A stretch of 64,000 bases of DNA from Desulfobacteraceae bacterium. GTDB taxonomy: Bacteria; Desulfobacterota; DSM-4660; Desulfatiglandales; Desulfatiglandaceae. The notes beneath the pieces were generated by a model that made no database searches, was not told the origin of the DNA, and saw only the letters and a program-made list of their open reading frames with translations. The translations under genes and the position numbers were made by a program. Where the stretch lies: assembly GCA_030613055.1 (NCBI GenBank), contig JAUWMR010000013.1, positions 1 through 64,000 of the forward strand. Direction: 5' to 3'. Positions 1 to 64,000 of the stretch are shown one piece after another (position 1 is the first letter of the stretch; the number at the start of each line of letters is the position of its first letter).

Positions 1-1
1 A

Positions 2-157
2 GTTTCTGGCCATCAAAAAGCAGTGGAAAAAATAAGACAGAAATGCGGCTGGGAATTAAAAGTCTCCAATAATGTAACAGAGGTTACGCCCCCGACTCAA
101 AAGGAGCTTGAGATTCTCAGACTATTCGATCCGAGAGGATATTTCATTGGGCATTAA
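2..157 (+). CDS. Possible C-terminal end of a gene cut by the window edge
   Basis: An open frame enters from the left edge and stops with TAA at 155-157, giving about 51 residues. The composition is protein-like and mixed, with a charged stretch, a Pro-Pro pair and an aromatic end (RGYFIGH). I do not recognise the family. There is no start in the window and no downstream partner on the same strand before 697, so this could also be chance. Confidence 0.3.
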   Translation, partial: VSGHQKAVEKIRQKCGWELKVSNNVTEVTPPTQKELEILRLFDPRGYFIGH

Positions 158-696
158 TCGATTTCACAATTTGAAACACGTAACCCATAACCCCCAATGC
201 ATCCTCCTTATTATCTCAAATGAGCAATTGCGGATGTTCATCACGCTCGTTTTACAAACCGCTGAAACATCACCATTCTGGAAAGTACATTAACGGCATT
301 CTCCGGAGTCTGATAAAAGACACCACTGTATTTCTTTCCCGATACGGGAAGGACGGTACCCTATCCCGTATTTGCCAAGGACACACCATGATAGTCGCTT
401 TCTTTCACTTCATTTCTTTCACGCAACAAATGCTGCAACCAGTCGCCACAGGGCCAAAACACCGGTTATCACGCATCTGGCCTTACTCACATCCCCCTGA
501 TCTCCAGCGGTTGGAGAGCGCCATTTCGTTGATTTTGCCGGATTCAAATGGTTTTGACATTTGCGAAACCTCTTGAAAGTGTGCCTCTGATTGAGTAAAG
601 GGCCAATTAGGGAGCGATAAGCAGTCAGCCTTCAGCAAAAGAACGTTAAGAAAATTTTTCATGAATCAACCTGTTTAATAACATAAAAGGATTTTG
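158..696. other. Intergenic, no supported gene
   Basis: About 540 bases with short overlapping open frames only. None has a convincing ribosome site or protein-like composition. I see no tRNA, terminator or repeat here. Confidence 0.4.
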
Positions 697-882
697 ATGG
701 AATTCTGTGATCTTAATTGTGAATATGCTTCATGGCCCGAAGATGGCTCTCTGGATGGGGCCGGCAGTTGCCGGACGTTTCAGGCCATATACTGTGAAAA
801 GAAAAAACGACATGTTCATAAAAACATGCCGTGTGATGAAAAGAAAAAGAGGCTACGGGTTCCTGAGCCGATGCAGGATTAA
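697..882 (+). CDS. Small Cys-rich conserved-type protein
   Basis: A 61-residue protein starting at ATG 697, six bases after an AAAAGG ribosome site at 685-690. A TTG at 694 is possible but less likely. It has spaced cysteines: CDLNC at residues 4-8, then single Cys in GSCRTF, AIYC and MPC, each in a polar context. The C-terminus is Lys/Arg rich. The pattern suggests a small metal-binding or redox protein. I do not assign a function. It is isolated on the plus strand, just before the convergent IMP cyclohydrolase gene. Confidence 0.55.
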   Translation: MEFCDLNCEYASWPEDGSLDGAGSCRTFQAIYCEKKKRHVHKNMPCDEKKKRLRVPEPMQD

Positions 883-907
883 AAGGCATGATCTGTAAAC
901 GTTAGGA

Positions 908-1507
908 TTAAATCTCTACACCCTCCAGATATTTGCTTATTGCCCCATCGTAATTGTGCGTAAGTTGAAAAACCTTCTTCGCTAATCGAAAGCGTGTTTT
1001 AAGTGTGGTCTCGCCGCCTGTCTCTTCCATCTCTTTCAATACAACCTCATAGTCGGCAGGGTCAACGATGACCGTTACAAACTTGAAATTCTTGGCAGAA
1101 GATCGCAACATGGAGGGACCGCCGATATCGATATTTTCAATGGCCTCGTCCAGGTTCACGCCCTCTTTAGCGACGGTTTTTTTAAACTGGTAGAGGTTGA
1201 CGACCACCATGTCAATGGGCTTTACGCCATGTTTGTTCATCATCCTGACATGTTCAGGGTTATCCCTAATGCCTAATAGCCCGCCGTGGACCTTGGGATG
1301 GAGTGTCTTTACCCGCCCGTCCATCATTTCGGGAAAACCCGTGTACTCGGAAATACCGGTAACTTCAATACCTCCCTCGCGGAGTATCCGGGCGGTCCCT
1401 CCCGTGGAGAGGATTTCTACCCCGAACTTGGAAAGGGATTTTGCGAAATCCGCGATTTGTGATTTATCTGTTACGCTAATTATGGCCCTTTCGATCTTGC
1501 TCATCAT
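908..1507 (-). CDS. purH: Stand-alone IMP cyclohydrolase (PurH N-terminal, MGS-like domain)
   Basis: At 199 residues it matches only the N-terminal domain of the bifunctional purine enzyme PurH. That domain closes FAICAR to IMP, the last step of purine synthesis. Visible family motifs are ISVTDK near the N-terminus, STGGTARIL (about 34-42), the [10 protein letters not shown] block (about 66-75), VVVNLYQF, and [15 protein letters not shown] with the following [10 protein letters not shown] full PurH has about 520 residues. The AICAR formyltransferase half is absent here and must be encoded elsewhere. The start is one of two adjacent ATGs after a strong AGGAGG site. Nearby minus-strand genes are DUF1178 and the oxidoreductase operon, with no other purine gene. 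Confidence 0.9.
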
Positions 1508-1663
1508 TTAACCTCCTGAATCGATTTTATTTAAGAGTTCAGATATCTATAAATAGATTTTCCAGAACATAAACTGTGCCTTTATGAAACATGATATAAA
1601 TTGCGAGACGGAAAGGGCAGGGCAATGGTCGCGGGCCTGAGAGCAACTTGAAGGAGGAGCTTG

Positions 1664-2086
1664 TTAGTTATTTTCGCTGTCATCTACTTTGGGCAAAGGG
1701 GCCTTGAAAAATTCAACACCTTCTTCTTTCAAGGTTTCTTCCTCGTCGGAAGTGGCTGATCCCCTGATATTCCTTCTTTCGGATACCCCGTAATGGATTT
1801 TCAGGGCCTCTGCGGTGAATTTAGGCCCCACATCCTCGAAATTATCCTGGATATAATTAACAACCTCCCTTGCTAATCTTTGGTAATCAATAGGCCCCGG
1901 CGATGCAGGGGCATCAGCATGAGTTTTTTTGAAAGCCACAGGTGACATGACTCTCCTTATACTGGCATCTTCACAATGGGGGCAAATCACCAGTTTTTTC
2001 GCATTCTGTTCCTCAAATGATTCCAGGCTGTCGAACCAGCCTTCAAATATATGCCCGCGTGAACATTCCAAGTCAAATACTATCAT
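1664..2086 (-). CDS. DUF1178 family zinc-ribbon-like protein
   Basis: This 140-residue protein begins with the DUF1178 signature: a hydrophobic start, ECSRGHIFEGWF, then a CPHCEDASIRRVMSP segment (about 35-50). The Cys/His pairs suggest a small zinc-binding fold at the N-terminus. A Pro-rich linker and a helical middle (REVVNYIQDNFEDVGPKF) follow, then an acidic tail. The family has no established role. It lies 25 bases after the fused oxidoreductase gamma gene on the same strand and may be co-transcribed with it. Confidence 0.85.
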   Translation of the reverse strand: MIVFDLECSRGHIFEGWFDSLESFEEQNAKKLVICPHCEDASIRRVMSPVAFKKTHADAPASPGPIDYQRLAREVVNYIQDNFEDVGPKFTAEALKIHYGVSERRNIRGSATSDEEETLKEEGVEFFKAPLPKVDDSENN

Positions 2087-2111
2087 CTGTTAGGTTTATT
2101 CTCCTTTTAAA

Positions 2112-3410
2112 TTATCTTTCAGTGTAAAGCACGGCCAGTATTTTTGTCATTTTGTCCCCGTGGCATTTCACGAGATGGGGGACCGTTGAATCATAATATA
2201 TTGAGTCGCCCGGATTAAGGATGTGGATCTCTTCCCCTAAGCGAACCTCCATCCTTCCATCTAACACGTAAATAAACTCCTGCCCGTCATGGGTGGATCT
2301 TTCTTCCTCTGTATCCACCGGTTCGAGGGCCACCATAAACGGCTCCATGTGCCGGTCTTTCTTATGGGGAGCCAGGGACATGTATTCATATCCGTAGTGC
2401 TCTCCCTTCTTGGAATCATATCGGGAAATTACCTTTCGATCATCTGCACGAACAATGGTATAGGGCCTGTCTTCCTCCCCTGAGATAAAGTAGCCCATTT
2501 TCATTTCAAGGGCCTTGGCCAGCTTTATTACCGTTCCAAGGGGTGGAGCAACCGTCCCCTCCTCGATTTCGTCCAAAAGAGAGATATCAATATCCGTGCG
2601 TTGAGAAATATCTTCGAGGCTTAAGCCGCGTTTTTCCCTCACCTCTCTGACGCGCTCGCCAACGTTAATCTGGATATCCTCTTGAAGAGGACCATGGCCA
2701 ATGCTCTCCATAAACTGTTTTTCTTGATCCCCTTTGTCAAAATGGCTGCTTACGTCGGCAAGGAAATCTTCATAGGCGTGTTTTCGTGTTGTTTGGTCGT
2801 TTTTCTCATCCATGATGTGTATCCTGTCGCTTAAGGCACTTGAGCCGTTAACGTGGGTCTTAACTCTTCTATCCTCAACAAATTGGGCGCCCCGGTCCAT
2901 GGCCCGGACGTTAATATCTATCATCTTATGATACCTGGGGTCAAGGGCAGGGTAAAGGGCTTTTTTCAATGCCTCCAGTTTTACCACACCGCTTTTTTCT
3001 ACAGCTGCTCCCAACATCACCATGTTGGACAATCTTTCGTTGCCGACATCGAGAGCCAGTTCTCTGGTCGGAACCATGAGATATTCAATTCCCTTGAATC
3101 TGACATCTTTTTCCGGAATTAAAGTAGCATTCACAAACAGCAAGCCCCCTTTTTTCACCCTGGGACCGAATTTTTCCAGGGACGGGCGGTTCATGACAAT
3201 GGCGGACACAGGCCTTTGGATAATGGGAGAGCCGATTTCCAGGTCGGACACAACCACGGTGCAGTTGGCTGTGCCGCCTCTCATTTCCACTCCATACACA
3301 GGCATATAGGTGGACTTTTTGTTTTCAGCCATTGCAGCATAGGTAAGGATATTGCCCATGAGCATGACTCCCTGACCACCAAATCCGGCTATGATACAAT
3401 CAAAATACAT
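2112..3410 (-). CDS. 2-oxoacid:ferredoxin oxidoreductase gamma subunit fused to XRE-cupin regulator
   Basis: A 432-residue protein in two halves. Residues 1-180 are the gamma (PorC/KorC/VorC type) subunit: GFGGQGVMLMG at 9-19, MRGGTANCTVVVS at 43-55, and the SNMVMLGAAV segment. Residues 250-310 form a helix-turn-helix of the XRE type (VREVREKRGLSLEDISQRTDI). Residues 355-430 form a cupin sensor barrel (HDGQEFIYVLDGRMEVRLG, LNPGDSIYYDSTVPH). XRE-cupin proteins are normally separate transcription factors. The gene overlaps the beta-subunit stop as TAATG. An internal ATG at 2811-2813 (residue 200), with AGGA about 8 bases upstream, could give a free regulator. A sequencing artefact joining two genes is possible but needs a lost stop in an otherwise clean frame. 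Confidence 0.85.
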   Translation of the reverse strand: MYFDCIIAGFGGQGVMLMGNILTYAAMAENKKSTYMPVYGVEMRGGTANCTVVVSDLEIGSPIIQRPVSAIVMNRPSLEKFGPRVKKGGLLFVNATLIPEKDVRFKGIEYLMVPTRELALDVGNERLSNMVMLGAAVEKSGVVKLEALKKALYPALDPRYHKMIDINVRAMDRGAQFVEDRRVKTHVNGSSALSDRIHIMDEKNDQTTRKHAYEDFLADVSSHFDKGDQEKQFMESIGHGPLQEDIQINVGERVREVREKRGLSLEDISQRTDIDISLLDEIEEGTVAPPLGTVIKLAKALEMKMGYFISGEEDRPYTIVRADDRKVISRYDSKKGEHYGYEYMSLAPHKKDRHMEPFMVALEPVDTEEERSTHDGQEFIYVLDGRMEVRLGEEIHILNPGDSIYYDSTVPHLVKCHGDKMTKILAVLYTER

Positions 3411-4150
3411 TACTTGAGCTCCCCTTTGAATATGCCAAGAGGAAAGTATGGTATCATTTCCTCGCCAACCCTTTTGTTTGCCTGTTCAGGGGACATTTTC
3501 CAGTTAGTAGGGCAGGCAGAAAGGAACTCTACAAAGCCGAATCCCTGGTTTTCTGTCTGGACTTCAAACGCCTTTCTCAATAGCTTTTTTGCCCTCATAA
3601 GATTTTTTGGAGTGTTCACCGCTGCCCTGGCAATAAATGTGGTTCCAGGCAGTTGGGAAAGCAGTTCAGCCATCTTGATGGGGAACCCATTTGTATCTGT
3701 TTGACGGCCAAAGGGAGTCGTTGTTGTCTCCTGCCCGGCCATGGTTGTAGGCGCCATCTGTCCCCCGGTCATGCCAAATACCGTATTATTTACAAAGACC
3801 ACTGTAAGGCGCTCGCCCCTGTTTGCCGCATGTATGATTTCTGCTGTACCGATTGCAGCCAGATCGCCATCGCCCTGATAGGTAAATACAAAGTTATCCG
3901 GACACGCCCTCTTTACGCCGGTTGCCACGGCAGGGGCCCTTCCATGGGGGGCCTCAACTACGTCTACATCAATATAATCATAGAGAAACACGGAACAACC
4001 CACTGAAGCCACACCGATTGTCTTTTCCCTCAGGCCGTACCTGTCAATACATTCGGCAACCAGCCTGTGCACGATTCCATGATGGCACCCGGGACAAAAA
4101 TGAAAGGGGACATCGACGAGGGCTTCGGGCCTTTTAAATACCTGCTTCAT
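3410..4150 (-). CDS. 2-oxoacid:ferredoxin oxidoreductase beta subunit (TPP-binding)
   Basis: This 246-residue protein carries the thiamine diphosphate-binding half of the enzyme, which oxidatively decarboxylates 2-oxoacids to acyl-CoA with ferredoxin as acceptor. Visible are the N-terminal CPGC (19-22), the TPP motif GDGD (93-96) ending in the NN pair and FGMTGGQ (121-131), and a TTTPFG loop. Its length is normal for VorA/KorB-type subunits. It starts directly after the alpha-subunit stop, and its own stop overlaps the gamma start. The neighbouring class IV aminotransferase makes branched-chain 2-oxoacids likely substrates, but 2-oxoglutarate cannot be excluded. Confidence 0.9.
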
Positions 4151-5224
4151 TTATCCGATCCTCTTCTTGTAAACTTTTTTTACCTCATTATAAAGCTCGT
4201 CAGGTGATGGGATGGAACCTGGTGGCCGCCCGTAAAAATCGACCTGGTTCTTCTTATGCCCAACTGCTAATTTCAAGTCTTCAACCATCTGGCCTGTATT
4301 AAGCTCCACAGCCATGAAGTTTTTTATTGAGAGTGAGATTTTTTCCAATGCGTCATAGGGAAAGGGGAATAATGTGATCGGACGGAACAGCCCTACTTTC
4401 ATTCCCCTGTCTCTTACCATTTGTATGGACGTCTTTATAATCCTTGCAACAGAACCAAATGCCACAACAATGAGTTTTGCCCCTTCCAGGAACTGCGTCT
4501 CGAACATAATCTCGCACTTCATGCGTTTGTATTTCTTGTACAGCAGCCAGTTGTGATCCGTGAGTTCCCCTTCAGAAAGGTAAAGGGATTTTAAAAGGCG
4601 GGGTCTCCTTCCCTTTGTTCCGGTAAGTATCCAGTCCTTTGAATATTCTTTTTTTCTATAGCTGTGTTTCTTTAAAGGCTCTTTCATTTGTCCTAAAAGG
4701 GCGTCCCCCAGGATTAATACTGGATTCCTGTACTTATCAGACAGATCGAATGCCTTCATGGTCAGGTCGTAATTTTCCTGTACCGAATGTGGTGCAAGTA
4801 CTATAGTCCGATAGTCGCCATGACCCCCGCCCCTGGTTGCCTGAAAATAATCCCCCTGAGAAGGGGATATTCCGCCTAAGCCCGGTCCGCTTCTGCTCAT
4901 ATTTACGATGACGCCGGGGATCTGGCTGCCGCATAAGTATGAAATGCCTTCCTGCTTGAGGGAGATTCCGGGGCTGGAGGAAGAGGTCATGGCCCTGGCA
5001 CCTGTTGCACCGGCTCCTAAGAGCATATTAATGGAGGCAATTTCGCTTTCTGCCTGAATGAATGTCCCCCCGGTGCCGGGGAGATGTTTGGACATATATT
5101 CAGGAATATCGTTTTGCGGGGTAATAGGATAACCAAAATAGAAACGACACCCGGCCTCGATAGCCCCCATTGCAATGGCTTCGTTTCCCTTAACAAGAAC
5201 GGTTTCTGCCAATTTCATCTCCAC
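4151..5224 (-). CDS. 2-oxoacid:ferredoxin oxidoreductase alpha subunit (VorB/KorA type)
   Basis: A 357-residue alpha subunit. The N-terminus has the pyrimidine-binding core: KGNEAIAMGAIEAGCRFYFGYPITPQ (13-38, read in parts), AESEIASINMLLGA, and TSSSSPGISL. The VNMSRSGPGLGG and SQGDYFQATRGGGHGDY stretches are typical of VorB-like sequences. The C-terminal domain II follows from about residue 240. It is the third gene of the oxidoreductase set, 14 bases after the ferredoxin stop. The gamma, beta and delta subunits are all present in the operon, so the complex looks complete. Confidence 0.9.
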   Translation of the reverse strand: MEMKLAETVLVKGNEAIAMGAIEAGCRFYFGYPITPQNDIPEYMSKHLPGTGGTFIQAESEIASINMLLGAGATGARAMTSSSSPGISLKQEGISYLCGSQIPGVIVNMSRSGPGLGGISPSQGDYFQATRGGGHGDYRTIVLAPHSVQENYDLTMKAFDLSDKYRNPVLILGDALLGQMKEPLKKHSYRKKEYSKDWILTGTKGRRPRLLKSLYLSEGELTDHNWLLYKKYKRMKCEIMFETQFLEGAKLIVVAFGSVARIIKTSIQMVRDRGMKVGLFRPITLFPFPYDALEKISLSIKNFMAVELNTGQMVEDLKLAVGHKKNQVDFYGRPPGSIPSPDELYNEVKKVYKKRIG

Positions 5225-5238
5225 AATAGTAAATTAAA

Positions 5239-5442
5239 TTACTTAAATACCGTTATTACAACATCCGGGCACATCTCGGCACAGAGTGCGCATCCCGTGC
5301 ATGCGTCCATATCTTCAATCGTTGAAACAGGGTACCCTGCCCTGTTCAGGTGGGAACTCACCTTAAGAAGCTCTTTGGGACACGCTATTACGCACAACCC
5401 GCAGCCCTTACAACGTTCTTCAATAAACTCTATTGCGGCCAT
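5239..5442 (-). CDS. 2x[4Fe-4S] ferredoxin, delta subunit of the oxidoreductase
   Basis: A small ferredoxin with two classic cluster motifs: CKGCGLCVIACP and CTGCALCAEMCP. It would pass electrons from the TPP subunits to free ferredoxin. The preferred start is the ATG at 5440-5442 (MAAIEF) with GGTGA about 11 bases upstream. TTG (5460) and GTG (5457) starts six and five codons earlier are possible and would make it abut the dodecin stop. It sits between the dodecin and the alpha subunit. Confidence 0.92.
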   Translation of the reverse strand: MAAIEFIEERCKGCGLCVIACPKELLKVSSHLNRAGYPVSTIEDMDACTGCALCAEMCPDVVITVFK

Positions 5443-5460
5443 AATTTCGTAATTCACCAA

Positions 5461-5667
5461 TCAGGTTTCAAGTACAAATATAACTTCCATCCTTATACGA
5501 TATTCCTTTATTTTTCCATCCTCGACAGACACCCTCTGCTCGATGACCTTCAGGCCGGTGATGCCTCTTAAGGTCCGATTGGCCCTTTCAAAACCAACCC
5601 TGATGGCTTCATCAAAACTGACGGGCGAGGCACCAATTATCTCTGAAATCCTTGCTACACGTTCCAT
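5461..5667 (-). CDS. Dodecin family protein (first copy)
   Basis: This 68-residue protein has the dodecin layout: a beta strand, a helix with SFDEAIRVGFERANRTLRGI, then two strands with VEDGKIKEYRIRMEVIFVL. Dodecins form dodecameric shells that store flavins or CoA. The start ATG follows a strong GGAGG. It lies inside the oxidoreductase operon, 29 bases after the aminotransferase stop and touching the ferredoxin gene. This suggests a role in flavin or CoA handling near this enzyme (inference). A second dodecin is at 8481-8690. Confidence 0.9.
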   Translation of the reverse strand: MERVARISEIIGASPVSFDEAIRVGFERANRTLRGITGLKVIEQRVSVEDGKIKEYRIRMEVIFVLET

Positions 5668-5696
5668 ACTCTGACCTCCTTATCCTCCTGCCGATG

Positions 5697-6671
5697 TCAA
5701 ACAATTTCAGTCAAAAGATCCCTGTTCCGGGTCATGTCTTCCCACAGGAGTTTTGATAATTCGGAATATACCGGACCTGGTGAACCCTGACCGATGGGCT
5801 TTCCGTCATAGCTTACTACAGGAAGTATGTTCAATGACGTTCCTGTAAGAAACATTTCTTTAGCCTCATATGCCTCTGCGGGTGATATGTTGGCAAACAT
5901 TACGTCCTTGATTATGCCTTCCTTAACCAGTTTATCAGCTAACTGGAAAACGCGATTGGCCGTTATGCCCGATAGTGTCCTTTCAAATCCGGGAAATCTC
6001 AAGACTCCATCTGCTGTCAGGACTGCGATATTCTCAATGGAGCCTTCCGCAAGGAACCCGTCTTCATCCAGGGCTACGGCGTACTGGGCGTTTGACTTAA
6101 CCGCCTCCATCTTAATCAGGACATTTGGGAGGTAATTGCACGATTTAATAGTGGCGAAAAAGGATTTTTTAATGGGAATATGAGCGGTGACAAGAGTGAC
6201 TCCATTCGTATAGTATTCTTCAGGTAGACTATTGAAGCGTATTATATTTACATACATTTGACTGGATGGACAATCGAATGGATTGGTGCTGAAACTACCG
6301 GGACCCCTTGATAGAACGACTCTGATAATGCACTGCTTCTCACCCACTGTCAAAATCAGATGCCTTATCAGCTCCCTGATATTTTCATGTTCAGGGGGGA
6401 AATCGAGCGAAATTGCCTTTGCAGAGCGTTCAAGCCGTTGAAGATGCTGCTCCATCTGATATATTTTACCATTGATACATCTCATTACATCAAATACGCC
6501 ATCGCCCCTGTGAACCAGATGATCGTCAATGGGAATCACCATCAGGTTCGGATCTGTAGTGAAGCCTTGCCACTGGCTGGAATACATGGCTAAGTAGTCC
6601 CCTTGCCAAGGTTTATTCTTTCCTGTAAGACTATGAAAGAAATTATTTTCAGTAATCAACGGGATTTTCAT
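5697..6671 (-). CDS. Class IV PLP aminotransferase (branched-chain aminotransferase-like)
   Basis: About 324 residues from ATG 6671. In-frame upstream starts at 6698 or 6761 give an unlikely basic extension with no good ribosome site. Fold-type IV features include VHRGDGVFDVMRC, the R-rich VIRVVLSRG strand, the probable PLP lysine in TIKSCNYLPN, and EGSIENIAVL followed by LSGITANRVF. This group includes branched-chain aminotransferase, D-amino acid aminotransferase and aminodeoxychorismate lyase. Position at the head of the 2-oxoacid oxidoreductase operon favours a branched-chain role, with the 2-oxoacid product feeding the complex downstream (inference). Confidence 0.82.
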   Translation of the reverse strand: MKIPLITENNFFHSLTGKNKPWQGDYLAMYSSQWQGFTTDPNLMVIPIDDHLVHRGDGVFDVMRCINGKIYQMEQHLQRLERSAKAISLDFPPEHENIRELIRHLILTVGEKQCIIRVVLSRGPGSFSTNPFDCPSSQMYVNIIRFNSLPEEYYTNGVTLVTAHIPIKKSFFATIKSCNYLPNVLIKMEAVKSNAQYAVALDEDGFLAEGSIENIAVLTADGVLRFPGFERTLSGITANRVFQLADKLVKEGIIKDVMFANISPAEAYEAKEMFLTGTSLNILPVVSYDGKPIGQGSPGPVYSELSKLLWEDMTRNRDLLTEIV

Positions 6672-6882
6672 AATGTATTTTCGCGAATTAAAGCGCATCC
6701 TGACGTATGGCGAGCTTTTTCGCCGTTTATCCGGTGTTCTGAAACGACTGTGGCTTGACACCTTTGTTACTCATATCTATTATTCTATTTACTTTTGACT
6801 GAAACCTAAACAATAAACTTTGAAAAATCAATGAAATTTTCCTCTAACATCGAATAAATAGAATAAGAAAGGACGGATAGAC

Positions 6883-7536
6883 ATGAATGAAAAACAGTAC
6901 CTTGTAGATGATTTTACACTAAAAGACTCGTGGCGGATGTTCCGTTTCCTGGCGGAATTCGTGGAAGGCTTTGAAGTAATGCCGGAGGTTTCACCTGCGG
7001 TGACCATTTTTGGTTCCTCCCGATCCAAACCGCAAAGCACTGCATATAAAACTACCCTTGAGGTGGCTCGTTTGTTAGTTGAGAACGGTTTTAGTGTTAT
7101 TTCCGGCGGGGGGCCTGGTGTTATGGAGGCGGCCAACAAAGGGGCTGCTGAGGCGGGAGGTAAGTCGGTCGGTCTCCATATTGAACTTCCTAACGAGCAA
7201 AAACCCAATGAATATGCCAATATAAGGCTCGGATTCAAATATTTTTTCATCAGGAAGGTTATGTTTGTGAAATACGCGGTTGCATATATCATAATGCCGG
7301 GAGGTTTTGGAACACTTGACGAGCTATTCGAGGCCCTGACCCTGATACAGACTAAAAGAATCAGGTATTTCCCGGTTATCCTCATGGACTCCAAATTCTG
7401 GAAGGGCCTTCTTGACTGGGTTAGAGAGACGCTCGTAAAGGAAGATACTATCGCGGAATCGGATTTGGATATTTTCAATGTAGTGGATACACCGGAAGAA
7501 GCCGTGGCAATAATAAAAAGACGAGTGATTGTCTGA
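6883..7536 (+). CDS. LOG family / TIGR00730 Rossmann-fold protein
   Basis: This 217-residue protein has the two LOG hallmarks: GGGPGVMEAANKGA (about 80-93) and PGGFGTLDELFE (about 139-150). Family members are nucleoside 5'-monophosphate phosphoribohydrolases, often misnamed lysine decarboxylases. An AAGGA-like site precedes the ATG. The gene is the first of a plus-strand run and overlaps rsmG by eight bases, so translational coupling is likely. Confidence 0.9.
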   Translation: MNEKQYLVDDFTLKDSWRMFRFLAEFVEGFEVMPEVSPAVTIFGSSRSKPQSTAYKTTLEVARLLVENGFSVISGGGPGVMEAANKGAAEAGGKSVGLHIELPNEQKPNEYANIRLGFKYFFIRKVMFVKYAVAYIIMPGGFGTLDELFEALTLIQTKRIRYFPVILMDSKFWKGLLDWVRETLVKEDTIAESDLDIFNVVDTPEEAVAIIKRRVIV

Positions 7537-8221
7537 TTTGGACAGGGAAGAAAAGAATATTCTTCAGTCATGGGCGCGTGAGATAAAAATCGAGATGTCT
7601 GCTGCCCAGATTGACCTTTTGAGCCTGTATTTAGATGAATTATGCGCCTGGAATACGCGGATGAATCTTACTGGCATGACTTCCCGTAAGACGATCATCA
7701 AAGAACTTCTGCTTGATTCAATATTTCCCGCCCTTTTCCTGCCTGAAAAAGGAAGTCTACTCGACATAGGATCAGGTGCGGGTTTTCCAGCGATACCCAT
7801 AAAGATCTGCTGCCCCGACCTAAAAGTTCTCCTGATAGAGTCCAATTCCAAAAAGGTCAGTTTTTTAAAACAGGTTATCCGGCTTACCAGGCTTCCTGAA
7901 ATTGAGGTCATTCAGCGGCGAATTGAAGAGGACGGGGGCATGCTTCATTCAGGGGGATACAATATCATTACGGCACGGGCCCTTGCGCCTTTACCCAAGA
8001 CCCTTGCTTTGTGTGCCCCTAATCTTGCACCAGGAGGCCGGATAATAAGTTTTCAGGGAAGCGGCTTCAAAAATGCAATTAAGGAAAGCGCAGATATCTG
8101 TAAAAAGCACCGGCTCTTCCTTTCGAAATCAATTCCCTATAAACTACCGGAAAAAAGATCGTCAAGATATCTGCTTGTCTTTAAAACCTCAATTGAGCGA
8201 ATAAGCACAATTAAATGTTAG
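7529..8221 (+). CDS. rsmG: 16S rRNA (guanine-N7) methyltransferase RsmG
   Basis: This 230-residue protein fits RsmG (GidB), which methylates G527 of 16S rRNA with S-adenosylmethionine. Visible motifs are WNTRMNLTG (about 42-50), the SAM-binding LLDIGSGAGFPAIPIKI, LLIESNSKKVSFLKQV, and ITARALAPL. The start is taken as TTG 7529, overlapping the LOG gene. A second TTG at 7538 is possible. It is usually near the origin with mnmG/parA, but none of those is seen here. Confidence 0.9.
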   Translation: MSDLDREEKNILQSWAREIKIEMSAAQIDLLSLYLDELCAWNTRMNLTGMTSRKTIIKELLLDSIFPALFLPEKGSLLDIGSGAGFPAIPIKICCPDLKVLLIESNSKKVSFLKQVIRLTRLPEIEVIQRRIEEDGGMLHSGGYNIITARALAPLPKTLALCAPNLAPGGRIISFQGSGFKNAIKESADICKKHRLFLSKSIPYKLPEKRSSRYLLVFKTSIERISTIKC

Positions 8222-8261
8222 AACGTTTATGGGTTATTCTTTAATCTCTATGGGTTTAATT

Positions 8262-8370
8262 CCCCGAAGCTTGCTTCGTCATTCCCGCGAAAGCGGGAAT
8301 CCACAGTAATAGACTCCTGCTTTCGCAGGAGTGACATTATAGATACCCCGTAGCTTGCTGCGGGGTAGTT
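8262..8370. repeat. Cluster of short hairpin repeats
   Basis: Four inverted repeats follow each other: GAAGC/GCTTC at 8266-8277; ATTCCCGC/GCGGGAAT with GAAA loop at 8281-8300; ACTCCTGC/GCAGGAGT with TTTC loop at 8313-8332; TACCCCG/CGGGGTA at 8344-8367. They sit between convergent rsmG and the second dodecin gene. They look like dispersed palindromic repeats. They may also stop transcription, but none has a clear T-run. Confidence 0.7.
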
Positions 8371-8480
8371 CATTTAGAAATGCACTCAATAAGGCAAACC
8401 CCCTGCTCTATCCATGAAAACACCCCTTAGGGCATGAATTCCAGAGGGACGAAGGGTAGGGGGCTGCCTATTTTTCGATC

Positions 8481-8690
8481 CTATCTTACATATTTAAAGG
8501 AAACATTCACTCTTGCGCGATAAGCGGACACCTTACCATCATCTATAGTCATGTCCAGTTTGGTGATCTCGGCTATTCTCAAGTCCTTAAGCGATTCTCC
8601 TGCGGTCTCAACAGCACCCTTGGCCGCTTCCTCCCATGATATATCACTTGTTCCAACGAGTTCGATAATCTTGTATGTGCTTCCAGCCAT
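8481..8690 (-). CDS. Dodecin family protein (second copy)
   Basis: A 69-residue dodecin: VGTSDISWEEAAKGAVETA, then LDMTIDDGKVSAYRARVNVSFKY. The WEEA helix and DGKVSAYR strand match the flavin-type dodecins more closely than the copy at 5461-5667. An AAAGGAGG site precedes the ATG. It is a single-gene unit, convergent with rsmG. Confidence 0.92.
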   Translation of the reverse strand: MAGSTYKIIELVGTSDISWEEAAKGAVETAGESLKDLRIAEITKLDMTIDDGKVSAYRARVNVSFKYVR

Positions 8691-9273
8691 TTTTTTCCTC
8701 CTTTGGTAATAATAAGATTAAGATAAAAAAATCAAAATATGGACAGTTTTTACCTCCTTTCTATTAGAGATATATTTCACAATTTATATCTGTTTTCAGC
8801 TTATATAAATATTTAAGATTTTGCAACATTGAATTTCTAAAGAATTAGAAAAGTTTTTATAGATAATGTCAAGATTTTTATACCGCAAAATCGCATCTCT
8901 AATGTGGAGTCTGCTTTCGAACCAGAGAATCAGGAGTTAGCATTTCAACTCTTTCAGATACCTACTCTTAGTTTTGCCAATTCTGCTTCGACTCAGAAAG
9001 CACAGCCCAAATTTATGAGAATCAGGAAAGGAATATTTGGATAGCTATTTCTCGTATAACCTGTCAGTTCACCCGAGCGGTGTTTCGCTGCGCTTCACGC
9101 CGGCCGATGACTTCATGGTTCGGCTTAAAATGATTGACACCATATGCATAAATGAGGCATATATGATACATATAAGAACAACATTTAATATCAATAATGA
9201 GACTTTGATCCTCAAGGGCTGAAGATAATGACTCGTAATATATTTTGTCGATTTGTGCTCTGTGGAGGGGGCT
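8691..9273. other. AT-rich intergenic, no supported gene
   Basis: A spacer between the divergent second dodecin and the LysM-SPOR gene. It must hold the promoters of both. The dodecin side is very AT-rich (about 8750-8880). I could not assign a -35/-10 pair with good spacing, and the short open frames look like chance. Confidence 0.4.
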
Positions 9274-10068
9274 ATGCGTTTTGCTGGCCGGCGTCCGGCC
9301 GGTAGTCCCTGGCTGTTAAGCCTTCTAATCGCGGTTTTTACAATCACCCTTGCCCTTGTTTTGTGGCCGAAAAGCCCTAAAGAGCAGCATTTAGAAGCTG
9401 AGAAGACCAGTGTCATTACACGGTTTAAAATACCTCAGCGCGAAAATGTACGGTCGCAAAAAGAAATCAAAATCAAGTCGCAAAAAAAGGATATACGGGG
9501 AGGCGGGACTGTTGCGCCTGAAGTAGCCTCGCTGGTTTTCCCGCCCGCTGATGAGAGGGTCGCTGAAAAGAGGGAAGGGCATTACCGGACCCGAAAGGGC
9601 GACAGCCTGCATAAAGTCTCAGGGCGCAAAGAGGTGTATGGAGACCCCCTGAAGTGGCCCAGCCTGTTTCGCCTGAATAGGGACAGGTTGACCGGAATGG
9701 GATTGACAGAGGAGATTCAGCTCAAGGAATTGCCCGAAGGAATTGATCTTCGGTTTATAACGGCTCGTGAAGCACGAAACAACTTGAGTAAACTTGGGAA
9801 AAAAGTATGGGTTGTGAATGTGCTTTCGAGCAGGACCTCAAGCAAGATCGGACCGACAGCAGTCAAACTTGTAAAAAGCGGATACCGTGTGTATATTACT
9901 GTGAGCAAGGTGAAGGAAAAGGAATGGATGAGGCTTCGTGCAGGTTTTTTCAGAAACCGGCAGGAGGCGATCTCTGGAGCAGAAAAGATTAAATCCATAC
10001 TTGGTGCGGAGGATGCCTGGGTTGTTGAGGTAGGAAAGAGGGAGCGGGCGAGATTTGGGGGATATTGA
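9274..10068 (+). CDS. Membrane-anchored LysM-like and SPOR domain protein
   Basis: About 264 residues from ATG 9274, with GGAGG at 9264-9268. An earlier GTG at 9253 lacks a site. A basic N-terminus is followed by one membrane segment (LLSLLIAVFTITLALVLW). A charged linker leads to a LysM-like segment around the RTRKGDSLHKVSG and YGDPLKWPSLFRLNRD motifs. The last 90 residues form a SPOR domain (VWVVNVLSSRTS, RLRAGFFRNRQEA), which binds denuded peptidoglycan at septa. Its likely role is in the cell envelope or division. Downstream is coaBC. Confidence 0.8.
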   Translation: MRFAGRRPAGSPWLLSLLIAVFTITLALVLWPKSPKEQHLEAEKTSVITRFKIPQRENVRSQKEIKIKSQKKDIRGGGTVAPEVASLVFPPADERVAEKREGHYRTRKGDSLHKVSGRKEVYGDPLKWPSLFRLNRDRLTGMGLTEEIQLKELPEGIDLRFITAREARNNLSKLGKKVWVVNVLSSRTSSKIGPTAVKLVKSGYRVYITVSKVKEKEWMRLRAGFFRNRQEAISGAEKIKSILGAEDAWVVEVGKRERARFGGY

Positions 10069-10177
10069 GGGACGGTATTTGCGATTTTGGATTGCGGATT
10101 TTGGATTTACGGGGAACCTGTGTTTCGTGGCATGGAGAAAAAGCGGCAAGGCTTAAGGCTAAAGGGTCAAAACTATC

Positions 10178-11365
10178 ATGAAAGGTAAAAATATCATAAT
10201 TGGCATAACAGGAGGCATTGCTGCTTATAAAGCGGCGGAGCGGGTAAGGTTATTCGTTAAGGACGGTGCAAATGTCCGGGTGGGCATGACGGAAAATGCC
10301 ATTCGGTTTGTTGCCCCGCTTACCTTTGAGGCCCTTTCCGGAAACAGGGTGATCCGTGATATGTTTGGCAGCGAAGGAGCCTCTATGGAGCATATCACCT
10401 GGGGCCAGGAATCAGATCTGGTTATCATTGCCCCTGCCACTGCCAATTTTATTGCCAAAATGGCACACGGAATAGCAGACGATTTCCTGTCCACCATGGT
10501 TCTTGCAGCGACGGCCAGGATGCTGGTTTGTCCTTCCATGAACAGCCGGATGTATGAGAACCCTGCTGTTAAGGATAACCTGAGAATTCTCGAGCAAAGA
10601 GGTATGAATGTTATGGAACCCGGAGAAGGTGAATTAGCCTGTCACACCGAAGGACCAGGACGGCTGCCCGAACCGGAGGATATTTTTGAGCAGACCCGTA
10701 TTTTATTGTCGCCGCAGGATTTTTCGGGGTTGAGAATTCTTGTGACCGCCGGCCCAACTGTGGAGCCTATTGATCCTGTCAGATATATTAGCAACAGGTC
10801 AACGGGGAAAATGGGGTATGCCTTAGCCAGGGCTGCAAGGCGCAGGGGAGCATTAGTTACGCTTGTAAGCGGGCCTACAACACTTTTGCCGCCTTATGGA
10901 GTGATATTTCGCGGGATAAGGACAGCAGAGGAGATGAGACAGACGGTCTTTGATAATCGCCAGGGCTGTGATATTGTTATAAAAGCAGCGGCCGTTTCCG
11001 ACTACAGGCCAAAGGAAAGCGCTCATAAAAAGATCAAGAAAGGCCCGGCTTCCATATTGCTTGACCTGGTGAAAAATCCTGATATCCTGGCACTGTTGGG
11101 TGATATGAAGAAGAAGTCCCCGTGCATACTTGTGGGGTTTGCAGCAGAAACAGAGGACCTGCTTGATAATGCGACCGAGAAGCTAAGGGCCAAGAACCTT
11201 GACATGGTTGTGGCCAACGATGTTTCAAGGGACGATGCCGGTTTTGGGGCAGATACTAATATTGTAAAACTGATCTATGAAGACGGCAGGGTAGAGGAGT
11301 CACCCCTTATGACAAAGGATGAAGTGGCGGATCTGATCTTAGACAGGATTAAAACTCTTTTATAA
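10178..11365 (+). CDS. coaBC: Bifunctional phosphopantothenoylcysteine decarboxylase / phosphopantothenate-cysteine ligase
   Basis: At 395 residues this is the normal CoaBC length. The N-terminal flavoprotein half (CoaC) shows GITGGIAAYKA, the catalytic His in MEHITWGQ, PSMNSRMYENP (usually PAMN) and the Cys in GELACHTEGPGRL. The C-terminal half (CoaB) has the dimer/CTP region TVEPIDPVRYISNRSTGKMG, AAAVSDYRP and the KKIKK lysines. It catalyses two consecutive steps of coenzyme A synthesis. The Ala-to-Ser change in the PAMN motif is the only deviation I see. Confidence 0.95.
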   Translation: MKGKNIIIGITGGIAAYKAAERVRLFVKDGANVRVGMTENAIRFVAPLTFEALSGNRVIRDMFGSEGASMEHITWGQESDLVIIAPATANFIAKMAHGIADDFLSTMVLAATARMLVCPSMNSRMYENPAVKDNLRILEQRGMNVMEPGEGELACHTEGPGRLPEPEDIFEQTRILLSPQDFSGLRILVTAGPTVEPIDPVRYISNRSTGKMGYALARAARRRGALVTLVSGPTTLLPPYGVIFRGIRTAEEMRQTVFDNRQGCDIVIKAAAVSDYRPKESAHKKIKKGPASILLDLVKNPDILALLGDMKKKSPCILVGFAAETEDLLDNATEKLRAKNLDMVVANDVSRDDAGFGADTNIVKLIYEDGRVEESPLMTKDEVADLILDRIKTLL

Positions 11366-11537
11366 AAAATGCTAACATTTTAGGTGGTTAAAAAAATCGA
11401 TCATGGATTGTGGGGACATGGGGATCTCTTTTTTAAAAGCCGCATATGCTTACACCATTACATGGCCCGGTACTATATTTAAAAGCAATAAAGTATTATC
11501 AAATTTTTTTCCGGAAGTGTATATATAAAAGGTCGTC

Positions 11538-12314
11538 TTGAAAGCTGAACAGGAACTAATAGAAATATTTGGGCATTTAAAAAACATGATAGGTGCCCAC
11601 AGGGACATGGGCCTTGAACCCCCGCCTGTCCCTGCCAGTGCGCCACCGCACACAGGCAGGCCGAAAGAGGCTATAAATTATTTTCTGCCGGATGCGCCCG
11701 CGATTCACAAAGGCACAGGCACGCCTGATAATCACGATACCCTTGAAGCTTTAAGGTCCCATATAGGTGATTGCCGGCGATGCAAACTCCATAAAGGCAG
11801 GACCAACCTGGTATTTGGAGAGGGATCACCCAAGGCCAGACTTGTTTTTGTGGGGGAGGGGCCTGGAAGGGACGAGGACATAGCAGGAAAGCCTTTTGTG
11901 GGCGAGGCAGGAGTACTGTTGACCAGGATAATCGAAAGGGGCATGGGACTTACCCGGAAAGATGTCTATATCTGTAACGTCGTAAAATGCCGTCCGCCGG
12001 GGAATCGCGATCCGGAGAGGGATGAAGTAAAGGCATGCTTTCCCTTTTTAAAGCGGCAGATTGATATCATCCGACCTGAGGTTATCTGCACTTTAGGCAG
12101 GGTATCCAGTCAGGAACTTCTTGATAAAGATATCAAGATCACCCGGGAAAGAGGGATATGGGGCTCTTTTATGGGTATCCCGGTGATGCCAACATTACAT
12201 CCGGCCTATATCGTAAGGAATCCATCCCGTGAGCGAGAGCTGAAGGGTCAGGTATGGGAGGATGTTCAAAAGATCATGGCTCACCTGGGTCTGGAGGTTA
12301 AAAAAAATGGTTAA
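11538..12314 (+). CDS. Type 4 (Fe-S) uracil-DNA glycosylase
   Basis: This 258-residue protein removes uracil from DNA. The N-terminal Fe-S ligands are CRRC, and the second Cys pair is in KCRPPGNRDP and ACFPFL. Motif A is GEGPGRDED, and HPAY is present near the C-terminus. The TTG start at 11538 follows AAAGG. The first 70 residues form a Pro-rich linker, part of which is encoded by a GC-rich palindromic sequence at 11621-11662. The stop overlaps the start of the NfeD-like gene, so the two are probably coupled. Confidence 0.92.
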   Translation: MKAEQELIEIFGHLKNMIGAHRDMGLEPPPVPASAPPHTGRPKEAINYFLPDAPAIHKGTGTPDNHDTLEALRSHIGDCRRCKLHKGRTNLVFGEGSPKARLVFVGEGPGRDEDIAGKPFVGEAGVLLTRIIERGMGLTRKDVYICNVVKCRPPGNRDPERDEVKACFPFLKRQIDIIRPEVICTLGRVSSQELLDKDIKITRERGIWGSFMGIPVMPTLHPAYIVRNPSRERELKGQVWEDVQKIMAHLGLEVKKNG

Positions 12315-13620
12315 ACGCCATGCTTCGGCTTTTATCTGCTTTGTCGCTGTCATTCTTACCGGTTGGTGCTGCCCTGTCTTCGGAACGTCTAAGACAGCCC
12401 CGGCCGGAAATGAAGTGATGATTATTGAACTTGAGGGCGCTATTAGCCCGGGCACGGCCATGTATGTGGTAAGAGGACTGGCTGAGGCCAAAAAACAGGG
12501 GGTTTCATTAGCGGTTGTCCGGCTCGATACGCCGGGGGGCCTGGGTTCTTCCATGCGGACCATTGTCAAGGCCGTATTGAATTCGCCGGTTCCCGTGGCA
12601 GTATGGGTCGGGCCAAAGGGAGCAGGCGCAGCCTCTGCCGGCGTGATGGTCACAGTGGCCGCCCATATCGCGGCCATGGCGCCCGGCACAAACATCGGGG
12701 CCGCCCATCCCGTGACGGCAGGCGGCAAGGATATTGATAAGACAATGTCTGAGAAGGTAGTCAATGATATGGCCTCCTATGCCCGGGGAATCGCGGAACA
12801 AAAGGGAAGAAACGGGAAATGGGTGGAGGAGGCTATCCGCAAAAGTGTATCCATAACCGCGGAGGAGGCGCTCAAGAAAAATGTAATTGATCTCGTGGCA
12901 AACGATGTGGATGAACTCCTCCGGCTTATAGACGGCAGAGAAATCAGTCTTCCCGTGGGCAAGATTAAGCTCAATACAAAAAATATTAAGAAGACTTATT
13001 ACCGCCCCGGATTCAGGGACAAGGTACTCAAGACCATAAGCGATCCTAACATCGCCTATATTCTTATGATGATCGGGCTTGCCGGACTGTACTTTGAGTT
13101 TTCCCATCCAGGGGCCATTTTCCCTGGGGTGATCGGGGCCATATCCCTTATTCTTGCATTTTTTTCCTTTCAGACACTTCCGGTAAATTATGCAGGGATT
13201 TTGCTTATTCTCCTGGCCATCATTTTTTTTATCGCCGAGGTAAAGGTGACAAGCTATGGAATATTATCCATAGGCGGATTGATTTCCATGACCATAGGTT
13301 CTATTATGCTATTTGAGGATGTTGGCGTGTCTCTAAAACTCATGATGCCTACCATTGTTTTAGTGGGCGGCTTTTTTGTTGTTGTTGCGGGGTTGGCCTA
13401 CAGGGCATTCAGGACAAAACCAAAGGGTGGATCGGATGGTCTTTTGGGCGAGGTGGGTCTCGTAAAAGAGAGGATTGATCCTGAAGGCCTGATTTTTGTG
13501 CACGGAGAATACTGGCGAGCGAGGTCTCGTGAGAAACTTGAACCGGGGGACAGGATAGAGGTGGAAGGTATTGAGGGCCTTATCTTAAAGGTAAAAAAGG
13601 CCCCTTCTCAGGACTTTTAA
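12307..13620 (+). CDS. NfeD family ClpP-class membrane serine protease
   Basis: About 437 residues from ATG 12307, with GGAGG at 12293-12297 inside the upstream gene. It has a signal peptide, then a ClpP-like protease domain with VVRLDTPGGLGSSMR and the catalytic Ser in GAGAASAGV. The conserved Lys region is EEALKKNVIDLVAND. Several membrane segments follow (IAYILMMIGLAGLYFEF onward), then a C-terminal NfeD OB-fold domain with a YWRARS segment. Such proteases work with slipin/stomatin partners, and one lies 15 bases downstream, the classic nfeD-slipin pair in membrane quality control. Confidence 0.92.
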   Translation: MVKRHASAFICFVAVILTGWCCPVFGTSKTAPAGNEVMIIELEGAISPGTAMYVVRGLAEAKKQGVSLAVVRLDTPGGLGSSMRTIVKAVLNSPVPVAVWVGPKGAGAASAGVMVTVAAHIAAMAPGTNIGAAHPVTAGGKDIDKTMSEKVVNDMASYARGIAEQKGRNGKWVEEAIRKSVSITAEEALKKNVIDLVANDVDELLRLIDGREISLPVGKIKLNTKNIKKTYYRPGFRDKVLKTISDPNIAYILMMIGLAGLYFEFSHPGAIFPGVIGAISLILAFFSFQTLPVNYAGILLILLAIIFFIAEVKVTSYGILSIGGLISMTIGSIMLFEDVGVSLKLMMPTIVLVGGFFVVVAGLAYRAFRTKPKGGSDGLLGEVGLVKERIDPEGLIFVHGEYWRARSREKLEPGDRIEVEGIEGLILKVKKAPSQDF

Positions 13621-13635
13621 TCAAAGGGGGATAAA

Positions 13636-14379
13636 ATGTCTTTATTTTACATACTGGCGACAGTGCTGATCGTGTTTTTCTTGGCATCAGCCATTAAGGT
13701 CTTAAAAGAGTATGAGCGGGCCGTGATTTTCCGGCTTGGCCGTGTCATCAAGACCAAGGGCCCCGGGTTGATTATTCTTATTCCTATAATTGATAAGATG
13801 GTCAAGGTGAGCCTCCGTCTTGTGGCCATGGATGTTCCCTCCCAGGACGTAATTACAAGGGATAATGTTTCGATAAAGGTGAATGCGGTTATTTATTTCC
13901 GGGTTATGGATCCCACCAATGCCACGATCGAGGTGGAAAATTACCTCTTTGCCACTTCGCAATTGGCGCAAACAACCCTTAGAAGTGTGTGCGGGCAGGT
14001 GGAGTTAGACGATCTTCTGGCGGAAAGGGAAAAGATCAATACCCAGTTGCAGGGTATCCTGGATAAGCATACCGACCCATGGGGCATCAAGGTCACTACC
14101 GTTGAAGTTAAGCATATTGATCTTCCACAGGAGATGCAGCGGGCCATGGCAAAGCAGGCGGAAGCCGAGAGAGAAAGGCGCGCCAAGATCATTAATGCAG
14201 AGGGCGAATTTCAGGCAGCCCACCGGCTTGTAGAGGCTGCGGGTATCATTCATAAGTATCCCGAGGCATTGCAGTTGAGATATCTCCAGACCGTAAAGGA
14301 GATTTCTGCTGAAAACAATTCCACGACCCTGTTCCCGATTCCGATTGATCTTTTGACACCTTTTATCAAAAAGGAATAG
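13636..14379 (+). CDS. Slipin/stomatin-like SPFH (band 7) protein
   Basis: A 247-residue protein with an N-terminal membrane segment ([17 protein letters not shown]). A band-7 domain follows, with [39 protein letters not shown] and [14 protein letters not shown]. The coiled-coil segment is rich in Ala, Glu and Arg ([22 protein letters not shown], read in parts). It forms oligomeric membrane scaffolds and is partner to the NfeD protease just upstream. An AAAGGGGG site precedes the ATG. Confidence 0.95.
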
Positions 14380-14399
14380 GGCCAGGACAGGGGTGCGTA

Positions 14400-14560
14400 A
14401 TGATACCGCTGAAAGCAGCGGGTCGCGGATAAAACCGCCCCCGCAACAGACTAAAACTTAGGGGCTACGCCCCAATTGGCCTCCGGCCCGTAGGGCCTAC
14501 GCCCCTGAGGGAATGTCGAAGATCCCGTCTTTAGCGGGGCTGGAATAATGGGTGCAAAAA
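14400..14560. repeat. Short GC-rich inverted repeats between slipin and the Rho_N repeat gene
   Basis: It includes GGGGCTACGCCCC at 14461-14473, an imperfect GGCCCGTAGGGCC unit at about 14485-14497, and a GGTCGCGG-ATAAAACCGCCCC unit at 14424-14450. A related GTGG-TTAAAACCGCCCC unit is at 27184-27201, and a reverse-oriented GAGCGGTTTTTACCG is near 15278-15292. I see no gene here. Confidence 0.55.
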
Positions 14561-14582
14561 AAGTGAAGCAGGAGAAAATACT

Positions 14583-15140
14583 ATGGCAAAAGAGACAAAA
14601 AAGGAAGAAAACCAGGTCACTGATCAGGATAAAGAGACGTCCTTAGACAAGATGACGGTTAAGGAACTGAAAGAAATCGCCAAAGAGATCCCTGAGATTA
14701 CCGGGCTCAGCTCAATGAAAAAAGATGAATTGATAGCAGCAATTAAAAAAGTAAGGGAGAAGGAGGAAAGCAAGGAAGAAAAACCGGCCCCGGAAAAGAT
14801 GACCACGGAAATACCTTTAGACAAAATGACTATCAAGGAACTAAAGGAGATTGCCAGGGAGATCCCAGGCGTTGAAGGTGTAACCGCCATGAAAAAAGAT
14901 GAGTTGCTGGTTCTCATCAAAGAAGAAAGAGGCATAAAGGAAGAAAAGCCCGCAGAGAAGGAGAAAGTAAAGGCGGGTGAAGCCGGACTGAGCGTGAAGG
15001 AGATGAAACAGCAGATTTTCCTGCTCAGGGGGCAAAAGAAGGCGGCGCGCGAGGCCAGGGATCGGCACAGGGTTGATATTTTGCGTCGCCGTATCAATCG
15101 TTTGAAAAAACGAACAAGAAAGGTGGCGCAACAAGCCTAA
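14583..15140 (+). CDS. Protein with two Rho_N (SAP-like) repeats and basic coiled C-terminus
   Basis: A 185-residue, highly charged protein. Two near-identical repeats of about 35 residues sit at 21-57 and 79-117. Each contains LDKMT-KELKEIA-EIP and MKKDEL, the helix-extended-helix form of the Rho N-terminal nucleic-acid-binding domain. The C-terminal 50 residues are strongly basic (RRRINRLKKRTRKVAQQA). An AGGAG site precedes the ATG. It most likely binds RNA or DNA, but no specific role can be named. A good terminator follows at 15203-15250. Confidence 0.72.
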   Translation: MAKETKKEENQVTDQDKETSLDKMTVKELKEIAKEIPEITGLSSMKKDELIAAIKKVREKEESKEEKPAPEKMTTEIPLDKMTIKELKEIAREIPGVEGVTAMKKDELLVLIKEERGIKEEKPAEKEKVKAGEAGLSVKEMKQQIFLLRGQKKAAREARDRHRVDILRRRINRLKKRTRKVAQQA

Positions 15141-15202
15141 AGGAAGTTAATGCGGGGTAGAGCTTTTTGATTTTGATGTGTCATGAAAATTCAAGGATGT
15201 AT

Positions 15203-15250
15203 AAAGCAGGTCCACGGGCCTTATAAACCGGGCCTGCTTTTTAGTTTTTT
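15203..15250 (+). terminator. Rho-independent terminator
   Basis: An 11-bp stem (AAAGCAGGTCC at 15203-15213 with GGGCCTGCTTT at 15230-15240, one G-T type pair) runs into a T-rich tract to 15250. It lies 63 bases after the Rho_N repeat gene and ends that transcript before ispD. Confidence 0.85.
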
Positions 15251-15320
15251 TACACCTTGATTCCTGATTTGATGTAGGAGCGGTTTTTACCGAAATATTG
15301 AGCTGTTACGTTTGCAGGGC

Positions 15321-16052
15321 ATGGAAAGAAAAGGAAGCATTTCTAACTCAATGAGGACCGTAGCCATTATTCCGGCCGCAGGATCAGGGATCCGTATGGG
15401 AAGCGGCCGGGCAAAGCAATTTCTGGATCTTGCCGGGAGTCCGCTTTTGGCCATCACCCTGAAAGCGTTTCAGGATTGCCGGAGCGTGGATGCGATTATC
15501 TTAGTAGTCCCGACAGGTGATGAGGACTACTGCAAGAAGGACATCGTGGAGAAGTTCAAGTTTAATAAGGTCAAGAAGGTGGTCAACGGCGGGAAAAGGC
15601 GGCAGGATTCCGTAAGATTGGGTCTTGAGGCCACAGATGCCGAGTATGGACTTGTAATTATACACGATGGTGTGCGACCCATAATCAACCCTGAGTTTAT
15701 AGACATGGTGATTGCTGCAGCAAGGACCGACAGGGCCGTGATAACAGGTCTGCCGGCCAAAGATACCGTTAAAGAGATAAACGGCTCCGGTCAGGTGGTG
15801 GAGACTTATGATCGGCAACGACTATGGCTTGTGCAGACTCCCCAGGCCTTTCGTTATGAAGACATAATGGCTGCCCACAATAAGGCGACTATAGAGGGCT
15901 GGGATGAGGCTACGGACGATTCCATTTTAGTAGAGAGAATGGGAATCCCGGTTAAGGTAATCGAGGGCTCTGAAAGCAATATCAAGGTAACCACACCCAA
16001 TGACCTGAAAATGGCAGGATTTTTAATGGGTCACAATGCGCACAGTAAATAG
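15321..16052 (+). CDS. ispD: 2-C-methyl-D-erythritol 4-phosphate cytidylyltransferase
   Basis: IspD joins CTP to methylerythritol phosphate in the non-mevalonate isoprenoid pathway. Clear motifs are IIPAAGSGIRMGSGRAKQF, ILVVPTGDEDYC, VVNGGKRRQDSV, IHDGVRPIINP and the CTP-site region KDTVKEI, then QTPQAF and DEATDDS. The start is uncertain among TTG 15312, ATG 15321 and ATG 15351 (the one giving the classic MRTVAIIPAAG). None has ideal ribosome spacing. The fused IspDF form is not seen. A copy of the CGAAATATTGAGCTGTTACG repeat lies just upstream. Confidence 0.95.
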   Translation: MERKGSISNSMRTVAIIPAAGSGIRMGSGRAKQFLDLAGSPLLAITLKAFQDCRSVDAIILVVPTGDEDYCKKDIVEKFKFNKVKKVVNGGKRRQDSVRLGLEATDAEYGLVIIHDGVRPIINPEFIDMVIAAARTDRAVITGLPAKDTVKEINGSGQVVETYDRQRLWLVQTPQAFRYEDIMAAHNKATIEGWDEATDDSILVERMGIPVKVIEGSESNIKVTTPNDLKMAGFLMGHNAHSK

Positions 16053-16089
16053 CTAACTTAATCCTGATAATCCTGTCAAAAATAAACAT

Positions 16090-17037
16090 ATGAACTTGAA
16101 CAGAAAACATAAAATGATCTTGAAAATAGGCACAAGAGGAAGCAAACTGGCACTTGTCCAGAGCCAATGGGTAAAGGCAAAGATTAAGGCAACATACCCG
16201 GACATAAACGTGGAACTTGTAAGCATAAAGACCACCGGGGACAAGATCCTTGATTCCCCGCTGAGTAAGATCGGCGGGAAAGGGCTTTTTGTAAAGGAAA
16301 TTGAAGAAACGCTCCTCAAAAAACAGGTTCATGTGGCCGTTCACAGCATGAAGGATGTTCCAGCGGAATTGCCCGGAGATCTTATGCTTTGCACCTTTCC
16401 AGAGAGGGAAGATCCTCGCGATGCCCTTGTGTCTGCTGGAAACAGGGCCCTGGATCAACTGCCTATGGGATCAACCGTGGGCACAAGCAGCCTGAGAAGA
16501 TCGGCCCAGTTACTACATATGCGCCCGGACCTCAACCTGGTGCCCTTGCGAGGAAATGTAGATACCAGAATCAACAAACTCGAATCCGGAGAACTCCAGG
16601 CGATTGTTTTGGCCGCGGCCGGTTTGAAACGACTCGGATTATCAAACCGTATCAGCCAGTTTATTTCGACAGACCGGATTATGCCTGCCATAGGGCAGGG
16701 CGCTCTTGGGCTGGAGGTAAGACGCGACGATGAGCAGACGATCAGTCTGCTTGATTTTTTGAATCATGAACCAACAGAATTTACTATCAGGGCAGAAAGG
16801 GCATTTTTAAAGGAGTTAGAGGGCGGCTGCCAGGTTCCGATCGCCGCTTTTGCCAGCTTGAATGATCAGAAGATTTGTCTCAAGGGCATGGTTGCGGAGC
16901 TTGACGGGACAAAAATTATTATGGATGAAATAACAGGAGAAAAATATCAGGCCGAAGAAATTGGAACCAGGCTTGCCAGGAAGTTGCTTGATGCCGGTGC
17001 AGGCGAGATCCTGTCACGCATTTATGGCAGGCAATAA
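16090..17037 (+). CDS. hemC: Porphobilinogen deaminase (hydroxymethylbilane synthase)
   Basis: HemC condenses four porphobilinogens to hydroxymethylbilane. Visible are KIGTRGSKLALVQSQ, DSPLSKIGGKGLFVKEIEE (read in parts), VHSMKDVPAELP, GTSSLRRSAQL, LRGNVDTRINKL, the dipyrromethane cofactor Cys in EGGCQVPIAA, and GQGALGLEVR. ATG 16090 is the first start. ATG 16123 (MILKIGTRG) is equally plausible, and neither has a clear ribosome site. It sits 34 bases before cobA-hemD, giving consecutive tetrapyrrole steps. Confidence 0.96.
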   Translation: MNLNRKHKMILKIGTRGSKLALVQSQWVKAKIKATYPDINVELVSIKTTGDKILDSPLSKIGGKGLFVKEIEETLLKKQVHVAVHSMKDVPAELPGDLMLCTFPEREDPRDALVSAGNRALDQLPMGSTVGTSSLRRSAQLLHMRPDLNLVPLRGNVDTRINKLESGELQAIVLAAAGLKRLGLSNRISQFISTDRIMPAIGQGALGLEVRRDDEQTISLLDFLNHEPTEFTIRAERAFLKELEGGCQVPIAAFASLNDQKICLKGMVAELDGTKIIMDEITGEKYQAEEIGTRLARKLLDAGAGEILSRIYGRQ

Positions 17038-17071
17038 AGCCCTTAAGCGGTTTTGATGAGGGAAGTAGAGA

Positions 17072-18619
17072 ATGGGACAAGACAAAAGGGGCAGGGTATA
17101 TCTTGTTGGTGCCGGGCCGGGTGATCCCGGCCTGCTGACAATAAAGGGAAAAGAATGCCTGTCCCAGGCTGATGTTATTATTTATGACTATCTGGCAAAT
17201 AATTCCTTTCTTGAATATGCCAAGGATGGGGTGGAGCTGATATATGCGGGTAAAAAGGCCGGATCGCATTCCATGAGACAGGAAGAGATCAGCTCATTGA
17301 TTGTTGCCAGGGCAAGAACAGGGGCGATTGTGGTGCGGCTTAAAGGCGGAGACCCCTTTATTTTTGGCAGGGGTGGAGAAGAGGCACAGGAGCTGGCAAG
17401 GGCCGGCATGGATTTCGAAGTGGTGCCGGGCGTCACCTCGGCCATTGCCGTGCCTGCCTACGCCGGCATACCGTTGACCCACCGGGATTATACTTCCACG
17501 CTTGCCTTTATTACAGGCCACGAAGATCCCTCCAAGGAGAATTCGAAAGTGGCCTGGGATAAATTAGCCACGGGTGCGGGAACGCTCGTGTTTTTGATGG
17601 GTGTTGGAAACCTGCCCAAGATCGCTCAAAGCCTGATGACCCATGGCCGGTCTCCTGACACACCGGCGGCTGTCATCCGCAGGGGCACAATGCCTGATCA
17701 GGAGACGTTGATCGCTTCCCTGGGAAATATTGTCGAACTGGTCAATAAAAGAAATATAAAGCCACCTGCTATAATAGTGGTGGGCGATGTTGTCCGCATG
17801 AGAGAAGGACTCAACTGGTTTGAAAAAAGGCCACTGTTCGGAAAGCGCATAGTAGTAACCAGGGCCAGGGAACAGGTAAGTGGATTTATTAAGGCCCTGG
17901 CAGGTTTAGGTGCGGAATGCATCGAGTTTCCCGCTATCAGAGTAGCGCCTCCTGAAAGCTGGGATGAGCTTGACCAGGCCATCGGGGCGTTAGAGTCATA
18001 TGAATGGCTGCTGTTTACGTCTGTAAACGGGGTCAGGTATTTTCTTGATCGCCTTAAGGAACTTGGAAAAGATGTTCGTGATCTAAAGGGGCTGAAAATT
18101 GCGGCCATCGGACCCAAGACCGCTGAAAAGTGGCGCAAGATGGGAATCGAACCGGACCTCATGCCGGATGAATACAGGGCTGAGGCAGTTGTGGAAAGTT
18201 TCAGGAAATACGGAGTCAGGGGAACGAGAATCTTGCTTCCCAGGGCGGCAAAGGCGAGAGAGGTTCTGCCGGAGGAATTAAGAAAGATGGGGGCTCAAAT
18301 TGACGTAGTGCATGCCTACCAGACCGTCAAGCCAGATCATGATACAGGGGTGGTGAGGAAAATGTTAGAAAAAGGGGTTGTTGACATGTTGACATTTACC
18401 AGCTCTTCCACTGTTACAAATTTTATGGAGATGTTTGAGCCTGAGAAAGTGAAACTGAAAAAATGGAACGAGCGGGTGGTCATTGCCTGTATTGGTCCGA
18501 TCACGGCCAGGACGGCTAAAGAAAACGGTTTATCTGTGAATCTGGTTTCCCCTGAATACACGATTGAATCCCTCACCGGGAGCATTGCGGAATATTTTTC
18601 GCGACAGGAGAGCGGTTGA
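17072..18619 (+). CDS. cobA-hemD: Fused uroporphyrinogen-III C-methyltransferase / uroporphyrinogen-III synthase
   Basis: A 515-residue fusion. Residues 1-250 are a SAM-dependent methyltransferase (CobA/SUMT): [56 protein letters not shown], and a VVGDVVRMR end. Residues 255-515 are uroporphyrinogen-III synthase (HemD), with [12 protein letters not shown] and [11 protein letters not shown]. Together with HemC it takes porphobilinogen to precorrin-2, which supplies siroheme, heme d1 or the alternative heme and cobalamin routes typical of sulfate reducers. The fusion is common in this phylum. Confidence 0.95.
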
Positions 18620-18674
18620 GTAGTATTATAATACTCGGTTTTCCGTATCACTTTAGCCGTTTAAAAAAGGCTCT

Positions 18675-19056
18675 GACAGGATAACAGGATTAACTTGATT
18701 TTTTTGAATTCCTGCCTGCCTGTGCGCCTGCCTGTCGCTTTCGCGACGCAGACAGGTAGCACGCAGACAGGTAAATCCTTAAGATATCCTGATAGACCGT
18801 TCCTTGCTTTATGTGTAATTGCTTAAGTTAAACCCTTCTATTATGATCTGGTTTAACCTGCTCTCCCCATTGCTCGGAAGTTATTTTAAATATTCATTTC
18901 ATATTTAAGAAAGGCGCAAAGAGATTATATCAAGTTCTTATTCGGAGTTTATCTGTAATGTATATTACCAGGATTTTTTATCTGATTTACAGGATTATTA
19001 CAATAAGATTTGTTTGTGACTTGAAAATAGATTCCTGTTTATCCTGTTATCCTGTC
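18675..19056 (+). mobile_element. MITE-like element, copy A, with nested palindrome
   Basis: A 382-bp non-coding element bounded by inverted GACAGGATAACAGGAT and ATCCTGTTATCCTGTC. Its interior is nearly the same, in reverse orientation, as the element at 46655-46993. Copy A holds about 58 extra bases (about 18715-18773) absent from copy B. These form a GC-rich palindromic unit of CCTGCCTG and CAGACAGG arms, with GTCGC/GCGAC at the centre. No coding potential is visible and there is no clear target duplication. It lies between cobA-hemD and the binding-protein gene. Confidence 0.8.
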
Positions 19057-19113
19057 TGAAAAGGAGATACCTGAATAGTAACTTTTCGCAAGCCTTTAGC
19101 AAGGAGGGACACC

Positions 19114-19884
19114 ATGAAAAAGATTCTTATATGCGTTTTGATGTTTCTATTTTGCCTGCTTCTTGTGTCCGAATCAAAAGCAAGAGACCCTCTCAATGCC
19201 GCACAGCGGGCCTGGGTCAAAAAACACGGGACCATTCGGGTAGGCGCGTTTGAATACTATCCACCGTTCGGGTTTATGGACATATCAGGGGAAGCCCAGG
19301 GTATGTCTATTGATTTCTGGCGGCTCCTTTCCTCAAAACTTGACATATGGGTGCAGTTTTGTCCCGCGACCTTCAACGATCAGTTAGAGGGCTTGAAGAG
19401 CGGGAAATATGATAGCCTGGCAGGCATATTTTCTCTGACCGAGCGACGCAGGTTCTTCGATTTCTCAATGCCTTATACGGTCATCCGGACCAGTATTTAT
19501 GTCAAACCCAAACACTCGCATCTCAGGGGCCTGAGTGAACTTAGAGGGCTCAGGGTGGGCGCTGTAGAGGGCGATTCCGGCCAGGTAGTTGCCCAAAAGG
19601 CAGGCCTCAATCCCTTGTCTTTTATGAGCTACAGGCAGGCCATATTTAATGTGGCCAACGGGAACACGGATGCCATTATTATGGATGAACCTGTAGTAGC
19701 CTATTTCGTAGCACAGCACGACTTGCAGGACCTGGTCAAGAAAATAGGTCAGCCCGTGGATCAGGGCAAAATGACTTTACCGGTTCGCAAAGGAAACAGG
19801 GTCCTTCTTGATATCCTGAACAAAGGCATCAGTATGGTGGCCAGCAACGAATGGAAAAGGATCGTGGACAAGTGGATGAAGTAG
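19114..19884 (+). CDS. Periplasmic family 3 (amino-acid-type) substrate-binding protein
   Basis: A 256-residue protein with a signal peptide (hydrophobic core LMFLFCLLLVS, cleavage after SKA) and a type II periplasmic binding fold. Motifs include VGAFEYYPPFGFMDISGEAQGMSIDFWR (read in parts), LAGIFSLTERRRFFDFS and GAVEGDSGQVVA. An AAGGAGGG site precedes the ATG. No ABC permease or ATPase is near, so it may serve a distant transporter or act as an orphan receptor. Its promoter must lie in or downstream of the MITE copy A. Confidence 0.88.
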   Translation: MKKILICVLMFLFCLLLVSESKARDPLNAAQRAWVKKHGTIRVGAFEYYPPFGFMDISGEAQGMSIDFWRLLSSKLDIWVQFCPATFNDQLEGLKSGKYDSLAGIFSLTERRRFFDFSMPYTVIRTSIYVKPKHSHLRGLSELRGLRVGAVEGDSGQVVAQKAGLNPLSFMSYRQAIFNVANGNTDAIIMDEPVVAYFVAQHDLQDLVKKIGQPVDQGKMTLPVRKGNRVLLDILNKGISMVASNEWKRIVDKWMK

Positions 19885-19892
19885 GAGCGGGT

Positions 19893-20708
19893 TTAAAAGA
19901 CTTTTCGCAGATATTCGTCCTTATTAATGGAGGAATAGGAAGAAATATCCGGGAGGTTAAGTGATTTTTTTGCAAACTCGAATACCCGGTCATAGTCAAA
20001 CCGCAATCCCATTTTATTGTAGTACTTCTCAAGGATTCTCTTCGGCCTGTAGTCGCTATATTTGCATGGAATTGAAAGAATCGGAATGCCTTTCTGACTG
20101 ATTAGTTCCGCGATATCATTGCTGTTGTATTTTATCAGCGGTCTAAAAACCGTATACCCTTCCTTCATTTTAAGTACAGGATAAAAGCGCTGGGCCGTTT
20201 GTATAAACCGGCCATCCTCTTCAACGCCTTCCTTTCTCTCAATGTCAGAAAAGATATCTGTTAGTATGTGTTCCATAGAGTAGCTTACGATATCCCAGAG
20301 GCTGTAGTTAGCTATGATAACAAAGTTCTTCAGGTCACCAGCTGATTCGCTTACAAGTGTCTTCAGGGTTTTTCTCCTGAGATTTTGACATGGAAGGCAG
20401 GGATTTGGCGCATTGTTAATATACGCATCTGTCTCTTTTAGTTCGTGCCATGTGATATTTACACCCCGTTTATGCCAGTACGATATGATCTTTTCTCTCT
20501 CTGCCTCAGTATACCTATGAACCGGATAGGCTGCGGCATGTGACTCAAAACAAAATCCGAATTCCTCTTCTGCCCGCAGGAGTAAATCCATGGCAAGAGA
20601 CGAATCTTTGCCTCCGGAAAACAATAGAAATACTTTTTTTTGAGGGAATTCCTCTAAAATGGATTCATATTCGCTTTTCCAATGAGTATAACTTATTTTT
20701 GAATTCAT
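19893..20708 (-). CDS. PP-loop ATPase (TtcA/tRNA-thiolation-like)
   Basis: About 271 residues from ATG 20708. An alternative ATG 20765 overlaps the upstream gene. It has the PP-loop LLFSGGKDSSLAM, then a paired-Cys segment (PCLPCQNLRRK) like the metal-binding Cys of TtcA/Ncs6 tRNA sulfurtransferases, and a late PCKYSDYRPKR segment. PP-loop enzymes adenylate a carbonyl or hydroxyl group for thiolation or amidation. The operon (acyltransferase, radical SAM, kinase, enolase-like) argues for small-molecule or peptide modification rather than tRNA, but this is inference. Confidence 0.75.
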   Translation of the reverse strand: MNSKISYTHWKSEYESILEEFPQKKVFLLFSGGKDSSLAMDLLLRAEEEFGFCFESHAAAYPVHRYTEAEREKIISYWHKRGVNITWHELKETDAYINNAPNPCLPCQNLRRKTLKTLVSESAGDLKNFVIIANYSLWDIVSYSMEHILTDIFSDIERKEGVEEDGRFIQTAQRFYPVLKMKEGYTVFRPLIKYNSNDIAELISQKGIPILSIPCKYSDYRPKRILEKYYNKMGLRFDYDRVFEFAKKSLNLPDISSYSSINKDEYLRKVF

Positions 20709-20725
20709 GTTTTCTGCCGTTAATA

Positions 20726-21877
20726 TCAGGGTCTCGTTATTGATATGGTGGATGAGCCATTGCATAAGCGTTCCAAGCTCTGCATATTGACTTCAACGCC
20801 CAGACCGGGGCCGTCCAAAGGTCCTGCCTCACCACCATATCCAAAAGATACATTTTCGCGTGTAATATTTTCTTTCAGAAGGAATTCATCATAAGAACCG
20901 TCATAGTACATCGCATCCCCGCAGAGAAGGCATAAGACTCTGCCGGCAGCAGACAGAATACCGGATTCGCCCAGGGTACACCCGATTTGAAAAGATAGAC
21001 CGCTTTTTCGAATGCGTTCAACCATCCTGAGCGATCTTCGGAACCCGCCGCTTCTACATAATTTGATATTTATTACCTGGTAATATCCTTCCCTGATAAT
21101 TTCTTCCACATCTTCCAGGGTTGGGGCCGACTCACAGGCCATCATCATTACATCCATGTCTTTCATTGTTGCAGCGAATTCTGTAAAACCGGGATCGGAT
21201 TTTATCATGGGCTCTTCAACAACTTTGACATTGTACGCCTGAATTAATGGTATATGTTTGAAGGCAAGGTCGCGATCCCAGACCCCGTTTGGATCTATCC
21301 TGAGTTCACATTCGCCACCGAAAATTAGGCGTGCTGTTTCTACAGCATATTTATTCTGCTTGAAATTACCACCTAACTTAATTCTAAGATGATTAATACC
21401 AAGATCTCTGATCATTTGACATATTTCAATAATTCTCTCCCTATTACCGAGAGTAATTGCGCCACCATAACATATTATGTCTGTATAGAAATCCGAAGGA
21501 AAGTATTCTATGATGGATTTGTTTTGACTTTTGCCCAGTATATCCAGTAGTGCCATCTCAATGGCACAAATTGCCGCATTATGATCCTTGCCACCGGGAA
21601 GGCTATCTATTAAGTCCCATATCTGAAAAACATCGTTTAGTTCCCATGGAAAAGAATTCCTGTTCGCAAAATGCCGGACGGTTTCCATTACATTTTCAGG
21701 TGTTTCTCCTGTAACGAACTGAACCGGCAAACCCTCACCATATCCTTTTATCCTTCCTCGATCTGAGACAACCTCTACTACGACTGTATCTGATGAGACT
21801 CCCTTTAGACGGGAAATGGAAAAATCCCCGGTAAAGGGTAGAATGATTCTGTATAGATTAATCTCTTGAATTCGCAT
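20726..21877 (-). CDS. Enolase-superfamily enzyme (muconate lactonizing / dipeptide epimerase-like)
   Basis: A 383-residue protein with an N-terminal capping domain and a TIM barrel. Barrel residues visible are the catalytic RIK in HLRIKLGGNF, metal ligand Asp in RIDPNGVWD, Glu in VVEEPM, Glu in ACESAPT, and Lys in INIKLCRSGG. This set fits the MLE subgroup (o-succinylbenzoate synthase, N-acylamino acid racemase, dipeptide epimerase). The substrate cannot be read. It starts inside the sensor kinase gene (20-bp overlap), so it is co-translated. Its stop lies just upstream of the PP-loop ATPase. Confidence 0.82.
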   Translation of the reverse strand: MRIQEINLYRIILPFTGDFSISRLKGVSSDTVVVEVVSDRGRIKGYGEGLPVQFVTGETPENVMETVRHFANRNSFPWELNDVFQIWDLIDSLPGGKDHNAAICAIEMALLDILGKSQNKSIIEYFPSDFYTDIICYGGAITLGNRERIIEICQMIRDLGINHLRIKLGGNFKQNKYAVETARLIFGGECELRIDPNGVWDRDLAFKHIPLIQAYNVKVVEEPMIKSDPGFTEFAATMKDMDVMMMACESAPTLEDVEEIIREGYYQVINIKLCRSGGFRRSLRMVERIRKSGLSFQIGCTLGESGILSAAGRVLCLLCGDAMYYDGSYDEFLLKENITRENVSFGYGGEAGPLDGPGLGVEVNMQSLERLCNGSSTISITRP

Positions 21878-23882
21878 GGTTTTTCCCTTGAACGCGGCTT
21901 AAGAGCTCGCGAGGAGGTTCATAGGGTAATGTCAGGATGAATGTTGTTCCTTCATTGACCTCGCTTTTTACTTCTATGCTCCCACCATGGTCCTGAATAT
22001 GCTGATGGGCAATAAAGAGACCGAGTCCCGTACCGCTGTGCATATTATTTTTATGCTTGGTTGTAAAATAGGGGTCGAATATTTTATTGATCATAGATTC
22101 GGGTATCCCCGGTCCATTATCTTTGATCTCGATGTGCACAGTCTTTGGGTTTTCGTTTTCAATACGGTTTTTTGTCGAAACCCGGATTTCCCCCCCTTGA
22201 GGAGTGAATTCTATAGCATTTGACAGGATATTCAGGATCACCTGTTTTATCTTTTCAGTATCCATTTTTATCTGGGCTATATCGGGATCATATTCGCGTA
22301 TTACTTCAATCTTCCTAACATTGCTCTGTGGCGAAATAAGGAGTATCATTTTGTCTATCAGACCGTGGAGGTCGTTGAATTCAAAACGTGATTCCTTCGT
22401 CTTGACCAGGTCAAGGAGTTCTGAGATGAGGCTATTTACCCTGTTAGTCTCCTCCATTGCGATTTCATGGAAGTCATTTCGGAATTCTTCATCATCGTAT
22501 TTTTTAGGCAGCAACTGGATAAATGTCCCTATTGCCGTCAGGGGATTCTTTATTTCATGGGCAAGTCTTGCAGCCAAATTGCCCAAAAAGGAGAACTTCT
22601 CAGACCTGCTCAACAGGGCATGGGATCTTTTAAGATCCTCCATCTGATCTTGCAGAGTTGTGTAAAGCCTTGCGTTTTCTATAGCAATAGCTATTTGAGG
22701 TCCAAAGATTTCAAGAATTTCACGTGTTTCCTTCGGCACACCCTTGCCGTCAACGGCATCTGTTGCAATAACCCCGATGACCTTGGATCTGGTTATCAAC
22801 GGCACAACATAAACAGACGTCGGCTTTACGTGGGTCAACATAATATTTTCTTTTCTTAGTGTGGAACTTTTTACATCAGGAACATACTCCGGTCTCCCGG
22901 TGCTAACTACCCTTACCAAGATGTTACTCACACGATCAAGAGGAACGTTATAGTCTTTGACCTCATCCGGGACATCGCCGTCCATGCCTGTGCCATGTAT
23001 GTACTCAAGACTCTTTTTGTCTTCATTCACAAGCAATATTAATGCACGGTTTATCCGGCAAACGTTGCCTAAAAGGTTCATGATAATGGTCAATAGCTTT
23101 TCTAACTCCAGTATTGATATGATGGCCTTTCCGGTTTCCTGTATGGCCATAAGCTGTTTGATTTTCTTGTTCAGTTCGACATTCAGCCGGTTAACCTCCT
23201 CATATTTATTTTTAATTATCTTTTTATCCTTCTCCATTTCTTCTATTGTTTCCATGAGTACGGACTTTGATGTATAAAACCTTGAAAAAATCTCATGAAA
23301 TCTGTTCCGGGCAGGCCATCCAAAACGGTATTCACAGTATGGCGCCCCTTCAAAGAAACAACATTCTTCTATACAGGTGGCTGGCTTCCCTCCCCAGATG
23401 ATTGGAATAAAAGAATAAATACCCTGATTATACAGGCACATGTCTTTTGATACATCCATCTGAGGATCCCAGTGTAATCTTACAACAGCCCTGTTCTTTT
23501 CGATTTTCAACAGTTCTATTTTTTTGCTCCTGTTCCACTTGTCATTTATTATCTGTGCATGTTTAAGAGCCTTTTCGGTTGACCAGAATGCCTTTACAAT
23601 TATTCTTTGAGCATAGCCTAAAGTAGTGTTTTCAATAGTGTGCCTGGCGATTTTAAAGGCAGTCATCTCATCATCAAAAAGCAATCTTGCCCTTTCCCAT
23701 AACTTGGAAACTACAGTACATGAGACCCAATTATTGGGGTCTCTTAAAAATTTTTCAGGATTGGGGAGACTATCAATTTCGGAATCAAGATCCTTAAGAA
23801 GACCGGGATAGTCACTTTTGTTGTGTTTCTTAACGTAATCAAGGATAATCTTTGAGTTAACGCAGTTTATTTCTTTTTCCAT
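21858..23882 (-). CDS. Sensor histidine kinase with V4R-like and GAF input domains
   Basis: A 674-residue cytosolic kinase. Residues about 1-190 end in a CIEECCFFEGAPYCEY motif typical of V4R-like small-molecule binding domains. A coiled coil (about 205-240) leads to a GAF domain (about 240-410). HisKA follows, with phospho-His in AARLAHEIKNPLTAIG, then a HATPase with a N box around NILSNAIEFTP, DNGPGIP and GTGLGLFIAHQ. No receiver is attached and no cognate regulator is in the operon. No membrane segment is present, so it probably senses an internal ligand, perhaps the operon product (inference). Confidence 0.87.
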   Translation of the reverse strand: MEKEINCVNSKIILDYVKKHNKSDYPGLLKDLDSEIDSLPNPEKFLRDPNNWVSCTVVSKLWERARLLFDDEMTAFKIARHTIENTTLGYAQRIIVKAFWSTEKALKHAQIINDKWNRSKKIELLKIEKNRAVVRLHWDPQMDVSKDMCLYNQGIYSFIPIIWGGKPATCIEECCFFEGAPYCEYRFGWPARNRFHEIFSRFYTSKSVLMETIEEMEKDKKIIKNKYEEVNRLNVELNKKIKQLMAIQETGKAIISILELEKLLTIIMNLLGNVCRINRALILLVNEDKKSLEYIHGTGMDGDVPDEVKDYNVPLDRVSNILVRVVSTGRPEYVPDVKSSTLRKENIMLTHVKPTSVYVVPLITRSKVIGVIATDAVDGKGVPKETREILEIFGPQIAIAIENARLYTTLQDQMEDLKRSHALLSRSEKFSFLGNLAARLAHEIKNPLTAIGTFIQLLPKKYDDEEFRNDFHEIAMEETNRVNSLISELLDLVKTKESRFEFNDLHGLIDKMILLISPQSNVRKIEVIREYDPDIAQIKMDTEKIKQVILNILSNAIEFTPQGGEIRVSTKNRIENENPKTVHIEIKDNGPGIPESMINKIFDPYFTTKHKNNMHSGTGLGLFIAHQHIQDHGGSIEVKSEVNEGTTFILTLPYEPPRELLSRVQGKNHANSRD

Positions 23883-23907
23883 GTAAGAACCTGTCCGTTA
23901 TCAGGGA

Positions 23908-25446
23908 TCAAAATTGTAAGGTGCGATGACTTCTTTGCCCAGATATCCATTTCTTATGTTTTTTAGTTATCCCGGGAACCAATTCCCTGAAAGCAACGAG
24001 GCTTTTTCCCTGAACATCAAATATTTCCCTATCGGCGTCTCTGAAACATTCATCAGGAATCATTTTATCTGATAATGCGTGTACCGGCAATCTAAAGAAA
24101 GGCATCATATTCAAAACGGTCCTTTGCATCTTTGGTGTGTTATTGGATAAACTAAAAATTTCTGTCATATAAGCAAGGACGGTTTCAAAGCGCAGATTCT
24201 TAGATGATTGCCTTACGATATTCTCTCCAAAAACGCCATTATCATCAAATACAACATCGGGTGCTGACACGGTATGGTAATAAAGCTTGGTTTTTGGATA
24301 AACCCTACATTCCCCAATTTTGAAAATGTGCCCGCCTATGCCGCTATTTTTTGATAACGCTTTAGCAAAAATGAGGCTTTTTTCAAGATCTTCTTCTGTG
24401 TCTCCCGGATAACCAGCAATCATAAAAATCGTTACTGGAATTTCATTTTTCAAGGCTTCCTTGAATATGGCAATAGTGTTGGAAACATAATATTGATAAT
24501 GATCTCTATCTCTGACCTTGCCCATCCTTTTTAAAGTGCTATAACTTGCCGATTCAAAACCGAGCGCTAACATCCCACAAACGTCCGTAATCTTAGAAAC
24601 GATTGAGGGGTCCATGACATCGCAACGAGTTTCAAAATTGATTTTCATTCCTAATGATCGAAGCAATGGAAATAGATCAAAAGATTTGAAAAGCGCATCA
24701 CTGACAAGCAGGGTATGTGCCTTAGTGTGTAGTTTTAAATTTCTCAAATCCTTTTGAATGATTTTTAAAGATACTTTTTTCCTGATCGGTCGAATAAATT
24801 CCTCCATACAGAAATTGCAGTTATAAGGGCAACCCCGGCTAAAGGCATAGGGCAAAATATCATATACGCCCGGATTCCTCAATAACTCCAGGTTGAGAAG
24901 CGCCTTGGTATTCAAATCAAAACGCGCTCCTTTCCTGGTTAGATGCACGTGTCCGTCTTTTTTCCACGCCAGGTTCGGGATATCGTCATCTCTGGGGTTT
25001 TTGCCGCGTTCTAAGCGTTTGATTATCTCAAGGGCCGGCACCTCTCCTTCGCCGATTACGATTACGTCTACTGCATGGGTTCTCGAGAATATCTCCTCAT
25101 AATAAATTGTGGGGAAGTATCCACCCAAAAAGACGAATATATCAGGATCGTGGTTTTTTATGAGATCACACAAGTGGATAGTTTCTTCTGCCTGGGCAAT
25201 AGCCGTGCATGAGATTCCAATGCCCCTTGGCTTTATTTCCGAAATCTCTTCCAAAAGTTCCTTATATATTTGTTCTTTTCCTTCCCTGGTAAGGGGTAAG
25301 CCGTAATCAGCGGATATAGAGACTATATTAATAGCGATTTCAGGCAATTTAGATTGAACAAAACTTGCTATCTCTATTAGAGGTAATGGGTAGGCGGGAA
25401 TATACATATCAATGTTTTTGGATATCGGTTCAATAAGCAAAATCAT
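23908..25446 (-). CDS. B12-binding-type radical SAM protein
   Basis: A 512-residue protein. The N-terminal 150 residues look like a cobalamin-binding domain (PAYPLPLIEIASFV, GISCTAIAQAEET, FVFLGGYFPT, VIGEGEVPALEI), although a DxHxxG cobalamin motif is not evident. The radical SAM core has the CPYNCNFC cluster motif (about 204-213), LVSDALFKS and LALGFESASYSTLKRMGK. A C-terminal extension of about 120 residues contains a Met/Phe-rich segment. Such enzymes do methyl transfers or skeletal rearrangements in lipid and natural-product pathways. The kinase gene begins 26 bases after its stop. Confidence 0.85.
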   Translation of the reverse strand: MILLIEPISKNIDMYIPAYPLPLIEIASFVQSKLPEIAINIVSISADYGLPLTREGKEQIYKELLEEISEIKPRGIGISCTAIAQAEETIHLCDLIKNHDPDIFVFLGGYFPTIYYEEIFSRTHAVDVIVIGEGEVPALEIIKRLERGKNPRDDDIPNLAWKKDGHVHLTRKGARFDLNTKALLNLELLRNPGVYDILPYAFSRGCPYNCNFCMEEFIRPIRKKVSLKIIQKDLRNLKLHTKAHTLLVSDALFKSFDLFPLLRSLGMKINFETRCDVMDPSIVSKITDVCGMLALGFESASYSTLKRMGKVRDRDHYQYYVSNTIAIFKEALKNEIPVTIFMIAGYPGDTEEDLEKSLIFAKALSKNSGIGGHIFKIGECRVYPKTKLYYHTVSAPDVVFDDNGVFGENIVRQSSKNLRFETVLAYMTEIFSLSNNTPKMQRTVLNMMPFFRLPVHALSDKMIPDECFRDADREIFDVQGKSLVAFRELVPGITKKHKKWISGQRSHRTLQF

Positions 25447-25488
25447 AGCAAATCCCTAATCGAAATCAAATTTAGCGACTGACTTATT

Positions 25489-26466
25489 TTATGAAATCCT
25501 GTTAAGCGTTGGCATTGCCAGTGAGGCGGCTTTGGGTATTTTAGCCCTCGTAATTTGAATAGATGATGTACCTATAACATGATAATTTTTCCATTGATAC
25601 CATTCTTCAGGGTAATGGAGTATGTATTGCTCTAAAGCCTTCAATATTAGTGCTCCAGCTGGCATGCCTATTAACGGCTGGAATCGCTTTTCCATGTCTT
25701 CCAGTGATTGTACAATAAATCTATATCTCTGGTTATTGTTTCGACGCATAATTCCAAGTACAATAGACGCTCCTCCCCTTTTTGACAAAACATTTATTGT
25801 CCTGTCCAGATTAATCTGCTTGCCTAAAAACTTCGTTTTTTCGCGATAGGATGGCCTCCACTCATCTATCTCATCACATTCTGTAATTACTATACGATTC
25901 TGTCTCAGGCTATTGAAAATAGCCTTCATAATATTTGATGTATTACCGGCGTCAATTATCCTTATTGCAAATTTTTCTGCTTTTTGAATTGAAAGATCGC
26001 GGAAGTGTTCAGATGAAAATTTTGCGAGAATCGTTACAGGATAATTGTTAACAGCGAGATAGCCTGGGATAAATTCAATGCCCCCGAAATGCCCGGTGAT
26101 CAACAGGACTCCTTTTCCCTTTGCAAGGCCATTCCTAATGGAAGCCATGCCTTCACTCGTCACGTGTGTTTTAAAAAAAGACCTTGATATTTCAGGTGAG
26201 CAAAAGATATTGAAGAATTTTTCGTAGTAATGGAAAAATATTCCACGAAATACCCTTCTTATAATGGATTTAATTTCAGAAGCACTGTGATGATTTAAAA
26301 ACACAGTTTTGATTGCATTTTCGATTTCCCTTTTTTCCTTTCTGTTCAAGAAAAAGTACAATTTTCCCCAAAAGAACAAATAAAAATGAGAAATTTTCCA
26401 ACTAAATATTTTATACAGGAAAAGATTAACCCGCCATTGCAAAAATGAACTCAGGCCTATTTTCAT
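25489..26466 (-). CDS. Lysophospholipid acyltransferase (LpxL/HtrB-like)
   Basis: About 325 residues from ATG 26466. A GTG at 26505 gives an unsupported 13-residue extension. The N-terminus is hydrophobic and aromatic. The acyltransferase signature GHFGGIEFIPG (catalytic His with acidic partner in the extended HxxxxE form) lies at about 125-135, followed by CDEIDEWRP and a GGASIVLGIMRR strand. LpxL-like enzymes transfer acyl chains from acyl carrier protein to lipids. It heads the five-gene minus-strand operon, suggesting the pathway product is a lipid or is acylated (inference). Confidence 0.8.
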   Translation of the reverse strand: MKIGLSSFLQWRVNLFLYKIFSWKISHFYLFFWGKLYFFLNRKEKREIENAIKTVFLNHHSASEIKSIIRRVFRGIFFHYYEKFFNIFCSPEISRSFFKTHVTSEGMASIRNGLAKGKGVLLITGHFGGIEFIPGYLAVNNYPVTILAKFSSEHFRDLSIQKAEKFAIRIIDAGNTSNIMKAIFNSLRQNRIVITECDEIDEWRPSYREKTKFLGKQINLDRTINVLSKRGGASIVLGIMRRNNNQRYRFIVQSLEDMEKRFQPLIGMPAGALILKALEQYILHYPEEWYQWKNYHVIGTSSIQITRAKIPKAASLAMPTLNRIS

Positions 26467-26891
26467 AATGATTACCCGCGATGGATATAAAGAAGGTGTA
26501 TTCACAGATAGCTTAACTTATATTTGAGATGCTTACTCAAAATCCATGCCAGGATGTGACTGAAGCGATCTGACTTCAAAAAAGGGCCGTGGGGATCTTT
26601 TATGCCGTAGATGATTGAGATTGCTTTATAGATGTTGCTAAATACGTAACAGTTCACAGGGTTCAGTCTCCGGCCTGTAGGGGCCTACGCCCCGGTGGGG
26701 GGTCAGGGAACAGGGAAAGACAATGGTCGTCCTTAGGGCTTCTGGCATGCTGAAGCAAGTTGTGAAATCGCCGCTGATCCCCGACGCCCGTGAACTGATA
26801 CCCAAATACTATACACTGCCTGGAAAAAGATGAAGATGGATGTTAGGTCTGTTAAAAGGCAGGGATAGGAATATGGAAAGTTTATGAAATA

Positions 26892-26930
26892 TGCACAAAA
26901 AACTGTGCAATTTGCACATTTTTTTGTGCA
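26892..26930 (+). promoter_or_regulatory. Double-palindrome upstream activator site 1
   Basis: Two 18-bp palindromes TGCACA-N6-TGTGCA at 26892-26909 and 26913-26930, with centres 21 bp (two helical turns) apart. The same arrangement occurs at 28830-28868 and 35537-35575. It lies about 130 bases upstream of the sigma-54 promoter of the activator gene, the usual place for an enhancer site. Confidence 0.85.
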
Positions 26931-27058
26931 TAATAGTATAGGCAGCCTGAGATAGTATACCGGTTCATTTTTTAAGGGCCGGTTTTGTGTGTTGATATAT
27001 ACTGAAAATACTGACACATGACCCCTGCCAGGTCAATTTTTGTCGGCCCAATGGTTCC

Positions 27059-27074
27059 TGGCATGAAAAATGCT
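27059..27074 (+). promoter_or_regulatory. Sigma-54 promoter for the activator gene
   Basis: TGGCATGAAAAATGCT has the invariant GG (27060-27061) and GC (27072-27073) with exactly 10 bases between, close to the TGGCAC-N5-TTGC consensus. It lies about 176 bases before the start at 27250. Together with site 1 it suggests the activator controls its own gene. Confidence 0.75.
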
Positions 27075-27249
27075 AAACATCAATCGGTTGATAGCACAGG
27101 GCAATATCTACCTGGTGACTGCTCATCGGACACTGTAATAGCGGATTTATCCGCGATTTTTTCATGGCATGAAAGCCATAGGTCGTGGTTAAAACCGCCC
27201 CTACAGCACAGCAGAGCTGCTCAATTTAAAATAAAAAGCGGGGATAAAC

Positions 27250-28608
27250 ATGGATAAAAAGGCTATGATTCTTGTGGTGGATGATGAACATGGTGTAAGG
27301 CAGTCATTTAACATGGTCCTGAAGGATGAATACAATGTGCTTTTGGCTGAAAATGGAAAACAGGCCATTGATATTTTTACAAAAAATGCAGTTGATTTGA
27401 TCCTGTTAGATATTCTCATTCCCGATATTAATGGCATTGATCTTTTAGAGAAACTGAAAGAAATTGATCCTAATGTGGAGATTATCATGGTGACCGCGGT
27501 CAAGGAGATTCAAACGGCGGTAAAGGCTATCAAATTAGGGGCTTACGAATATGTAATTAAGCCTTTTGTGGTTGACGATGTTTTAACCCTGATCCACCGG
27601 GCATTGGAAAAGCGCAGTCTTTTGAGGGAGGTAACCTATCTGAGGGGCGAGCTTAAAAGACATCAACCCTTTGAGAAAATGGTTGGTGAACATGAAAGCC
27701 TTCAGGCCGTGTTTGATTTAATCAGGACCATTTCCAAGAGCGACGGCGCAGTCCTGATTCAGGGAGAGAGTGGAACAGGCAAAGAACTGGTTGCCAGGGC
27801 CATACACAACTCAGTCTCCCGGAAGCACAAGCCCTTTGTGGTTATCAATTGCGCTGCCATTCCGCCAACCCTGATGGAAAGTGAGCTCTTCGGGTATAAT
27901 AAGGGGGCCTTTACGGGCGCGGCCGGGACCACAATGGGTAAACTGGAGATTGCCAATAAGGGCACGGTCTTCCTGGATGATATTGATTCTTTAGATGTCA
28001 ATATGCAGGCCAAACTGCTGAGGGCAATCCAGGAGAAAGAATTTGAAAGATTAGGGAGCACCAAGGTGATAAGGTCTGATATCCGGTTCGTGGCGGCCTC
28101 AAATAGAAGCATCAGGGAACTTATTTCGCGCGGGAAATTTCGTGAGGATCTCTATTACAGATTAAATGTTTTCCCCATCATACTTCCTCCTCTGAGAGAG
28201 AGAAAAAGCGATATCCCCCTGCTATTAAATCACTTTTTGGAACTTAATTCCAAAAAATCAGGCAAACCGGCAAAAAGGTTTTCAAAAAAGGCCGTTAACG
28301 CATTAATGAAATACAGCTGGCCGGGAAATGTAAGGGAGCTTGAAAATATGGTTGAGAGATTGACGACTATTACCAGAAAAACGGTAATCAATATCCAGGA
28401 TGTATCCGCGTTCAATATTGATTTCGGAAATATCACAAGAGGAATGAAACTCAAAGACGCGGTGAGTGCCTTTGAGAAAAATTATATCAGTGAAGTGCTT
28501 GACAATGTTGGAGGGAACAGGCGAAAAGCCGCACAGACGCTGGGTATACACCGGAATACGCTTTTTGTAAAAATGAATGAACCTGCTGACATTACAGGAG
28601 AAATATGA
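27250..28608 (+). CDS. Sigma-54-dependent response regulator (NtrC family)
   Basis: A 452-residue activator. Receiver domain: acidic pair at 11-12, phospho-Asp 54, and a K-P pair in VIKPF. The AAA+ domain has GESGTGKE (Walker A), the sigma-54 contact loop GAFTGA, GTVFLDDID (Walker B) and the REDLYYRLNVFPI segment. A Fis-type helix-turn-helix ends the protein (NRRKAAQTLGIHRNTLF). It binds enhancers and opens sigma-54 RNA polymerase promoters when phosphorylated. No kinase is adjacent. The Fis domain is the best candidate reader of the three double palindromes in this window (inference). Confidence 0.93.
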   Translation: MDKKAMILVVDDEHGVRQSFNMVLKDEYNVLLAENGKQAIDIFTKNAVDLILLDILIPDINGIDLLEKLKEIDPNVEIIMVTAVKEIQTAVKAIKLGAYEYVIKPFVVDDVLTLIHRALEKRSLLREVTYLRGELKRHQPFEKMVGEHESLQAVFDLIRTISKSDGAVLIQGESGTGKELVARAIHNSVSRKHKPFVVINCAAIPPTLMESELFGYNKGAFTGAAGTTMGKLEIANKGTVFLDDIDSLDVNMQAKLLRAIQEKEFERLGSTKVIRSDIRFVAASNRSIRELISRGKFREDLYYRLNVFPIILPPLRERKSDIPLLLNHFLELNSKKSGKPAKRFSKKAVNALMKYSWPGNVRELENMVERLTTITRKTVINIQDVSAFNIDFGNITRGMKLKDAVSAFEKNYISEVLDNVGGNRRKAAQTLGIHRNTLFVKMNEPADITGEI

Positions 28609-28611
28609 CAT

Positions 28612-28829
28612 TACCGTTTAACTGTTAAACCCATTTCCTTCCCCGCATAGCGGGATCTTCGATGGGTGTGGATTCATTCCTTGATACTGAGTTAAGTGGG
28701 CATTGCGATGTATCCGAATTTATTGACAAATTATTTGTTGTGTTGAAAACCTTCTATAAATTCCATAAGTTTGATTCATTTGATACTCTTGTTTGAAACC
28801 TCGCATAATTATTAAGATATTTTGGATAA
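28612..28829. repeat. Spacer with a dispersed GCGGGATCTTCGATGG repeat
   Basis: The sequence around 28640-28672 (CCCGCATAGCGGGATCTTCG core) recurs near 58558-58590, with matching flanks of about 10 bases on each side. The unit includes a CCCGC/GCGGG hairpin. Nothing else is recognisable in this spacer. Confidence 0.5.
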
Positions 28830-28868
28830 TGCACAAAAAACTGTGCATGATGCACAATTTTATGTGCA
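28830..28868 (+). promoter_or_regulatory. Double-palindrome upstream activator site 2
   Basis: TGCACA-N6-TGTGCA at 28830-28847 and again at 28851-28868, with centres 21 bp apart. The first half-site is identical to site 1, including its AAAAAC spacer. It lies between the activator gene and the membrane-protein cassette. Confidence 0.82.
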
Positions 28869-29044
28869 TACTTTTATTGTTCCGGCCCTCCCCCCCCTTT
28901 TTTTCTTAGCGGGTTCATATGTAAAGAAACCGTGCAATCCACGTCACCCTTCTTAACTGCATGAAATTAAACTATATCTTGGCATATCATTGTAACCTGG
29001 TTAACAGTAAACAACTTGTTTTGAAAAAAAATAAAGCAGATTCA

Positions 29045-29060
29045 TGGCATAGATATTGGA
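29045..29060 (+). promoter_or_regulatory. Possible sigma-54 promoter for the membrane/lysis-like cassette
   Basis: TGGCATAGATATTGGA keeps the -24 TGGCA and the spacing, but has GG where the invariant -12 GC is expected. It lies 178 bases after activator site 2 and 96 bases before the ATG at 29156. It is a weaker match than the other two. Confidence 0.4.
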
Positions 29061-29155
29061 TAGTATTGAGGGAAATAAACCACAACATGAATTCAATGGA
29101 TAGGGAGAGATCGATTTCCTGCATAGGAACAATTGGAATATCACGGGAGGAACAA

Positions 29156-30820
29156 ATGAAAGCTATGGGCTCCATTATCGGCTATATCTGTAAAGGCGGT
29201 TTTGTTGGTGGTTTTCTTTTAGTCATTTTAATTCTTCTTGTTCCGATAATGTGCAATGCGGATTGTGAAGGAACCAATGATTTTACCTTGCGAGTTATAC
29301 TAAAGGATTCCGTACCAGTGACCGTCCGCGACCTTGCCAGATATTTTCGCGTGATTTCCGTTCAGGATGATAGCGGGGATGCTTTAGGGTCGGACCGATC
29401 TTTGAAAATTAAGCAAGGCTACAGGCTTGAAGTTGAGGTCCGACAGGGTTTGGATATCTTCAAGTTTGCAAAACCGGTACGCGCCACCCTGTGTGCGCCA
29501 GTCTATCTGGAGAAAAAGGTAGAAGTAATAAGAGTCGCAGGTGATGACCTGGCCGGCAGGAGAGGAACTATTCGAATCGCGAAGGAAAGATCTGGTCTTG
29601 AGTTAAAAGAGGACGGGAACATTGTGAATTTGGAACATGATCGGGAGGTTCTGGATGAGAGTCTGCCTCTGATGTTTCATCAGGATATTGTTGCCTGGGC
29701 TGAAAGGATCATCGGTATGAAGCCCATTAGAAGACGGAGCTTTGAACTATTAGACCGTTGGGTGTCTGCGGGAGAGGAAGTCCGGATCAGGGTGCCCATA
29801 CGCGATTTTGACGATAAGTCTCAACTGGCGGTTGGATTCTGGACGGATCATCCTGATTCAGCTTTGGAAGAGGAAGCCTATCTGGCTGACATAACCGGCA
29901 TTGAGCCGGAAAAGGTAGGCGGCAGCGCCTATATTGTGAAGGCCAGGATGCCGTATCTCAGCAAAATAAAACATGTAGAACCCGGCTGGTACTGCCCGTA
30001 CCCTCCTAAAGTGAAAATGACGGTCACTACCAAACTGGATGAAGCCCGGATTACAGCAGAGACATTTGACCTGCGCATAACGCGGAGGGGCTGGGCCTTT
30101 GTAACCGGTTTGATCTTTTTGTTTATCGTGTTTTTTGCGCTTATGTATATAGCCAGGGATCGCAACCCCCATGTGAAAGGAACCGAGAAGTATAAAAGGT
30201 GGCGTGAGAAATGGAAAGAAGAACACAGATCGGACAGGTTTAAACGGTTTTTTTCATCACCATTTTATTTCACTGTTACGCCCATAGGAACATACAGCAT
30301 TTCAGTGACCCAGGCCCTTTTCTGGACGTTCATCATCGCATTTTCCTGTGTGTACGTGTACATGCTGAAGGCCGCATTCATCATGATTCCAGGCCAGATT
30401 TTGATCCTTTTGGGTATTACCGGCGGTACGGCGCTTGCGTCGCGTATCAACGCAGTCAGCAAAGATGTGATTCCGAACGATCTTATGAAGGAAATCAGAA
30501 AGAAACGAACCCCCAAATTGCGTGACATGATATCCATAGGCGGTCGTATGAATATATATAAATTTCAGATGATGGTTTTTACACTTGTTACCGGCATTAT
30601 TGTGGTGGCGGAGTTAATTAAGGCGTGTAATTTTCCCGAGATTCCAAATTCCCTTATCGTGCTGATGGGGGTGAGTAATACACTTTACTTAGGCAACGAA
30701 GTAACCATAGAACCAATGAAGGGACTTCGCGAAAATGTAAAGGCATATAGGAAAGAGGAAGATGAGCAAAAGCGAAATGATATAGGAGATGAAATCAAAA
30801 AAATGCTGAGCGAATATTAA
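29156..30820 (+). CDS. Membrane protein of unknown family
   Basis: About 554 residues from ATG 29156, preceded by GGGAGG (29145-29150). A longer reading from 28961 would cover the promoter region and lacks a site. A signal-like segment (GGFLLVILILLVPIMCNA) is followed by an extracytoplasmic region of about 300 residues. The membrane segments that follow are AFVTGLIFLFIVFFALMYIA, ALFWTFIIAFSCVYVYMLKA, MIPGQILILLGITGGTALAS and MVFTLVTGIIVVAELI. The tail is charged and helical. I do not recognise the family. It is first in a cassette with a lipoprotein and a muramidase. Confidence 0.75.
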   Translation: MKAMGSIIGYICKGGFVGGFLLVILILLVPIMCNADCEGTNDFTLRVILKDSVPVTVRDLARYFRVISVQDDSGDALGSDRSLKIKQGYRLEVEVRQGLDIFKFAKPVRATLCAPVYLEKKVEVIRVAGDDLAGRRGTIRIAKERSGLELKEDGNIVNLEHDREVLDESLPLMFHQDIVAWAERIIGMKPIRRRSFELLDRWVSAGEEVRIRVPIRDFDDKSQLAVGFWTDHPDSALEEEAYLADITGIEPEKVGGSAYIVKARMPYLSKIKHVEPGWYCPYPPKVKMTVTTKLDEARITAETFDLRITRRGWAFVTGLIFLFIVFFALMYIARDRNPHVKGTEKYKRWREKWKEEHRSDRFKRFFSSPFYFTVTPIGTYSISVTQALFWTFIIAFSCVYVYMLKAAFIMIPGQILILLGITGGTALASRINAVSKDVIPNDLMKEIRKKRTPKLRDMISIGGRMNIYKFQMMVFTLVTGIIVVAELIKACNFPEIPNSLIVLMGVSNTLYLGNEVTIEPMKGLRENVKAYRKEEDEQKRNDIGDEIKKMLSEY

Positions 30821-30892
30821 CTGACCAGCGGCAGCTCAACTCTGACGATGGACCCGTATAAACGGTCAGGTTGACTGATAAGGGGAAAAAGG

Positions 30893-31492
30893 ATGAATAG
30901 ACTATATTTTATAAAAACGGTTTTTGTTCTATGTTTTCTTGGCCTTTTCGTGAGTGGCTGTGCCACTCCACAAGCCGTTAAAACTCTATCAAACGAGCAA
31001 GTCAAGGCCCAGGAAAAATATCTTGAGTCCCAACGGAAATATTTTTCAATCATAGAAAATCTTGTCGAGTCTCATATCAATGTAACAGAAATATTGATAA
31101 AAGATGCGACAAAGAAAATTAATGATAAATATAAAAAAAGAGCATTGCGAAATATCGATCCATCAGATACCAAAAAAACAAAAGAAGTCCTGGATACCTT
31201 AATAGATAATGTTTTGTCTGAATATAAAACGGACCAAATTGGTCTCGCACGAGTAAAAGGATATTTGGCAGAGTTAAAACAAAAGCACAACAGCATGCTG
31301 AAAGCATATGCCACTATACTGACGGCACAGAAGAAGTTGAATGAATATATTCAACTCAAAAAAGCGGATGAGGCTGTCTTTGACCAACTACTGGGAATAA
31401 TCGGAATTGAAAGGGAAAATATTTCTGAGGCAATGACATCCATTACAAAGATATACAAAGAAATTGAGAGATTCACAAAGGGAGGGAAATAA
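30893..31492 (+). CDS. Coiled-coil lipoprotein of unknown function
   Basis: A 199-residue protein with a lipoprotein signal: basic start, hydrophobic core FVLCFLGLF and lipobox VSGC at about residues 21-24. The mature part is long, Lys/Glu-rich helix, probably coiled coil (ESQRKYFSIIENLVESH onward). No enzyme motif is visible. It follows the membrane protein and directly precedes a small gene (2-base gap). A helical outer-membrane lipoprotein beside a muramidase recalls o-spanin-like parts of lysis cassettes, but the resemblance is only architectural. Confidence 0.75.
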   Translation: MNRLYFIKTVFVLCFLGLFVSGCATPQAVKTLSNEQVKAQEKYLESQRKYFSIIENLVESHINVTEILIKDATKKINDKYKKRALRNIDPSDTKKTKEVLDTLIDNVLSEYKTDQIGLARVKGYLAELKQKHNSMLKAYATILTAQKKLNEYIQLKKADEAVFDQLLGIIGIERENISEAMTSITKIYKEIERFTKGGK

Positions 31493-31494
31493 AT

Positions 31495-31809
31495 ATGACA
31501 ATCCAGGAAATCCACGAACAATTAACAAATACACTAAGTAAGCTTGAACATGCTGATATAGATGATGACTTGAAACTTGATCTGGAAATATTGTATCTTC
31601 AACTCAAGAAGCAACTGCTTTTAGGTGGTTTTGATCCACTAAAGGAGCTTAACGCCGTAACTGTTGCAGATGTCTCCAAGCTACCGGAGCTGGTGGAGCA
31701 AGTCGATTCAGTGATCAGGGATGAAAAAAGGCGTGTGGAACTCATAAAGAAGATAATATCAACAGCGAAAATTGGCCTTAAAGCCGCCGGACTTCCGATC
31801 CCGTTATGA
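31495..31809 (+). CDS. Small helical protein of unknown function
   Basis: This 104-residue protein has no signal peptide and is predicted mostly helical (TIQEIHEQLTNTLSKLEHAD start, then DLKLDLEILYLQLKKQLLL). The C-terminus is weakly hydrophobic (IISTAKIGLKAAGLPIPL). A GGAGGG site lies inside the end of the lipoprotein gene. I do not recognise it. Its place suggests it works with the lipoprotein and muramidase. Confidence 0.65.
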   Translation: MTIQEIHEQLTNTLSKLEHADIDDDLKLDLEILYLQLKKQLLLGGFDPLKELNAVTVADVSKLPELVEQVDSVIRDEKRRVELIKKIISTAKIGLKAAGLPIPL

Positions 31810-31915
31810 GCAAACAGGTGAAGTTCGCAACTAAGCCGATTTCCTACCTTCCGGCTCGCATCGAAGTAAACGGCGGCTTTTTTCTTCATATTGGAAACAC
31901 ATGATGGGGTTTAAA

Positions 31916-32503
31916 ATGGCGAATTTTAATGATGCATTTGAAAAGACGGCGGCTATTGAAGGGGGATACATCTTTGACCCTGACGACGCGGGTGGTGAGA
32001 CATACAAGGGTATCTCACGGAGATTCAATCCCTTGTGGAAAGGTTGGGAAATAATTGACGATTTAAAACAGACTAACAGGAGAAAGAGGAAATTTGACAA
32101 GCTTTTTGAGCAGGACGAAATCCTTCAGGACAAAGTACGGTTGTCTTACAAGCAGCTTTACTGGGACAGATTCTGGGGTGACGAGATTCCGCAACAGGAA
32201 ATAGCAGAGGAACTGTTTGACACGGCCGTGAACATGGGGGTACATAGAGCCGTAGGCTTTCTGCAGGAGAGCCTGAATCTTCTAAACCGGAATCAGAAGA
32301 ACTACAGAGATATTGTTCAAGATGGGCTTTTCGGTAGAAAGACACTAAAGGCATTAGAAGCCTATCTCAAGATTGATAAACTAATGTACCTGATCAAGAT
32401 AATGAACATACTGCAAGGGATGCATTACATCGAATATATGAGAAAAAATCCGGTTCAGGAAAAATACGCAAGAGGCTGGTTAAAGAGGGTAAAGATCAAA
32501 TAA
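31916..32503 (+). CDS. GH108 family N-acetylmuramidase (endolysin/TtsA-like)
   Basis: About 195 residues from ATG 31916. ATG 31901 is an alternative. It shows the GH108 catalytic motif EGGYIFDPDDAGGETYKGI, with the Glu in EGGY as acid. A C-terminal peptidoglycan-binding helix bundle follows (DTAVNMGVHRAVGFLQ, DGLFGRKTLKAL). It cleaves the glycan strands of peptidoglycan. There is no signal peptide, so it needs a membrane partner to reach the wall, as phage endolysins or TtsA do. The membrane protein two genes upstream could fill that role (inference). Confidence 0.87.
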   Translation: MANFNDAFEKTAAIEGGYIFDPDDAGGETYKGISRRFNPLWKGWEIIDDLKQTNRRKRKFDKLFEQDEILQDKVRLSYKQLYWDRFWGDEIPQQEIAEELFDTAVNMGVHRAVGFLQESLNLLNRNQKNYRDIVQDGLFGRKTLKALEAYLKIDKLMYLIKIMNILQGMHYIEYMRKNPVQEKYARGWLKRVKIK

Positions 32504-32574
32504 ACGTATCTGCTCAATAAATCGTGGTACCCCCCTCACCCTAACTTATTATTTTTCCAGGAGGGGCTGAAAAA

Positions 32575-32955
32575 ATGAACATCGAACATCGAACGTCCAA
32601 TCACGCCAGGGCGTGAAACGTTGAAAGGGAAAAGGAGACCCAGAGATGGTTGAAATTTATTCAGCGAGTGCCTATAATTAATAAACCTTAACTACTAAAT
32701 GATATGAATGTAACCTTATTTTCGTAGCGCAGAGGTTTAGCTCTGCCATTTTGTTGCAGGGCTAAAGCCCTGCGCTACGCTATGAGAGAGAATGTGTGCA
32801 AAAAGGTTACACTCAAATGATATGTTACAGGAAACAGAAGAATTAATTAAGATTTTCGTTACGAGTATCAAAACGGCTGAAAAGAAACCACGACTTGGCG
32901 TGGTTGAATGTTCGGTATTGGGTATTTGTTTTTTTATTCGATGTTGGACGTTCAT
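32575..32955. repeat. Inverted-repeat-bounded element with nested 24-bp-arm palindrome
   Basis: The left end reads ATGAAC, ATCGAACATCGAA and CGTCCAA. The right end is the reverse complement of ATGAACGTCCAACATCGAA (32937-32955). Inside, 32723-32746 and 32756-32779 form long arms starting CGTAGCGCAG and ending CTGCGCTACG. A related sequence occurs near 59048-59090. CACGCC/GGCGTG units lie near both ends. It separates the muramidase and DUF6765 genes. Confidence 0.7.
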
Positions 32956-33061
32956 CTTTCAAAAATGAAATCTGTGAATGTTTGCAAAATAAGTTAGCGC
33001 TTATGGGAGGGTCGGGGTGGGGGTGAAAGCCCCTAAATATTGAGCTATTACGGAGGAAGCC

Positions 33062-34132
33062 ATGCAACTGGATATGCATTTTTACGGGGTTTACGCTTTG
33101 GCCCGTGCCGCGGGAATTAAGTCTGAAACCGCACAGACAATTGCCTATGCCTCTCAGTTTGTTGATGACTCTATTGATGATAAAGCCGTTTTGGTTTCAA
33201 ACAGGAAGGCCATTCTGCCCACTATGACCAGTCACAAGCCCCTTGACTATATGAATGCAATGCCCGGCGATCAGTGGAAGGTCTGGGTCCCGTTTCATTT
33301 TCTGCCGGGCAATATGCCCAAAAACGGTGATTTTGTCCGGAGAATGACATGTCGAAAAAACAGCGCGCCCGCGAAAAAAATGATAGAAGACAGCCTCGAC
33401 GCCGTTAATGAAAAATATTGGCCGCACATTGTCGGCATTACAGCTCATGTATTTGCGGACACCTTTTCACATTTTGGGTTTGTCGGCTTTGCTCACGAAC
33501 GCAATAAGGCGATACGTGGCTCCATAAAAGCCTCGAAAAAACACTCTTCAAACATCCGCAGGTATATCAAGTCAAAATTTGATGATTTCAAAACCAGATT
33601 CATGGGCAATTTTGCGGAGATAGTACCTGTCGGACACGGCAGTGTGGGAACGTATCCTGACCGGCCCTACCTGGAATGGAGTTATAAATATGAAACAGGT
33701 CGCCATCCGAAAGGTGATACGGAGAGGGACAATACCTTGAACTTTTTTAACGGGTGTAAGGAACTGTATTCATATTTCGCAAGATTTGCGCAATTGAGCC
33801 CGGATGACCGTGAACCCAATGGCGCAGTTCAATGGAACAATATTTCTCAGACTGTCAAGTCAATTCTCAGAACAGAAGGGCCCAAAGAAGATAGAATAAA
33901 ACAGTGGAAGACCCATATCACGGCAGGTGACTTTTGTCTTGATGTCACATCCTTTGACAGGGATATTGAATATGTGAAAGGACTCTGGCGGCCAAGTCGG
34001 GCTGATTATGAGAGTGGAGGCGAAAGAAATATTGAGCAAACAGATTCATGTCGATTTATTCGAGCTGCATGGAGGCACAGGGAATACGTATTGCACGAGT
34101 TATTACCCGATATCGGGCTGATTGTTTATTGA
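33062..34132 (+). CDS. DUF6765 family protein
   Basis: A 356-residue protein opening with MHFYGVYALARAAGI, the start I associate with DUF6765. Early residues include YASQFVDDSID. A His-rich helix VGITAHVFADTFSHFGFVGFAH at about 124-145 (read in parts) resembles zinc-dependent phospholipase C/HD-type metal sites. A GGAGG site precedes the ATG. The function is unknown. The last codons (LIVY and stop) lie in a dispersed repeat that recurs at 50963-50978, so the natural 3' end may have been replaced. Confidence 0.78.
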   Translation: MQLDMHFYGVYALARAAGIKSETAQTIAYASQFVDDSIDDKAVLVSNRKAILPTMTSHKPLDYMNAMPGDQWKVWVPFHFLPGNMPKNGDFVRRMTCRKNSAPAKKMIEDSLDAVNEKYWPHIVGITAHVFADTFSHFGFVGFAHERNKAIRGSIKASKKHSSNIRRYIKSKFDDFKTRFMGNFAEIVPVGHGSVGTYPDRPYLEWSYKYETGRHPKGDTERDNTLNFFNGCKELYSYFARFAQLSPDDREPNGAVQWNNISQTVKSILRTEGPKEDRIKQWKTHITAGDFCLDVTSFDRDIEYVKGLWRPSRADYESGGERNIEQTDSCRFIRAAWRHREYVLHELLPDIGLIVY

Positions 34133-34215
34133 TAATTGGAAATTGGATATTTTTGTACTCTGTCTCTTCGTGTCCTTCTTGGTAAATTATACCCCGAAAT
34201 ATTGAGCTGTTACAT
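34118..34215 (+). repeat. Dispersed repeat (shorter copy of the 50.96-51.09 kb sequence)
   Basis: Matches the right part of the repeat at 50795-51086: ATTGTTTATTGATAATTGGA, then TCTTCGTG, then TATACCCCGAAATATTGAG. This copy lacks the 24-bp GC-rich palindrome found in the other and so shows what an unoccupied site looks like. It begins inside the 3' end of the DUF6765 gene. Confidence 0.7.
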
Positions 34216-34230
34216 ACTAGAGGTTGAAAA

Positions 34231-35463
34231 ATGAGAATAGATTGCCATTGCCATATCTTTGATAACGACTGTGTCCCCCTTTCAGGTATGCTGGCAAGCC
34301 GTTTTGGGGTAGCGGTAGGTAAGCGGGCGGCCAAACTGATTAGTGACCTGAAAGGAGGTCGATTAGATGGGTCGTTGCGGGACTATTTTCGGGAAGTTTC
34401 CATCGACCCCGGTGCAGTACTTAATTCAATGATCGATCCGCAGGAGAAGGATAATTTTCTTTTTATCCTTAAACATCTAAGCAATTTTCCCGCATTCCTT
34501 AAGATCGGAGCCATGGACATGCCGTGGATACTCAACAGGATGAAACACGATTCGCCAGGGGTAGATATCTGGGTCCCGCTTATGATGGACATGACCCATG
34601 CTTATCCGGGCAGTCAACCTGCCATTAGCTTTGAGACCCAGCGGGAGGTCATGACCCGTTTGACCCTTGAGGCTAAAGGCCGGGTCATGCCATTTTTTGC
34701 ATTCGATCCAAGGTCCGGGCCGGCCGATCCTGTTGAAAAGGCAAAGACAGCCATTGAGACCCAGGGATTTGTTGGAATAAAGCTCTACCCACCATTGGGA
34801 TATAAGCCTGTGGGCAATGATGATCCAAAGGTGGAAGATGCCCTGATGAGACTCTACCGTTATTGCTGCAGCAATGAAAATAACCTGATACCCATTACGG
34901 TCCATTGCAGTTGGAGTGCAGGCGTATATTCCAACGAACACGTGCCAGGGGTCACCCATATCAAGACATATTACAGAAACTTTGCCCGGCCGTCATACTG
35001 GAGAAATGTGCTTCAAAAATTTCCCAAACTCAAACTTAACCTGGCCCACTTCGGTGGTTTAGGTGAATGGGAGGCGTTGTCAAAGGGTAATGCGCCACGT
35101 GAAAACTGGGTGGAGCCCATTCTCGGGCTTATAAAAGACCATGACAATGTATACACGGATCTTTCTTATCATGGAATTCCGACTACAGACCTTGCGGAAG
35201 GTTATAAAAGAGTCTTAATTGAAAGGATAAATGGGCTTGAGCACAAAGTGCTTCTTGGAAGCGATTGGTACATGTCCAGGATGCAGTGCACGCTTGATGA
35301 TTACTGGAAGGGTTTTGAAACGCTGCTCTCTGACCTCTTCTACAAAATGACCGGAGAAAATGCTATTGCCTTTCTCAAGTCAGAAGCAACAACGAAGTTT
35401 TTCCCACGCTTCTTTTACTCAAATCAGAGTATGATTTTGGATCAGTATCAAAATTTATTTTAA
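34231..35463 (+). CDS. Amidohydrolase (metal-dependent TIM-barrel hydrolase)
   Basis: This 410-residue protein starts with the metal motif DCHCHIFD (His-x-His). Further barrel ligands are likely His in ITVHCSWSAG, His in LNLAHFGGLGEWEA and Asp in VLLGSDWYMSR. The layout fits the amidohydrolase_2 group (decarboxylases and lactonases). GAGGTTGAAAA precedes the ATG. It follows the DUF6765 gene on the same strand. The substrate cannot be read. Confidence 0.85.
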   Translation: MRIDCHCHIFDNDCVPLSGMLASRFGVAVGKRAAKLISDLKGGRLDGSLRDYFREVSIDPGAVLNSMIDPQEKDNFLFILKHLSNFPAFLKIGAMDMPWILNRMKHDSPGVDIWVPLMMDMTHAYPGSQPAISFETQREVMTRLTLEAKGRVMPFFAFDPRSGPADPVEKAKTAIETQGFVGIKLYPPLGYKPVGNDDPKVEDALMRLYRYCCSNENNLIPITVHCSWSAGVYSNEHVPGVTHIKTYYRNFARPSYWRNVLQKFPKLKLNLAHFGGLGEWEALSKGNAPRENWVEPILGLIKDHDNVYTDLSYHGIPTTDLAEGYKRVLIERINGLEHKVLLGSDWYMSRMQCTLDDYWKGFETLLSDLFYKMTGENAIAFLKSEATTKFFPRFFYSNQSMILDQYQNLF

Positions 35464-35536
35464 GATTGATTCCCTCTCCTCTGATTTTGGCCCTTACCAT
35501 TTGATCTCCCCTAAATATTGAGCAGATACGGATAAG

Positions 35537-35575
35537 TGCACAGAAAAATGTGCATCATGCACAATATTTTGTGCA
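35537..35575 (+). promoter_or_regulatory. Double-palindrome upstream activator site 3
   Basis: TGCACA-N6-TGTGCA at 35537-35554 and 35558-35575, with the same 3-base gap and 21-bp centre spacing as sites 1 and 2. It is 53 bases upstream of a canonical sigma-54 promoter. Confidence 0.85.
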
Positions 35576-35626
35576 TGGATGGGCCATGGTTTTAAAGATA
35601 TTTAATAAAATCAATATGTTAGAGAA

Positions 35627-35642
35627 TGGCATGAGAATTGCT
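35627..35642 (+). promoter_or_regulatory. Sigma-54 promoter for the lone receiver gene
   Basis: TGGCATGAGAATTGCT: GG at 35628-35629 and GC at 35640-35641 with N10 between. This is an almost perfect sigma-54 consensus. It lies about 115 bases upstream of ATG 35758. Confidence 0.82.
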
Positions 35643-35757
35643 GTAATGGTATTGTTCACAACTGGTTAAAAGACCCGAGTAAACCTGGTCTCCCATCTGT
35701 TTTGGGGTTAACAGGAAAATAAAATGGAATTGTGGATATGTATAGTGAAAGGGGTAA

Positions 35758-36213
35758 ATGGACAATTTAAATAGCAGTCAGCCTGTAGTCGAGGCAAAGA
35801 GCACAATACAAGGGCCAGAGCGTGAAGACAGCTATGAATTTTACATGGGAAAAGAGACCCTGCTCCTTGTGGATGATGAAAATATGATTCTTGGCGTTGG
35901 CAGTGAGATGCTTAAAGAATTAGGTTATGTAGTCCTGATAGCAAGAAACGGAAAAGAGGCCGTTGAAATATACAGGACAAATCAGGGCAAAATTAATATG
36001 GTCATCCTGGATATGATCATGCCGGGCATGGGAGGAGGGGAGACCTACGACAAGATTAAGGAAATAAATCCCAATATTAAGGTGTTGCTTACAAGTGGTT
36101 ACGATATCGATGGAGAGGCAACCGAGATATTAGGGCGGGGTTGCACCGGCTTTATTCAAAAACCATTTGATATGAAGATGCTGTCGCAAAAGTTGAGAGA
36201 GATCCTCGATTAG
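35758..36213 (+). CDS. Single-domain response regulator
   Basis: A 151-residue receiver with a 30-residue N-terminal tail: VDDEN at 39-43, phospho-Asp 85 in VILDMIMPG, LLTSGY and Lys in FIQKPF. There is no output domain. AAGGGGTAA precedes the ATG. Its stop touches the stop of the convergent cheA-like gene with no gap. A lone receiver beside CheA could be the CheY of this system, made only when the sigma-54 activator is on (inference). Confidence 0.9.
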   Translation: MDNLNSSQPVVEAKSTIQGPEREDSYEFYMGKETLLLVDDENMILGVGSEMLKELGYVVLIARNGKEAVEIYRTNQGKINMVILDMIMPGMGGGETYDKIKEINPNIKVLLTSGYDIDGEATEILGRGCTGFIQKPFDMKMLSQKLREILD

Positions 36214-37788
36214 TCATGGAAGGCTTTCAATGTCAAGGAGTATGGATATTTCTCCGTTTTCCATGATTCCAACTCCGGAGAAGAGTTTCGATTTACCTAA
36301 CAGTTCGCCTACGGGCATGACCATCATCTGCCTGTTGCCGATAATGTCGCCCACTAATATTTTAAGCTCTCCTCCATTATCGCTCTTTATATGTTTTTCT
36401 CCGGGATGCCTGATTGTAAGGATATGATGCTGATTTTTCAGGTTATTTTTTATGCCCAGTATTCCTTTTAGATCGTAGTAAGAGTTATTGTCATCGGGAG
36501 AAATACTATCAGTCTGTTCGATGGACATAACGTTTAGTGTAGGAATTGAGAGGATATAATCACCTAAATGAAAGGTTATCGTGTAGATTATTGAAAGGGT
36601 GACCGGCAGTTTTATTGTGAATTCGGTTCCTTTTGAGGCCTCCGAACTAATTGTCAGGGCCCCACCTAAATACTCTATGGCCTGTGAGACAACGTTCATC
36701 CCTATACCTCTGCCGGCCATATCTGAGGTGGTTACAGCCGAAGAAAAGTCAGGGCTGAGAATTGTATCGAACAATTCTTCTTGAGACATCCGGGCAATCT
36801 CATCCTCGCGTAAAGATTTCTTATCACTGAGATATTTAGCAATGGCCACCCTGTCAATGCCCCTGCCGTCATCGCTTAATTTGATGGTAAGGCTGTCTCC
36901 TTTACGGGTAGCCTCTAAGGTGATTTTGCCCACAGGGCTTTTTCCCAGCTCTTCACGTTCCTTTGGCGACTCGATTCCATGGGCGATACAATTTCTGAAG
37001 ATATGAACGAAAGGTTCCCTGAGACGCTCAAATAAGGTAATGTCTGCTTCCAGTTGGCCTCCTATGACCTCGAAATCTATCTCCTTTTCATTTTCCTTAG
37101 CCAGATTTCTAATTGTCTTGACAAAGATATCTGCAAAGTCTGTCACTGAAACAAGACGTAACTGAGCCAGACGAAAATGGAGCCCCTTCAACATGGATGT
37201 GTAATCGTCGATCCAGTTTCTGAGACCCCCTGATATTTGTTCAAGTGAGAGAGGCGGCAGGGACTTTTCCAGGAGCATAATTTCCTGGGATAGGCCAAGG
37301 AGCTCCTCAATCAGGGAATATTTCACACGTACATAATCAATATTCTCAGCGCGAGGATGGATATGTGTTGGAAGGGATTTCTTGCGATTGCGCCCACTTG
37401 CATCTTGCTCAGGGCCTTTTCTGAATTGAGAAATCAGGGAATCGTACCACCTCTGGTCTTCAGCGGTACTGATTTCCCCCATTTGCGCCACTAAAAGCCT
37501 GAGCAGGTCTCCACCCTGGAAAATAGACTGGATAGCGCCTGGGGTAGCATCAATTGTACCCTGCTGAAACTCTTTGCACCAGTTTTCAACAGCATGGCTT
37601 AAGACGGAAATTTTTTCCAGGCTGAGTGCCTTGGCCATCCCCTTTATAGAGTGTACCTTACCGTGAATATCCGCCCACAATCCTAAATCGGAAGGATTTT
37701 TTTCAACCCTCATCAAGAGCCTGTCAAGTTCCTTAAGGTATTTATCAGACTCCTGGCTGAATATCTTTTGGTATTTCTGAAGGTCCAT
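36214..37788 (-). CDS. CheA-type chemotaxis histidine kinase
   Basis: A 524-residue kinase with an N-terminal Hpt domain, phospho-His 46 in VHSIKGMA. A linker and dimer region (about 160-230) follow. The HATPase has FVHIFRNCIAHGIESPKERE (read in parts), SDDGRGID and GRGIGMNVV. The C-terminus is a CheW-like domain from about 390. The CheY-binding P2 domain is not evident and no receiver is attached. Its start lies within the end of the CheW gene (44-base overlap), indicating tight coupling with the CheW and MCP genes upstream. Confidence 0.9.
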   Translation of the reverse strand: MDLQKYQKIFSQESDKYLKELDRLLMRVEKNPSDLGLWADIHGKVHSIKGMAKALSLEKISVLSHAVENWCKEFQQGTIDATPGAIQSIFQGGDLLRLLVAQMGEISTAEDQRWYDSLISQFRKGPEQDASGRNRKKSLPTHIHPRAENIDYVRVKYSLIEELLGLSQEIMLLEKSLPPLSLEQISGGLRNWIDDYTSMLKGLHFRLAQLRLVSVTDFADIFVKTIRNLAKENEKEIDFEVIGGQLEADITLFERLREPFVHIFRNCIAHGIESPKEREELGKSPVGKITLEATRKGDSLTIKLSDDGRGIDRVAIAKYLSDKKSLREDEIARMSQEELFDTILSPDFSSAVTTSDMAGRGIGMNVVSQAIEYLGGALTISSEASKGTEFTIKLPVTLSIIYTITFHLGDYILSIPTLNVMSIEQTDSISPDDNNSYYDLKGILGIKNNLKNQHHILTIRHPGEKHIKSDNGGELKILVGDIIGNRQMMVMPVGELLGKSKLFSGVGIMENGEISILLDIESLP

Positions 37789-38173
37789 AAGTGAGTGCCA
37801 GTAATTTAGCCCAGATCTGTTCAGGGGTTACACGGCGGACAGTGTATTTTCCCTCAACATTAACAGTATCTGTATCCTTTCCATCCTCGATCCATAAAAG
37901 CCCTATGATTTTCCCGGGTACCATAGCCAGCTTTTTGTCAGACCATTTCAAGAGCATAATCCGGATATTTGCATCAAATTTGGATTTTCCGTTTGTCAGC
38001 AGGCCTGCAATATCGATGACGTCAAACAACTCCCCCCTGTAATATATCAGGCCGAGGTGAAGTGGGGGTGTAAGGGGAGCCCGGGTGATCTTAACGTCCT
38101 CTATAACACGGTAGATATAACGGGCGTCTATTCCAAAGTATTCATCTGCTGCCTTAAACGTAAATAGTTCCAT
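37745..38173 (-). CDS. CheW-like adaptor
   Basis: A 142-residue single CheW domain: LFTFKAADEYFGIDARYIYRVIED (read in parts), LGLIYYRGELFDVIDIAGLL and an MLLKWSDKKLAMVP strand. It couples the receptor to CheA. It is encoded between the MCP and CheA genes and overlaps the latter. Confidence 0.87.
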   Translation of the reverse strand: MELFTFKAADEYFGIDARYIYRVIEDVKITRAPLTPPLHLGLIYYRGELFDVIDIAGLLTNGKSKFDANIRIMLLKWSDKKLAMVPGKIIGLLWIEDGKDTDTVNVEGKYTVRRVTPEQIWAKLLALTYGPSEIPKDIQPGV

Positions 38174-38209
38174 TATTCCAATTGCGGAGCGAAGCGAAGC
38201 TAAGTTTAA

Positions 38210-39511
38210 TCAAGTGGCGTTTTGTTTTGGATTGTCAATCTGAATAGAGTTTTGCTCCCTCTTGAGTTTGAAGTGCCGTTGTGTTTCCATCATCTTCTCA
38301 GAAAGGGAGTTCAATGCTTTCATAGCTTTTACCATATTGATCATATCTTCTTTTTGGTTTCTGGTTGCCACAGTGGTTTTTTGGGTTGAGACGAAATTTT
38401 TATTGGCAAGTCGCGATAGTTCCTGGAAATGGCTTGAAAGGCTTCTTATCTGTTTTACCTGTTTGGCGGTGACATCCTCAACCCCTTTTATAGCTGTAAA
38501 AATATTTTTTACACCTGTCAATGTTTCACTAAATGTGCTTACTATACTGTGAATAGTTTCGCGCCCCTGGTTAATACCATCCTGGCTTTTCTTCAGGGCC
38601 ACAATAACATCCTGATTATCTTCAAGGATGTCGTCCACCATTTTCTTGATGTCCCCTGATGACCGTTTGGAGTTTTCAGCCATATTTCTTATTTCATCGG
38701 CAACAATGGCGAATCCTTTTCCTGTTTCACCGGCCCTTGTTGCTTCTATGGAAGCATTTAGGGAGAGAAGGTCGGTCTTTTGAGCTATATCATCCATTAC
38801 GTTGATTACCATCTTGATTTTTTCTATCTTGTTAGCTAACCGGAACATAGGTTGAGTATAATCGGCCATCTGCTTTAGAACGTTGTCTAAATGACTGACG
38901 GTTTCACGTGCCTTTGCTTCCCCTGCTTCAGACTTAAGGCGTGCCTCATTGACTTGGGCAACCGTTTCCGATGACTGCCTGACCATCTCATCCATTTCAT
39001 TTAACGCGTTGTCCAGGGTGATAGAGGTCTTTTGCACAATAAGAGTCTGAGCTTCCGATCCACTGGCTATAGTTTTTGCTGACCGGTCTATTTCTGCGCT
39101 GTTTGTCACAACTTTTTTAACTAACACTGTAAGGTTCGAGTTGGTTTGCTGTATACGAACCGAAACGTTCCTCATGTCGGATATCATACTCCTGAGTTCA
39201 TCTACCATTATGGCAAATATCTCCTCAAGATCGCGGATTTCATCCTGTGATAACAGGAGAATATCCCTGGACAGATCTCCGCGGCTGATCTCCCTTGCAA
39301 CATCACTGAGGATATTGAGTCTATTAACAAGTGATTTTGAAAAAATACCCCCCAAAATAATGCCTGCAGCTAGAGCAAATACTGTAGAAATGGCCTGTGC
39401 GAGAAAATAATCCGTTGTCACGCGGTTGACGACTCCAACCACAGTCATAACGATCAGCAGCAGTCCTAAAAAACTAAGGATCAGCTTATCCTTTATGCTT
39501 GTTCTGTTCAT
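38210..39511 (-). CDS. Methyl-accepting chemotaxis protein with minimal periplasmic part
   Basis: A 433-residue receptor. Two membrane segments (about 11-29 and 35-57) are separated by only a few residues, so there is almost no periplasmic sensor. A HAMP segment follows (LVNRLNILSDVAREISRGDL). The signalling tip contains AQKTDLLSLNASIEATRAGE and GKGFAIVADEIRNMAENS. Input may come from the membrane, the cytoplasm or partner proteins. The start overlaps the stop of the receiver-PAS gene (TGATGA-type junction). No cheR or cheB is in the window. Confidence 0.9.
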   Translation of the reverse strand: MNRTSIKDKLILSFLGLLLIVMTVVGVVNRVTTDYFLAQAISTVFALAAGIILGGIFSKSLVNRLNILSDVAREISRGDLSRDILLLSQDEIRDLEEIFAIMVDELRSMISDMRNVSVRIQQTNSNLTVLVKKVVTNSAEIDRSAKTIASGSEAQTLIVQKTSITLDNALNEMDEMVRQSSETVAQVNEARLKSEAGEAKARETVSHLDNVLKQMADYTQPMFRLANKIEKIKMVINVMDDIAQKTDLLSLNASIEATRAGETGKGFAIVADEIRNMAENSKRSSGDIKKMVDDILEDNQDVIVALKKSQDGINQGRETIHSIVSTFSETLTGVKNIFTAIKGVEDVTAKQVKQIRSLSSHFQELSRLANKNFVSTQKTTVATRNQKEDMINMVKAMKALNSLSEKMMETQRHFKLKREQNSIQIDNPKQNAT

Positions 39512-40299
39512 CAGCCAGTCTCCTCCAATATAAATATGAATCCGTTTATTTCACCATCAAGTTTGAAAAGAGAGGCAATGACACGGATCTGTCGAGAATT
39601 AATAGCAACTAAGAATTCGATTCGTCCTGACTCGGATTTAAAGATCAAGTTTTTTAACGTCTCGATTATCATGGGCCTATCGTTTTCCGGAAATATACTT
39701 GTGATTTGCCTGTTAAGCATTTCATCAATTGATTTGCCTAATATATGAAGGGCAATTGAGTTGGAAGTTATGATTCTGGCATCACGATCAACAACAAGTA
39801 CCCCCATGCCAATACACTGGATGATAGCCCTGTGAAAATTTACTGTTTGTATCAATTCATCGGTAATTTGCCTTGGCATTAGATCGGCTTGTTTGAAAAT
39901 ATTGTCTTCGGATGAAGAAAACACTGGATCATTTTCGATTTTATCCAACAGGTTCTCAATGTGCTTAGCCATTTTTTCCATGGGCCCCTTTGCAAGAAAA
40001 TAATCGGCCCCAATATTTTCAAGACTTTCCAGATTTTCGATCATCACTCCTGAAAGGGCTACTATGGCAAAACTGGAATCGACGAATCTTTTCCGGGCAA
40101 ATGTTATTAACTGCTTCCCGTCAATTTTTGGCATAATCATGTCCACGAACAGGAGATCAACGGATTCTTCCTCTAATTTTGATATAGCCTCTTTGCCGTC
40201 ATATGCCTTGAATACCTGGTATCCTCTTGCCTCAAGCAACTCTGTAACAAACTCTACAAAAAAGAAATCATTATCTACTACCAGTGCCTTAACTCCCAT
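39511..40299 (-). CDS. Receiver-PAS protein
   Basis: A 262-residue protein. The receiver domain (1-120) has phospho-Asp in LLFVDMIMPKIDG and a Lys in FLAKGP. A PAS domain (about 150-262) follows, with VLVVDRDARIITSN and IFILEE. There is no kinase or DNA-binding output. A PAS domain fused to a receiver suggests ligand or redox modulation of a phospho-switch. Coupled to the MCP gene by stop-start overlap. Confidence 0.85.
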   Translation of the reverse strand: MGVKALVVDNDFFFVEFVTELLEARGYQVFKAYDGKEAISKLEEESVDLLFVDMIMPKIDGKQLITFARKRFVDSSFAIVALSGVMIENLESLENIGADYFLAKGPMEKMAKHIENLLDKIENDPVFSSSEDNIFKQADLMPRQITDELIQTVNFHRAIIQCIGMGVLVVDRDARIITSNSIALHILGKSIDEMLNRQITSIFPENDRPMIIETLKNLIFKSESGRIEFLVAINSRQIRVIASLFKLDGEINGFIFILEETG

Positions 40300-40315
40300 T
40301 TGCCTTACCTCAAGG

Positions 40316-40526
40316 ATTGATGATTGACGATTGACTATGTCGGAGCCCAGTGAAATACAGAGTCAATTTCACAGGGGCGCCTTTTTGCGGCTTACCAATC
40401 AAGATGAAGCCGCAAAAAGCGCAAAATTTTAGAATCGCATTTAACAAAATCAATAGGTTGCAGACAGAGAAATTTCTTTAACTTCCTTTTTACGAGCGCA
40501 TCAATCGTCAATAGTCAATCATCAAT
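40316..40526. repeat. Inverted-repeat-bounded element with nested hairpin
   Basis: ATTGATGATTGAC at 40316-40328 is inverted at 40514-40526, followed on each side by further TTGAC/GTCAA units. Inside, TTTTTGCGGCTT and AAGCCGCAAAAAG (about 40381-40421) form a hairpin. The stop codon of the PilB-like gene falls in the right-hand repeat. Confidence 0.7.
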
Positions 40527-42909
40527 TAATACACACCCTCCGCACCTCGCTAATATCGGTTAATCCCTGGAAAGCTTTTTGAATACCGTCCTGCTTCAGT
40601 GTGGTCATACCCTCTTTTTTCGCCTGTTCAAACAGAAGCTCCGAGTTGGCCTGTTTTTTAATCATCCTCTTTGTTTCGGCGGTGCCTTCCATCAATTCAT
40701 GAACGCCAAGCCTTCCTTTATAACCGGTTCCGGAACAGATTTCGCATCCATCGCCGGGACGGTAAAGAGTTAGATCGCGCGTGTATTCGATGCCTGTCGC
40801 GCCAAATTTATCCTTTCCATAATCTGTCACGATTTCCTCAAATTCTTCTTCATCGGGATGGTATTCCTGGAGGCAGTTTGTACACAATCTCCTGACCAGC
40901 CTCTGGGCCAGAACACCAAGGAAGGCATCGGAAAAATTAAGTGGGTTGAGCCCCATGTCAAGTAATCGTGTGACTGTTTCCGGCGCGCTGTTTGTATGAA
41001 GAGTCGAAAAAACAAGATGGCCGGTAAGGGATGCCTCAATGCCGATGGAGGCGGTCTCTTCATCACGCATTTCACCGATCATAATCACATCCGGATCTGC
41101 CCTTAAAAAGGCGCGCATGATCCGGGCGAAATCGAGTCCAATCTTGGGTTTGGCCTCCACCTGTCTCAGGCCGGGCTGAGTGATCTCTACAGGGTCTTCC
41201 GCGGTCCAGATTTTGATGCCCGGTTTATTTATATATCCGAGTGCGGAGTGAAGGGTTGTGGTTTTACCCGAACCGGTCGGCCCCACTACTAATATCAGGC
41301 CGTAAGGTTTTGCGAGAATATCCTTCATAATCCCGAAGTTTCTGTCATTCAGCCCCATATCCTCCAGTCTCATAGCGCCTGCCTTGGCAAGGATTCTCAA
41401 CACGGCATCCTCATAATTCCCGGTAGTTGGGAGAGTAGCCACCCTGAGTTCAAACGGGGGTATGCCTTTGCGTTTGAATTTGATTTTCCCGTCCTGGGGC
41501 AGACGCCTTTCCGCAATATCGAGCTCTGCCATGATTTTAATCCTTGAAAGAACGCCTCTGGCCATGGAGTTGGGAATTTTGATGTAATCCTGACATACAC
41601 CGTCTATCCGGAACCGTAGGTTCGTGGCCTTGGTAATAGGGGAAGGTTCAACATGAATGTCGGAGGCATTTTTCCGGTACGCGGCAATAATCGCCTGATC
41701 AATGAGTTTCACTACCTGTCCTGATGCCTCATCAAATTCTTCTTCGTGATATTCTGCTTCCTCGTCTTCTTCAAAGGAGACATCCGGAATCAGGTCAAAG
41801 TCATCAACCATCTCTTCGGCAGGGGCCGGATCTTCGTACGATTTTCCGTCAAAGAAGTGCCTGATGTATGCCTCAACGTCCTCCTTTATAGCCACGGAGA
41901 AGTTGATCTTTTTTGTCTTTACCAGGACCCTGATGTGATCAATCTTGGTGAGCTCCTTAGGGTCATCAATAAGTATCTCAACGCTGTCCTTTTCCCAGCT
42001 CAACGGGACCCAATGCTCGTACAAGAGAAACGCTTTTTTTAGATTACCGATAAGCTCAACCGGCGTGGGCAATTCCGGACTAAAGCTTTTGAAAGGACAG
42101 CCGTAAAAATAGGAGAGTGATTTGCCTACCTCTTCTTTCGTTATTCTAAAATGCTCGATCAAGAGATATTCCACGCTCTTTTTGCTCTTTTTTGAGAGCG
42201 CCAGGGCCTGCTGCAACTGGTCCGTAGATACCATTTTCTGTTTTAGGAGGTAGTCGTATCGTGAACTATAAGAAACGCTGGCCAGTAAAGAATCTATTCT
42301 CGTTCTGATCTCTTTGTTTTTTGGATCAAGTGTTTTAGCGGATTCATAGAGTTTGTGGGCCAGATCCTTGTTGTCTAACTTTTCCATCTCAAGACCAGCC
42401 ATATATTTGATCTGGGCCTTTTCCAGGTCTTTAAGATTATTTTCGTTGATGATCTTTTCCGTCTGCTCTACGATCTTAGACGGGGGGTAGATTTTAAACA
42501 GGCACTCTACAAGCGGAGGGATAATTTCATCGGATGGATAATCCAGCTTAAATAATTTTTTGTATTCGGAAATTGCCTCATTAAAAAGCCCCAGTTCCCT
42601 GAATGAGGATACACTGCCTAAAATTGAAGGAACATCTTCTTTACTTGAGAGTCTTTTCCTCAAGACGGAGATGTCTTCGGGAGTCAATTTGTCATGTTCG
42701 CTTTTTTCCTGCCCCATCATTTCATTTTTTAATTGAGTGATTTTTTTGCTGACAGTTTTCCGGTTTTGCTTGCTCAACTTTGGGAAATCTGACAGTATCC
42801 GTTCATAAACACCTAATGATTCATCGAGCAATCCCATGGAATGATAGGCTGCTGCCTCATTGATTTTGGTCTCAATTTCATCTTTTTTGTCTACACGGAT
42901 CCCGTTCAT
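40522..42909 (-). CDS. PilB/GspE-type secretion or pilus-extension ATPase with N-terminal helical repeats
   Basis: A 795-residue protein. Residues 1-220 are helical and TPR-like (AAAYHSMGLLDESLGVYERIL, LYESAKTLDPKNKEI), unusual for PilB. An MshEN-like N-domain (about 225-370) precedes the ATPase. Walker A is GPTGSGKTTT (about 540), Asp/His boxes include RADPDVIMIGEMRDEETA and TGHLVFSTLHTNSAP, and the zinc module has CTNCLQEY and CEICSGTGYKGR. It would power type IV pilus extension or type II secretion, but no pilin or platform gene is nearby. It starts within the hybrid kinase stop (ATGA overlap). Confidence 0.9.
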   Translation of the reverse strand: MNGIRVDKKDEIETKINEAAAYHSMGLLDESLGVYERILSDFPKLSKQNRKTVSKKITQLKNEMMGQEKSEHDKLTPEDISVLRKRLSSKEDVPSILGSVSSFRELGLFNEAISEYKKLFKLDYPSDEIIPPLVECLFKIYPPSKIVEQTEKIINENNLKDLEKAQIKYMAGLEMEKLDNKDLAHKLYESAKTLDPKNKEIRTRIDSLLASVSYSSRYDYLLKQKMVSTDQLQQALALSKKSKKSVEYLLIEHFRITKEEVGKSLSYFYGCPFKSFSPELPTPVELIGNLKKAFLLYEHWVPLSWEKDSVEILIDDPKELTKIDHIRVLVKTKKINFSVAIKEDVEAYIRHFFDGKSYEDPAPAEEMVDDFDLIPDVSFEEDEEAEYHEEEFDEASGQVVKLIDQAIIAAYRKNASDIHVEPSPITKATNLRFRIDGVCQDYIKIPNSMARGVLSRIKIMAELDIAERRLPQDGKIKFKRKGIPPFELRVATLPTTGNYEDAVLRILAKAGAMRLEDMGLNDRNFGIMKDILAKPYGLILVVGPTGSGKTTTLHSALGYINKPGIKIWTAEDPVEITQPGLRQVEAKPKIGLDFARIMRAFLRADPDVIMIGEMRDEETASIGIEASLTGHLVFSTLHTNSAPETVTRLLDMGLNPLNFSDAFLGVLAQRLVRRLCTNCLQEYHPDEEEFEEIVTDYGKDKFGATGIEYTRDLTLYRPGDGCEICSGTGYKGRLGVHELMEGTAETKRMIKKQANSELLFEQAKKEGMTTLKQDGIQKAFQGLTDISEVRRVCIN

Positions 42910-45900
42910 TTTAGTATCACTCCTGCCATTACCTTGCTGAGGTCTATAATATCAACAGGCTTGGTTAAATACCCCTTGATGCGTTTTCTAATCCAATCAT
43001 CTATTCCGTCTGGCCCTGCCATCTCATAACCGGAGATGAGAATTATCTTTGCGTCAGGGTCCATGGAAAGGATCTTTTTTAAGGCGGTCAGGCCGTCCAT
43101 CTCAGGCATATTCCTGTCGAGCAGGACAACATCAGGTCGCCATGCCTCATATTTTTCAAGGGCCTTTTGACCGCTGGTGACAGAATCAGACTTATAACCC
43201 AGGTTATCAAGCAGTTCTTCCATGGATCGAAGAAGATTTTGCTCATCATCCACAATTAGCACTTTTTCACCATTGCCCTTTATTATTTCCGGCACAGCAA
43301 TTTTTTTGTCACGCGGTACGGCATCCGGCAGTGGGAAAAAAATCTTAAACGAGGTTCCCTTGCCCACCCGGGATTGTACCTGGATTTCGCCCCCATGATT
43401 TTTCACAATACCATAGGCCGTAGAAAGACCTAATCCCGTTCCCCTGCCGGGTTCTTTTGTTGTAAAGAAGGGATCAAATATCTTTTTCACGGTCTCCTCA
43501 TCCATCCCGCATCCGGTGTCTGTTATGGCAACAGTTACCCTGTTTTTTTCTTTTTTAGCATCAATCCGTAATGTGCCACCGTCCGGCATTGCATCACGGG
43601 CATTTGTGCACAGATTCATAAAGACCTGGCTTAATGCAGAGTGATCACCATAAATGGGAAGCAGTTCGGCCAGGTCAGTTTGAATATCTGTTTTTTTATC
43701 AAACGACCGGTTTATAATGTGAAAGGTCTCTTTTAGAACTTCCACGAGATTGATAAAGGTTTTTTGGCCGATCCGGACTTTTCTGGAAAACTGGAGCAGG
43801 TCGGTTATCAGGTCAGAGCCTGTTTTGGTCAGCCTGACAATTTCATCCGCATAACTCTGCAATTCAGGGGTGCTCTGGTATTTTAACTGGATAAGCTGGG
43901 TATTGGCCATGACCCCTGCAAGGATATTCCTGAAGTTGTGAGAAATGCCGCTGGCAATAACGCCTATGGATTCCATTTTCTGGGCGTGTCTCAGTTGCGA
44001 CTTGAGTCTCATCCTGTCTGTCATGTCTTTCACCAGCCCCCTGCAGGCGATTATTCCATTGGGCAATTCAACAAGCCAGTTTTTATATTCAAGGATCCTT
44101 TCCTCGCCGCTTTTTATGACGATACGAATCAGTCCCTCGGCTACCCCTTTTTCTTTAAGTACTCTCAAATAGTCATCAAACATATTTTTATAGCGCTCGG
44201 GAATTATATCCCGGACAGTCATGGAAAGTAATTCCGTCTCTTGATAGCCTGTAGTTCTTTCGATAGCCGGGTTGACCTCAATGATCTTTCCCTCCATGTC
44301 ATGAAGGTACCAGAAATCAGATACATTCTCAAAGATATCACGATACCTGGCCTCGTTTTCCTCTATTTTTTTATCGTATCGTTCATGTTCAAAGGCATTT
44401 GCAAGAGAATTTACCGCAGAGCGCAGCAGGTTGATTTCCGCGTCCTGCCATAGATTGCCGTTGACACAATTGTCAAATCCGATAAATCCTTCGAAGCTTT
44501 CCTTAATAAACAGGGGAAGGAGCAGGATGGATTTAATATTCCGGGATTCGAGGAAAGCGCGTTCCTCATCGGGGGAGTCGTCTAAGGTCACGGAAATGAT
44601 TTTTCCGGTCGACATCTCCTGATGCCATCCCGGGCAGGCGTTCTCATAGGACAGGGTTTGCAGGCCGGGATTATCGATCTGAGGCTCTATCTCCTCGGAA
44701 CACCACTCGGACCGCAGGCTCGCGTAAATCCTGCCGTATGCGTCTTTGTGGTTTTCAAACCAGTAGCAACGGCTTGCCTCAGCCGTTTGCCCCATGATCT
44801 TAATAACGTCACCTACAAGTCCCCTTATATTTCCGCCTTTTAACAGTAAAGATGCGACAGAGGCAGATGCCTTTAGATAATTGTGAAGGTTTTCTATCCT
44901 TGTAATATCACTAAAGGTCAAAAGGACGGAAGTGACAATCTCATCCTCCACTTCTAATTGCGTACCTGAGACCTTGAAATGATATAATTTTTCCTGGAAA
45001 TTCCGGCAATTCAAGTTAGCAGAAAAGTCTTCACCCTGTTCAAAGACCCGGCTTTGTTCGACAAAACAACCGGGGCAAGGCTGGTTTCTGCCAAAAAAAA
45101 CAGAATAGCATTTCTGACCAATAATGTCAGCACGTTCCCTATTGAAAAAGATCAGGAAGAATTGATTTACCTCCAATACTGACAGATTACGGTCCAGTAT
45201 TATTACGCCTTCGTTCACACTGTTTAAAATGCCTGAATAGTAGTCACGCTGGATAATGATATCCCTGTGCAAAAGGGAGTTTTTTATGGTTAATGAGGCA
45301 ACATCAACAATGGTATTCAATAATACCAGGTCATCCTGATCGAACTGGCCCTCTTTAATGTTTAATATTTCAATGGCACCGATAACATTTTTGTCAGACC
45401 TGATAGGAGTACAGAGAATGGATCGCGTATCAAAACCTGTTTGATAATCGATATCAGGAAGGAAACGGGAGTCCTTTTTCACCTCGTTTACGATGACCGG
45501 TTCATTTTGTGAAACAACCCATCCGATCAGGCCGTGATTTTCCCCAACACGAACTCCCCTGATATTTTCAGCCGTTTCACCATATGTATATCTGAAGACT
45601 AAATTCCTTAAGTGATCGTTATTGCTTTCAAGTATTGCTATGGTTCCGGCTTCTGCAGCCAATAACTCGACGGATTTCTCCAGCATAGAGTTGAAAACCG
45701 CGTCCTCTGACAGGCTGGAATTTAATATTTGGGCAATCTGATTTAGCAGCCCCATTTCTTTGATCTTTTTTTCCAGGCGCTGTTCGATTAGTTTTTGCCG
45801 GGTCAGATCATAGATTAAGATGATGCCTCCAGGTGGGGATTCACCCTGATCGTCTTTGAAAACGGAAAAAATAAGATCAAGTGTCTTTGGCCCAAGGGTT

Positions 45901-46583
45901 GTTGTTAGATAATTGTCTTTTTGTTTGCCTTTTGGGAGTTTTTTTAGAATGGCCTTGATCTGTTCCCGATCAGAAGGATCAAAATGTTCCTCCACAGAGG
46001 TGTTCAGCAAGTCATTCAGAGATTTTCCTAAGTATTTTTCCGCAGCGGGATTAACCTCCAATATTTTATGGTCAAAGTCGTAAACAATAAGCCCTTCCTT
46101 CATGCATTGGGATATTTGTCGTTTTTGACTTCGACTTGACAGAAGTTCTTCAACGATTTTTCTATGTCTCAAGCCTTTTTTGTGTAAAAGAGACGGTGTT
46201 TCCCTGCCTTTACTTGAGACGATATTCTGGCATACATCTCGAAGTTTTTCTCGGATCGTACCGATCTCACTCTTTTCAATATAATAATCAGCACCTAACT
46301 GATCTCGCCCCGAATATTCCGTTAAGGCACCTGAAATAATGACAATTACAATGTCTGCCAGGGCGGGATCACTTCTAACATATTTAATGAGTTGTTCTCC
46401 CGATATCTTGGGCATAATAAGATCGGTGAAAAGAATATCGGGAGGATTTTTTTTTATTTCCTCAAGGCATTCCTTTCCATTGTTAGCTGTTTTTACCTGA
46501 AACCCCTCTTCCCTCAGAATATCTCCAAAGAGGGCAAGGAACATCAGATCATTGTCCACAATCAAGACTTTAGAAACATTCAA
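42906..46583 (-). CDS. Large hybrid sensor kinase with receivers at both ends
   Basis: A 1225-residue protein, domains in order: receiver (1-125, Asp in [13 protein letters not shown]), PAS (about 165-270), GAF (about 290-435), PAS (about 445-560), GAF (about 570-725), PAS (about 730-850), HisKA (phospho-His near 884 in [11 protein letters not shown]), HATPase ([26 protein letters not shown]) and C-terminal receiver (Asp in [13 protein letters not shown]). No membrane segment is present. The TTG start follows GGAG. The C-terminal receiver ends in the same sequence that survives as a decayed fragment at 56852-56978. Confidence 0.9.
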
Positions 46584-46654
46584 ATCTATTGCTCCAATAT
46601 TCTGTGACCATAGTTATTAAGAAATCTTGTTACTATTTAGGCATCTCTTTTTTA

Positions 46655-46993
46655 GACAGGATAACAGGATAACAGGATAAACAGGAATTTATTTTTATTA
46701 AGTCACAAACAAGCCCTTATTGTAATAATCGTGTAAATCAAATAAAGAATCCTGGTAATATAGCTTACAGATAAACTCCAAATAAGGAATTTAATATAAT
46801 CTCTTTGTGTTTTTCTTAAATATGAAATGAATATTTAAAATAACTTCCGATCAATGGGGAGAGCGGGTTAAACCGGATTATAATAGAAGGGTTTAACCCA
46901 AGCAATTACACATAAAGCAAGGAACGGTCTATCAGGATATCTAAAGGATTTACAGGAATTTAAAAAAAATCAAGTTAATCCTGTTATCCTGTC
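46655..46993 (-). mobile_element. MITE-like element, copy B
   Basis: A 339-bp non-coding element, the reverse complement of the sequence at 18675-19056, with the same GACAGGATAACAGGAT inverted ends. It lacks the nested GC-rich palindrome of copy A. Its left end carries an extra ATAACAGG unit. TA flanks both ends (46653-46654 and 46994-46995), compatible with TA target use, though this is not seen in copy A. Its right end supplies the last base of the stop codon of the next gene. Confidence 0.8.
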
Positions 46994-47331
46994 TAAATAC
47001 CTGTGTAGTTACGAAATTTTTTCTGTTTTAACGAAGGCAGCAGTATGTCACAGTTAAGTCTAACCATAGCAATAGGGGCAAAAATACCCATTAAAATTAA
47101 TAGATAGCCTATATCGGTTTTTCTTAAATAAAGCCTGCCCTTTTCATAAACAAGATCCGCCTCCCTGATTCCCTCGAGAGAAGTAATAAAAAGGGGCCAC
47201 CACTCTTTGCTTTCCGGCTCTTCAGTTAATGGCGCTAAAAACTCCTTATAAACGAGCTTTCCGCCAAAAGAAAAAAGCATGATCCCCTTAACATCTCCTA
47301 TGTCCAGAATATCTTTAAATAGTTTTTTCAA
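46993..47331 (-). CDS. Roadblock-like small protein, possibly truncated
   Basis: A 112-residue protein from TTG 47331 with GAGGT upstream. DIGDVKGIMLFSFGGKLVYKEFL and the central YEKGRLYLRKTDIGYLLILMG strands resemble Roadblock/LC7 GTPase-regulator folds. The stop codon uses the terminal base of MITE copy B, so the C-terminus may have been changed by that insertion. It lies between the hybrid kinase and the PATAN regulator on the same strand. Confidence 0.65.
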   Translation of the reverse strand: MKKLFKDILDIGDVKGIMLFSFGGKLVYKEFLAPLTEEPESKEWWPLFITSLEGIREADLVYEKGRLYLRKTDIGYLLILMGIFAPIAMVRLNCDILLPSLKQKKFRNYTGI

Positions 47332-47405
47332 TTAAATAACCTCACAATAAAATTATCTCACTTCGTTCGATCATTTTATAAAACACGACTTCGTCGTTCT
47401 TTCAA

Positions 47406-47452
47406 GCCCCGCCTGTGGCGGGGCTCTTTATAAAATCGCGAAGCGATTTTAT
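47406..47452. repeat. Two adjacent perfect hairpins
   Basis: GCCCCGCC-TGT-GGCGGGGC at 47406-47424 and ATAAAATCGC-GAA-GCGATTTTAT at 47430-47452. The second overlaps the stop of the response regulator gene. Neither is followed by a T-run on the minus strand. They could pause transcription, or be dispersed palindromes. Confidence 0.65.
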
Positions 47453-48465
47453 TCGCACAGGACCTGCATTATTCTGTCTCTGGGGCACTTTGGGCTGACA
47501 GAAAGAATCAGGGTTTTTTCCCGGGGTACCAGGATAAAATCATTTGATTCATCCCTGTCAATATATCCGGCCTTCAATTTTCCGGCGGTAAAAAAAGCGC
47601 CGATCCTTGTAATTTGTGCGATTAGCCCGTCCCATGTACTATCCTGGTACAGATCTTCCACCCCACTTTTTTCACCAATCCTGTTTTTCAGGAGGCTCCG
47701 AATAGCGTTAATAGAGTTACTGCTATCAGTCGCCTCTTCAAGCACTTTTTTGTCTGTTTCCTGGATTTTCGGAGTTTCACTCTGTCCGGCCTCATCTTTT
47801 AGCCTCATTGCTTCTAAGAGAATGGCCTGGAGATCTCCTTTAATTTTTTTCTTGTTCAGGGAGCAGGAATTCTGGATTGATATGGTAGTTTCATCCCAGG
47901 AGAATATCTCATGCGCGGCCGCTTCACCCTGCAAGCCGTTGCTCCTGGCATCGAGCATCTCCCCATTTTTAAACATGAGCACTCCCTGTTTTTCGGATAG
48001 TTTGTCAATTAGCCGTATAGTACAGGTCTTCTGCTCCATCTCTATTAACTGCAAAAACATGCCCGAGGAGACACTGTGTAAAGTTCCGCCTTCAGATTCT
48101 TTTCTCAGGGAACCCATTATCTTCTGGGCCAGGTTGTCAATCATAAAAGGTTTCTCAATGTACCCCACAGCGCCTCCCTCACTGGCTAATTGTTCCATTT
48201 TGGGCGTACTATAAGCTGTTATTATGATTACCGGTATGTCGGGATATTGCTCCATAATGTGGGCAAGCAGAGCAAATCCATCCATGTGTGGCATTTTCAA
48301 ATCAGTAACAACGAGGGAAACCGGATTTTCCTTTAGTTTTTCAACAGCAAAATGACCGTCCCCTGCCAGAAGCACGGAAAATGTTTCGCCATATTTTTCA
48401 AGCCCCTCTTTAAGTGAGATGAGCATTTCATGATCATCGTCAACAACCAGCACTTTTTTTACCAT
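47449..48465 (-). CDS. Response regulator with PATAN (DUF4388) domain
   Basis: A 338-residue protein. The receiver domain has VDDDHEM, phospho-Asp in VVTDLKMPHMDG, and a Lys in IEKPFM. A DUF4388/PATAN domain follows (about 130-215): LHSVSSGMFLQLIEMEQKTCTI (read in parts) and GVLMFKNGEMLDARS. A third region (about 255-338) has STWDGLIAQITRIGAFF and resembles Roadblock/MglB-like folds. Such proteins occur in gliding, pilus and cyanobacterial phototaxis systems, where they gate GTPases or PilB. Confidence 0.85.
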   Translation of the reverse strand: MVKKVLVVDDDHEMLISLKEGLEKYGETFSVLLAGDGHFAVEKLKENPVSLVVTDLKMPHMDGFALLAHIMEQYPDIPVIIITAYSTPKMEQLASEGGAVGYIEKPFMIDNLAQKIMGSLRKESEGGTLHSVSSGMFLQLIEMEQKTCTIRLIDKLSEKQGVLMFKNGEMLDARSNGLQGEAAAHEIFSWDETTISIQNSCSLNKKKIKGDLQAILLEAMRLKDEAGQSETPKIQETDKKVLEEATDSSNSINAIRSLLKNRIGEKSGVEDLYQDSTWDGLIAQITRIGAFFTAGKLKAGYIDRDESNDFILVPREKTLILSVSPKCPRDRIMQVLCE

Positions 48466-48565
48466 TAATCCTTCTCCTTATGTATTAGTTTTGCTCTTTG
48501 AAAACAGGTCACCATATCCTTATAATTCGTGATCGATTATTTCAAAAAGCTAAAATGATATTTCC

Positions 48566-49588
48566 TTATGAGGTTTTGTCAATGTCTACAATTCTTTCTC
48601 CACCTACATATTCCATTGCCCTGTATTTCTTTATGCCGCCTATTTTTTTAGCGATCTGGTTTAGCTTTTCGGTTTGACCATTTATTCTCTCTATTATATT
48701 ATAATTAGGATCATCAGGTTTCAATACGGTTAATAATTCATCAAGCAGGTTGTTGATGATCATCAGGGGCTGGTTAAGATTATGGGCCACTCCTCCCGCC
48801 ATTTCAAGGACACCCTGAAATTTCTCTCTGGCTAATTCTTTCTGATGCCTGAGCTTTTTAGTCACATCCCAGGCCACAGTTTCCAGATAATGCGCCTTTT
48901 CCGTCTTTTTTACCAGAGATGACTGGAATTCGAGATAATGTATTTTCCTGGACTTGTCCATTATTGTAAGGATTCCATTATCATTCTCGGAATCTAATAT
49001 TCCGGAAACAAAGAGGCGAAATTGATTTCTATATCTGGGCACAATATACTCGTCTAAGGGTTTTCCGATTAGTTCATTTCTGTGAAACCCAAAGGATTTG
49101 GCACCGGCCTGGTTAATATCGAGGATGTTCCCCTTAAGGTCAATATGAAATACAATTTTGTCTGCTATATCATGCAGGTCTGCTGTGGTGACATTTTCTC
49201 CAAAATCTACCTTTATCTCCCTCATTATTCCATCAAAATAAATTACAATGCCGTCGTCGTCCAGAACTGCTCTTGCGGTTACCGCGCACCATATGGGCGT
49301 TTTATCACGCTTAACGAATTGAAGGGGCAGATCTTCCACTAACCCGCCTTCAATTACAAGGCTTACAAAGTTGCCCCTGTCTTTTTTATACAGATACAAA
49401 TCGATAATTCGATAGTCGATCAAATCACTGACAGAATCAAATCCGAATAATCTGGCCATGGCCTTATTGCAAAAGACAATCTTCCCTTCAAGAGTGGACC
49501 GGTAAATACCAACCGGAATGTTATCAATAAACTGGGCATTTAATGCCCGCGGTTTATCAATAACAATTTTAGATGCTGTGCCAGCCAT
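48566..49588 (-). CDS. Two-PAS protein with HisKA-like helix and no ATPase domain
   Basis: A 340-residue protein with PAS domains at about 15-130 and 140-250 (NIPVGIYRSTLEGKIVFCNKAM read in parts; IVFHIDLKGNILDINQAG). A dimerisation/phospho-acceptor segment with AGGVAHNLNQPLMIINNLLDEL follows at about 265-285. The protein ends about 55 residues later with no HATPase. It may be phosphorylated by a partner kinase, or be a trimmed kinase. The start is ATG 49588. Confidence 0.8.
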   Translation of the reverse strand: MAGTASKIVIDKPRALNAQFIDNIPVGIYRSTLEGKIVFCNKAMARLFGFDSVSDLIDYRIIDLYLYKKDRGNFVSLVIEGGLVEDLPLQFVKRDKTPIWCAVTARAVLDDDGIVIYFDGIMREIKVDFGENVTTADLHDIADKIVFHIDLKGNILDINQAGAKSFGFHRNELIGKPLDEYIVPRYRNQFRLFVSGILDSENDNGILTIMDKSRKIHYLEFQSSLVKKTEKAHYLETVAWDVTKKLRHQKELAREKFQGVLEMAGGVAHNLNQPLMIINNLLDELLTVLKPDDPNYNIIERINGQTEKLNQIAKKIGGIKKYRAMEYVGGERIVDIDKTS

Positions 49589-49729
49589 TTTTTATCAACC
49601 CGTGTCGGGGATCAGACCTTGCCTTGCCCCCATCCCGCCTCCTTTAAATGGAGATGAGTTCAGGATTCCAAAACCGTAATTCAACTGCGTTGAGGGTATT
49701 GATGGGATGAAAATAGTGTGAACTGTTAC

Positions 49730-50713
49730 TTAAATACTAATAGCAAGTCTCGCGAGTTCTTTTGCATGTTTTGAAGACCAAGGACCTAACTCTTTGTTGA
49801 ATTGGGGGAGGATTTCGAGATCGGCAGCAAGTTCCTTTAGAGATTGTATTACACCCTCAGCCAGCTTTTCATCGGTGACATTACCTCTAAATGAAATTTT
49901 TCCACCGGTGTATTCAAATTCTCCTGAAAAGGGGTCGAGAAAATCATACTGTTCTGCCTTGTCTACAAATTTCTTTTTCAGCAGTGTGCTAAAGCTCGCC
50001 TTGATCTTCTTATCTAAAGTAACAATCCTTTCGCATATGATCATAAGTTCCTCGATTAAACCGAGAACATCAGACGCCTGTTTTTGTCCGATACCTTCAG
50101 GTTTGATCTCCATATCTCCCCCAATAAAGGAGATCCTGCTGACATGGAATATACCACCGAATTCCTTTGTTTTTTGAATAAGGAGATCCTGGCTTTCCTT
50201 TGAACGGTTCACCTCTCCTTCGCCCCAGGAATATGAACCGCCTGTGATGTCCCCGTTGCTAAAAAAGATAAGGCCGCTTTCTTTACCGTCGCTTATGGAA
50301 ACTTCAATATAACCTGTGAGCTTTTCAGAGCCCATCTTCTTAATCAGACCTTCAAGATCAGTAAACTCTGTGCTGAGATCTTTATAGATCTTTTCTGCAG
50401 CATGTATATTGGCCCAGAAATAGACTTTCTCGGGGTCTATTTCATAGATATTTATACTAAAGTTGCCGTTAACCACTGCTTCTATAACATTGTCTATTGC
50501 CTCTTTGCCCTGTATCTCGCCCTGTCTGTCTCTGAATATTCCTGCTAAAAGCTCGTCTTTGTCAAAGAAAACGACCCCATCTGCGGAAGGGGATTTAAAA
50601 TGGATACACCCTGAGCCGAGTTCGCCCTGGTAGTGCTCGAATAGTTTTTTTATGTCCAGATAATAGCTATTCAGGTTTTCAAGGACAGGTTTTTCCTTTG
50701 GAACAATAACCAT
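49730..50713 (-). CDS. Protein of unknown family with PATAN-like strands
   Basis: A 327-residue protein. Two similar segments, GCIHFKSPSADGVVFFDKDELLAGIFRDRQGEI and TGYIEVSISDGKESGLIFFSNGDITGGSY (each read in parts), look like duplicated PATAN/DUF4388-type modules (beta strands ending in FF-x(1-2)-G/D). The C-terminal 100 residues contain the FSGEFEYTGGKISF strand pair and a helical end. There is no enzyme motif. It is in line with the signalling genes. Confidence 0.6.
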   Translation of the reverse strand: MVIVPKEKPVLENLNSYYLDIKKLFEHYQGELGSGCIHFKSPSADGVVFFDKDELLAGIFRDRQGEIQGKEAIDNVIEAVVNGNFSINIYEIDPEKVYFWANIHAAEKIYKDLSTEFTDLEGLIKKMGSEKLTGYIEVSISDGKESGLIFFSNGDITGGSYSWGEGEVNRSKESQDLLIQKTKEFGGIFHVSRISFIGGDMEIKPEGIGQKQASDVLGLIEELMIICERIVTLDKKIKASFSTLLKKKFVDKAEQYDFLDPFSGEFEYTGGKISFRGNVTDEKLAEGVIQSLKELAADLEILPQFNKELGPWSSKHAKELARLAISI

Positions 50714-50794
50714 TTTTCAAAGTTCTCCCGTATCTTTTCAATGCCCGGGGGCTTTCTGTCCATAACAATGCCCCACTTAAAATGAAAGGAAATT

Positions 50795-51086
50795 GATCAC
50801 CACGAAGGACACGAAGAACTACAGTAATATCTCAATAATTCAGGATAACTACTCCTGGATTACCACATTCGCAAGGTATTTACGCCAATATATTGTTATG
50901 CAGATACAAAATATCCAATATTCAATGTTCAATGTCGAATTCTCAAGTTTTTCGATGGACATTGTTTATTGATAATTGGACCTGCCCGCAGTACGGCAGG
51001 CGGGTATTTGATATTTTTTTGCTATGTCTCTTCGTGCCTTTCGTGTCTTTGGTGGTAAAAATTATACCCCGAAATATTGAGTTGTT
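50795..51086. repeat. Mosaic of dispersed repeats with nested GC-rich palindrome
   Basis: The left part has ACCACGAAGGACACGAAGA (inverted as TCTTCGTG-type sequence near 51028-51055) and TAATATCTCAATA. The right part repeats the 34118-34215 sequence, ending TATACCCCGAAATATTGAG. A 24-bp GC-rich palindrome (50981-51004) sits exactly where the 34.1-kb copy has none. No gene is in this spacer of about 380 bases. Confidence 0.65.
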
Positions 51087-51094
51087 ATGAATTA

Positions 51095-52252
51095 TTACCT
51101 GCGCCTTCGTAATCTGTCTATGGAAAGACGAATACTCTCCTGCATTCGAGTTATGGCTTCGCCCAGATCGCCGATTTCATCTTTTGTTTTGATTTCTACT
51201 TCGGCATCCAGTTCACCTACACTGATGCGTTCAGCAACGTCCGTAAGGGATCTGATTCTCTTTGATAACTTTCGACCATACAAAGAAACCACAAGGCCGA
51301 CAAGAATAAGTGCGCCTCCAAGTATGGCAATATTTATATTTCTGACGTCGATCCTGATTTTTTCCGCACGCTTTTCCATATTTACTATGGGTAAAGTAAA
51401 TTCATCAAGGTAGGTCGTGCTTGCGATAATGAATTTTGTTCCCTCGACAGGGGTGCATACCATGTATTTATCTCTGAAAGTGCCGTCTTTATCCTGCCAG
51501 GTATAATATCCGCTTGCCTCTCTGCCGCCTTTAACTCCCGTATATACGCGCCAGAATCCTGGAAAAGCTTTTCCGAGAGGTTCTTTTAACTTGCTCATGT
51601 CAATGCCAATGATTTTGGAGTTGGCATGGGCCCACGTGCGCCAGATCCCGTCCGGCCCTGGCAGTTCATAAAGAGCGGAATAACCGGTCAATCCTACTTT
51701 CTGTACTGCCACTCGTTTTAAATCCACATTCCGGTCGTAGTCCTGTTTCCTTAATTCAGGATTGGTTAGAATATAGAGCATGGTTTGAGAAGCCACGGAA
51801 CGGGCATTTTCTCTGATAGCCTTTTCAGCTAACTGTTTAACTATCGTTGAACTCTCGCCAGTGATAAGCGCCGACAGGTTGTTTAATTGTCTCAAATAGA
51901 GAAGACCGGAGGCTACCATAAGAACAATAGGAATAAGAAAGAAAAGAACGGCCATTTTGGTCCTCAAACCAACTCCTCTTCTAACTTTTTTTACCTTTGC
52001 AGGTTTTTTACGGGCTTCAGGTTCGGGGACAGGTGCCCTATCCCTGGCTGCTTCGGGGACAGGTGGCCTAGCCCTGGCTGCTTCGGGGGGAGGGGGCGTA
52101 ACTGGGGGAGGTGGTTCCGGAGCTACGGCTGCCGGTTTTGAGACCGTGATCACATGATTGCAGGACTTGCATCTGAACTTAGCCGATTCACCCTTTATTT
52201 TTCCGGGGTCTATCCTGTATTTTTTTCCGCATTCTTCGCATATAACGATCAT
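51095..52252 (-). CDS. Zinc-ribbon, Cache and HAMP membrane protein without output domain
   Basis: A 385-residue protein. The N-terminal MJ0042-type zinc ribbon has CEECGKKY and CKSCNHV. A Pro/Ala/Arg-rich linker follows (about 42-95). The first membrane segment (AVLFFLIPIVLMVASGLLYL) leads to a periplasmic single-Cache-like domain (VGLTGYSALYELPGPDG, SGYYTWQDKDGTFRDKY read in parts). The second membrane segment (IAILGGALILVGLVVSL) precedes HAMP, which ends in a short basic tail. There is no methyl-accepting, kinase or cyclase domain. It may pass a periplasmic signal to a separate partner. Confidence 0.82.
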   Translation of the reverse strand: MIVICEECGKKYRIDPGKIKGESAKFRCKSCNHVITVSKPAAVAPEPPPPVTPPPPEAARARPPVPEAARDRAPVPEPEARKKPAKVKKVRRGVGLRTKMAVLFFLIPIVLMVASGLLYLRQLNNLSALITGESSTIVKQLAEKAIRENARSVASQTMLYILTNPELRKQDYDRNVDLKRVAVQKVGLTGYSALYELPGPDGIWRTWAHANSKIIGIDMSKLKEPLGKAFPGFWRVYTGVKGGREASGYYTWQDKDGTFRDKYMVCTPVEGTKFIIASTTYLDEFTLPIVNMEKRAEKIRIDVRNINIAILGGALILVGLVVSLYGRKLSKRIRSLTDVAERISVGELDAEVEIKTKDEIGDLGEAITRMQESIRLSIDRLRRRR

Positions 52253-52300
52253 GGTTTTGTCTCCTTATATAGTTTTATCATTAATACTATATCTTCAGGT

Positions 52301-53515
52301 CTACCATCCGATAAACCTGGGGTCCCTTAGCATTTTTATTTCTGTTACGGGTAGATACTCACCGCCTTCTATCTTGTAGAGTTTTGCTTGCGTATTTGGC
52401 CTGTGGTCAGTGGCCGTGTAAGTAATCGGCGCGGACAGGTTGCCAATATTGAATAATTTCAGGGATTCCAGGGAGTCACGGATATCCGGCCCACTCAGTT
52501 TACCACCGGCTCTCTTTATTCCTTCGGCCATAACCATCATTGAAAGCCAACCCTTGACATAATGGACGGTATGCATTTTACCCGAACGGTATTTATTATG
52601 GGCTTGCATTATATTTTTCATTCCTGCAACCCTCTCCCCCCACTTTACGCAGGGGACCACGCCGTACGCCCTTCCGTCCGCATAAGGCCCGCTTTTTTTC
52701 AGAAGCCTTTCATCAAACCCCCAGGTATTGATAATAAACTTTGTATCCAGGCCGATTTTACCCGCATCACGTATAATTACCGCGCAGGAGTTAAGCGTGC
52801 CCCCGAGCCATACCCAATCGGGGTTGTAATTTTTTACCTCTCTCAATTTTTTTATTGCCGTCTTGGCACTGAGAGCGACAAACTGGTCCTGACCATAGTT
52901 AACACCCAGTTCAGCGGCCATTCTCTTCCCCGCGGGAATAGGGGCCCTGCCGTACGGGTGATCAGGATAGATAAACACCATTTTGGGTGGGCGGGAAGGA
53001 TCGGGGTGTGTTTCTTTAATATATTTAATGGCGAGTCTGATGGAAGTGGAATAATCGGTGCCGATAAAGAAGTTATAAGGCGTGTAGAACGGGTCGGTGA
53101 GCGAGGCGGAATACGAACCAGACATATAGACCACGCTGTCCCTGTTAACGTCACCCATTAATGCCTCTGTATCACCGGTGCCCCATCCCTGTATCAACTC
53201 TATTTTGTATTCGTTTATATATTTTTTATAAAGAGATCTGGCTTTTTTGATATTATAGGCGTAATCATTGGAAATGAGGTCAATTTTCGTTCCGTTAATC
53301 CCGCCATGTTCATTGATCCAGCGAACGGCCTCTTTGACTCCTAAGGAATAGTCTACCCCGACATCAGATGTAGGCCCGGTAAGATCAAAAAGGGCCCCTA
53401 TCTTAATCGATTTTTTTTGCTGGAATTGAAACAGGTAAAGATATGCCCCTGCAGCAATAAGGATAAGGATGCAAGCCGCCATGATCCAAATGGTTCTTTT
53501 TCGAAGTATTGCCAT
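52301..53515 (-). CDS. Membrane-anchored periplasmic binding protein (branched-chain amino acid type)
   Basis: About 404 residues from ATG 53515, with AAAGGAG upstream. GTG 53524 overlaps that site and is rejected. The N-terminal membrane anchor is IWIMAACILILIAAGAYLYLF, without an obvious cleavage site. A type I periplasmic binding fold follows: KIGALFDLTGPTSDVGVDYSLGV (read in parts), NEHGGINGTKI, and AYGVVPCVKWGE. No transporter genes are nearby. It directly precedes the Cache-HAMP gene (48-base gap), so the two may form a ligand sensor pair. Confidence 0.85.
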   Translation of the reverse strand: MAILRKRTIWIMAACILILIAAGAYLYLFQFQQKKSIKIGALFDLTGPTSDVGVDYSLGVKEAVRWINEHGGINGTKIDLISNDYAYNIKKARSLYKKYINEYKIELIQGWGTGDTEALMGDVNRDSVVYMSGSYSASLTDPFYTPYNFFIGTDYSTSIRLAIKYIKETHPDPSRPPKMVFIYPDHPYGRAPIPAGKRMAAELGVNYGQDQFVALSAKTAIKKLREVKNYNPDWVWLGGTLNSCAVIIRDAGKIGLDTKFIINTWGFDERLLKKSGPYADGRAYGVVPCVKWGERVAGMKNIMQAHNKYRSGKMHTVHYVKGWLSMMVMAEGIKRAGGKLSGPDIRDSLESLKLFNIGNLSAPITYTATDHRPNTQAKLYKIEGGEYLPVTEIKMLRDPRFIGW

Positions 53516-53538
53516 AATAACCACTCCTTTGGTAATAG

Positions 53539-53689
53539 TTCACCACGGATTTTCACGGAGTTCTACAGAGTTTTTGGCTCCCCATTGTACCCCCGCCTGC
53601 CGGACGGCGGGCAGGTATAGGCCAATGTGTGAAGAGATGCCCATAGCTATCTATTATCAGTGATAATCCGTGCTTTTCCGTGGTTAACT
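53539..53689. repeat. Inverted-repeat-bounded element with nested GC-rich palindrome
   Basis: GTTCACCACGGATTTTCACG at the left is matched by inverted TCCGTGCTTTTCCGTGG at the right. A 24-bp GC-rich palindrome at 53592-53615 is the reverse complement, with two mismatches, of the one at 50981-51004. The element lies just upstream of the binding-protein gene, so that gene's promoter must be in or beyond it. Confidence 0.7.
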
Positions 53690-53697
53690 CTTACAAT

Positions 53698-54168
53698 CTA
53701 CGGTTGTATTTCCTTAATCTTTTCAACCATAACACGTTGAAATTGAACCCTTTTGTCCTCCTTCTGGATTTCTCGAGCAAGAATATCAACCAGCTCTGCT
53801 GCCCGATAGTTAGGGAATTTTGAAAGACTATGACCCAGGTCAAGGACCGCATCTTCGATCAATATGCGCGCAATAGGACCAACCGCCAGAGACAGTTGCT
53901 TATCAAGATAGTCAAGAAAGTCTCTCCCAAGCAGGGAAACGGCTTCCTCTAAACGCTCAATAAGCTTGAGTTCCAACAGCCTGGAGACGGTCACTCTTAT
54001 GACGCCCATGTTCAGACCTGTTTTTTTTGAGATCTCTGAGAGGCTTTTTTTGCCATCCAGTTCCATGAGGACGCTCAGCATGTGACCGTCAAGAGAAAAT
54101 TCCCCAAGGTCATCACTGGAAACACGCCCAAAAACCATGGCAGGAATATCACTCGAAGAAATATCCAT
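53698..54168 (-). CDS. Winged-helix-like signalling protein, family not recognised
   Basis: This 156-residue protein has a winged-helix-like part at about 28-75 (MLSVLMELDGKKSLSEISKKTGL and VTVSRLLELKLIERL, read in parts) with FSLDGHMLSVL before it. A helical second half contains VGPIARILIEDAVLDLGHSL. It is probably not a classical transcription factor. Similar wHTH modules accompany PATAN and Roadblock proteins. It is 21 bases from the next gene in the same run. Confidence 0.65.
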   Translation of the reverse strand: MDISSSDIPAMVFGRVSSDDLGEFSLDGHMLSVLMELDGKKSLSEISKKTGLNMGVIRVTVSRLLELKLIERLEEAVSLLGRDFLDYLDKQLSLAVGPIARILIEDAVLDLGHSLSKFPNYRAAELVDILAREIQKEDKRVQFQRVMVEKIKEIQP

Positions 54169-54189
54169 TGCCCTGTTCCCTATGAATTA

Positions 54190-54888
54190 CTAACCCTCTC
54201 GCCATAATTTCAATTCAGCCCTCAAAGATGAAAACTCGGCTTTAATAACCTTTTTTATCTCCTCCACAGCAAAAGCAAATGCCTCGTGAGGAGGAATATG
54301 GCTGACATCCGGCTGCCCTAACTCCTGAATTGCCTCCGGGGCCGTCACCGGCTCCTTTTTGGCTGCTATATCAATTTCTTTTTCTTCAATAATCAGAGGT
54401 ATCGGCTCTTCTTTCCTGTCCTCATGGGCTTTTTTGAGAGCTATCGCCTTTTTCAGTTTTTTAAATTTTTTTACTTCGCCAAGAAGTGCTTTCTCCCTTT
54501 CTGCCTCCGGCATGTCTTTATACATAATCACTTTTTCGAGGTTAACATAAACCGAGTTCAGCAGTTTTATGGAATCAGGGTGCGCATTGGCCTTGTTGTT
54601 CTTGACATATTTTCCAACAGAGCCAAGGAGACGAAGAAACAACAGAATAATGTTGTCATCCCTATATTCATCTTTTAGTTTTTCTACTTGTTCTATAAGC
54701 TGGGCCATTATTTCATCGTCGATTTCCCAGTCGATGGACAGTGCTATGGCCTTTAACTCTCTCAGAAGGGAATTTTCAACTTCAGCATTGTTTTGCGGAA
54801 AGTCAGGAGTGATTTCACTTTCGCCAAAAAGATCCTCCAGACGTTTTTCCACTTCAATGGTTACAGTCTCGTTATATTTATCGACCAA
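54190..54888 (-). CDS. Helical protein of unknown function in the GTPase operon
   Basis: A 232-residue protein from TTG 54888, seven bases after GGAGG. It is mostly helical and acidic (IDDEIMAQLIEQVEKLKDEY), with a Lys-rich segment (KKFKKLKKAIALKKAHEDRK) and a Pro-rich linker. The C-terminal helix is HEAFAFAVEEIKKVIKAEF. There is no catalytic motif. It lies between the wHTH-like and GTPase genes with 11- to 21-base gaps and so belongs to the same transcript. It may be a GTPase effector or scaffold (inference). Confidence 0.65.
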   Translation of the reverse strand: MVDKYNETVTIEVEKRLEDLFGESEITPDFPQNNAEVENSLLRELKAIALSIDWEIDDEIMAQLIEQVEKLKDEYRDDNIILLFLRLLGSVGKYVKNNKANAHPDSIKLLNSVYVNLEKVIMYKDMPEAEREKALLGEVKKFKKLKKAIALKKAHEDRKEEPIPLIIEEKEIDIAAKKEPVTAPEAIQELGQPDVSHIPPHEAFAFAVEEIKKVIKAEFSSLRAELKLWREG

Positions 54889-54899
54889 TTGGTTACCTC

Positions 54900-55505
54900 C
54901 TATTTCAGCTCCTTTTTCAAGGAAGCCATGGTTATTGATATGCTTTTTTTCAAGGTCGCCACCACATTTGATCCTAACAGGGCGCTTGCCTCAAAAGAAG
55001 GTGCCTTTAGTTGTGTATTGAGGTCTTTTCCGAGTATTTCAGGGGATAGCAGGGGGATGCCATGTTCTGAAAGATCAATCTTGTTATATTGCAGTACCAT
55101 GGGGATTTTGAAGATATTTTTTTTATAGGTGGACAGATTTTCCTGCAGGTTTTTTAACGAAAGGAGATTTTTTTCCCGCCTTACTTTCATGGAGTCTGCG
55201 ACAAACACAATACCATCCACCCCCCTCAACACCAATCTTCTGGTGGCATTATACTTAACCTGCCCGGGAACGGTATAAAGCTGTATTTTTACATCATATC
55301 CTTTTATTTTTCCGATGTCAAAAGGAAGAAAGTCAAAAAAGAGCGTTCGATCGCCATGGGTTTTAATGGCTACCATTTCCGTTTTGATACGAGCATTGAA
55401 TTTTTTGTAAATGTATTCCAGATTAGTTGTCTTCCCGCCCCTCCCAGGACCATAATAGACTATTTTTACTTGAACCTCTTTTTTTTTCAGATTCACAAAT
55501 GCCAT
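54900..55505 (-). CDS. MglA-like small GTPase
   Basis: About 201 residues from ATG 55505, with GAGGT upstream. P-loop GPGRGGKTTN at about 15-24, a switch II-like TVPGQVKYNATRR (Pro-Gly-Gln instead of Asp-x-x-Gly), and the G4 motif NKIDL. This is the MglA / ADP-ribosylation-factor-like bacterial GTPase group, which sets cell polarity and pilus position in Myxococcus. It is followed upstream in transcript order by a Roadblock protein, the usual MglB-type partner. Confidence 0.9.
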   Translation of the reverse strand: MAFVNLKKKEVQVKIVYYGPGRGGKTTNLEYIYKKFNARIKTEMVAIKTHGDRTLFFDFLPFDIGKIKGYDVKIQLYTVPGQVKYNATRRLVLRGVDGIVFVADSMKVRREKNLLSLKNLQENLSTYKKNIFKIPMVLQYNKIDLSEHGIPLLSPEILGKDLNTQLKAPSFEASALLGSNVVATLKKSISITMASLKKELK

Positions 55506-55569
55506 AACAATATACCTCAAGAACAAAATTCGCGCTTACCAGTGGAGAGCGGGACTGGGGATTAAATAC

Positions 55570-55956
55570 CTAAAGTATCACTTTTATTTTTTTAATAGCT
55601 TCGGCCACTTTCAGGCGCAAAAAGCCGAGAGACGTTTCCCTGCCGAAAATGGTTACAAGCAAAAAATCCGTCATTACTTTACTGAAATGTATGTTTTCTT
55701 TTTTACCCTTGTGGAACAGCAAGGAAAACTCGTTTTCACCAACAATTCTGGCCATAGCGCTTACAGCCCCGAAATTCCCAGCAGCCAGGGCTGCCAAAGA
55801 GTAAATATCATGCTCAATATCGCCGTTATCAAGATTAACAATGATATTGCCAGCCATATCAATTAGAAAAACACAATGAACCCCAAGATCAATGAGATCT
55901 TTTTGAAGGATTTCCTCCATACTGTCGAGCTCTTTTTGGCCAAGTGTGTAGTCCAA
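55570..55956 (-). CDS. Roadblock/LC7 domain protein (MglB-like)
   Basis: A 128-residue protein from TTG 55956 with GGAGG upstream. The Roadblock pattern is visible in VHCVFLIDMAGNIIVNLDNG, LAALAAGNFGAVSAMARIVGE and FLLVTIFGRETSLGFLRL (each part of the fold). It is a likely GTPase-activating or docking partner of the MglA-like protein encoded 65 bases downstream. Confidence 0.88.
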   Translation of the reverse strand: MDYTLGQKELDSMEEILQKDLIDLGVHCVFLIDMAGNIIVNLDNGDIEHDIYSLAALAAGNFGAVSAMARIVGENEFSLLFHKGKKENIHFSKVMTDFLLVTIFGRETSLGFLRLKVAEAIKKIKVIL

Positions 55957-56015
55957 TGTTCTGCCTCCTGGAAATGTTAGTTTCGCAAAAAATCCACGTA
56001 AGGCTTTCTGTATTA

Positions 56016-56717
56016 TTATTGATCACTAACGGTTTTCAGCCACACCCTCGCTTCCGTGCCACTGCCGCGACGACTTTCTATCTCTATCCGCCCACCCATG
56101 TTAAATAGGAGTCTGCGAGTGATAGGCAATCCCATGCCCATCTTACCCTGCTTGGTCGTAAAAAGGGGTATAAATATTTTTTGAGCATCCTTATTGTTGA
56201 TGCCAGATCCGTTATCTTTCAATAATATCAAGACATAACCATTATCTTTTACGGCTTTTACCTCTATTTTTGCATCTTTTTTTTCTTTTACTGCTTCGAT
56301 GGCGTTGTCGAGGATGTTAATCATAATCTGATTTATGGCTACACCATTTGCCTTGATAAGGCAGGGTTCAACTTCGAGATAATGGATGAGCCTGATATTG
56401 TCATTTTTCAGTTTGAGAGCGGCAATGTTCACAAAATGCTCCCAGAAAATGGGAAATTTTATGTTTTCCTGGTCTTCAACAATAAGATTGGAATAGGACT
56501 TCATTGCCTCAATCATTCTCTGTTGGCGCGTAACAAGCTCCGATACCCGACTCAGATAATTCTTTCTCTTTATATCGTCGAAATAGTCGTAGTTTTTTTG
56601 AAGTACATCAAGGGTGATCTTCAGTGAGTTTATGGAATTCCCCCATTCATGACGCAAAGTTGAAAAGATTTGTTCCAGATTCTCTATTAATTCAAGATCG
56701 TCTTTTGCTTGACCCAC
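56016..56717 (-). CDS. Small soluble histidine kinase
   Basis: A 233-residue kinase from GTG 56717 with GGGAG upstream. It contains only a phospho-acceptor helix (TLRHEWGNSINSLKITLDVL, His about 23) and a HATPase domain (N box in INILDNAIEAVKEK, DNGSGIN, MGMGLPITRRL). No sensor domain or membrane segment is visible, so it probably takes input from partner proteins in the operon. HEWGN in place of HE-x-x-N/P is a variant H box. Confidence 0.85.
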   Translation of the reverse strand: MGQAKDDLELIENLEQIFSTLRHEWGNSINSLKITLDVLQKNYDYFDDIKRKNYLSRVSELVTRQQRMIEAMKSYSNLIVEDQENIKFPIFWEHFVNIAALKLKNDNIRLIHYLEVEPCLIKANGVAINQIMINILDNAIEAVKEKKDAKIEVKAVKDNGYVLILLKDNGSGINNKDAQKIFIPLFTTKQGKMGMGLPITRRLLFNMGGRIEIESRRGSGTEARVWLKTVSDQ

Positions 56718-56851
56718 GTAAAGATATCTCCCTTTAATAATTATACCAATACGTTCGCCGTTTTATCAAGCTTATTTTAAATTTATTAACTGATTAGCTA
56801 TATTTCAGCAATTATATAATGGGTCGGCTGTTTTGAACTAATATTAAGTTG

Positions 56852-56978
56852 CTTAAGCAACCGCCCTAACACCTTGCTTAACTCTGTCATATCAAGCAGT
56901 TTGGTTAGATAGCCTTTGATAATTTATTTCGTTCGAGAATCAATGCCGTTGGGGCCTTGGATTTCCCCAAAGATGCGG
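56852..56978 (-). pseudogene. Decayed C-terminal fragment of a receiver domain
   Basis: Reading the minus strand gives ...GPNGID, a stop, then IIKGYLTKLLDMTELSKVL. This closely matches the end of the hybrid kinase at 42906-46583 (GPDGIDDWI, then [18 protein letters not shown]). An in-frame TAA interrupts it, the conserved K-P proline is changed to Leu, and there is no upstream receiver body. It is most simply a remnant of a related kinase or regulator gene. Confidence 0.7.
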
Positions 56979-57050
56979 GATCTTGCGAGCGGCACCTCGA
57001 CTTTAAAACGTTAGGATTAAGCAAAGAATCCGCGCCCAGAGGCTAGGAGT

Positions 57051-57611
57051 TCAGGGATTACAGGATTTCATAGCATGAAAAATTGCGCTAAACACATCGG
57101 TCAACCTCAGTATTCCAACGATCTCTTCGTCTCTGGTTACAAGGAGTGACTGGTGATTGCCCATGACCAACTGGTGAATTGCCTCACCCAATGAAGCGGA
57201 TTCCTGTATGTATTCGCCTTCCGCAGGCGTGTTCATGAATTCCGTTACCTTAATGTTAATTGCTTTACTGCATAAGCTGGTAACCGAAGCATCCCAGAGG
57301 GAATATCGATCCAGCATGGACTTCAGGAATTGGGGACTAAGACCGGAACGGGATAATGCTCCAGTTGGTCCTATCTCTCCATATTTTGGTTCTATTGCCC
57401 TGAGCACATCCAACTGGCTTATTTTGCCTACAATTTTATTGCTGTCATCATATACAAGTATTGCCCTGTGCAGATATTTATAGCGCGACCTGTCAATATC
57501 CTCCTGAGCCTTTTCCAGGGCCATAACTGCATCGAACAGGGTGGCCTCCATCGAAACGGTAGCATATTCTTCAAGAGGCACCATCAAGTCAGTTACGAGC
57601 ATTTTTTTCAT
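57051..57611 (-). CDS. CBS-domain pair protein
   Basis: A 186-residue protein with two CBS motifs: ATVSMEATLFDAVMALEKA to RAILVYDDSNKIVGKISQLDVLRAI (1-80, read in parts), and ESASLGEAIHQLVMGNHQSLLVTRDEEIVGILRLTDVF (read in parts, about 133-180). CBS pairs bind adenine nucleotides. There is no attached enzyme. The strong AGGAGG before the ATG is separated from the kinase operon by the decayed receiver fragment. Confidence 0.88.
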   Translation of the reverse strand: MKKMLVTDLMVPLEEYATVSMEATLFDAVMALEKAQEDIDRSRYKYLHRAILVYDDSNKIVGKISQLDVLRAIEPKYGEIGPTGALSRSGLSPQFLKSMLDRYSLWDASVTSLCSKAINIKVTEFMNTPAEGEYIQESASLGEAIHQLVMGNHQSLLVTRDEEIVGILRLTDVFSAIFHAMKSCNP

Positions 57612-57769
57612 GGGAACCCTCCTTTAATAAATTTGTATCAGTTGAGCGGTTTGGTCGCTAACCTACTGTAGGCGTGGCTTCAGCTGCGAACTCGTAAATT
57701 GATTTCATTTGAAAAACGTGTATAACCCAGTTCCTACAGGGGCAGAGGCAGTAAACGATTACCCTGAAT

Positions 57770-58372
57770 TCATCCGTTTATTAGACGAACAAGTATAGAA
57801 TCCGGGAAATAGTCAATAATATTGAGGCAGCCGTAATCCTGGTGCATATTGAAAATATTGGCGATGTCTAATCCCAGGGCCTTGCAGAGGATAATCCTGT
57901 TAACGCCGCCGTGAGCCACGATTGCAATATCGTTGCCGCTGTTGTCTGAAAGGATGTGTTCAAAGCAATCTGTGATTCTATTTGAAAAAAGACCAATTGA
58001 TTCTGCGCCTCCAGGAATCCGGTAGTTGACCAGATCTGCCTGGCGTTTTTTCAGCTCTTCGGGGAAACGGTTTTGTATGTCATTTAATGTCATTCCTTCC
58101 CAATCCCCAAAATACATCTCACGGAGTTCGCGCAGGGAAAAGACCGGAACGTCATGATAGCGAGCAATCAGGCTGGCGCTGGTTTTGGATCTTTTAAGAT
58201 CGCTCGAATAAATGGCCTTAAGATCGACCAGACGAAGACGCTCGGAAATTTGTTTTATCTGCATATTACCGACTTCAGTTAGATCCACATCTGTATGCCC
58301 GTAGACCGGAAAGTCCTGATAGCCGTCAATCTGACCGTGCCTGATCAAATATATCCTGCTAATTCGCTTCAT
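57770..58372 (-). CDS. Histidine phosphatase family protein (CobC/phosphoglycerate mutase-like)
   Basis: A 200-residue protein with the phosphohistidine motif LIRHGQIDG at about 9-17, LTEVGNMQI, IYSSDLKRSKTSA, and the late catalytic His in IAIVAHGGVNRI. The family includes alpha-ribazole phosphatase and various mutases, so the substrate is open. It stands alone on the minus strand. Confidence 0.88.
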   Translation of the reverse strand: MKRISRIYLIRHGQIDGYQDFPVYGHTDVDLTEVGNMQIKQISERLRLVDLKAIYSSDLKRSKTSASLIARYHDVPVFSLRELREMYFGDWEGMTLNDIQNRFPEELKKRQADLVNYRIPGGAESIGLFSNRITDCFEHILSDNSGNDIAIVAHGGVNRIILCKALGLDIANIFNMHQDYGCLNIIDYFPDSILVRLING

Positions 58373-58604
58373 ATTGGAAGATCATAGAGAGTCAAAATAC
58401 CTATGTCAATGAAATTGGTCTTTATATAAGTCGTTGAATATTGTATAAGGTTGGCGGTCCTGTATGCCCGTGCATGCAATATGGCAGGGCCTTTATGAAT
58501 GAATTCAGGTAAATTTGTATCTATTTGATTTTATTTCGATTTTAAAACCATGTCCTTACCCGCATAGCGGGATCTTCGATGGGCGTGGATGCTTTACTAA
58601 AGAC

Positions 58605-58630
58605 TACAGTACAGTACAATACAGTACAGA
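58605..58630. repeat. Five-base tandem repeat (ACAGT)
   Basis: Five consecutive ACAGT-type units (one reads ACAAT, the last ACAGA) directly upstream of the small gene at 58648. The region lies about 18-43 bases before its ATG, so unit number could change promoter or ribosome-site spacing. Confidence 0.7.
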
Positions 58631-58647
58631 GGGGCTGGAAGCATAGC

Positions 58648-58929
58648 ATGTCAACGCCTCAAAAGGATTGTTTCGGTATTTTAGACAGGGTTTTTCCCAT
58701 GGGCAAGAAGGGCTTGAGAGAAGTTGTACCGGGCTGCTTTGATTGCCCTGACAAAAAGGCATGTCTTGAGGCGGCTCTGCTGACAGGGGAAGGTCTTGCC
58801 TTTAAAAGCGAGGTTCTCGATCGTGTTCCTGCCAACGGGCTGGCTGGACGGCTCAGGCGGTGGTCGGAAAAAAAAACGCTCAGTAAACTCATGAAAAAGG
58901 AACACTATAGAAAAAATATGACAGGATAA
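58648..58929 (+). CDS. Small Cys-containing protein, stop codon in a repeat
   Basis: About 93 residues from ATG 58648, with GGAAG about 8 bases upstream. A GTG at 58579 would cover the tandem repeat and lacks a site. A conserved-looking core has a Cys near the start (QKDCFGILDRVFPMGKKGL) and PGCFDCPDKKACLEAAL, suggesting metal binding or redox chemistry. The basic C-terminus ends in NMTG, whose last codons and TAA are the GACAGGATAA end of a dispersed repeat, so the original C-terminus may be lost. I do not know the family. Confidence 0.62.
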   Translation: MSTPQKDCFGILDRVFPMGKKGLREVVPGCFDCPDKKACLEAALLTGEGLAFKSEVLDRVPANGLAGRLRRWSEKKTLSKLMKKEHYRKNMTG

Positions 58930-59355
58930 CAGGATTAACTGGATTAATTTAATCTTGTTGATCAAAATACATATCCTGTTTAAAAAAATATGTGTCTTCT
59001 TGAAATCTAACGGTATTCTATATGTTATCAGATAAGCCGGTATTCTGCGTAGCGCAGGGCTTTGCAACCGCAAGGCTTTAGCTCTACCTGTAACATGGCA
59101 ATGCTAATGATGTGCCTACCTTTATCTATGATATTTGAAAAGGACGCATACGTTTTATATCAGATCAGTTGGCGCTCATTCCTGAATGAGCCAATTTATG
59201 ATTTAATTGGCTAAATCGTTGCAAAAGATGGATATTGTTGTAACACTGGATTTTTGGAAGGATGTACAGGATCAAAAAATCGTGTTTATCCATGCCTGCC
59301 CCGCGGAACGCGGGGTAATCCTGTCTAAAGTTTTAATAGGTGAACTATTATAAAA
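58930..59355. repeat. Spacer with several dispersed repeats
   Basis: It begins in a GACAGGATAACAGGATTAAC sequence (from 58920, the same end motif as the MITE). It contains a CGTAGCGCAGGGC...TTTAGC repeat at 59048-59090 and a CTCATTC/GAATGAG hairpin with TTGG/CCAA flanks at 59169-59194. It ends with a CCCCGCGGAACGCGGGG hairpin and AATCCTGTC near 59300-59325. The interior does not match the MITE copies. No gene is seen. Confidence 0.6.
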
Positions 59356-60192
59356 ATGAATGTAGAACTTATTTGTCCATTCTGCCATTTTTCAAAAAAT
59401 GTCCCGAGGGAAAAGATACCCGCGCACGCCAAATGGGCGACATGTCCCAAATGCGGTCAGCGGTTTAAGGTTTTTATAAAAGAGCGGGCTATCGATGCTA
59501 ATAAAAAGGGAACCGGCATGGCCCCGGAGTCCCAGGGAGCAGAACTGGAACCAGAAAAGGAAGTCCGCCGCACGGGTGCGCCCTGGGAAAACCGAAATGA
59601 ACTTGGCTTCTGGCAGGGGATATTTAAAACTTTAAAGGCCGTGCTTTTTTCCCCTGAAAAGCTCTTCAAACAATTAACCTGCAAAGACGGGATTAAGGAA
59701 CCGCTTGCCTTTGCCCTTCTGGTCGGGTCCATCGGGAGAATGTTCGGTTTTTTCTGGCAGTTTTTACTCCTTTCCGGAACTCTGCTATCCACAGGAAAGT
59801 TTTTCTTTGGCCAATCATCCGCCGGCTTTATTTTCCTGATCGTGATGGTTTTTATCCCTGTTTTCGTAATCATAAGCCTGTTTATTTACAGTGGTATTTT
59901 TCACGTTCTTTTGCGTATTGTAGGGGCAGGAAAAAACGGATTTGAGGCTACCTTCAGGGTGTTGTCTTATGCCCAGGCTGCCCAGGTCTGGGTCCTTATT
60001 CCTTTTGTCGGTACCTGGATCGGTGGTATATGGCAGCTTGTCGTTCAGATAATAGGATTGCGTGAGATTCACGAGACATCTTACTTGAGGGTAATTATCG
60101 CGTTTTTAATACCGGTGGCCTTTATTTTTCTTGTAGTAATGGCAGTTGTTTTTCTTCTGCTAATTTTTATGAACAGGCAATTGATTGGTTAA
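59356..60192 (+). CDS. Zinc-ribbon and Yip1-domain membrane protein
   Basis: A 278-residue protein. The N-terminal zinc ribbon has CPFCHF and CPKCGQRFKV (Cys-x-x-Cys pairs). A charged linker follows, then a Yip1-type membrane domain with several hydrophobic segments (FIFLIVMVFIPVFVIISLFIYSGIFHVLL read in parts; VIIAFLIPVAFIFLVVMAVVFLLLI read in parts). There is a Yip1-typical FRVLSYAQAAQVWVLIPFVG segment. The function is unknown. It is followed by the helicase after 12 bases. Confidence 0.85.
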   Translation: MNVELICPFCHFSKNVPREKIPAHAKWATCPKCGQRFKVFIKERAIDANKKGTGMAPESQGAELEPEKEVRRTGAPWENRNELGFWQGIFKTLKAVLFSPEKLFKQLTCKDGIKEPLAFALLVGSIGRMFGFFWQFLLLSGTLLSTGKFFFGQSSAGFIFLIVMVFIPVFVIISLFIYSGIFHVLLRIVGAGKNGFEATFRVLSYAQAAQVWVLIPFVGTWIGGIWQLVVQIIGLREIHETSYLRVIIAFLIPVAFIFLVVMAVVFLLLIFMNRQLIG

Positions 60193-60204
60193 GGAAATTA
60201 AATT

Positions 60205-62370
60205 TTGGCCAACAAGATCAATTATCAGGATGTTCTGAATCCAGCCCAGCTAAAAGCGGTTATGACCCTAAACGGCCCTGTTCTGGTCATTGCAGGGGCA
60301 GGGAGCGGGAAGACCAGGACATTAGTTTATAGGGTTGCGCGGCTTGTTGAATCAGGGATTCCTCCGGAGGCAGTCCTGCTCCTTACTTTTACGCGAAAGG
60401 CCGCCCAGGAAATGCTTAACAGGGCGTCCGGCCTTTCAGATGCAAGGTGCAGTTTTGTGTCCGGGGGGACCTTTCATTCCCTTGCTCATCGGGTGCTGAG
60501 AATTCATAGTGAGCTTTTAGGATATTCAAACACATTCACGATATTGGACCGGTCAGATATGGAAGAGGTGATCCGGTCCCTTATTCCCGGGCTTGGAATA
60601 CCAGAGGGCGCCCCCAGGTTTCCGAAACCGAGAACCCTCGCCAATATTCTGAGCAAGGCCGCAAACATTCAGCAACCGATTAGCGACTTCATAATCAAAG
60701 AATACGGGCAATTTCTCGAGTTTATAAGACCGGTAAACACCTTAGGAAAGCTTTATCAGGATTATAAAAACACCAATCAACTCATGGACTATGATGATCT
60801 TATCCTGAACTTGCGGAAGGTTCTTGCGGAAAATGAACAGGTCAGGAGGAATCTGAGCCAGCAGTACGCCTATATTATGGTGGATGAATATCAGGATACA
60901 AATGCCATTCAGGCGGATATCGTAAAGTGGCTTGCGCATGAACATAAAAATATCATGGTTGTAGGGGATGACTCCCAGTCCATATATTCTTTCAGGGGCG
61001 CCAATTACAGGAATATGTTTGATTTTTCGACACAATTTCCAGGGGTCACGATTGTCAAGCTGGAAGAGAACTACCGTTCTACACAGCCTATTCTCACATT
61101 TACAAATGCCCTGATGGATCGGGCAACTGAAAAATATACCAAGTGCCTTTTCACTAAACGCACAGGGGGAAGCAGCCCAAGGCTTGTTGACACAAGAACA
61201 GAGCCGGAACAGGCAAGATTTGTTTGCCGTTATATCCTGGAACAGATACAGCAGGGACGATCCATTAAGGACTTTGCGGTCCTGTTCAGGGCAGGTTATC
61301 ATTCCTTTGAATTAGAGGCGGAACTGACCCGTCAGGGTTTCCATTATGTCAAATACGGTGGCTTCAAGTTCTTGGAATCCGCCCATATCAAGGATTTTCT
61401 TGCTCATCTGAGGGTGGTGGTCAACTGGAACGATGCCATAAGCTGGGCTCGCATTCTGAGGCTTATTAAAAATGTCGGGCACAGGAAGAGCCAGGGCATC
61501 ATTAGCTGGATGAAAGCGAACGGGATTTCCCCTGATCAGCTTGGTGATTGGCCCGGCGCGGGCAAAGGGGATAGAGGTCTAAAGGCGTTAGCCAGGCTCA
61601 TTTCTCGCTTGATGTCAAAAAATTTGAAACCGGAAAAGGCGGTAGAGCATGTAATGGTGTATTATCGTCCCATTTTAGAATCAAAATTTGACGATTTTCC
61701 GAGGCGAGAAAGGGAACTGGAACAATTGATTCCAATGTCGGGTCGCTATAAAAAATTGAGGGGGTTTTTAGACGACCTGGTTTTGGAGCCCCCAACAAGC
61801 TCTGCGGATATCAACACCGGGGAAAAAGCCGAATCGCTTACACTTTCCACGGTTCATTCTGCAAAGGGGCTTGAGTGGCCGGTGGTTTTTATTATCTGGG
61901 TGATGGAGGGACGGTTCCCCGCGTCCAGGGCATACAGCAACCCCATGGATCTGGAAGAAGAACGCCGTCTCATGTATGTAGCAGCTACCCGGGCCAGGGA
62001 TCAGTTGATCATGTGCTATCCCGGCCAGGAATCAGTGCCTTTGTGGTCTAGTTTTGGAAGTGCGGAGAGAGGCTATAGAAATGGTTTATCTTCCTTTATA
62101 CAGGGCCTTCCGGAAGAAATTATTTCATATGAATCTGCCGGATGTCATGTAAAGACGCGTGATAGTAAATGGAAGAAAAGCCCTTATGGCTTCAGGAAGG
62201 AAAAGAGGAAATCATCCGGGGGAATATCCATGGGAGACAGGGTCAGCCATCCGGCATTTGGTCCTGGCGTTGTCTCAAGATTAATAGCCAAAGATAAGGT
62301 TGAAGTCCTGTTCAAAAATGTGGGGAGAAAGCTCCTCCATCTGGAGTATACTACCCTTGAAAAGATTTGA
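60205..62370 (+). CDS. UvrD/PcrA-type superfamily 1 DNA helicase
   Basis: A 721-residue helicase from TTG 60205 with AAGGA nine bases upstream. It has motif I GAGSGKTRT, Ia LLTFTRKAAQEM, II VDEYQDTN, III GDDSQSIYSFRGA, IV LEENYRST, V LSTVHSAKGLEWPVVF, and VI YVAATRARDQL. A C-terminal domain binds RNA polymerase or other partners in relatives (GDRVSHPAFGPGVV, typical of PcrA/UvrD ends). It unwinds DNA 3'-5' in repair. The N-terminus starts directly at the Q motif (LNPAQLKAVM). Confidence 0.95.
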   Translation: MANKINYQDVLNPAQLKAVMTLNGPVLVIAGAGSGKTRTLVYRVARLVESGIPPEAVLLLTFTRKAAQEMLNRASGLSDARCSFVSGGTFHSLAHRVLRIHSELLGYSNTFTILDRSDMEEVIRSLIPGLGIPEGAPRFPKPRTLANILSKAANIQQPISDFIIKEYGQFLEFIRPVNTLGKLYQDYKNTNQLMDYDDLILNLRKVLAENEQVRRNLSQQYAYIMVDEYQDTNAIQADIVKWLAHEHKNIMVVGDDSQSIYSFRGANYRNMFDFSTQFPGVTIVKLEENYRSTQPILTFTNALMDRATEKYTKCLFTKRTGGSSPRLVDTRTEPEQARFVCRYILEQIQQGRSIKDFAVLFRAGYHSFELEAELTRQGFHYVKYGGFKFLESAHIKDFLAHLRVVVNWNDAISWARILRLIKNVGHRKSQGIISWMKANGISPDQLGDWPGAGKGDRGLKALARLISRLMSKNLKPEKAVEHVMVYYRPILESKFDDFPRRERELEQLIPMSGRYKKLRGFLDDLVLEPPTSSADINTGEKAESLTLSTVHSAKGLEWPVVFIIWVMEGRFPASRAYSNPMDLEEERRLMYVAATRARDQLIMCYPGQESVPLWSSFGSAERGYRNGLSSFIQGLPEEIISYESAGCHVKTRDSKWKKSPYGFRKEKRKSSGGISMGDRVSHPAFGPGVVSRLIAKDKVEVLFKNVGRKLLHLEYTTLEKI

Positions 62371-62381
62371 GGAGTAAGGGT

Positions 62382-62654
62382 TTAGGTGTCTTGCACAGCG
62401 GTTTTATAGCCTGTAGTCGCTATTTCGGCAGGTACAATGACTTCGATACGATCGCGCTGGATATTCAGGAAGGGCGCGTTAAAGATTCGGCGGCCTTCAC
62501 GGTCTGTTACCTCTGCTTCAGTAAGGGCGATAAACGATTTGGCATCGACAATATAATCGGTCAGACGTGCACCAGTCACCAGATTGATTTTGCCTATAAT
62601 GCGGTAGTGCCCAGTCAGGATCAAGACTTTTGTTTTGTCTTTGGATTGATTCAT
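62382..62654 (-). CDS. Small beta-rich protein (DUF6812-like)
   Basis: About 90 residues from ATG 62654 (GGGG upstream). An ATG at 62672 is possible. The pattern KVLILTGHYRIIGKINL, LTDYIVDAKSFIALTEAEV and NIQRDRIEVIVPAE matches DUF6812, a small strand-rich domain of unknown role. It is convergent with the helicase gene (11-base gap), which argues it is real, not an antisense artefact. Confidence 0.75.
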   Translation of the reverse strand: MNQSKDKTKVLILTGHYRIIGKINLVTGARLTDYIVDAKSFIALTEAEVTDREGRRIFNAPFLNIQRDRIEVIVPAEIATTGYKTAVQDT

Positions 62655-62724
62655 GGTTTGGTACCCCATCATTGCATTATTCTATAGACTTCCATAAAAA
62701 GATTTTGGCTGCGTTACTCTTCTT

Positions 62725-63405
62725 TTACTGCGACGAGCCTGTTACCAGAATAATATCAAATCTTGACGACCAAGTTAAGGGTTTTAAGATTGGATTATAG
62801 CCAAGATCGGTATGAAGACGTCTTGCCTCGTCCACGACGTTGGCCGCATAAAATATTACACTTGTCTTGAAGGTTGCACGGGGCGCACGGTCGATCATCT
62901 GGACCCTGTAACCCATGTCCCCGAGCTGTTTTGCCATCCTTTTTGCCGAATTCAAATTCCCATCCCCAGAGAGGACTTTTATATTTAGTCTTCCTATATC
63001 TTTTTTAACTTTATGTAATACAGGGGGCGGGGGCTCCTCCTTGACTTGAATCCCTGCCAGCATTTTTTCGAGTCTTTCATTTTCGGCGCTTAGGCTCTGG
63101 AGATCCTCTCTCAGTTTGCCCATTTCCTGGACTAAGGATTTATTTTCGTCTCTGGCTTTCGTGATCTCATTTTTGTCTACGGCCTTTGGGAGCTGCTTCT
63201 CCTGCATTTTTAAGGTATCAATCTGTCTATTTAATCTCGCATTTCTCGCTTTTTGTCTTTTCAGCTCGGTGTACATTTCGTCCTTGCTCATCCTGAATGC
63301 GGCCTTCTCATCTTCTGTGCTGCTATCAAGATATTCAAGGGTAGCACAGCCTGGTAAAATAAGGCCGAGGGACAAAACTAATATAATTGTATTGGCGCGT
63401 AACAT
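62725..63405 (-). CDS. Lipoprotein with coiled coil and LytR C-terminal domain
   Basis: About 226 residues from ATG 63405, preceded by GGAGGG. An earlier in-frame start at 63447 has no site. Signal with lipobox ILPGC, a long coiled coil (about 45-130, KAAFRMSKDEMYTELKRQKA onward), and a LytR_C domain (about 135-226: LNIKVLSGDGNLNSAKRMAKQL read in parts, VIFYAANVVDEARRLH). LytR_C domains bind cell-wall or polysaccharide partners. It is divergent from the gene at 63741. Confidence 0.82.
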   Translation of the reverse strand: MLRANTIILVLSLGLILPGCATLEYLDSSTEDEKAAFRMSKDEMYTELKRQKARNARLNRQIDTLKMQEKQLPKAVDKNEITKARDENKSLVQEMGKLREDLQSLSAENERLEKMLAGIQVKEEPPPPVLHKVKKDIGRLNIKVLSGDGNLNSAKRMAKQLGDMGYRVQMIDRAPRATFKTSVIFYAANVVDEARRLHTDLGYNPILKPLTWSSRFDIILVTGSSQ

Positions 63406-63510
63406 TTTTCCCTCCAGTTTGATAAATCTGTATCGGTTGTCTTTCATTTTCTAAATATTTATTATACATGCCAATAGAATAGATCGTCAAGTGGAGATTT
63501 TAATCCTCTG

Positions 63511-63557
63511 CAATTTGGACACTATTGAGGCTGACAGCCTCAATAGTGTCTAAATTG
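63511..63557. repeat. Near-perfect 47-bp palindrome
   Basis: A 23-bp arm at 63511-63533 (CAATTTGGACACTATTGAGG start) is inverted at 63535-63557 with one G/T-type mismatch and a one-base loop. It lies in the divergent spacer between the lipoprotein gene and the gene at 63741. There is no T-run, so it is not a simple terminator. It could form a cruciform or bind a dimeric protein. Confidence 0.8.
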
Positions 63558-63740
63558 CGGTTGACATGCAGACGGATTTGTCTTAATATACATTTTATAT
63601 TAGTTTTTCCAGAGGGATAGTTAATATCCGGATAAGCACTCTATATGTTGAGGCAATAAATATTCAATGTCCAATATTTAATATCCAATGATTAATATCC
63701 ATAATGCTCTCCATAAACTCTTGTCCCAGGAGAACCAAAA

Positions 63741-64000
63741 ATGGGGATAAAAGATTTATTTAAATCAGGTCCATCCGTTGAAGTTATGGGTGACAGAGAC
63801 ATTGATGTCCCGGCAGAGCCAATTAATGAGAATCAGAAGATTGTTGATCGGCTTATGCCTTCCAGGAAAAAGGAGGAAACCAGGAGCATCAAAGGTCCGA
63901 TAGGTATTGATATCGGGACCGTCAATATCGTGGTGGCGCAGAGCAGAGGCAAAGATATTAAGGCGGTCAGGCAGTTGAATGCGTTCTTTACTATTCCTTA
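63741..64000 (+). CDS. Actin/Hsp70-fold protein (PilM-like), N-terminal part
   Basis: Starts at ATG 63741 with AGGAG upstream and runs off the window. An N-terminal tail of about 50 residues (MGIKDLFKSGPSVEV start) leads to IGIDIGTVNIVVAQSRG, the phosphate-1 motif of actin/Hsp70/PilM-type ATPases. Short leading sequences followed by GIDIGT are common in PilM-like proteins, which would fit a pilus system. MreB and DnaK relatives cannot be excluded from the 86 residues seen. Confidence 0.75.
   Translation, partial: MGIKDLFKSGPSVEVMGDRDIDVPAEPINENQKIVDRLMPSRKKEETRSIKGPIGIDIGTVNIVVAQSRGKDIKAVRQLNAFFTIP

Follow-up and report, generated by a model that had tools for sequence, protein, structure and literature searches.

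What does an operon that joins four enzymes to its own sensor kinase make, and what does that kinase sense? The window, the 64,000-nucleotide stretch of DNA that we analysed, carries such an operon on its minus strand. It encodes an LpxL/HtrB-like acyltransferase (operon gene 1, 25489..26466), a B12-binding/radical SAM protein (23908..25446), a histidine kinase with a V4R-fold sensor and no receiver domain (21858..23882), an enolase-superfamily enzyme of the MLE/dipeptide-epimerase-like type (20726..21877), and a PP-loop ATPase with the TtuA/NcsA-like [4Fe-4S] sulfurtransferase pattern in its motifs and fold (19893..20708). The operon looks like a chemical signalling or self-sensing system of uncultured sulfate-reducer-type bacteria, and the module and the regulator gene divergent from it very probably form one functional unit. 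That unit is larger than the five genes originally noted, while its conserved core is smaller. Among the open-access titles and opening lines of abstracts listed, nothing relevant came up on this gene set or on V4R domains combined with quorum sensing.

The operon and its conserved core

A first-pass annotation had described the five genes as one co-oriented biosynthetic operon with short gaps or overlaps. This layout was borne out: five minus-strand open reading frames were found, with gaps of 42 and 25 bp from the acyltransferase gene through the radical SAM gene to the kinase gene and an exact 20-bp overlap of the kinase and enolase genes (21858-21877). The acyltransferase frame spans 25489-26505 with a likely start at 26466 (Met14 of the frame), and the PP-loop frame spans 19893-20765 with a likely start at 20708 (Met20), as in relatives. 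Pfam matches agree with the families named for the acyltransferase, the radical SAM protein, the kinase (GAF, HisKA, and HATPase), and the enolase-like protein. That annotation did not include the divergently encoded regulator, nor the palindromes and their regulon, and it did not note that the radical SAM and PP-loop genes are inconstant members.

Because tens of loci repeat the same gene order, with radical SAM identities of 52-86%, the five-gene arrangement is more than chance. Chance or lineage-specific neighbours with no common function could account for the independent gain and loss of the radical SAM and PP-loop genes, and for two loci (L012 and L109) in which the radical SAM gene lies on a separate contig from the acyltransferase and kinase genes. 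We nevertheless regard this explanation as extremely improbable, as the order is kept in many genera with differing flanking contexts and acyltransferase-enolase pairs occur in several families.

The idea of one five-gene pathway survives in part. A conserved operon with its own V4R kinase is real, but the radical SAM and PP-loop genes are modular and interchangeable, and the relatives surveyed include loci with one, the other, both, or neither. Scattering of the genes in relatives, which had been named as evidence against a joint pathway, applies to these two genes only. An essential role for the radical SAM gene was rejected, given the loci without it (L154-L157, L190, L193, and L199-L201). 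In one genus, the enolase and PP-loop genes are located apart from the kinase and regulator genes. In the relatives surveyed, the conserved core is the LpxL-like acyltransferase plus the enolase-superfamily enzyme, and in most cases a V4R-fold kinase and the divergent sigma54 regulator accompany it. Among 23 loci retrieved with the enolase only (L184-L195 and L199-L209), the acyltransferase is present in 17 and a V4R kinase in 16. Within the order's 85 genomes, the radical SAM gene occurs in 11 and the enolase gene in 33. Matches L039-L091 (Luteibacter/Dyella etc.) are generic B12-radical SAM proteins at ~25% identity.

The acyltransferase belongs to the LpxL/HtrB superfamily by its Lip_A_acyltrans domain (Pfam, 6.5e-14; 52 bits against a cut-off of 22) and its HX4E motif, which reads HFGGIE in the window and is conserved across 22 aligned relatives. 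It is nevertheless distinct from lipid A LpxL, for which its NCBIfam score is far under the cut-off. The enolase-like protein (MR_MLE_C, 6.8e-30) has a variant active site composed of K167, D195, E221, C248, and K272. Most relatives have Arg in place of the second catalytic (strand-6) Lys; the window protein retains both K167 and K272 and has Cys248 at the third metal-ligand position, where Asp is canonical. Decay of the window enzyme was rejected as the reason for this Cys; because the same residue is present in five other loci (L156, L157, L186, L187, and L192), the Cys248 enolases form a coherent subtype. The signature of L-Ala-D/L-Glu epimerases and NSAR, catalytic Lys on strands 2 and 6 plus Asp-Glu-Asp metal ligands, is thereby incomplete in the window protein and in most relatives, and all NCBIfam scores of the window protein are far under the cut-offs. 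The epimerisation once proposed for this enzyme is thus weakly supported, given the Arg in most relatives and the Cys in the window.

The radical SAM protein combines a B12-binding domain (8.9e-15) and a Radical_SAM domain (5.8e-12) with an invariant CxxxCxxC at C206-C210-C213, a combination that marks B12-dependent radical SAM enzymes and predicts cobalamin binding. It fits no known subfamily, the best NCBIfam model (PhpK-like) giving 72 bits against a cut-off of 600. The PP-loop protein had been called TtcA-like. Its modelled fold is in keeping with that family, with TtuA, NcsA, and TilS as best matches at modest confidence (pLDDT 67), but its Pfam match (ATP_bind_3, 5.5e-5) is sub-threshold. 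Like TtuA, NcsA, and TtcA, it has an SGGKDSS PP-loop and a CxxC (C123, C126) plus a third Cys (C234); it differs from them in falling under all curated cut-offs and in being tied to the enolase rather than to tRNA genes. Among the matches listed, the operon enzymes and the response regulator all lie under NCBIfam cut-offs and no known pathway can be assigned, in agreement with the earlier remark that no pathway with this set was known.

Modular tailoring by a radical SAM or PP-loop enzyme, with an extra B12-radical SAM gene in L013, L019, and L034, resembles natural-product diversification. The four enzyme genes would then form a small cluster for an antibiotic, siderophore, or cofactor, and the kinase would serve as an ordinary pathway switch without sensing the product. 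We find this quite improbable, as genes for NRPS, PKS, or export are missing from the unit and many unrelated operons are preceded by predicted regulator sites, a wider reach than a pathway switch would have.

The V4R-fold sensor

The kinase consists of a V4R-fold sensor (residues ~1-190), a coiled coil, and GAF, HisKA, and HATPase domains. That its N-terminus is V4R-like, as had been suggested, was confirmed by weak Pfam V4R matches in 6 of 27 related sensors (best 9e-4) and by an AlphaFold model of the sensor (pLDDT 85). Foldseek matches of this model to H-NOX, PoxR (5fru/5frz), and TRAPP chains, at E values of 1e-6 to 1e-3, place the modelled N-terminus in the V4R superfamily fold. A PDB profile search with the sensor sequence gave no match. 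The sensor has a single match in its own genome, and genomes have only 0-2 such kinases each, in contrast to the V4R kinases present in 16 of the 23 loci retrieved with the enolase.

In an alignment of 27 sensors, C149, E172, and C175 are invariant and C183 is nearly so. The zinc site of DmpR comprises C151, C177, and C185 together with a Glu printed as Glu172, five residues before the second Cys (PMC7264223). The spacing of the three Cys is equal in the two proteins, while the sensor Glu is placed three residues before the second Cys and not five. The sensor thus has the three Cys and one Glu of such a zinc site, and we predict a metal site here. Its likeness to DmpR, PoxR, and MopR lies in this Cys spacing and in the PoxR fold; those proteins are one-component regulators, and the sensor sequence is too distant from them for a profile match.

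Two candidate ligands were rejected. Phenol sensing is contradicted by the lack of an invariant His in the 27 sensors and by an invariant Trp at another spacing, and haem sensing of the H-NOX type by the same lack of His and by the lack of YxSxR in A2, despite the top Foldseek rank of H-NOX. Since the sequence shows no evident counterpart of the His/Trp dyad with which V4R sensors bind phenol, it does not reveal the ligand class.

The kinase may instead sense an external hydrophobic or aromatic compound, the enzymes being one output of its regulon that modifies or detoxifies the compound or remodels the envelope. Many relatives come from sediments, the fold and zinc-site Cys spacing are common to phenol sensors, and PcrS/PcrR of Aromatoleum aromaticum EbN1 is a sigma54-dependent two-component system whose V4R kinase serves p-cresol (PMC10715001). 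PcrS, however, is encoded amid genes for p-cresol degradation and retains the His and Trp that anchor phenol. The present kinase has a V4R-GAF architecture, biosynthetic enzymes share its operon, a large palindrome regulon is predicted, and no aromatic-degradation genes were recognised in that regulon or in the neighbourhood. LpxL-enolase pairs also adjoin V4R kinases of two architectures, in several families of the phylum; in the alternative architecture, Pfam V4R scores above its cut-off (3e-10 in L192, and likewise in L186). This pairing with two different kinases suggests that the sensors are tied specifically to these enzymes, and we consider an external ligand rather unlikely.

The divergent regulator and its predicted regulon

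A sigma54-dependent response regulator (REC-AAA-Fis; 27250..28608, plus strand) is encoded divergently next to the operon here and in most relatives, and is the presumed partner of the kinase. Pfam recognises its AAA sigma54-interaction domain, and the expected enhancer sites and -24/-12 promoters are predicted from the sequence. Between the regulator gene and the operon lie two tandem 18-bp palindromes, TGCACA-N6-TGTGCA, 21 bp apart (26892-26909 and 26913-26930). They are flanked by a sigma54-like -24/-12 site toward the operon (TGGCATGGATTTTGAG, 26536..26551, minus strand) and another toward the regulator gene (TGGCATGAAAAATGCT, 27059..27074, plus strand). In almost every relative examined, palindromes precede the operon, and relatives have TTTGGCACG..TTTTTGA-type sigma54-like sites in the same direction as the operon-facing one.

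We infer that the palindromes are binding sites of the regulator. The genome holds 17 of them against 0 for a reversed control, with 0 expected by chance in the window. Across 85 genomes, site count tracks regulator presence (mean 5.9 with and 0.34 without; Mann-Whitney 1.8e-11, an optimistic p value since the genomes are related). A sigma54-like promoter often lies ~190 bp downstream of a palindrome pair, and 14 of 31 site clusters have a sigma54-like site at 160-220 bp, against a background of 4.6%.

Judging by these predicted sites, control by the kinase and its divergent regulator seems to extend well beyond the operon. The predicted targets include the operon itself and a gspC/gspD operon of type II secretion; among the others are a LuxR/VpsT-like regulator, an adenylate cyclase, and surface proteins. 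Within the window, a second palindrome pair (28830..28868) with a sigma54-like site (29045-29060, plus strand) precedes a predicted regulon operon (28961..32503, plus strand) for a membrane protein (619 aa; true start probably downstream of 29045), a lipoprotein, a 104-aa protein, and a GH108/PG_binding_3 muramidase-like protein. A GH108-like gene likewise follows the regulator and palindromes in L164. A third pair (35537..35575) and its sigma54-like site (35627-35642, plus strand) lie ahead of a REC-domain gene (35758-36213).

Secretion, muramidase-like, lipoprotein, and surface targets would also suit a structural envelope lipid or lipopeptide made by the enzymes, with the kinase monitoring the lipid or a precursor and adjusting supply alongside secretion and surface genes, as homeostasis and not cell-cell communication. 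The LpxL family normally acylates envelope lipids, and the fold matches of the sensor include a TRAPP subunit (6aq3) to which palmitate is covalently attached. Yet genes for phospholipids, Kdo/lipid A, or glycosyltransferases are missing from the unit, and its patchiness in close relatives is ill-suited to an essential lipid; on balance, we doubt that the product serves a structural role.

A possible self-sensing circuit

We propose, tentatively and with confidence somewhat short of even for the statement as a whole, that the product of the operon is an acylated small molecule, sensed by the operon's own cytosolic V4R kinase in an autoinducer-like positive feedback loop. The LpxL-like enzyme would transfer a fatty acyl group from acyl-ACP to a small acceptor, and the enolase-superfamily enzyme would rearrange or dehydrate the carboxylate-bearing part. 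The B12/radical SAM enzyme, the [4Fe-4S] PP-loop enzyme (probably by sulfur insertion), or both would decorate the product. The V4R-fold domain would sense this hydrophobic product within the cell, whereupon the kinase would phosphorylate the sigma54 regulator. By binding the tandem palindromes, the regulator would raise expression of its own gene and the operon, as well as of the secretion, cyclase, LuxR/VpsT-like, and surface targets.

Feedback through the V4R domain had been part of the original suggestion, and it is strengthened because LpxL-enolase pairs adjoin two V4R kinase architectures and predicted regulator sites are found in the promoter region of the operon itself. Several observations speak against self-sensing. 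The locus has no exporter or dedicated carrier, about half of the site clusters have no sigma54-like site at the usual distance, and the window enolase is short of one canonical metal ligand. Three genomes (G066, G068, and G074) have kinase and regulator without the enzymes nearby and still carry many sites, as an external ligand would also allow, and three loci (L204, L206, and L207) have the LpxL-enolase pair without a kinase nearby. Because each occurs without the other nearby, the enzymes and the kinase/regulator pair do not strictly need each other.

Autoinducer circuits with kinases include the LuxO-type relay and the DSF system RpfF/RpfC. The self-sensing circuit proposed here would resemble them in having synthase genes beside a kinase, a sigma54 regulator or kinase relay, predicted positive feedback, and a secretion/surface regulon; it differs in having no known synthase family (LuxI, LuxS, CqsA, or RpfF), a cytosolic V4R sensor, and a signal that is putative. 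To our knowledge, an LpxL-like acyltransferase with an unusual enolase has not previously been linked to signalling as a synthase family. If the proposal is true, these abundant, almost uncultured sediment bacteria would have dedicated chemical signalling. More broadly, though we hold this to be doubtful, such loci could represent a new class of cell-cell or self-signalling in Desulfobacterota, found in variant forms in several of its families, in which an LpxL-like enzyme and an Arg-type enolase, with optional radical SAM/thiolase tailoring, make acylated signals for cytosolic V4R kinases that govern a sigma54 secretion/surface regulon.

Even without signalling, the locus yields a precise predicted regulon, with an 18-bp palindrome, sigma54 promoters, and named targets. 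It also delineates a group within the enolase superfamily that had no assignment before and in most members of which Arg replaces the second catalytic Lys, a group helpful for chemical assignment. In Geobacillus, an N-succinylamino-acid racemase, an acyltransferase, and an M20 desuccinylase form a pathway, and the present neighbourhood similarly brings together an acyltransferase, an MLE-type enolase enzyme, and an M20 hydrolase. The Geobacillus acyltransferase is a GNAT succinyltransferase and not LpxL-like; most enolases of the present group have Arg where the second catalytic Lys would be, and M20 is a frequent neighbour only. M20-type hydrolases, from families of N-acyl amino acid hydrolases, recur beside the locus in two forms.

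Operon layout and conserved core

The window corresponds to contig 43 of its genome, G000 (4.26 Mb, 97 contigs). ORF calling and Pfam placed five minus-strand genes exactly where the first-pass annotation had them, encoding an LpxL-like acyltransferase (25489-26466), a B12/radical SAM protein (rSAM, 23908-25446), a histidine kinase (21858-23882), an enolase-superfamily protein (20726-21877), and a PP-loop protein (19893-20708), the last probably starting at Met20 (20708), which matches the start in relatives. Intergenic gaps are 42 and 25 bp, and the 20-bp kinase/enolase overlap was confirmed. A sigma54-type response regulator recognised by Pfam (27250-28608, plus strand) is oriented away from the operon.

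Searching with the window rSAM retrieved L012-L038, whose orthologues share 52-86% identity with it; almost all come from metagenome-assembled genomes labelled Deltaproteobacteria or Desulfobacterales; within the window's order, 11 of 85 genomes carry one. Almost all rSAM loci long enough to judge share the order divergent regulator, LpxL, rSAM, kinase, enolase in differing flanking contexts. A PP-loop gene closes the operon of the window and those of L018, L020, L024, L025, and L028. Other loci carry LpxL, kinase, enolase, and PP-loop without rSAM (L154-L157, L193, L201), lack both rSAM and PP-loop (L190, L191, L199, L200), or have kinase and regulator alone (L150-L152, L158). Thus, of the five-gene unit originally proposed, LpxL, enolase, and the V4R kinase, together with the regulator, form the recurring core, and rSAM and PP-loop are modular, coming and going among loci.

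With the enolase alone as the query, 23 further loci were found (L202 and L203 among them duplicate L034 and L021), of which 17 have LpxL and 16 a V4R-type kinase. The kinase of L186, L192, and L194 is a different protein of about 915 aa; those of L186 and L192 contain PAS and receiver domains and a V4R domain above the Pfam cut-off, and that of L194 matches the sensor profile at 78 bits. L204-L209 contain more distant LpxL-enolase pairs, whose enolases share ~30% identity with that of the window; a V4R kinase adjoins three of these pairs. Because genomes have only 0 to 2 kinases with this sensor, such recurrent adjacency is not due to chance.

Several loci vary in other ways. L019 is labelled Candidatus Omnitrophota, and its locus is of the Desulfobacterota type (rSAM identity 66%), reflecting mis-binning or transfer. 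L014, L016, and L017 are rearranged: rSAM is preceded by molybdopterin oxidoreductase, Fe-S, and NAD-binding genes, and the enolase gene is inverted; the L014 kinase is a V4R-type hybrid with a fused receiver. Between LpxL and rSAM, L034 has a second B12/radical SAM protein (8351-9937; PhpK-like at 320 bits, below the cut-off of 600), and L013 (938-2311, matching DUF4070) and L019 (3131-4504) have an extra B12-rSAM gene on the opposite strand.

Palindromes and predicted regulon

The palindrome TGCACA-N6-TGTGCA lies between regulator and operon in the window and almost all relatives, often doubled, with copies 21 to 22 bp apart. None is expected in the window by chance. The genome has 17 exact copies in nine places (reversed control, 0); seven of these contain two copies spaced 21 bp apart, and in five of the seven a sigma54-like -24/-12 site begins 191 to 202 bp beyond the second palindrome. 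With related genomes included, there are 31 site clusters, of which 14 have a sigma54-like site at 160 to 220 bp, versus 4.6% of random positions (binomial p = 2.7e-11). Of the order's 85 genomes, 32 carry a regulator orthologue; their mean is 5.9 sites, compared with 0.34 for the 53 that lack one (Mann-Whitney p = 1.8e-11). Both p-values are optimistic because the genomes are related; the effect is still large. In genome G009, tandem palindromes 20 bp apart adjoin housekeeping-looking genes (L165-L167, L171, L172) and lack a sigma54-like site at the usual spacing; they could be repeats or another use of the site.

From these sites, we infer that the regulator directly controls, in its own genome, the operon and its own gene; a membrane protein without an assigned family, a lipoprotein, and a GH108 muramidase-like protein (28961-32503); a REC protein (35758); a GAF-adenylate cyclase followed by a kinase (L133); a LuxR/VpsT-like regulator and a rhodanese (L135); a HEAT-repeat protein and a giant repeat protein (L136); and type II secretion GspC/GspD (L137). 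In relatives, the cyclase (L163) and GH108 (L164) genes again adjoin sites, as do genes for a ComEA-like HHH protein, a cNMP-binding protein, a LysM protein, and a patatin. Adjoining the window's third palindrome pair, a minus-strand run (36214-46583) contains genes resembling those for CheA, CheW, and MCPs, along with genes for REC proteins and for a PilB/GspE-like ATPase of 795 aa; judging by its translations, it resembles a chemosensory cluster for a type IV pilus or for secretion.

V4R sensor and a possible self-sensing loop

No Pfam domain was recognised in the N terminus of the window kinase, and V4R was matched weakly in 6 of 27 relatives. The AlphaFold model of the sensor (pLDDT 85) matches H-NOX, PoxR, and TRAPP chains by fold, which make up the known V4R superfamily. 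C149, C175, and C183 are spaced as the zinc-site cysteines 151, 177, and 185 of DmpR (PMC7264223). The sensor alignment contains no invariant His, so neither H-NOX-type haem binding nor a phenol-anchoring His is supported. Since no membrane segment was recognised in the kinase sequence by inspection, we assume that the kinase detects its ligand in the cytosol.

Our best reading is a self-sensing loop: the enzymes would produce a hydrophobic acylated molecule, which the V4R kinase would detect, and the sigma54 regulator would then amplify the operon and turn on a secretion and surface regulon. Kinase/regulator pairs without enzymes and LpxL-enolase loci without the kinase both count against such a loop, and sensing of external aromatics or homeostasis of envelope lipids jointly claims about half of the probability. 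V4R kinases paired with sigma54 regulators are already known, as in PcrSR (PMC10715001). As the first-pass annotation had supposed, the enzyme set could not be assigned to a known pathway, and its union with a V4R/sigma54 system, a palindrome regulon, and Arg-type enolases appeared neither among the curated families nor in the literature searched, so this combination appears to be a new element in a known type of system.

Enzyme chemistry

LpxL retains HX4E. The strand-2 Lys of the enolase (K167) is present in all but one of the compared sequences, and the strand-6 Lys is replaced by Arg in most enolases, near and distant. For the family, though not for the window copy, this replacement speaks against a simple two-base epimerisation; a one-base reaction (dehydration or cyclisation) is the better fit. 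The window enolase belongs to a subtype (with L156, L157, L187, and L192) that keeps the strand-6 Lys and has Cys, not Asp, as the third metal ligand; L186 combines this Cys with Arg. In the PP-loop protein, the SGGKDSS motif is accompanied by CxxC plus a third Cys; its model, of modest confidence, matches TtuA/NcsA [4Fe-4S] thiolases by fold. Because of these LpxL, enolase, and PP-loop features and the M20 hydrolases of N-acyl-amino-acid families that recur beside the locus, an acylated, amino-acid-like product is our leading guess, and no more.

In L184 (5001-8120) and L185 (8074-11343), a PP-loop gene is flanked by two different enolase-superfamily genes, the second with the strand-6 Lys, and genes named from their translations as cysteine desulfurase and IscU-like lie nearby. 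In L195 (9184-11465), a distant enolase homologue lies directly beside a WbuX-like PP-loop protein of the N-acetyl sugar amidotransferase family (score just below the cut-off), so the association between enolase and PP-loop genes extends to another family of PP-loop proteins.
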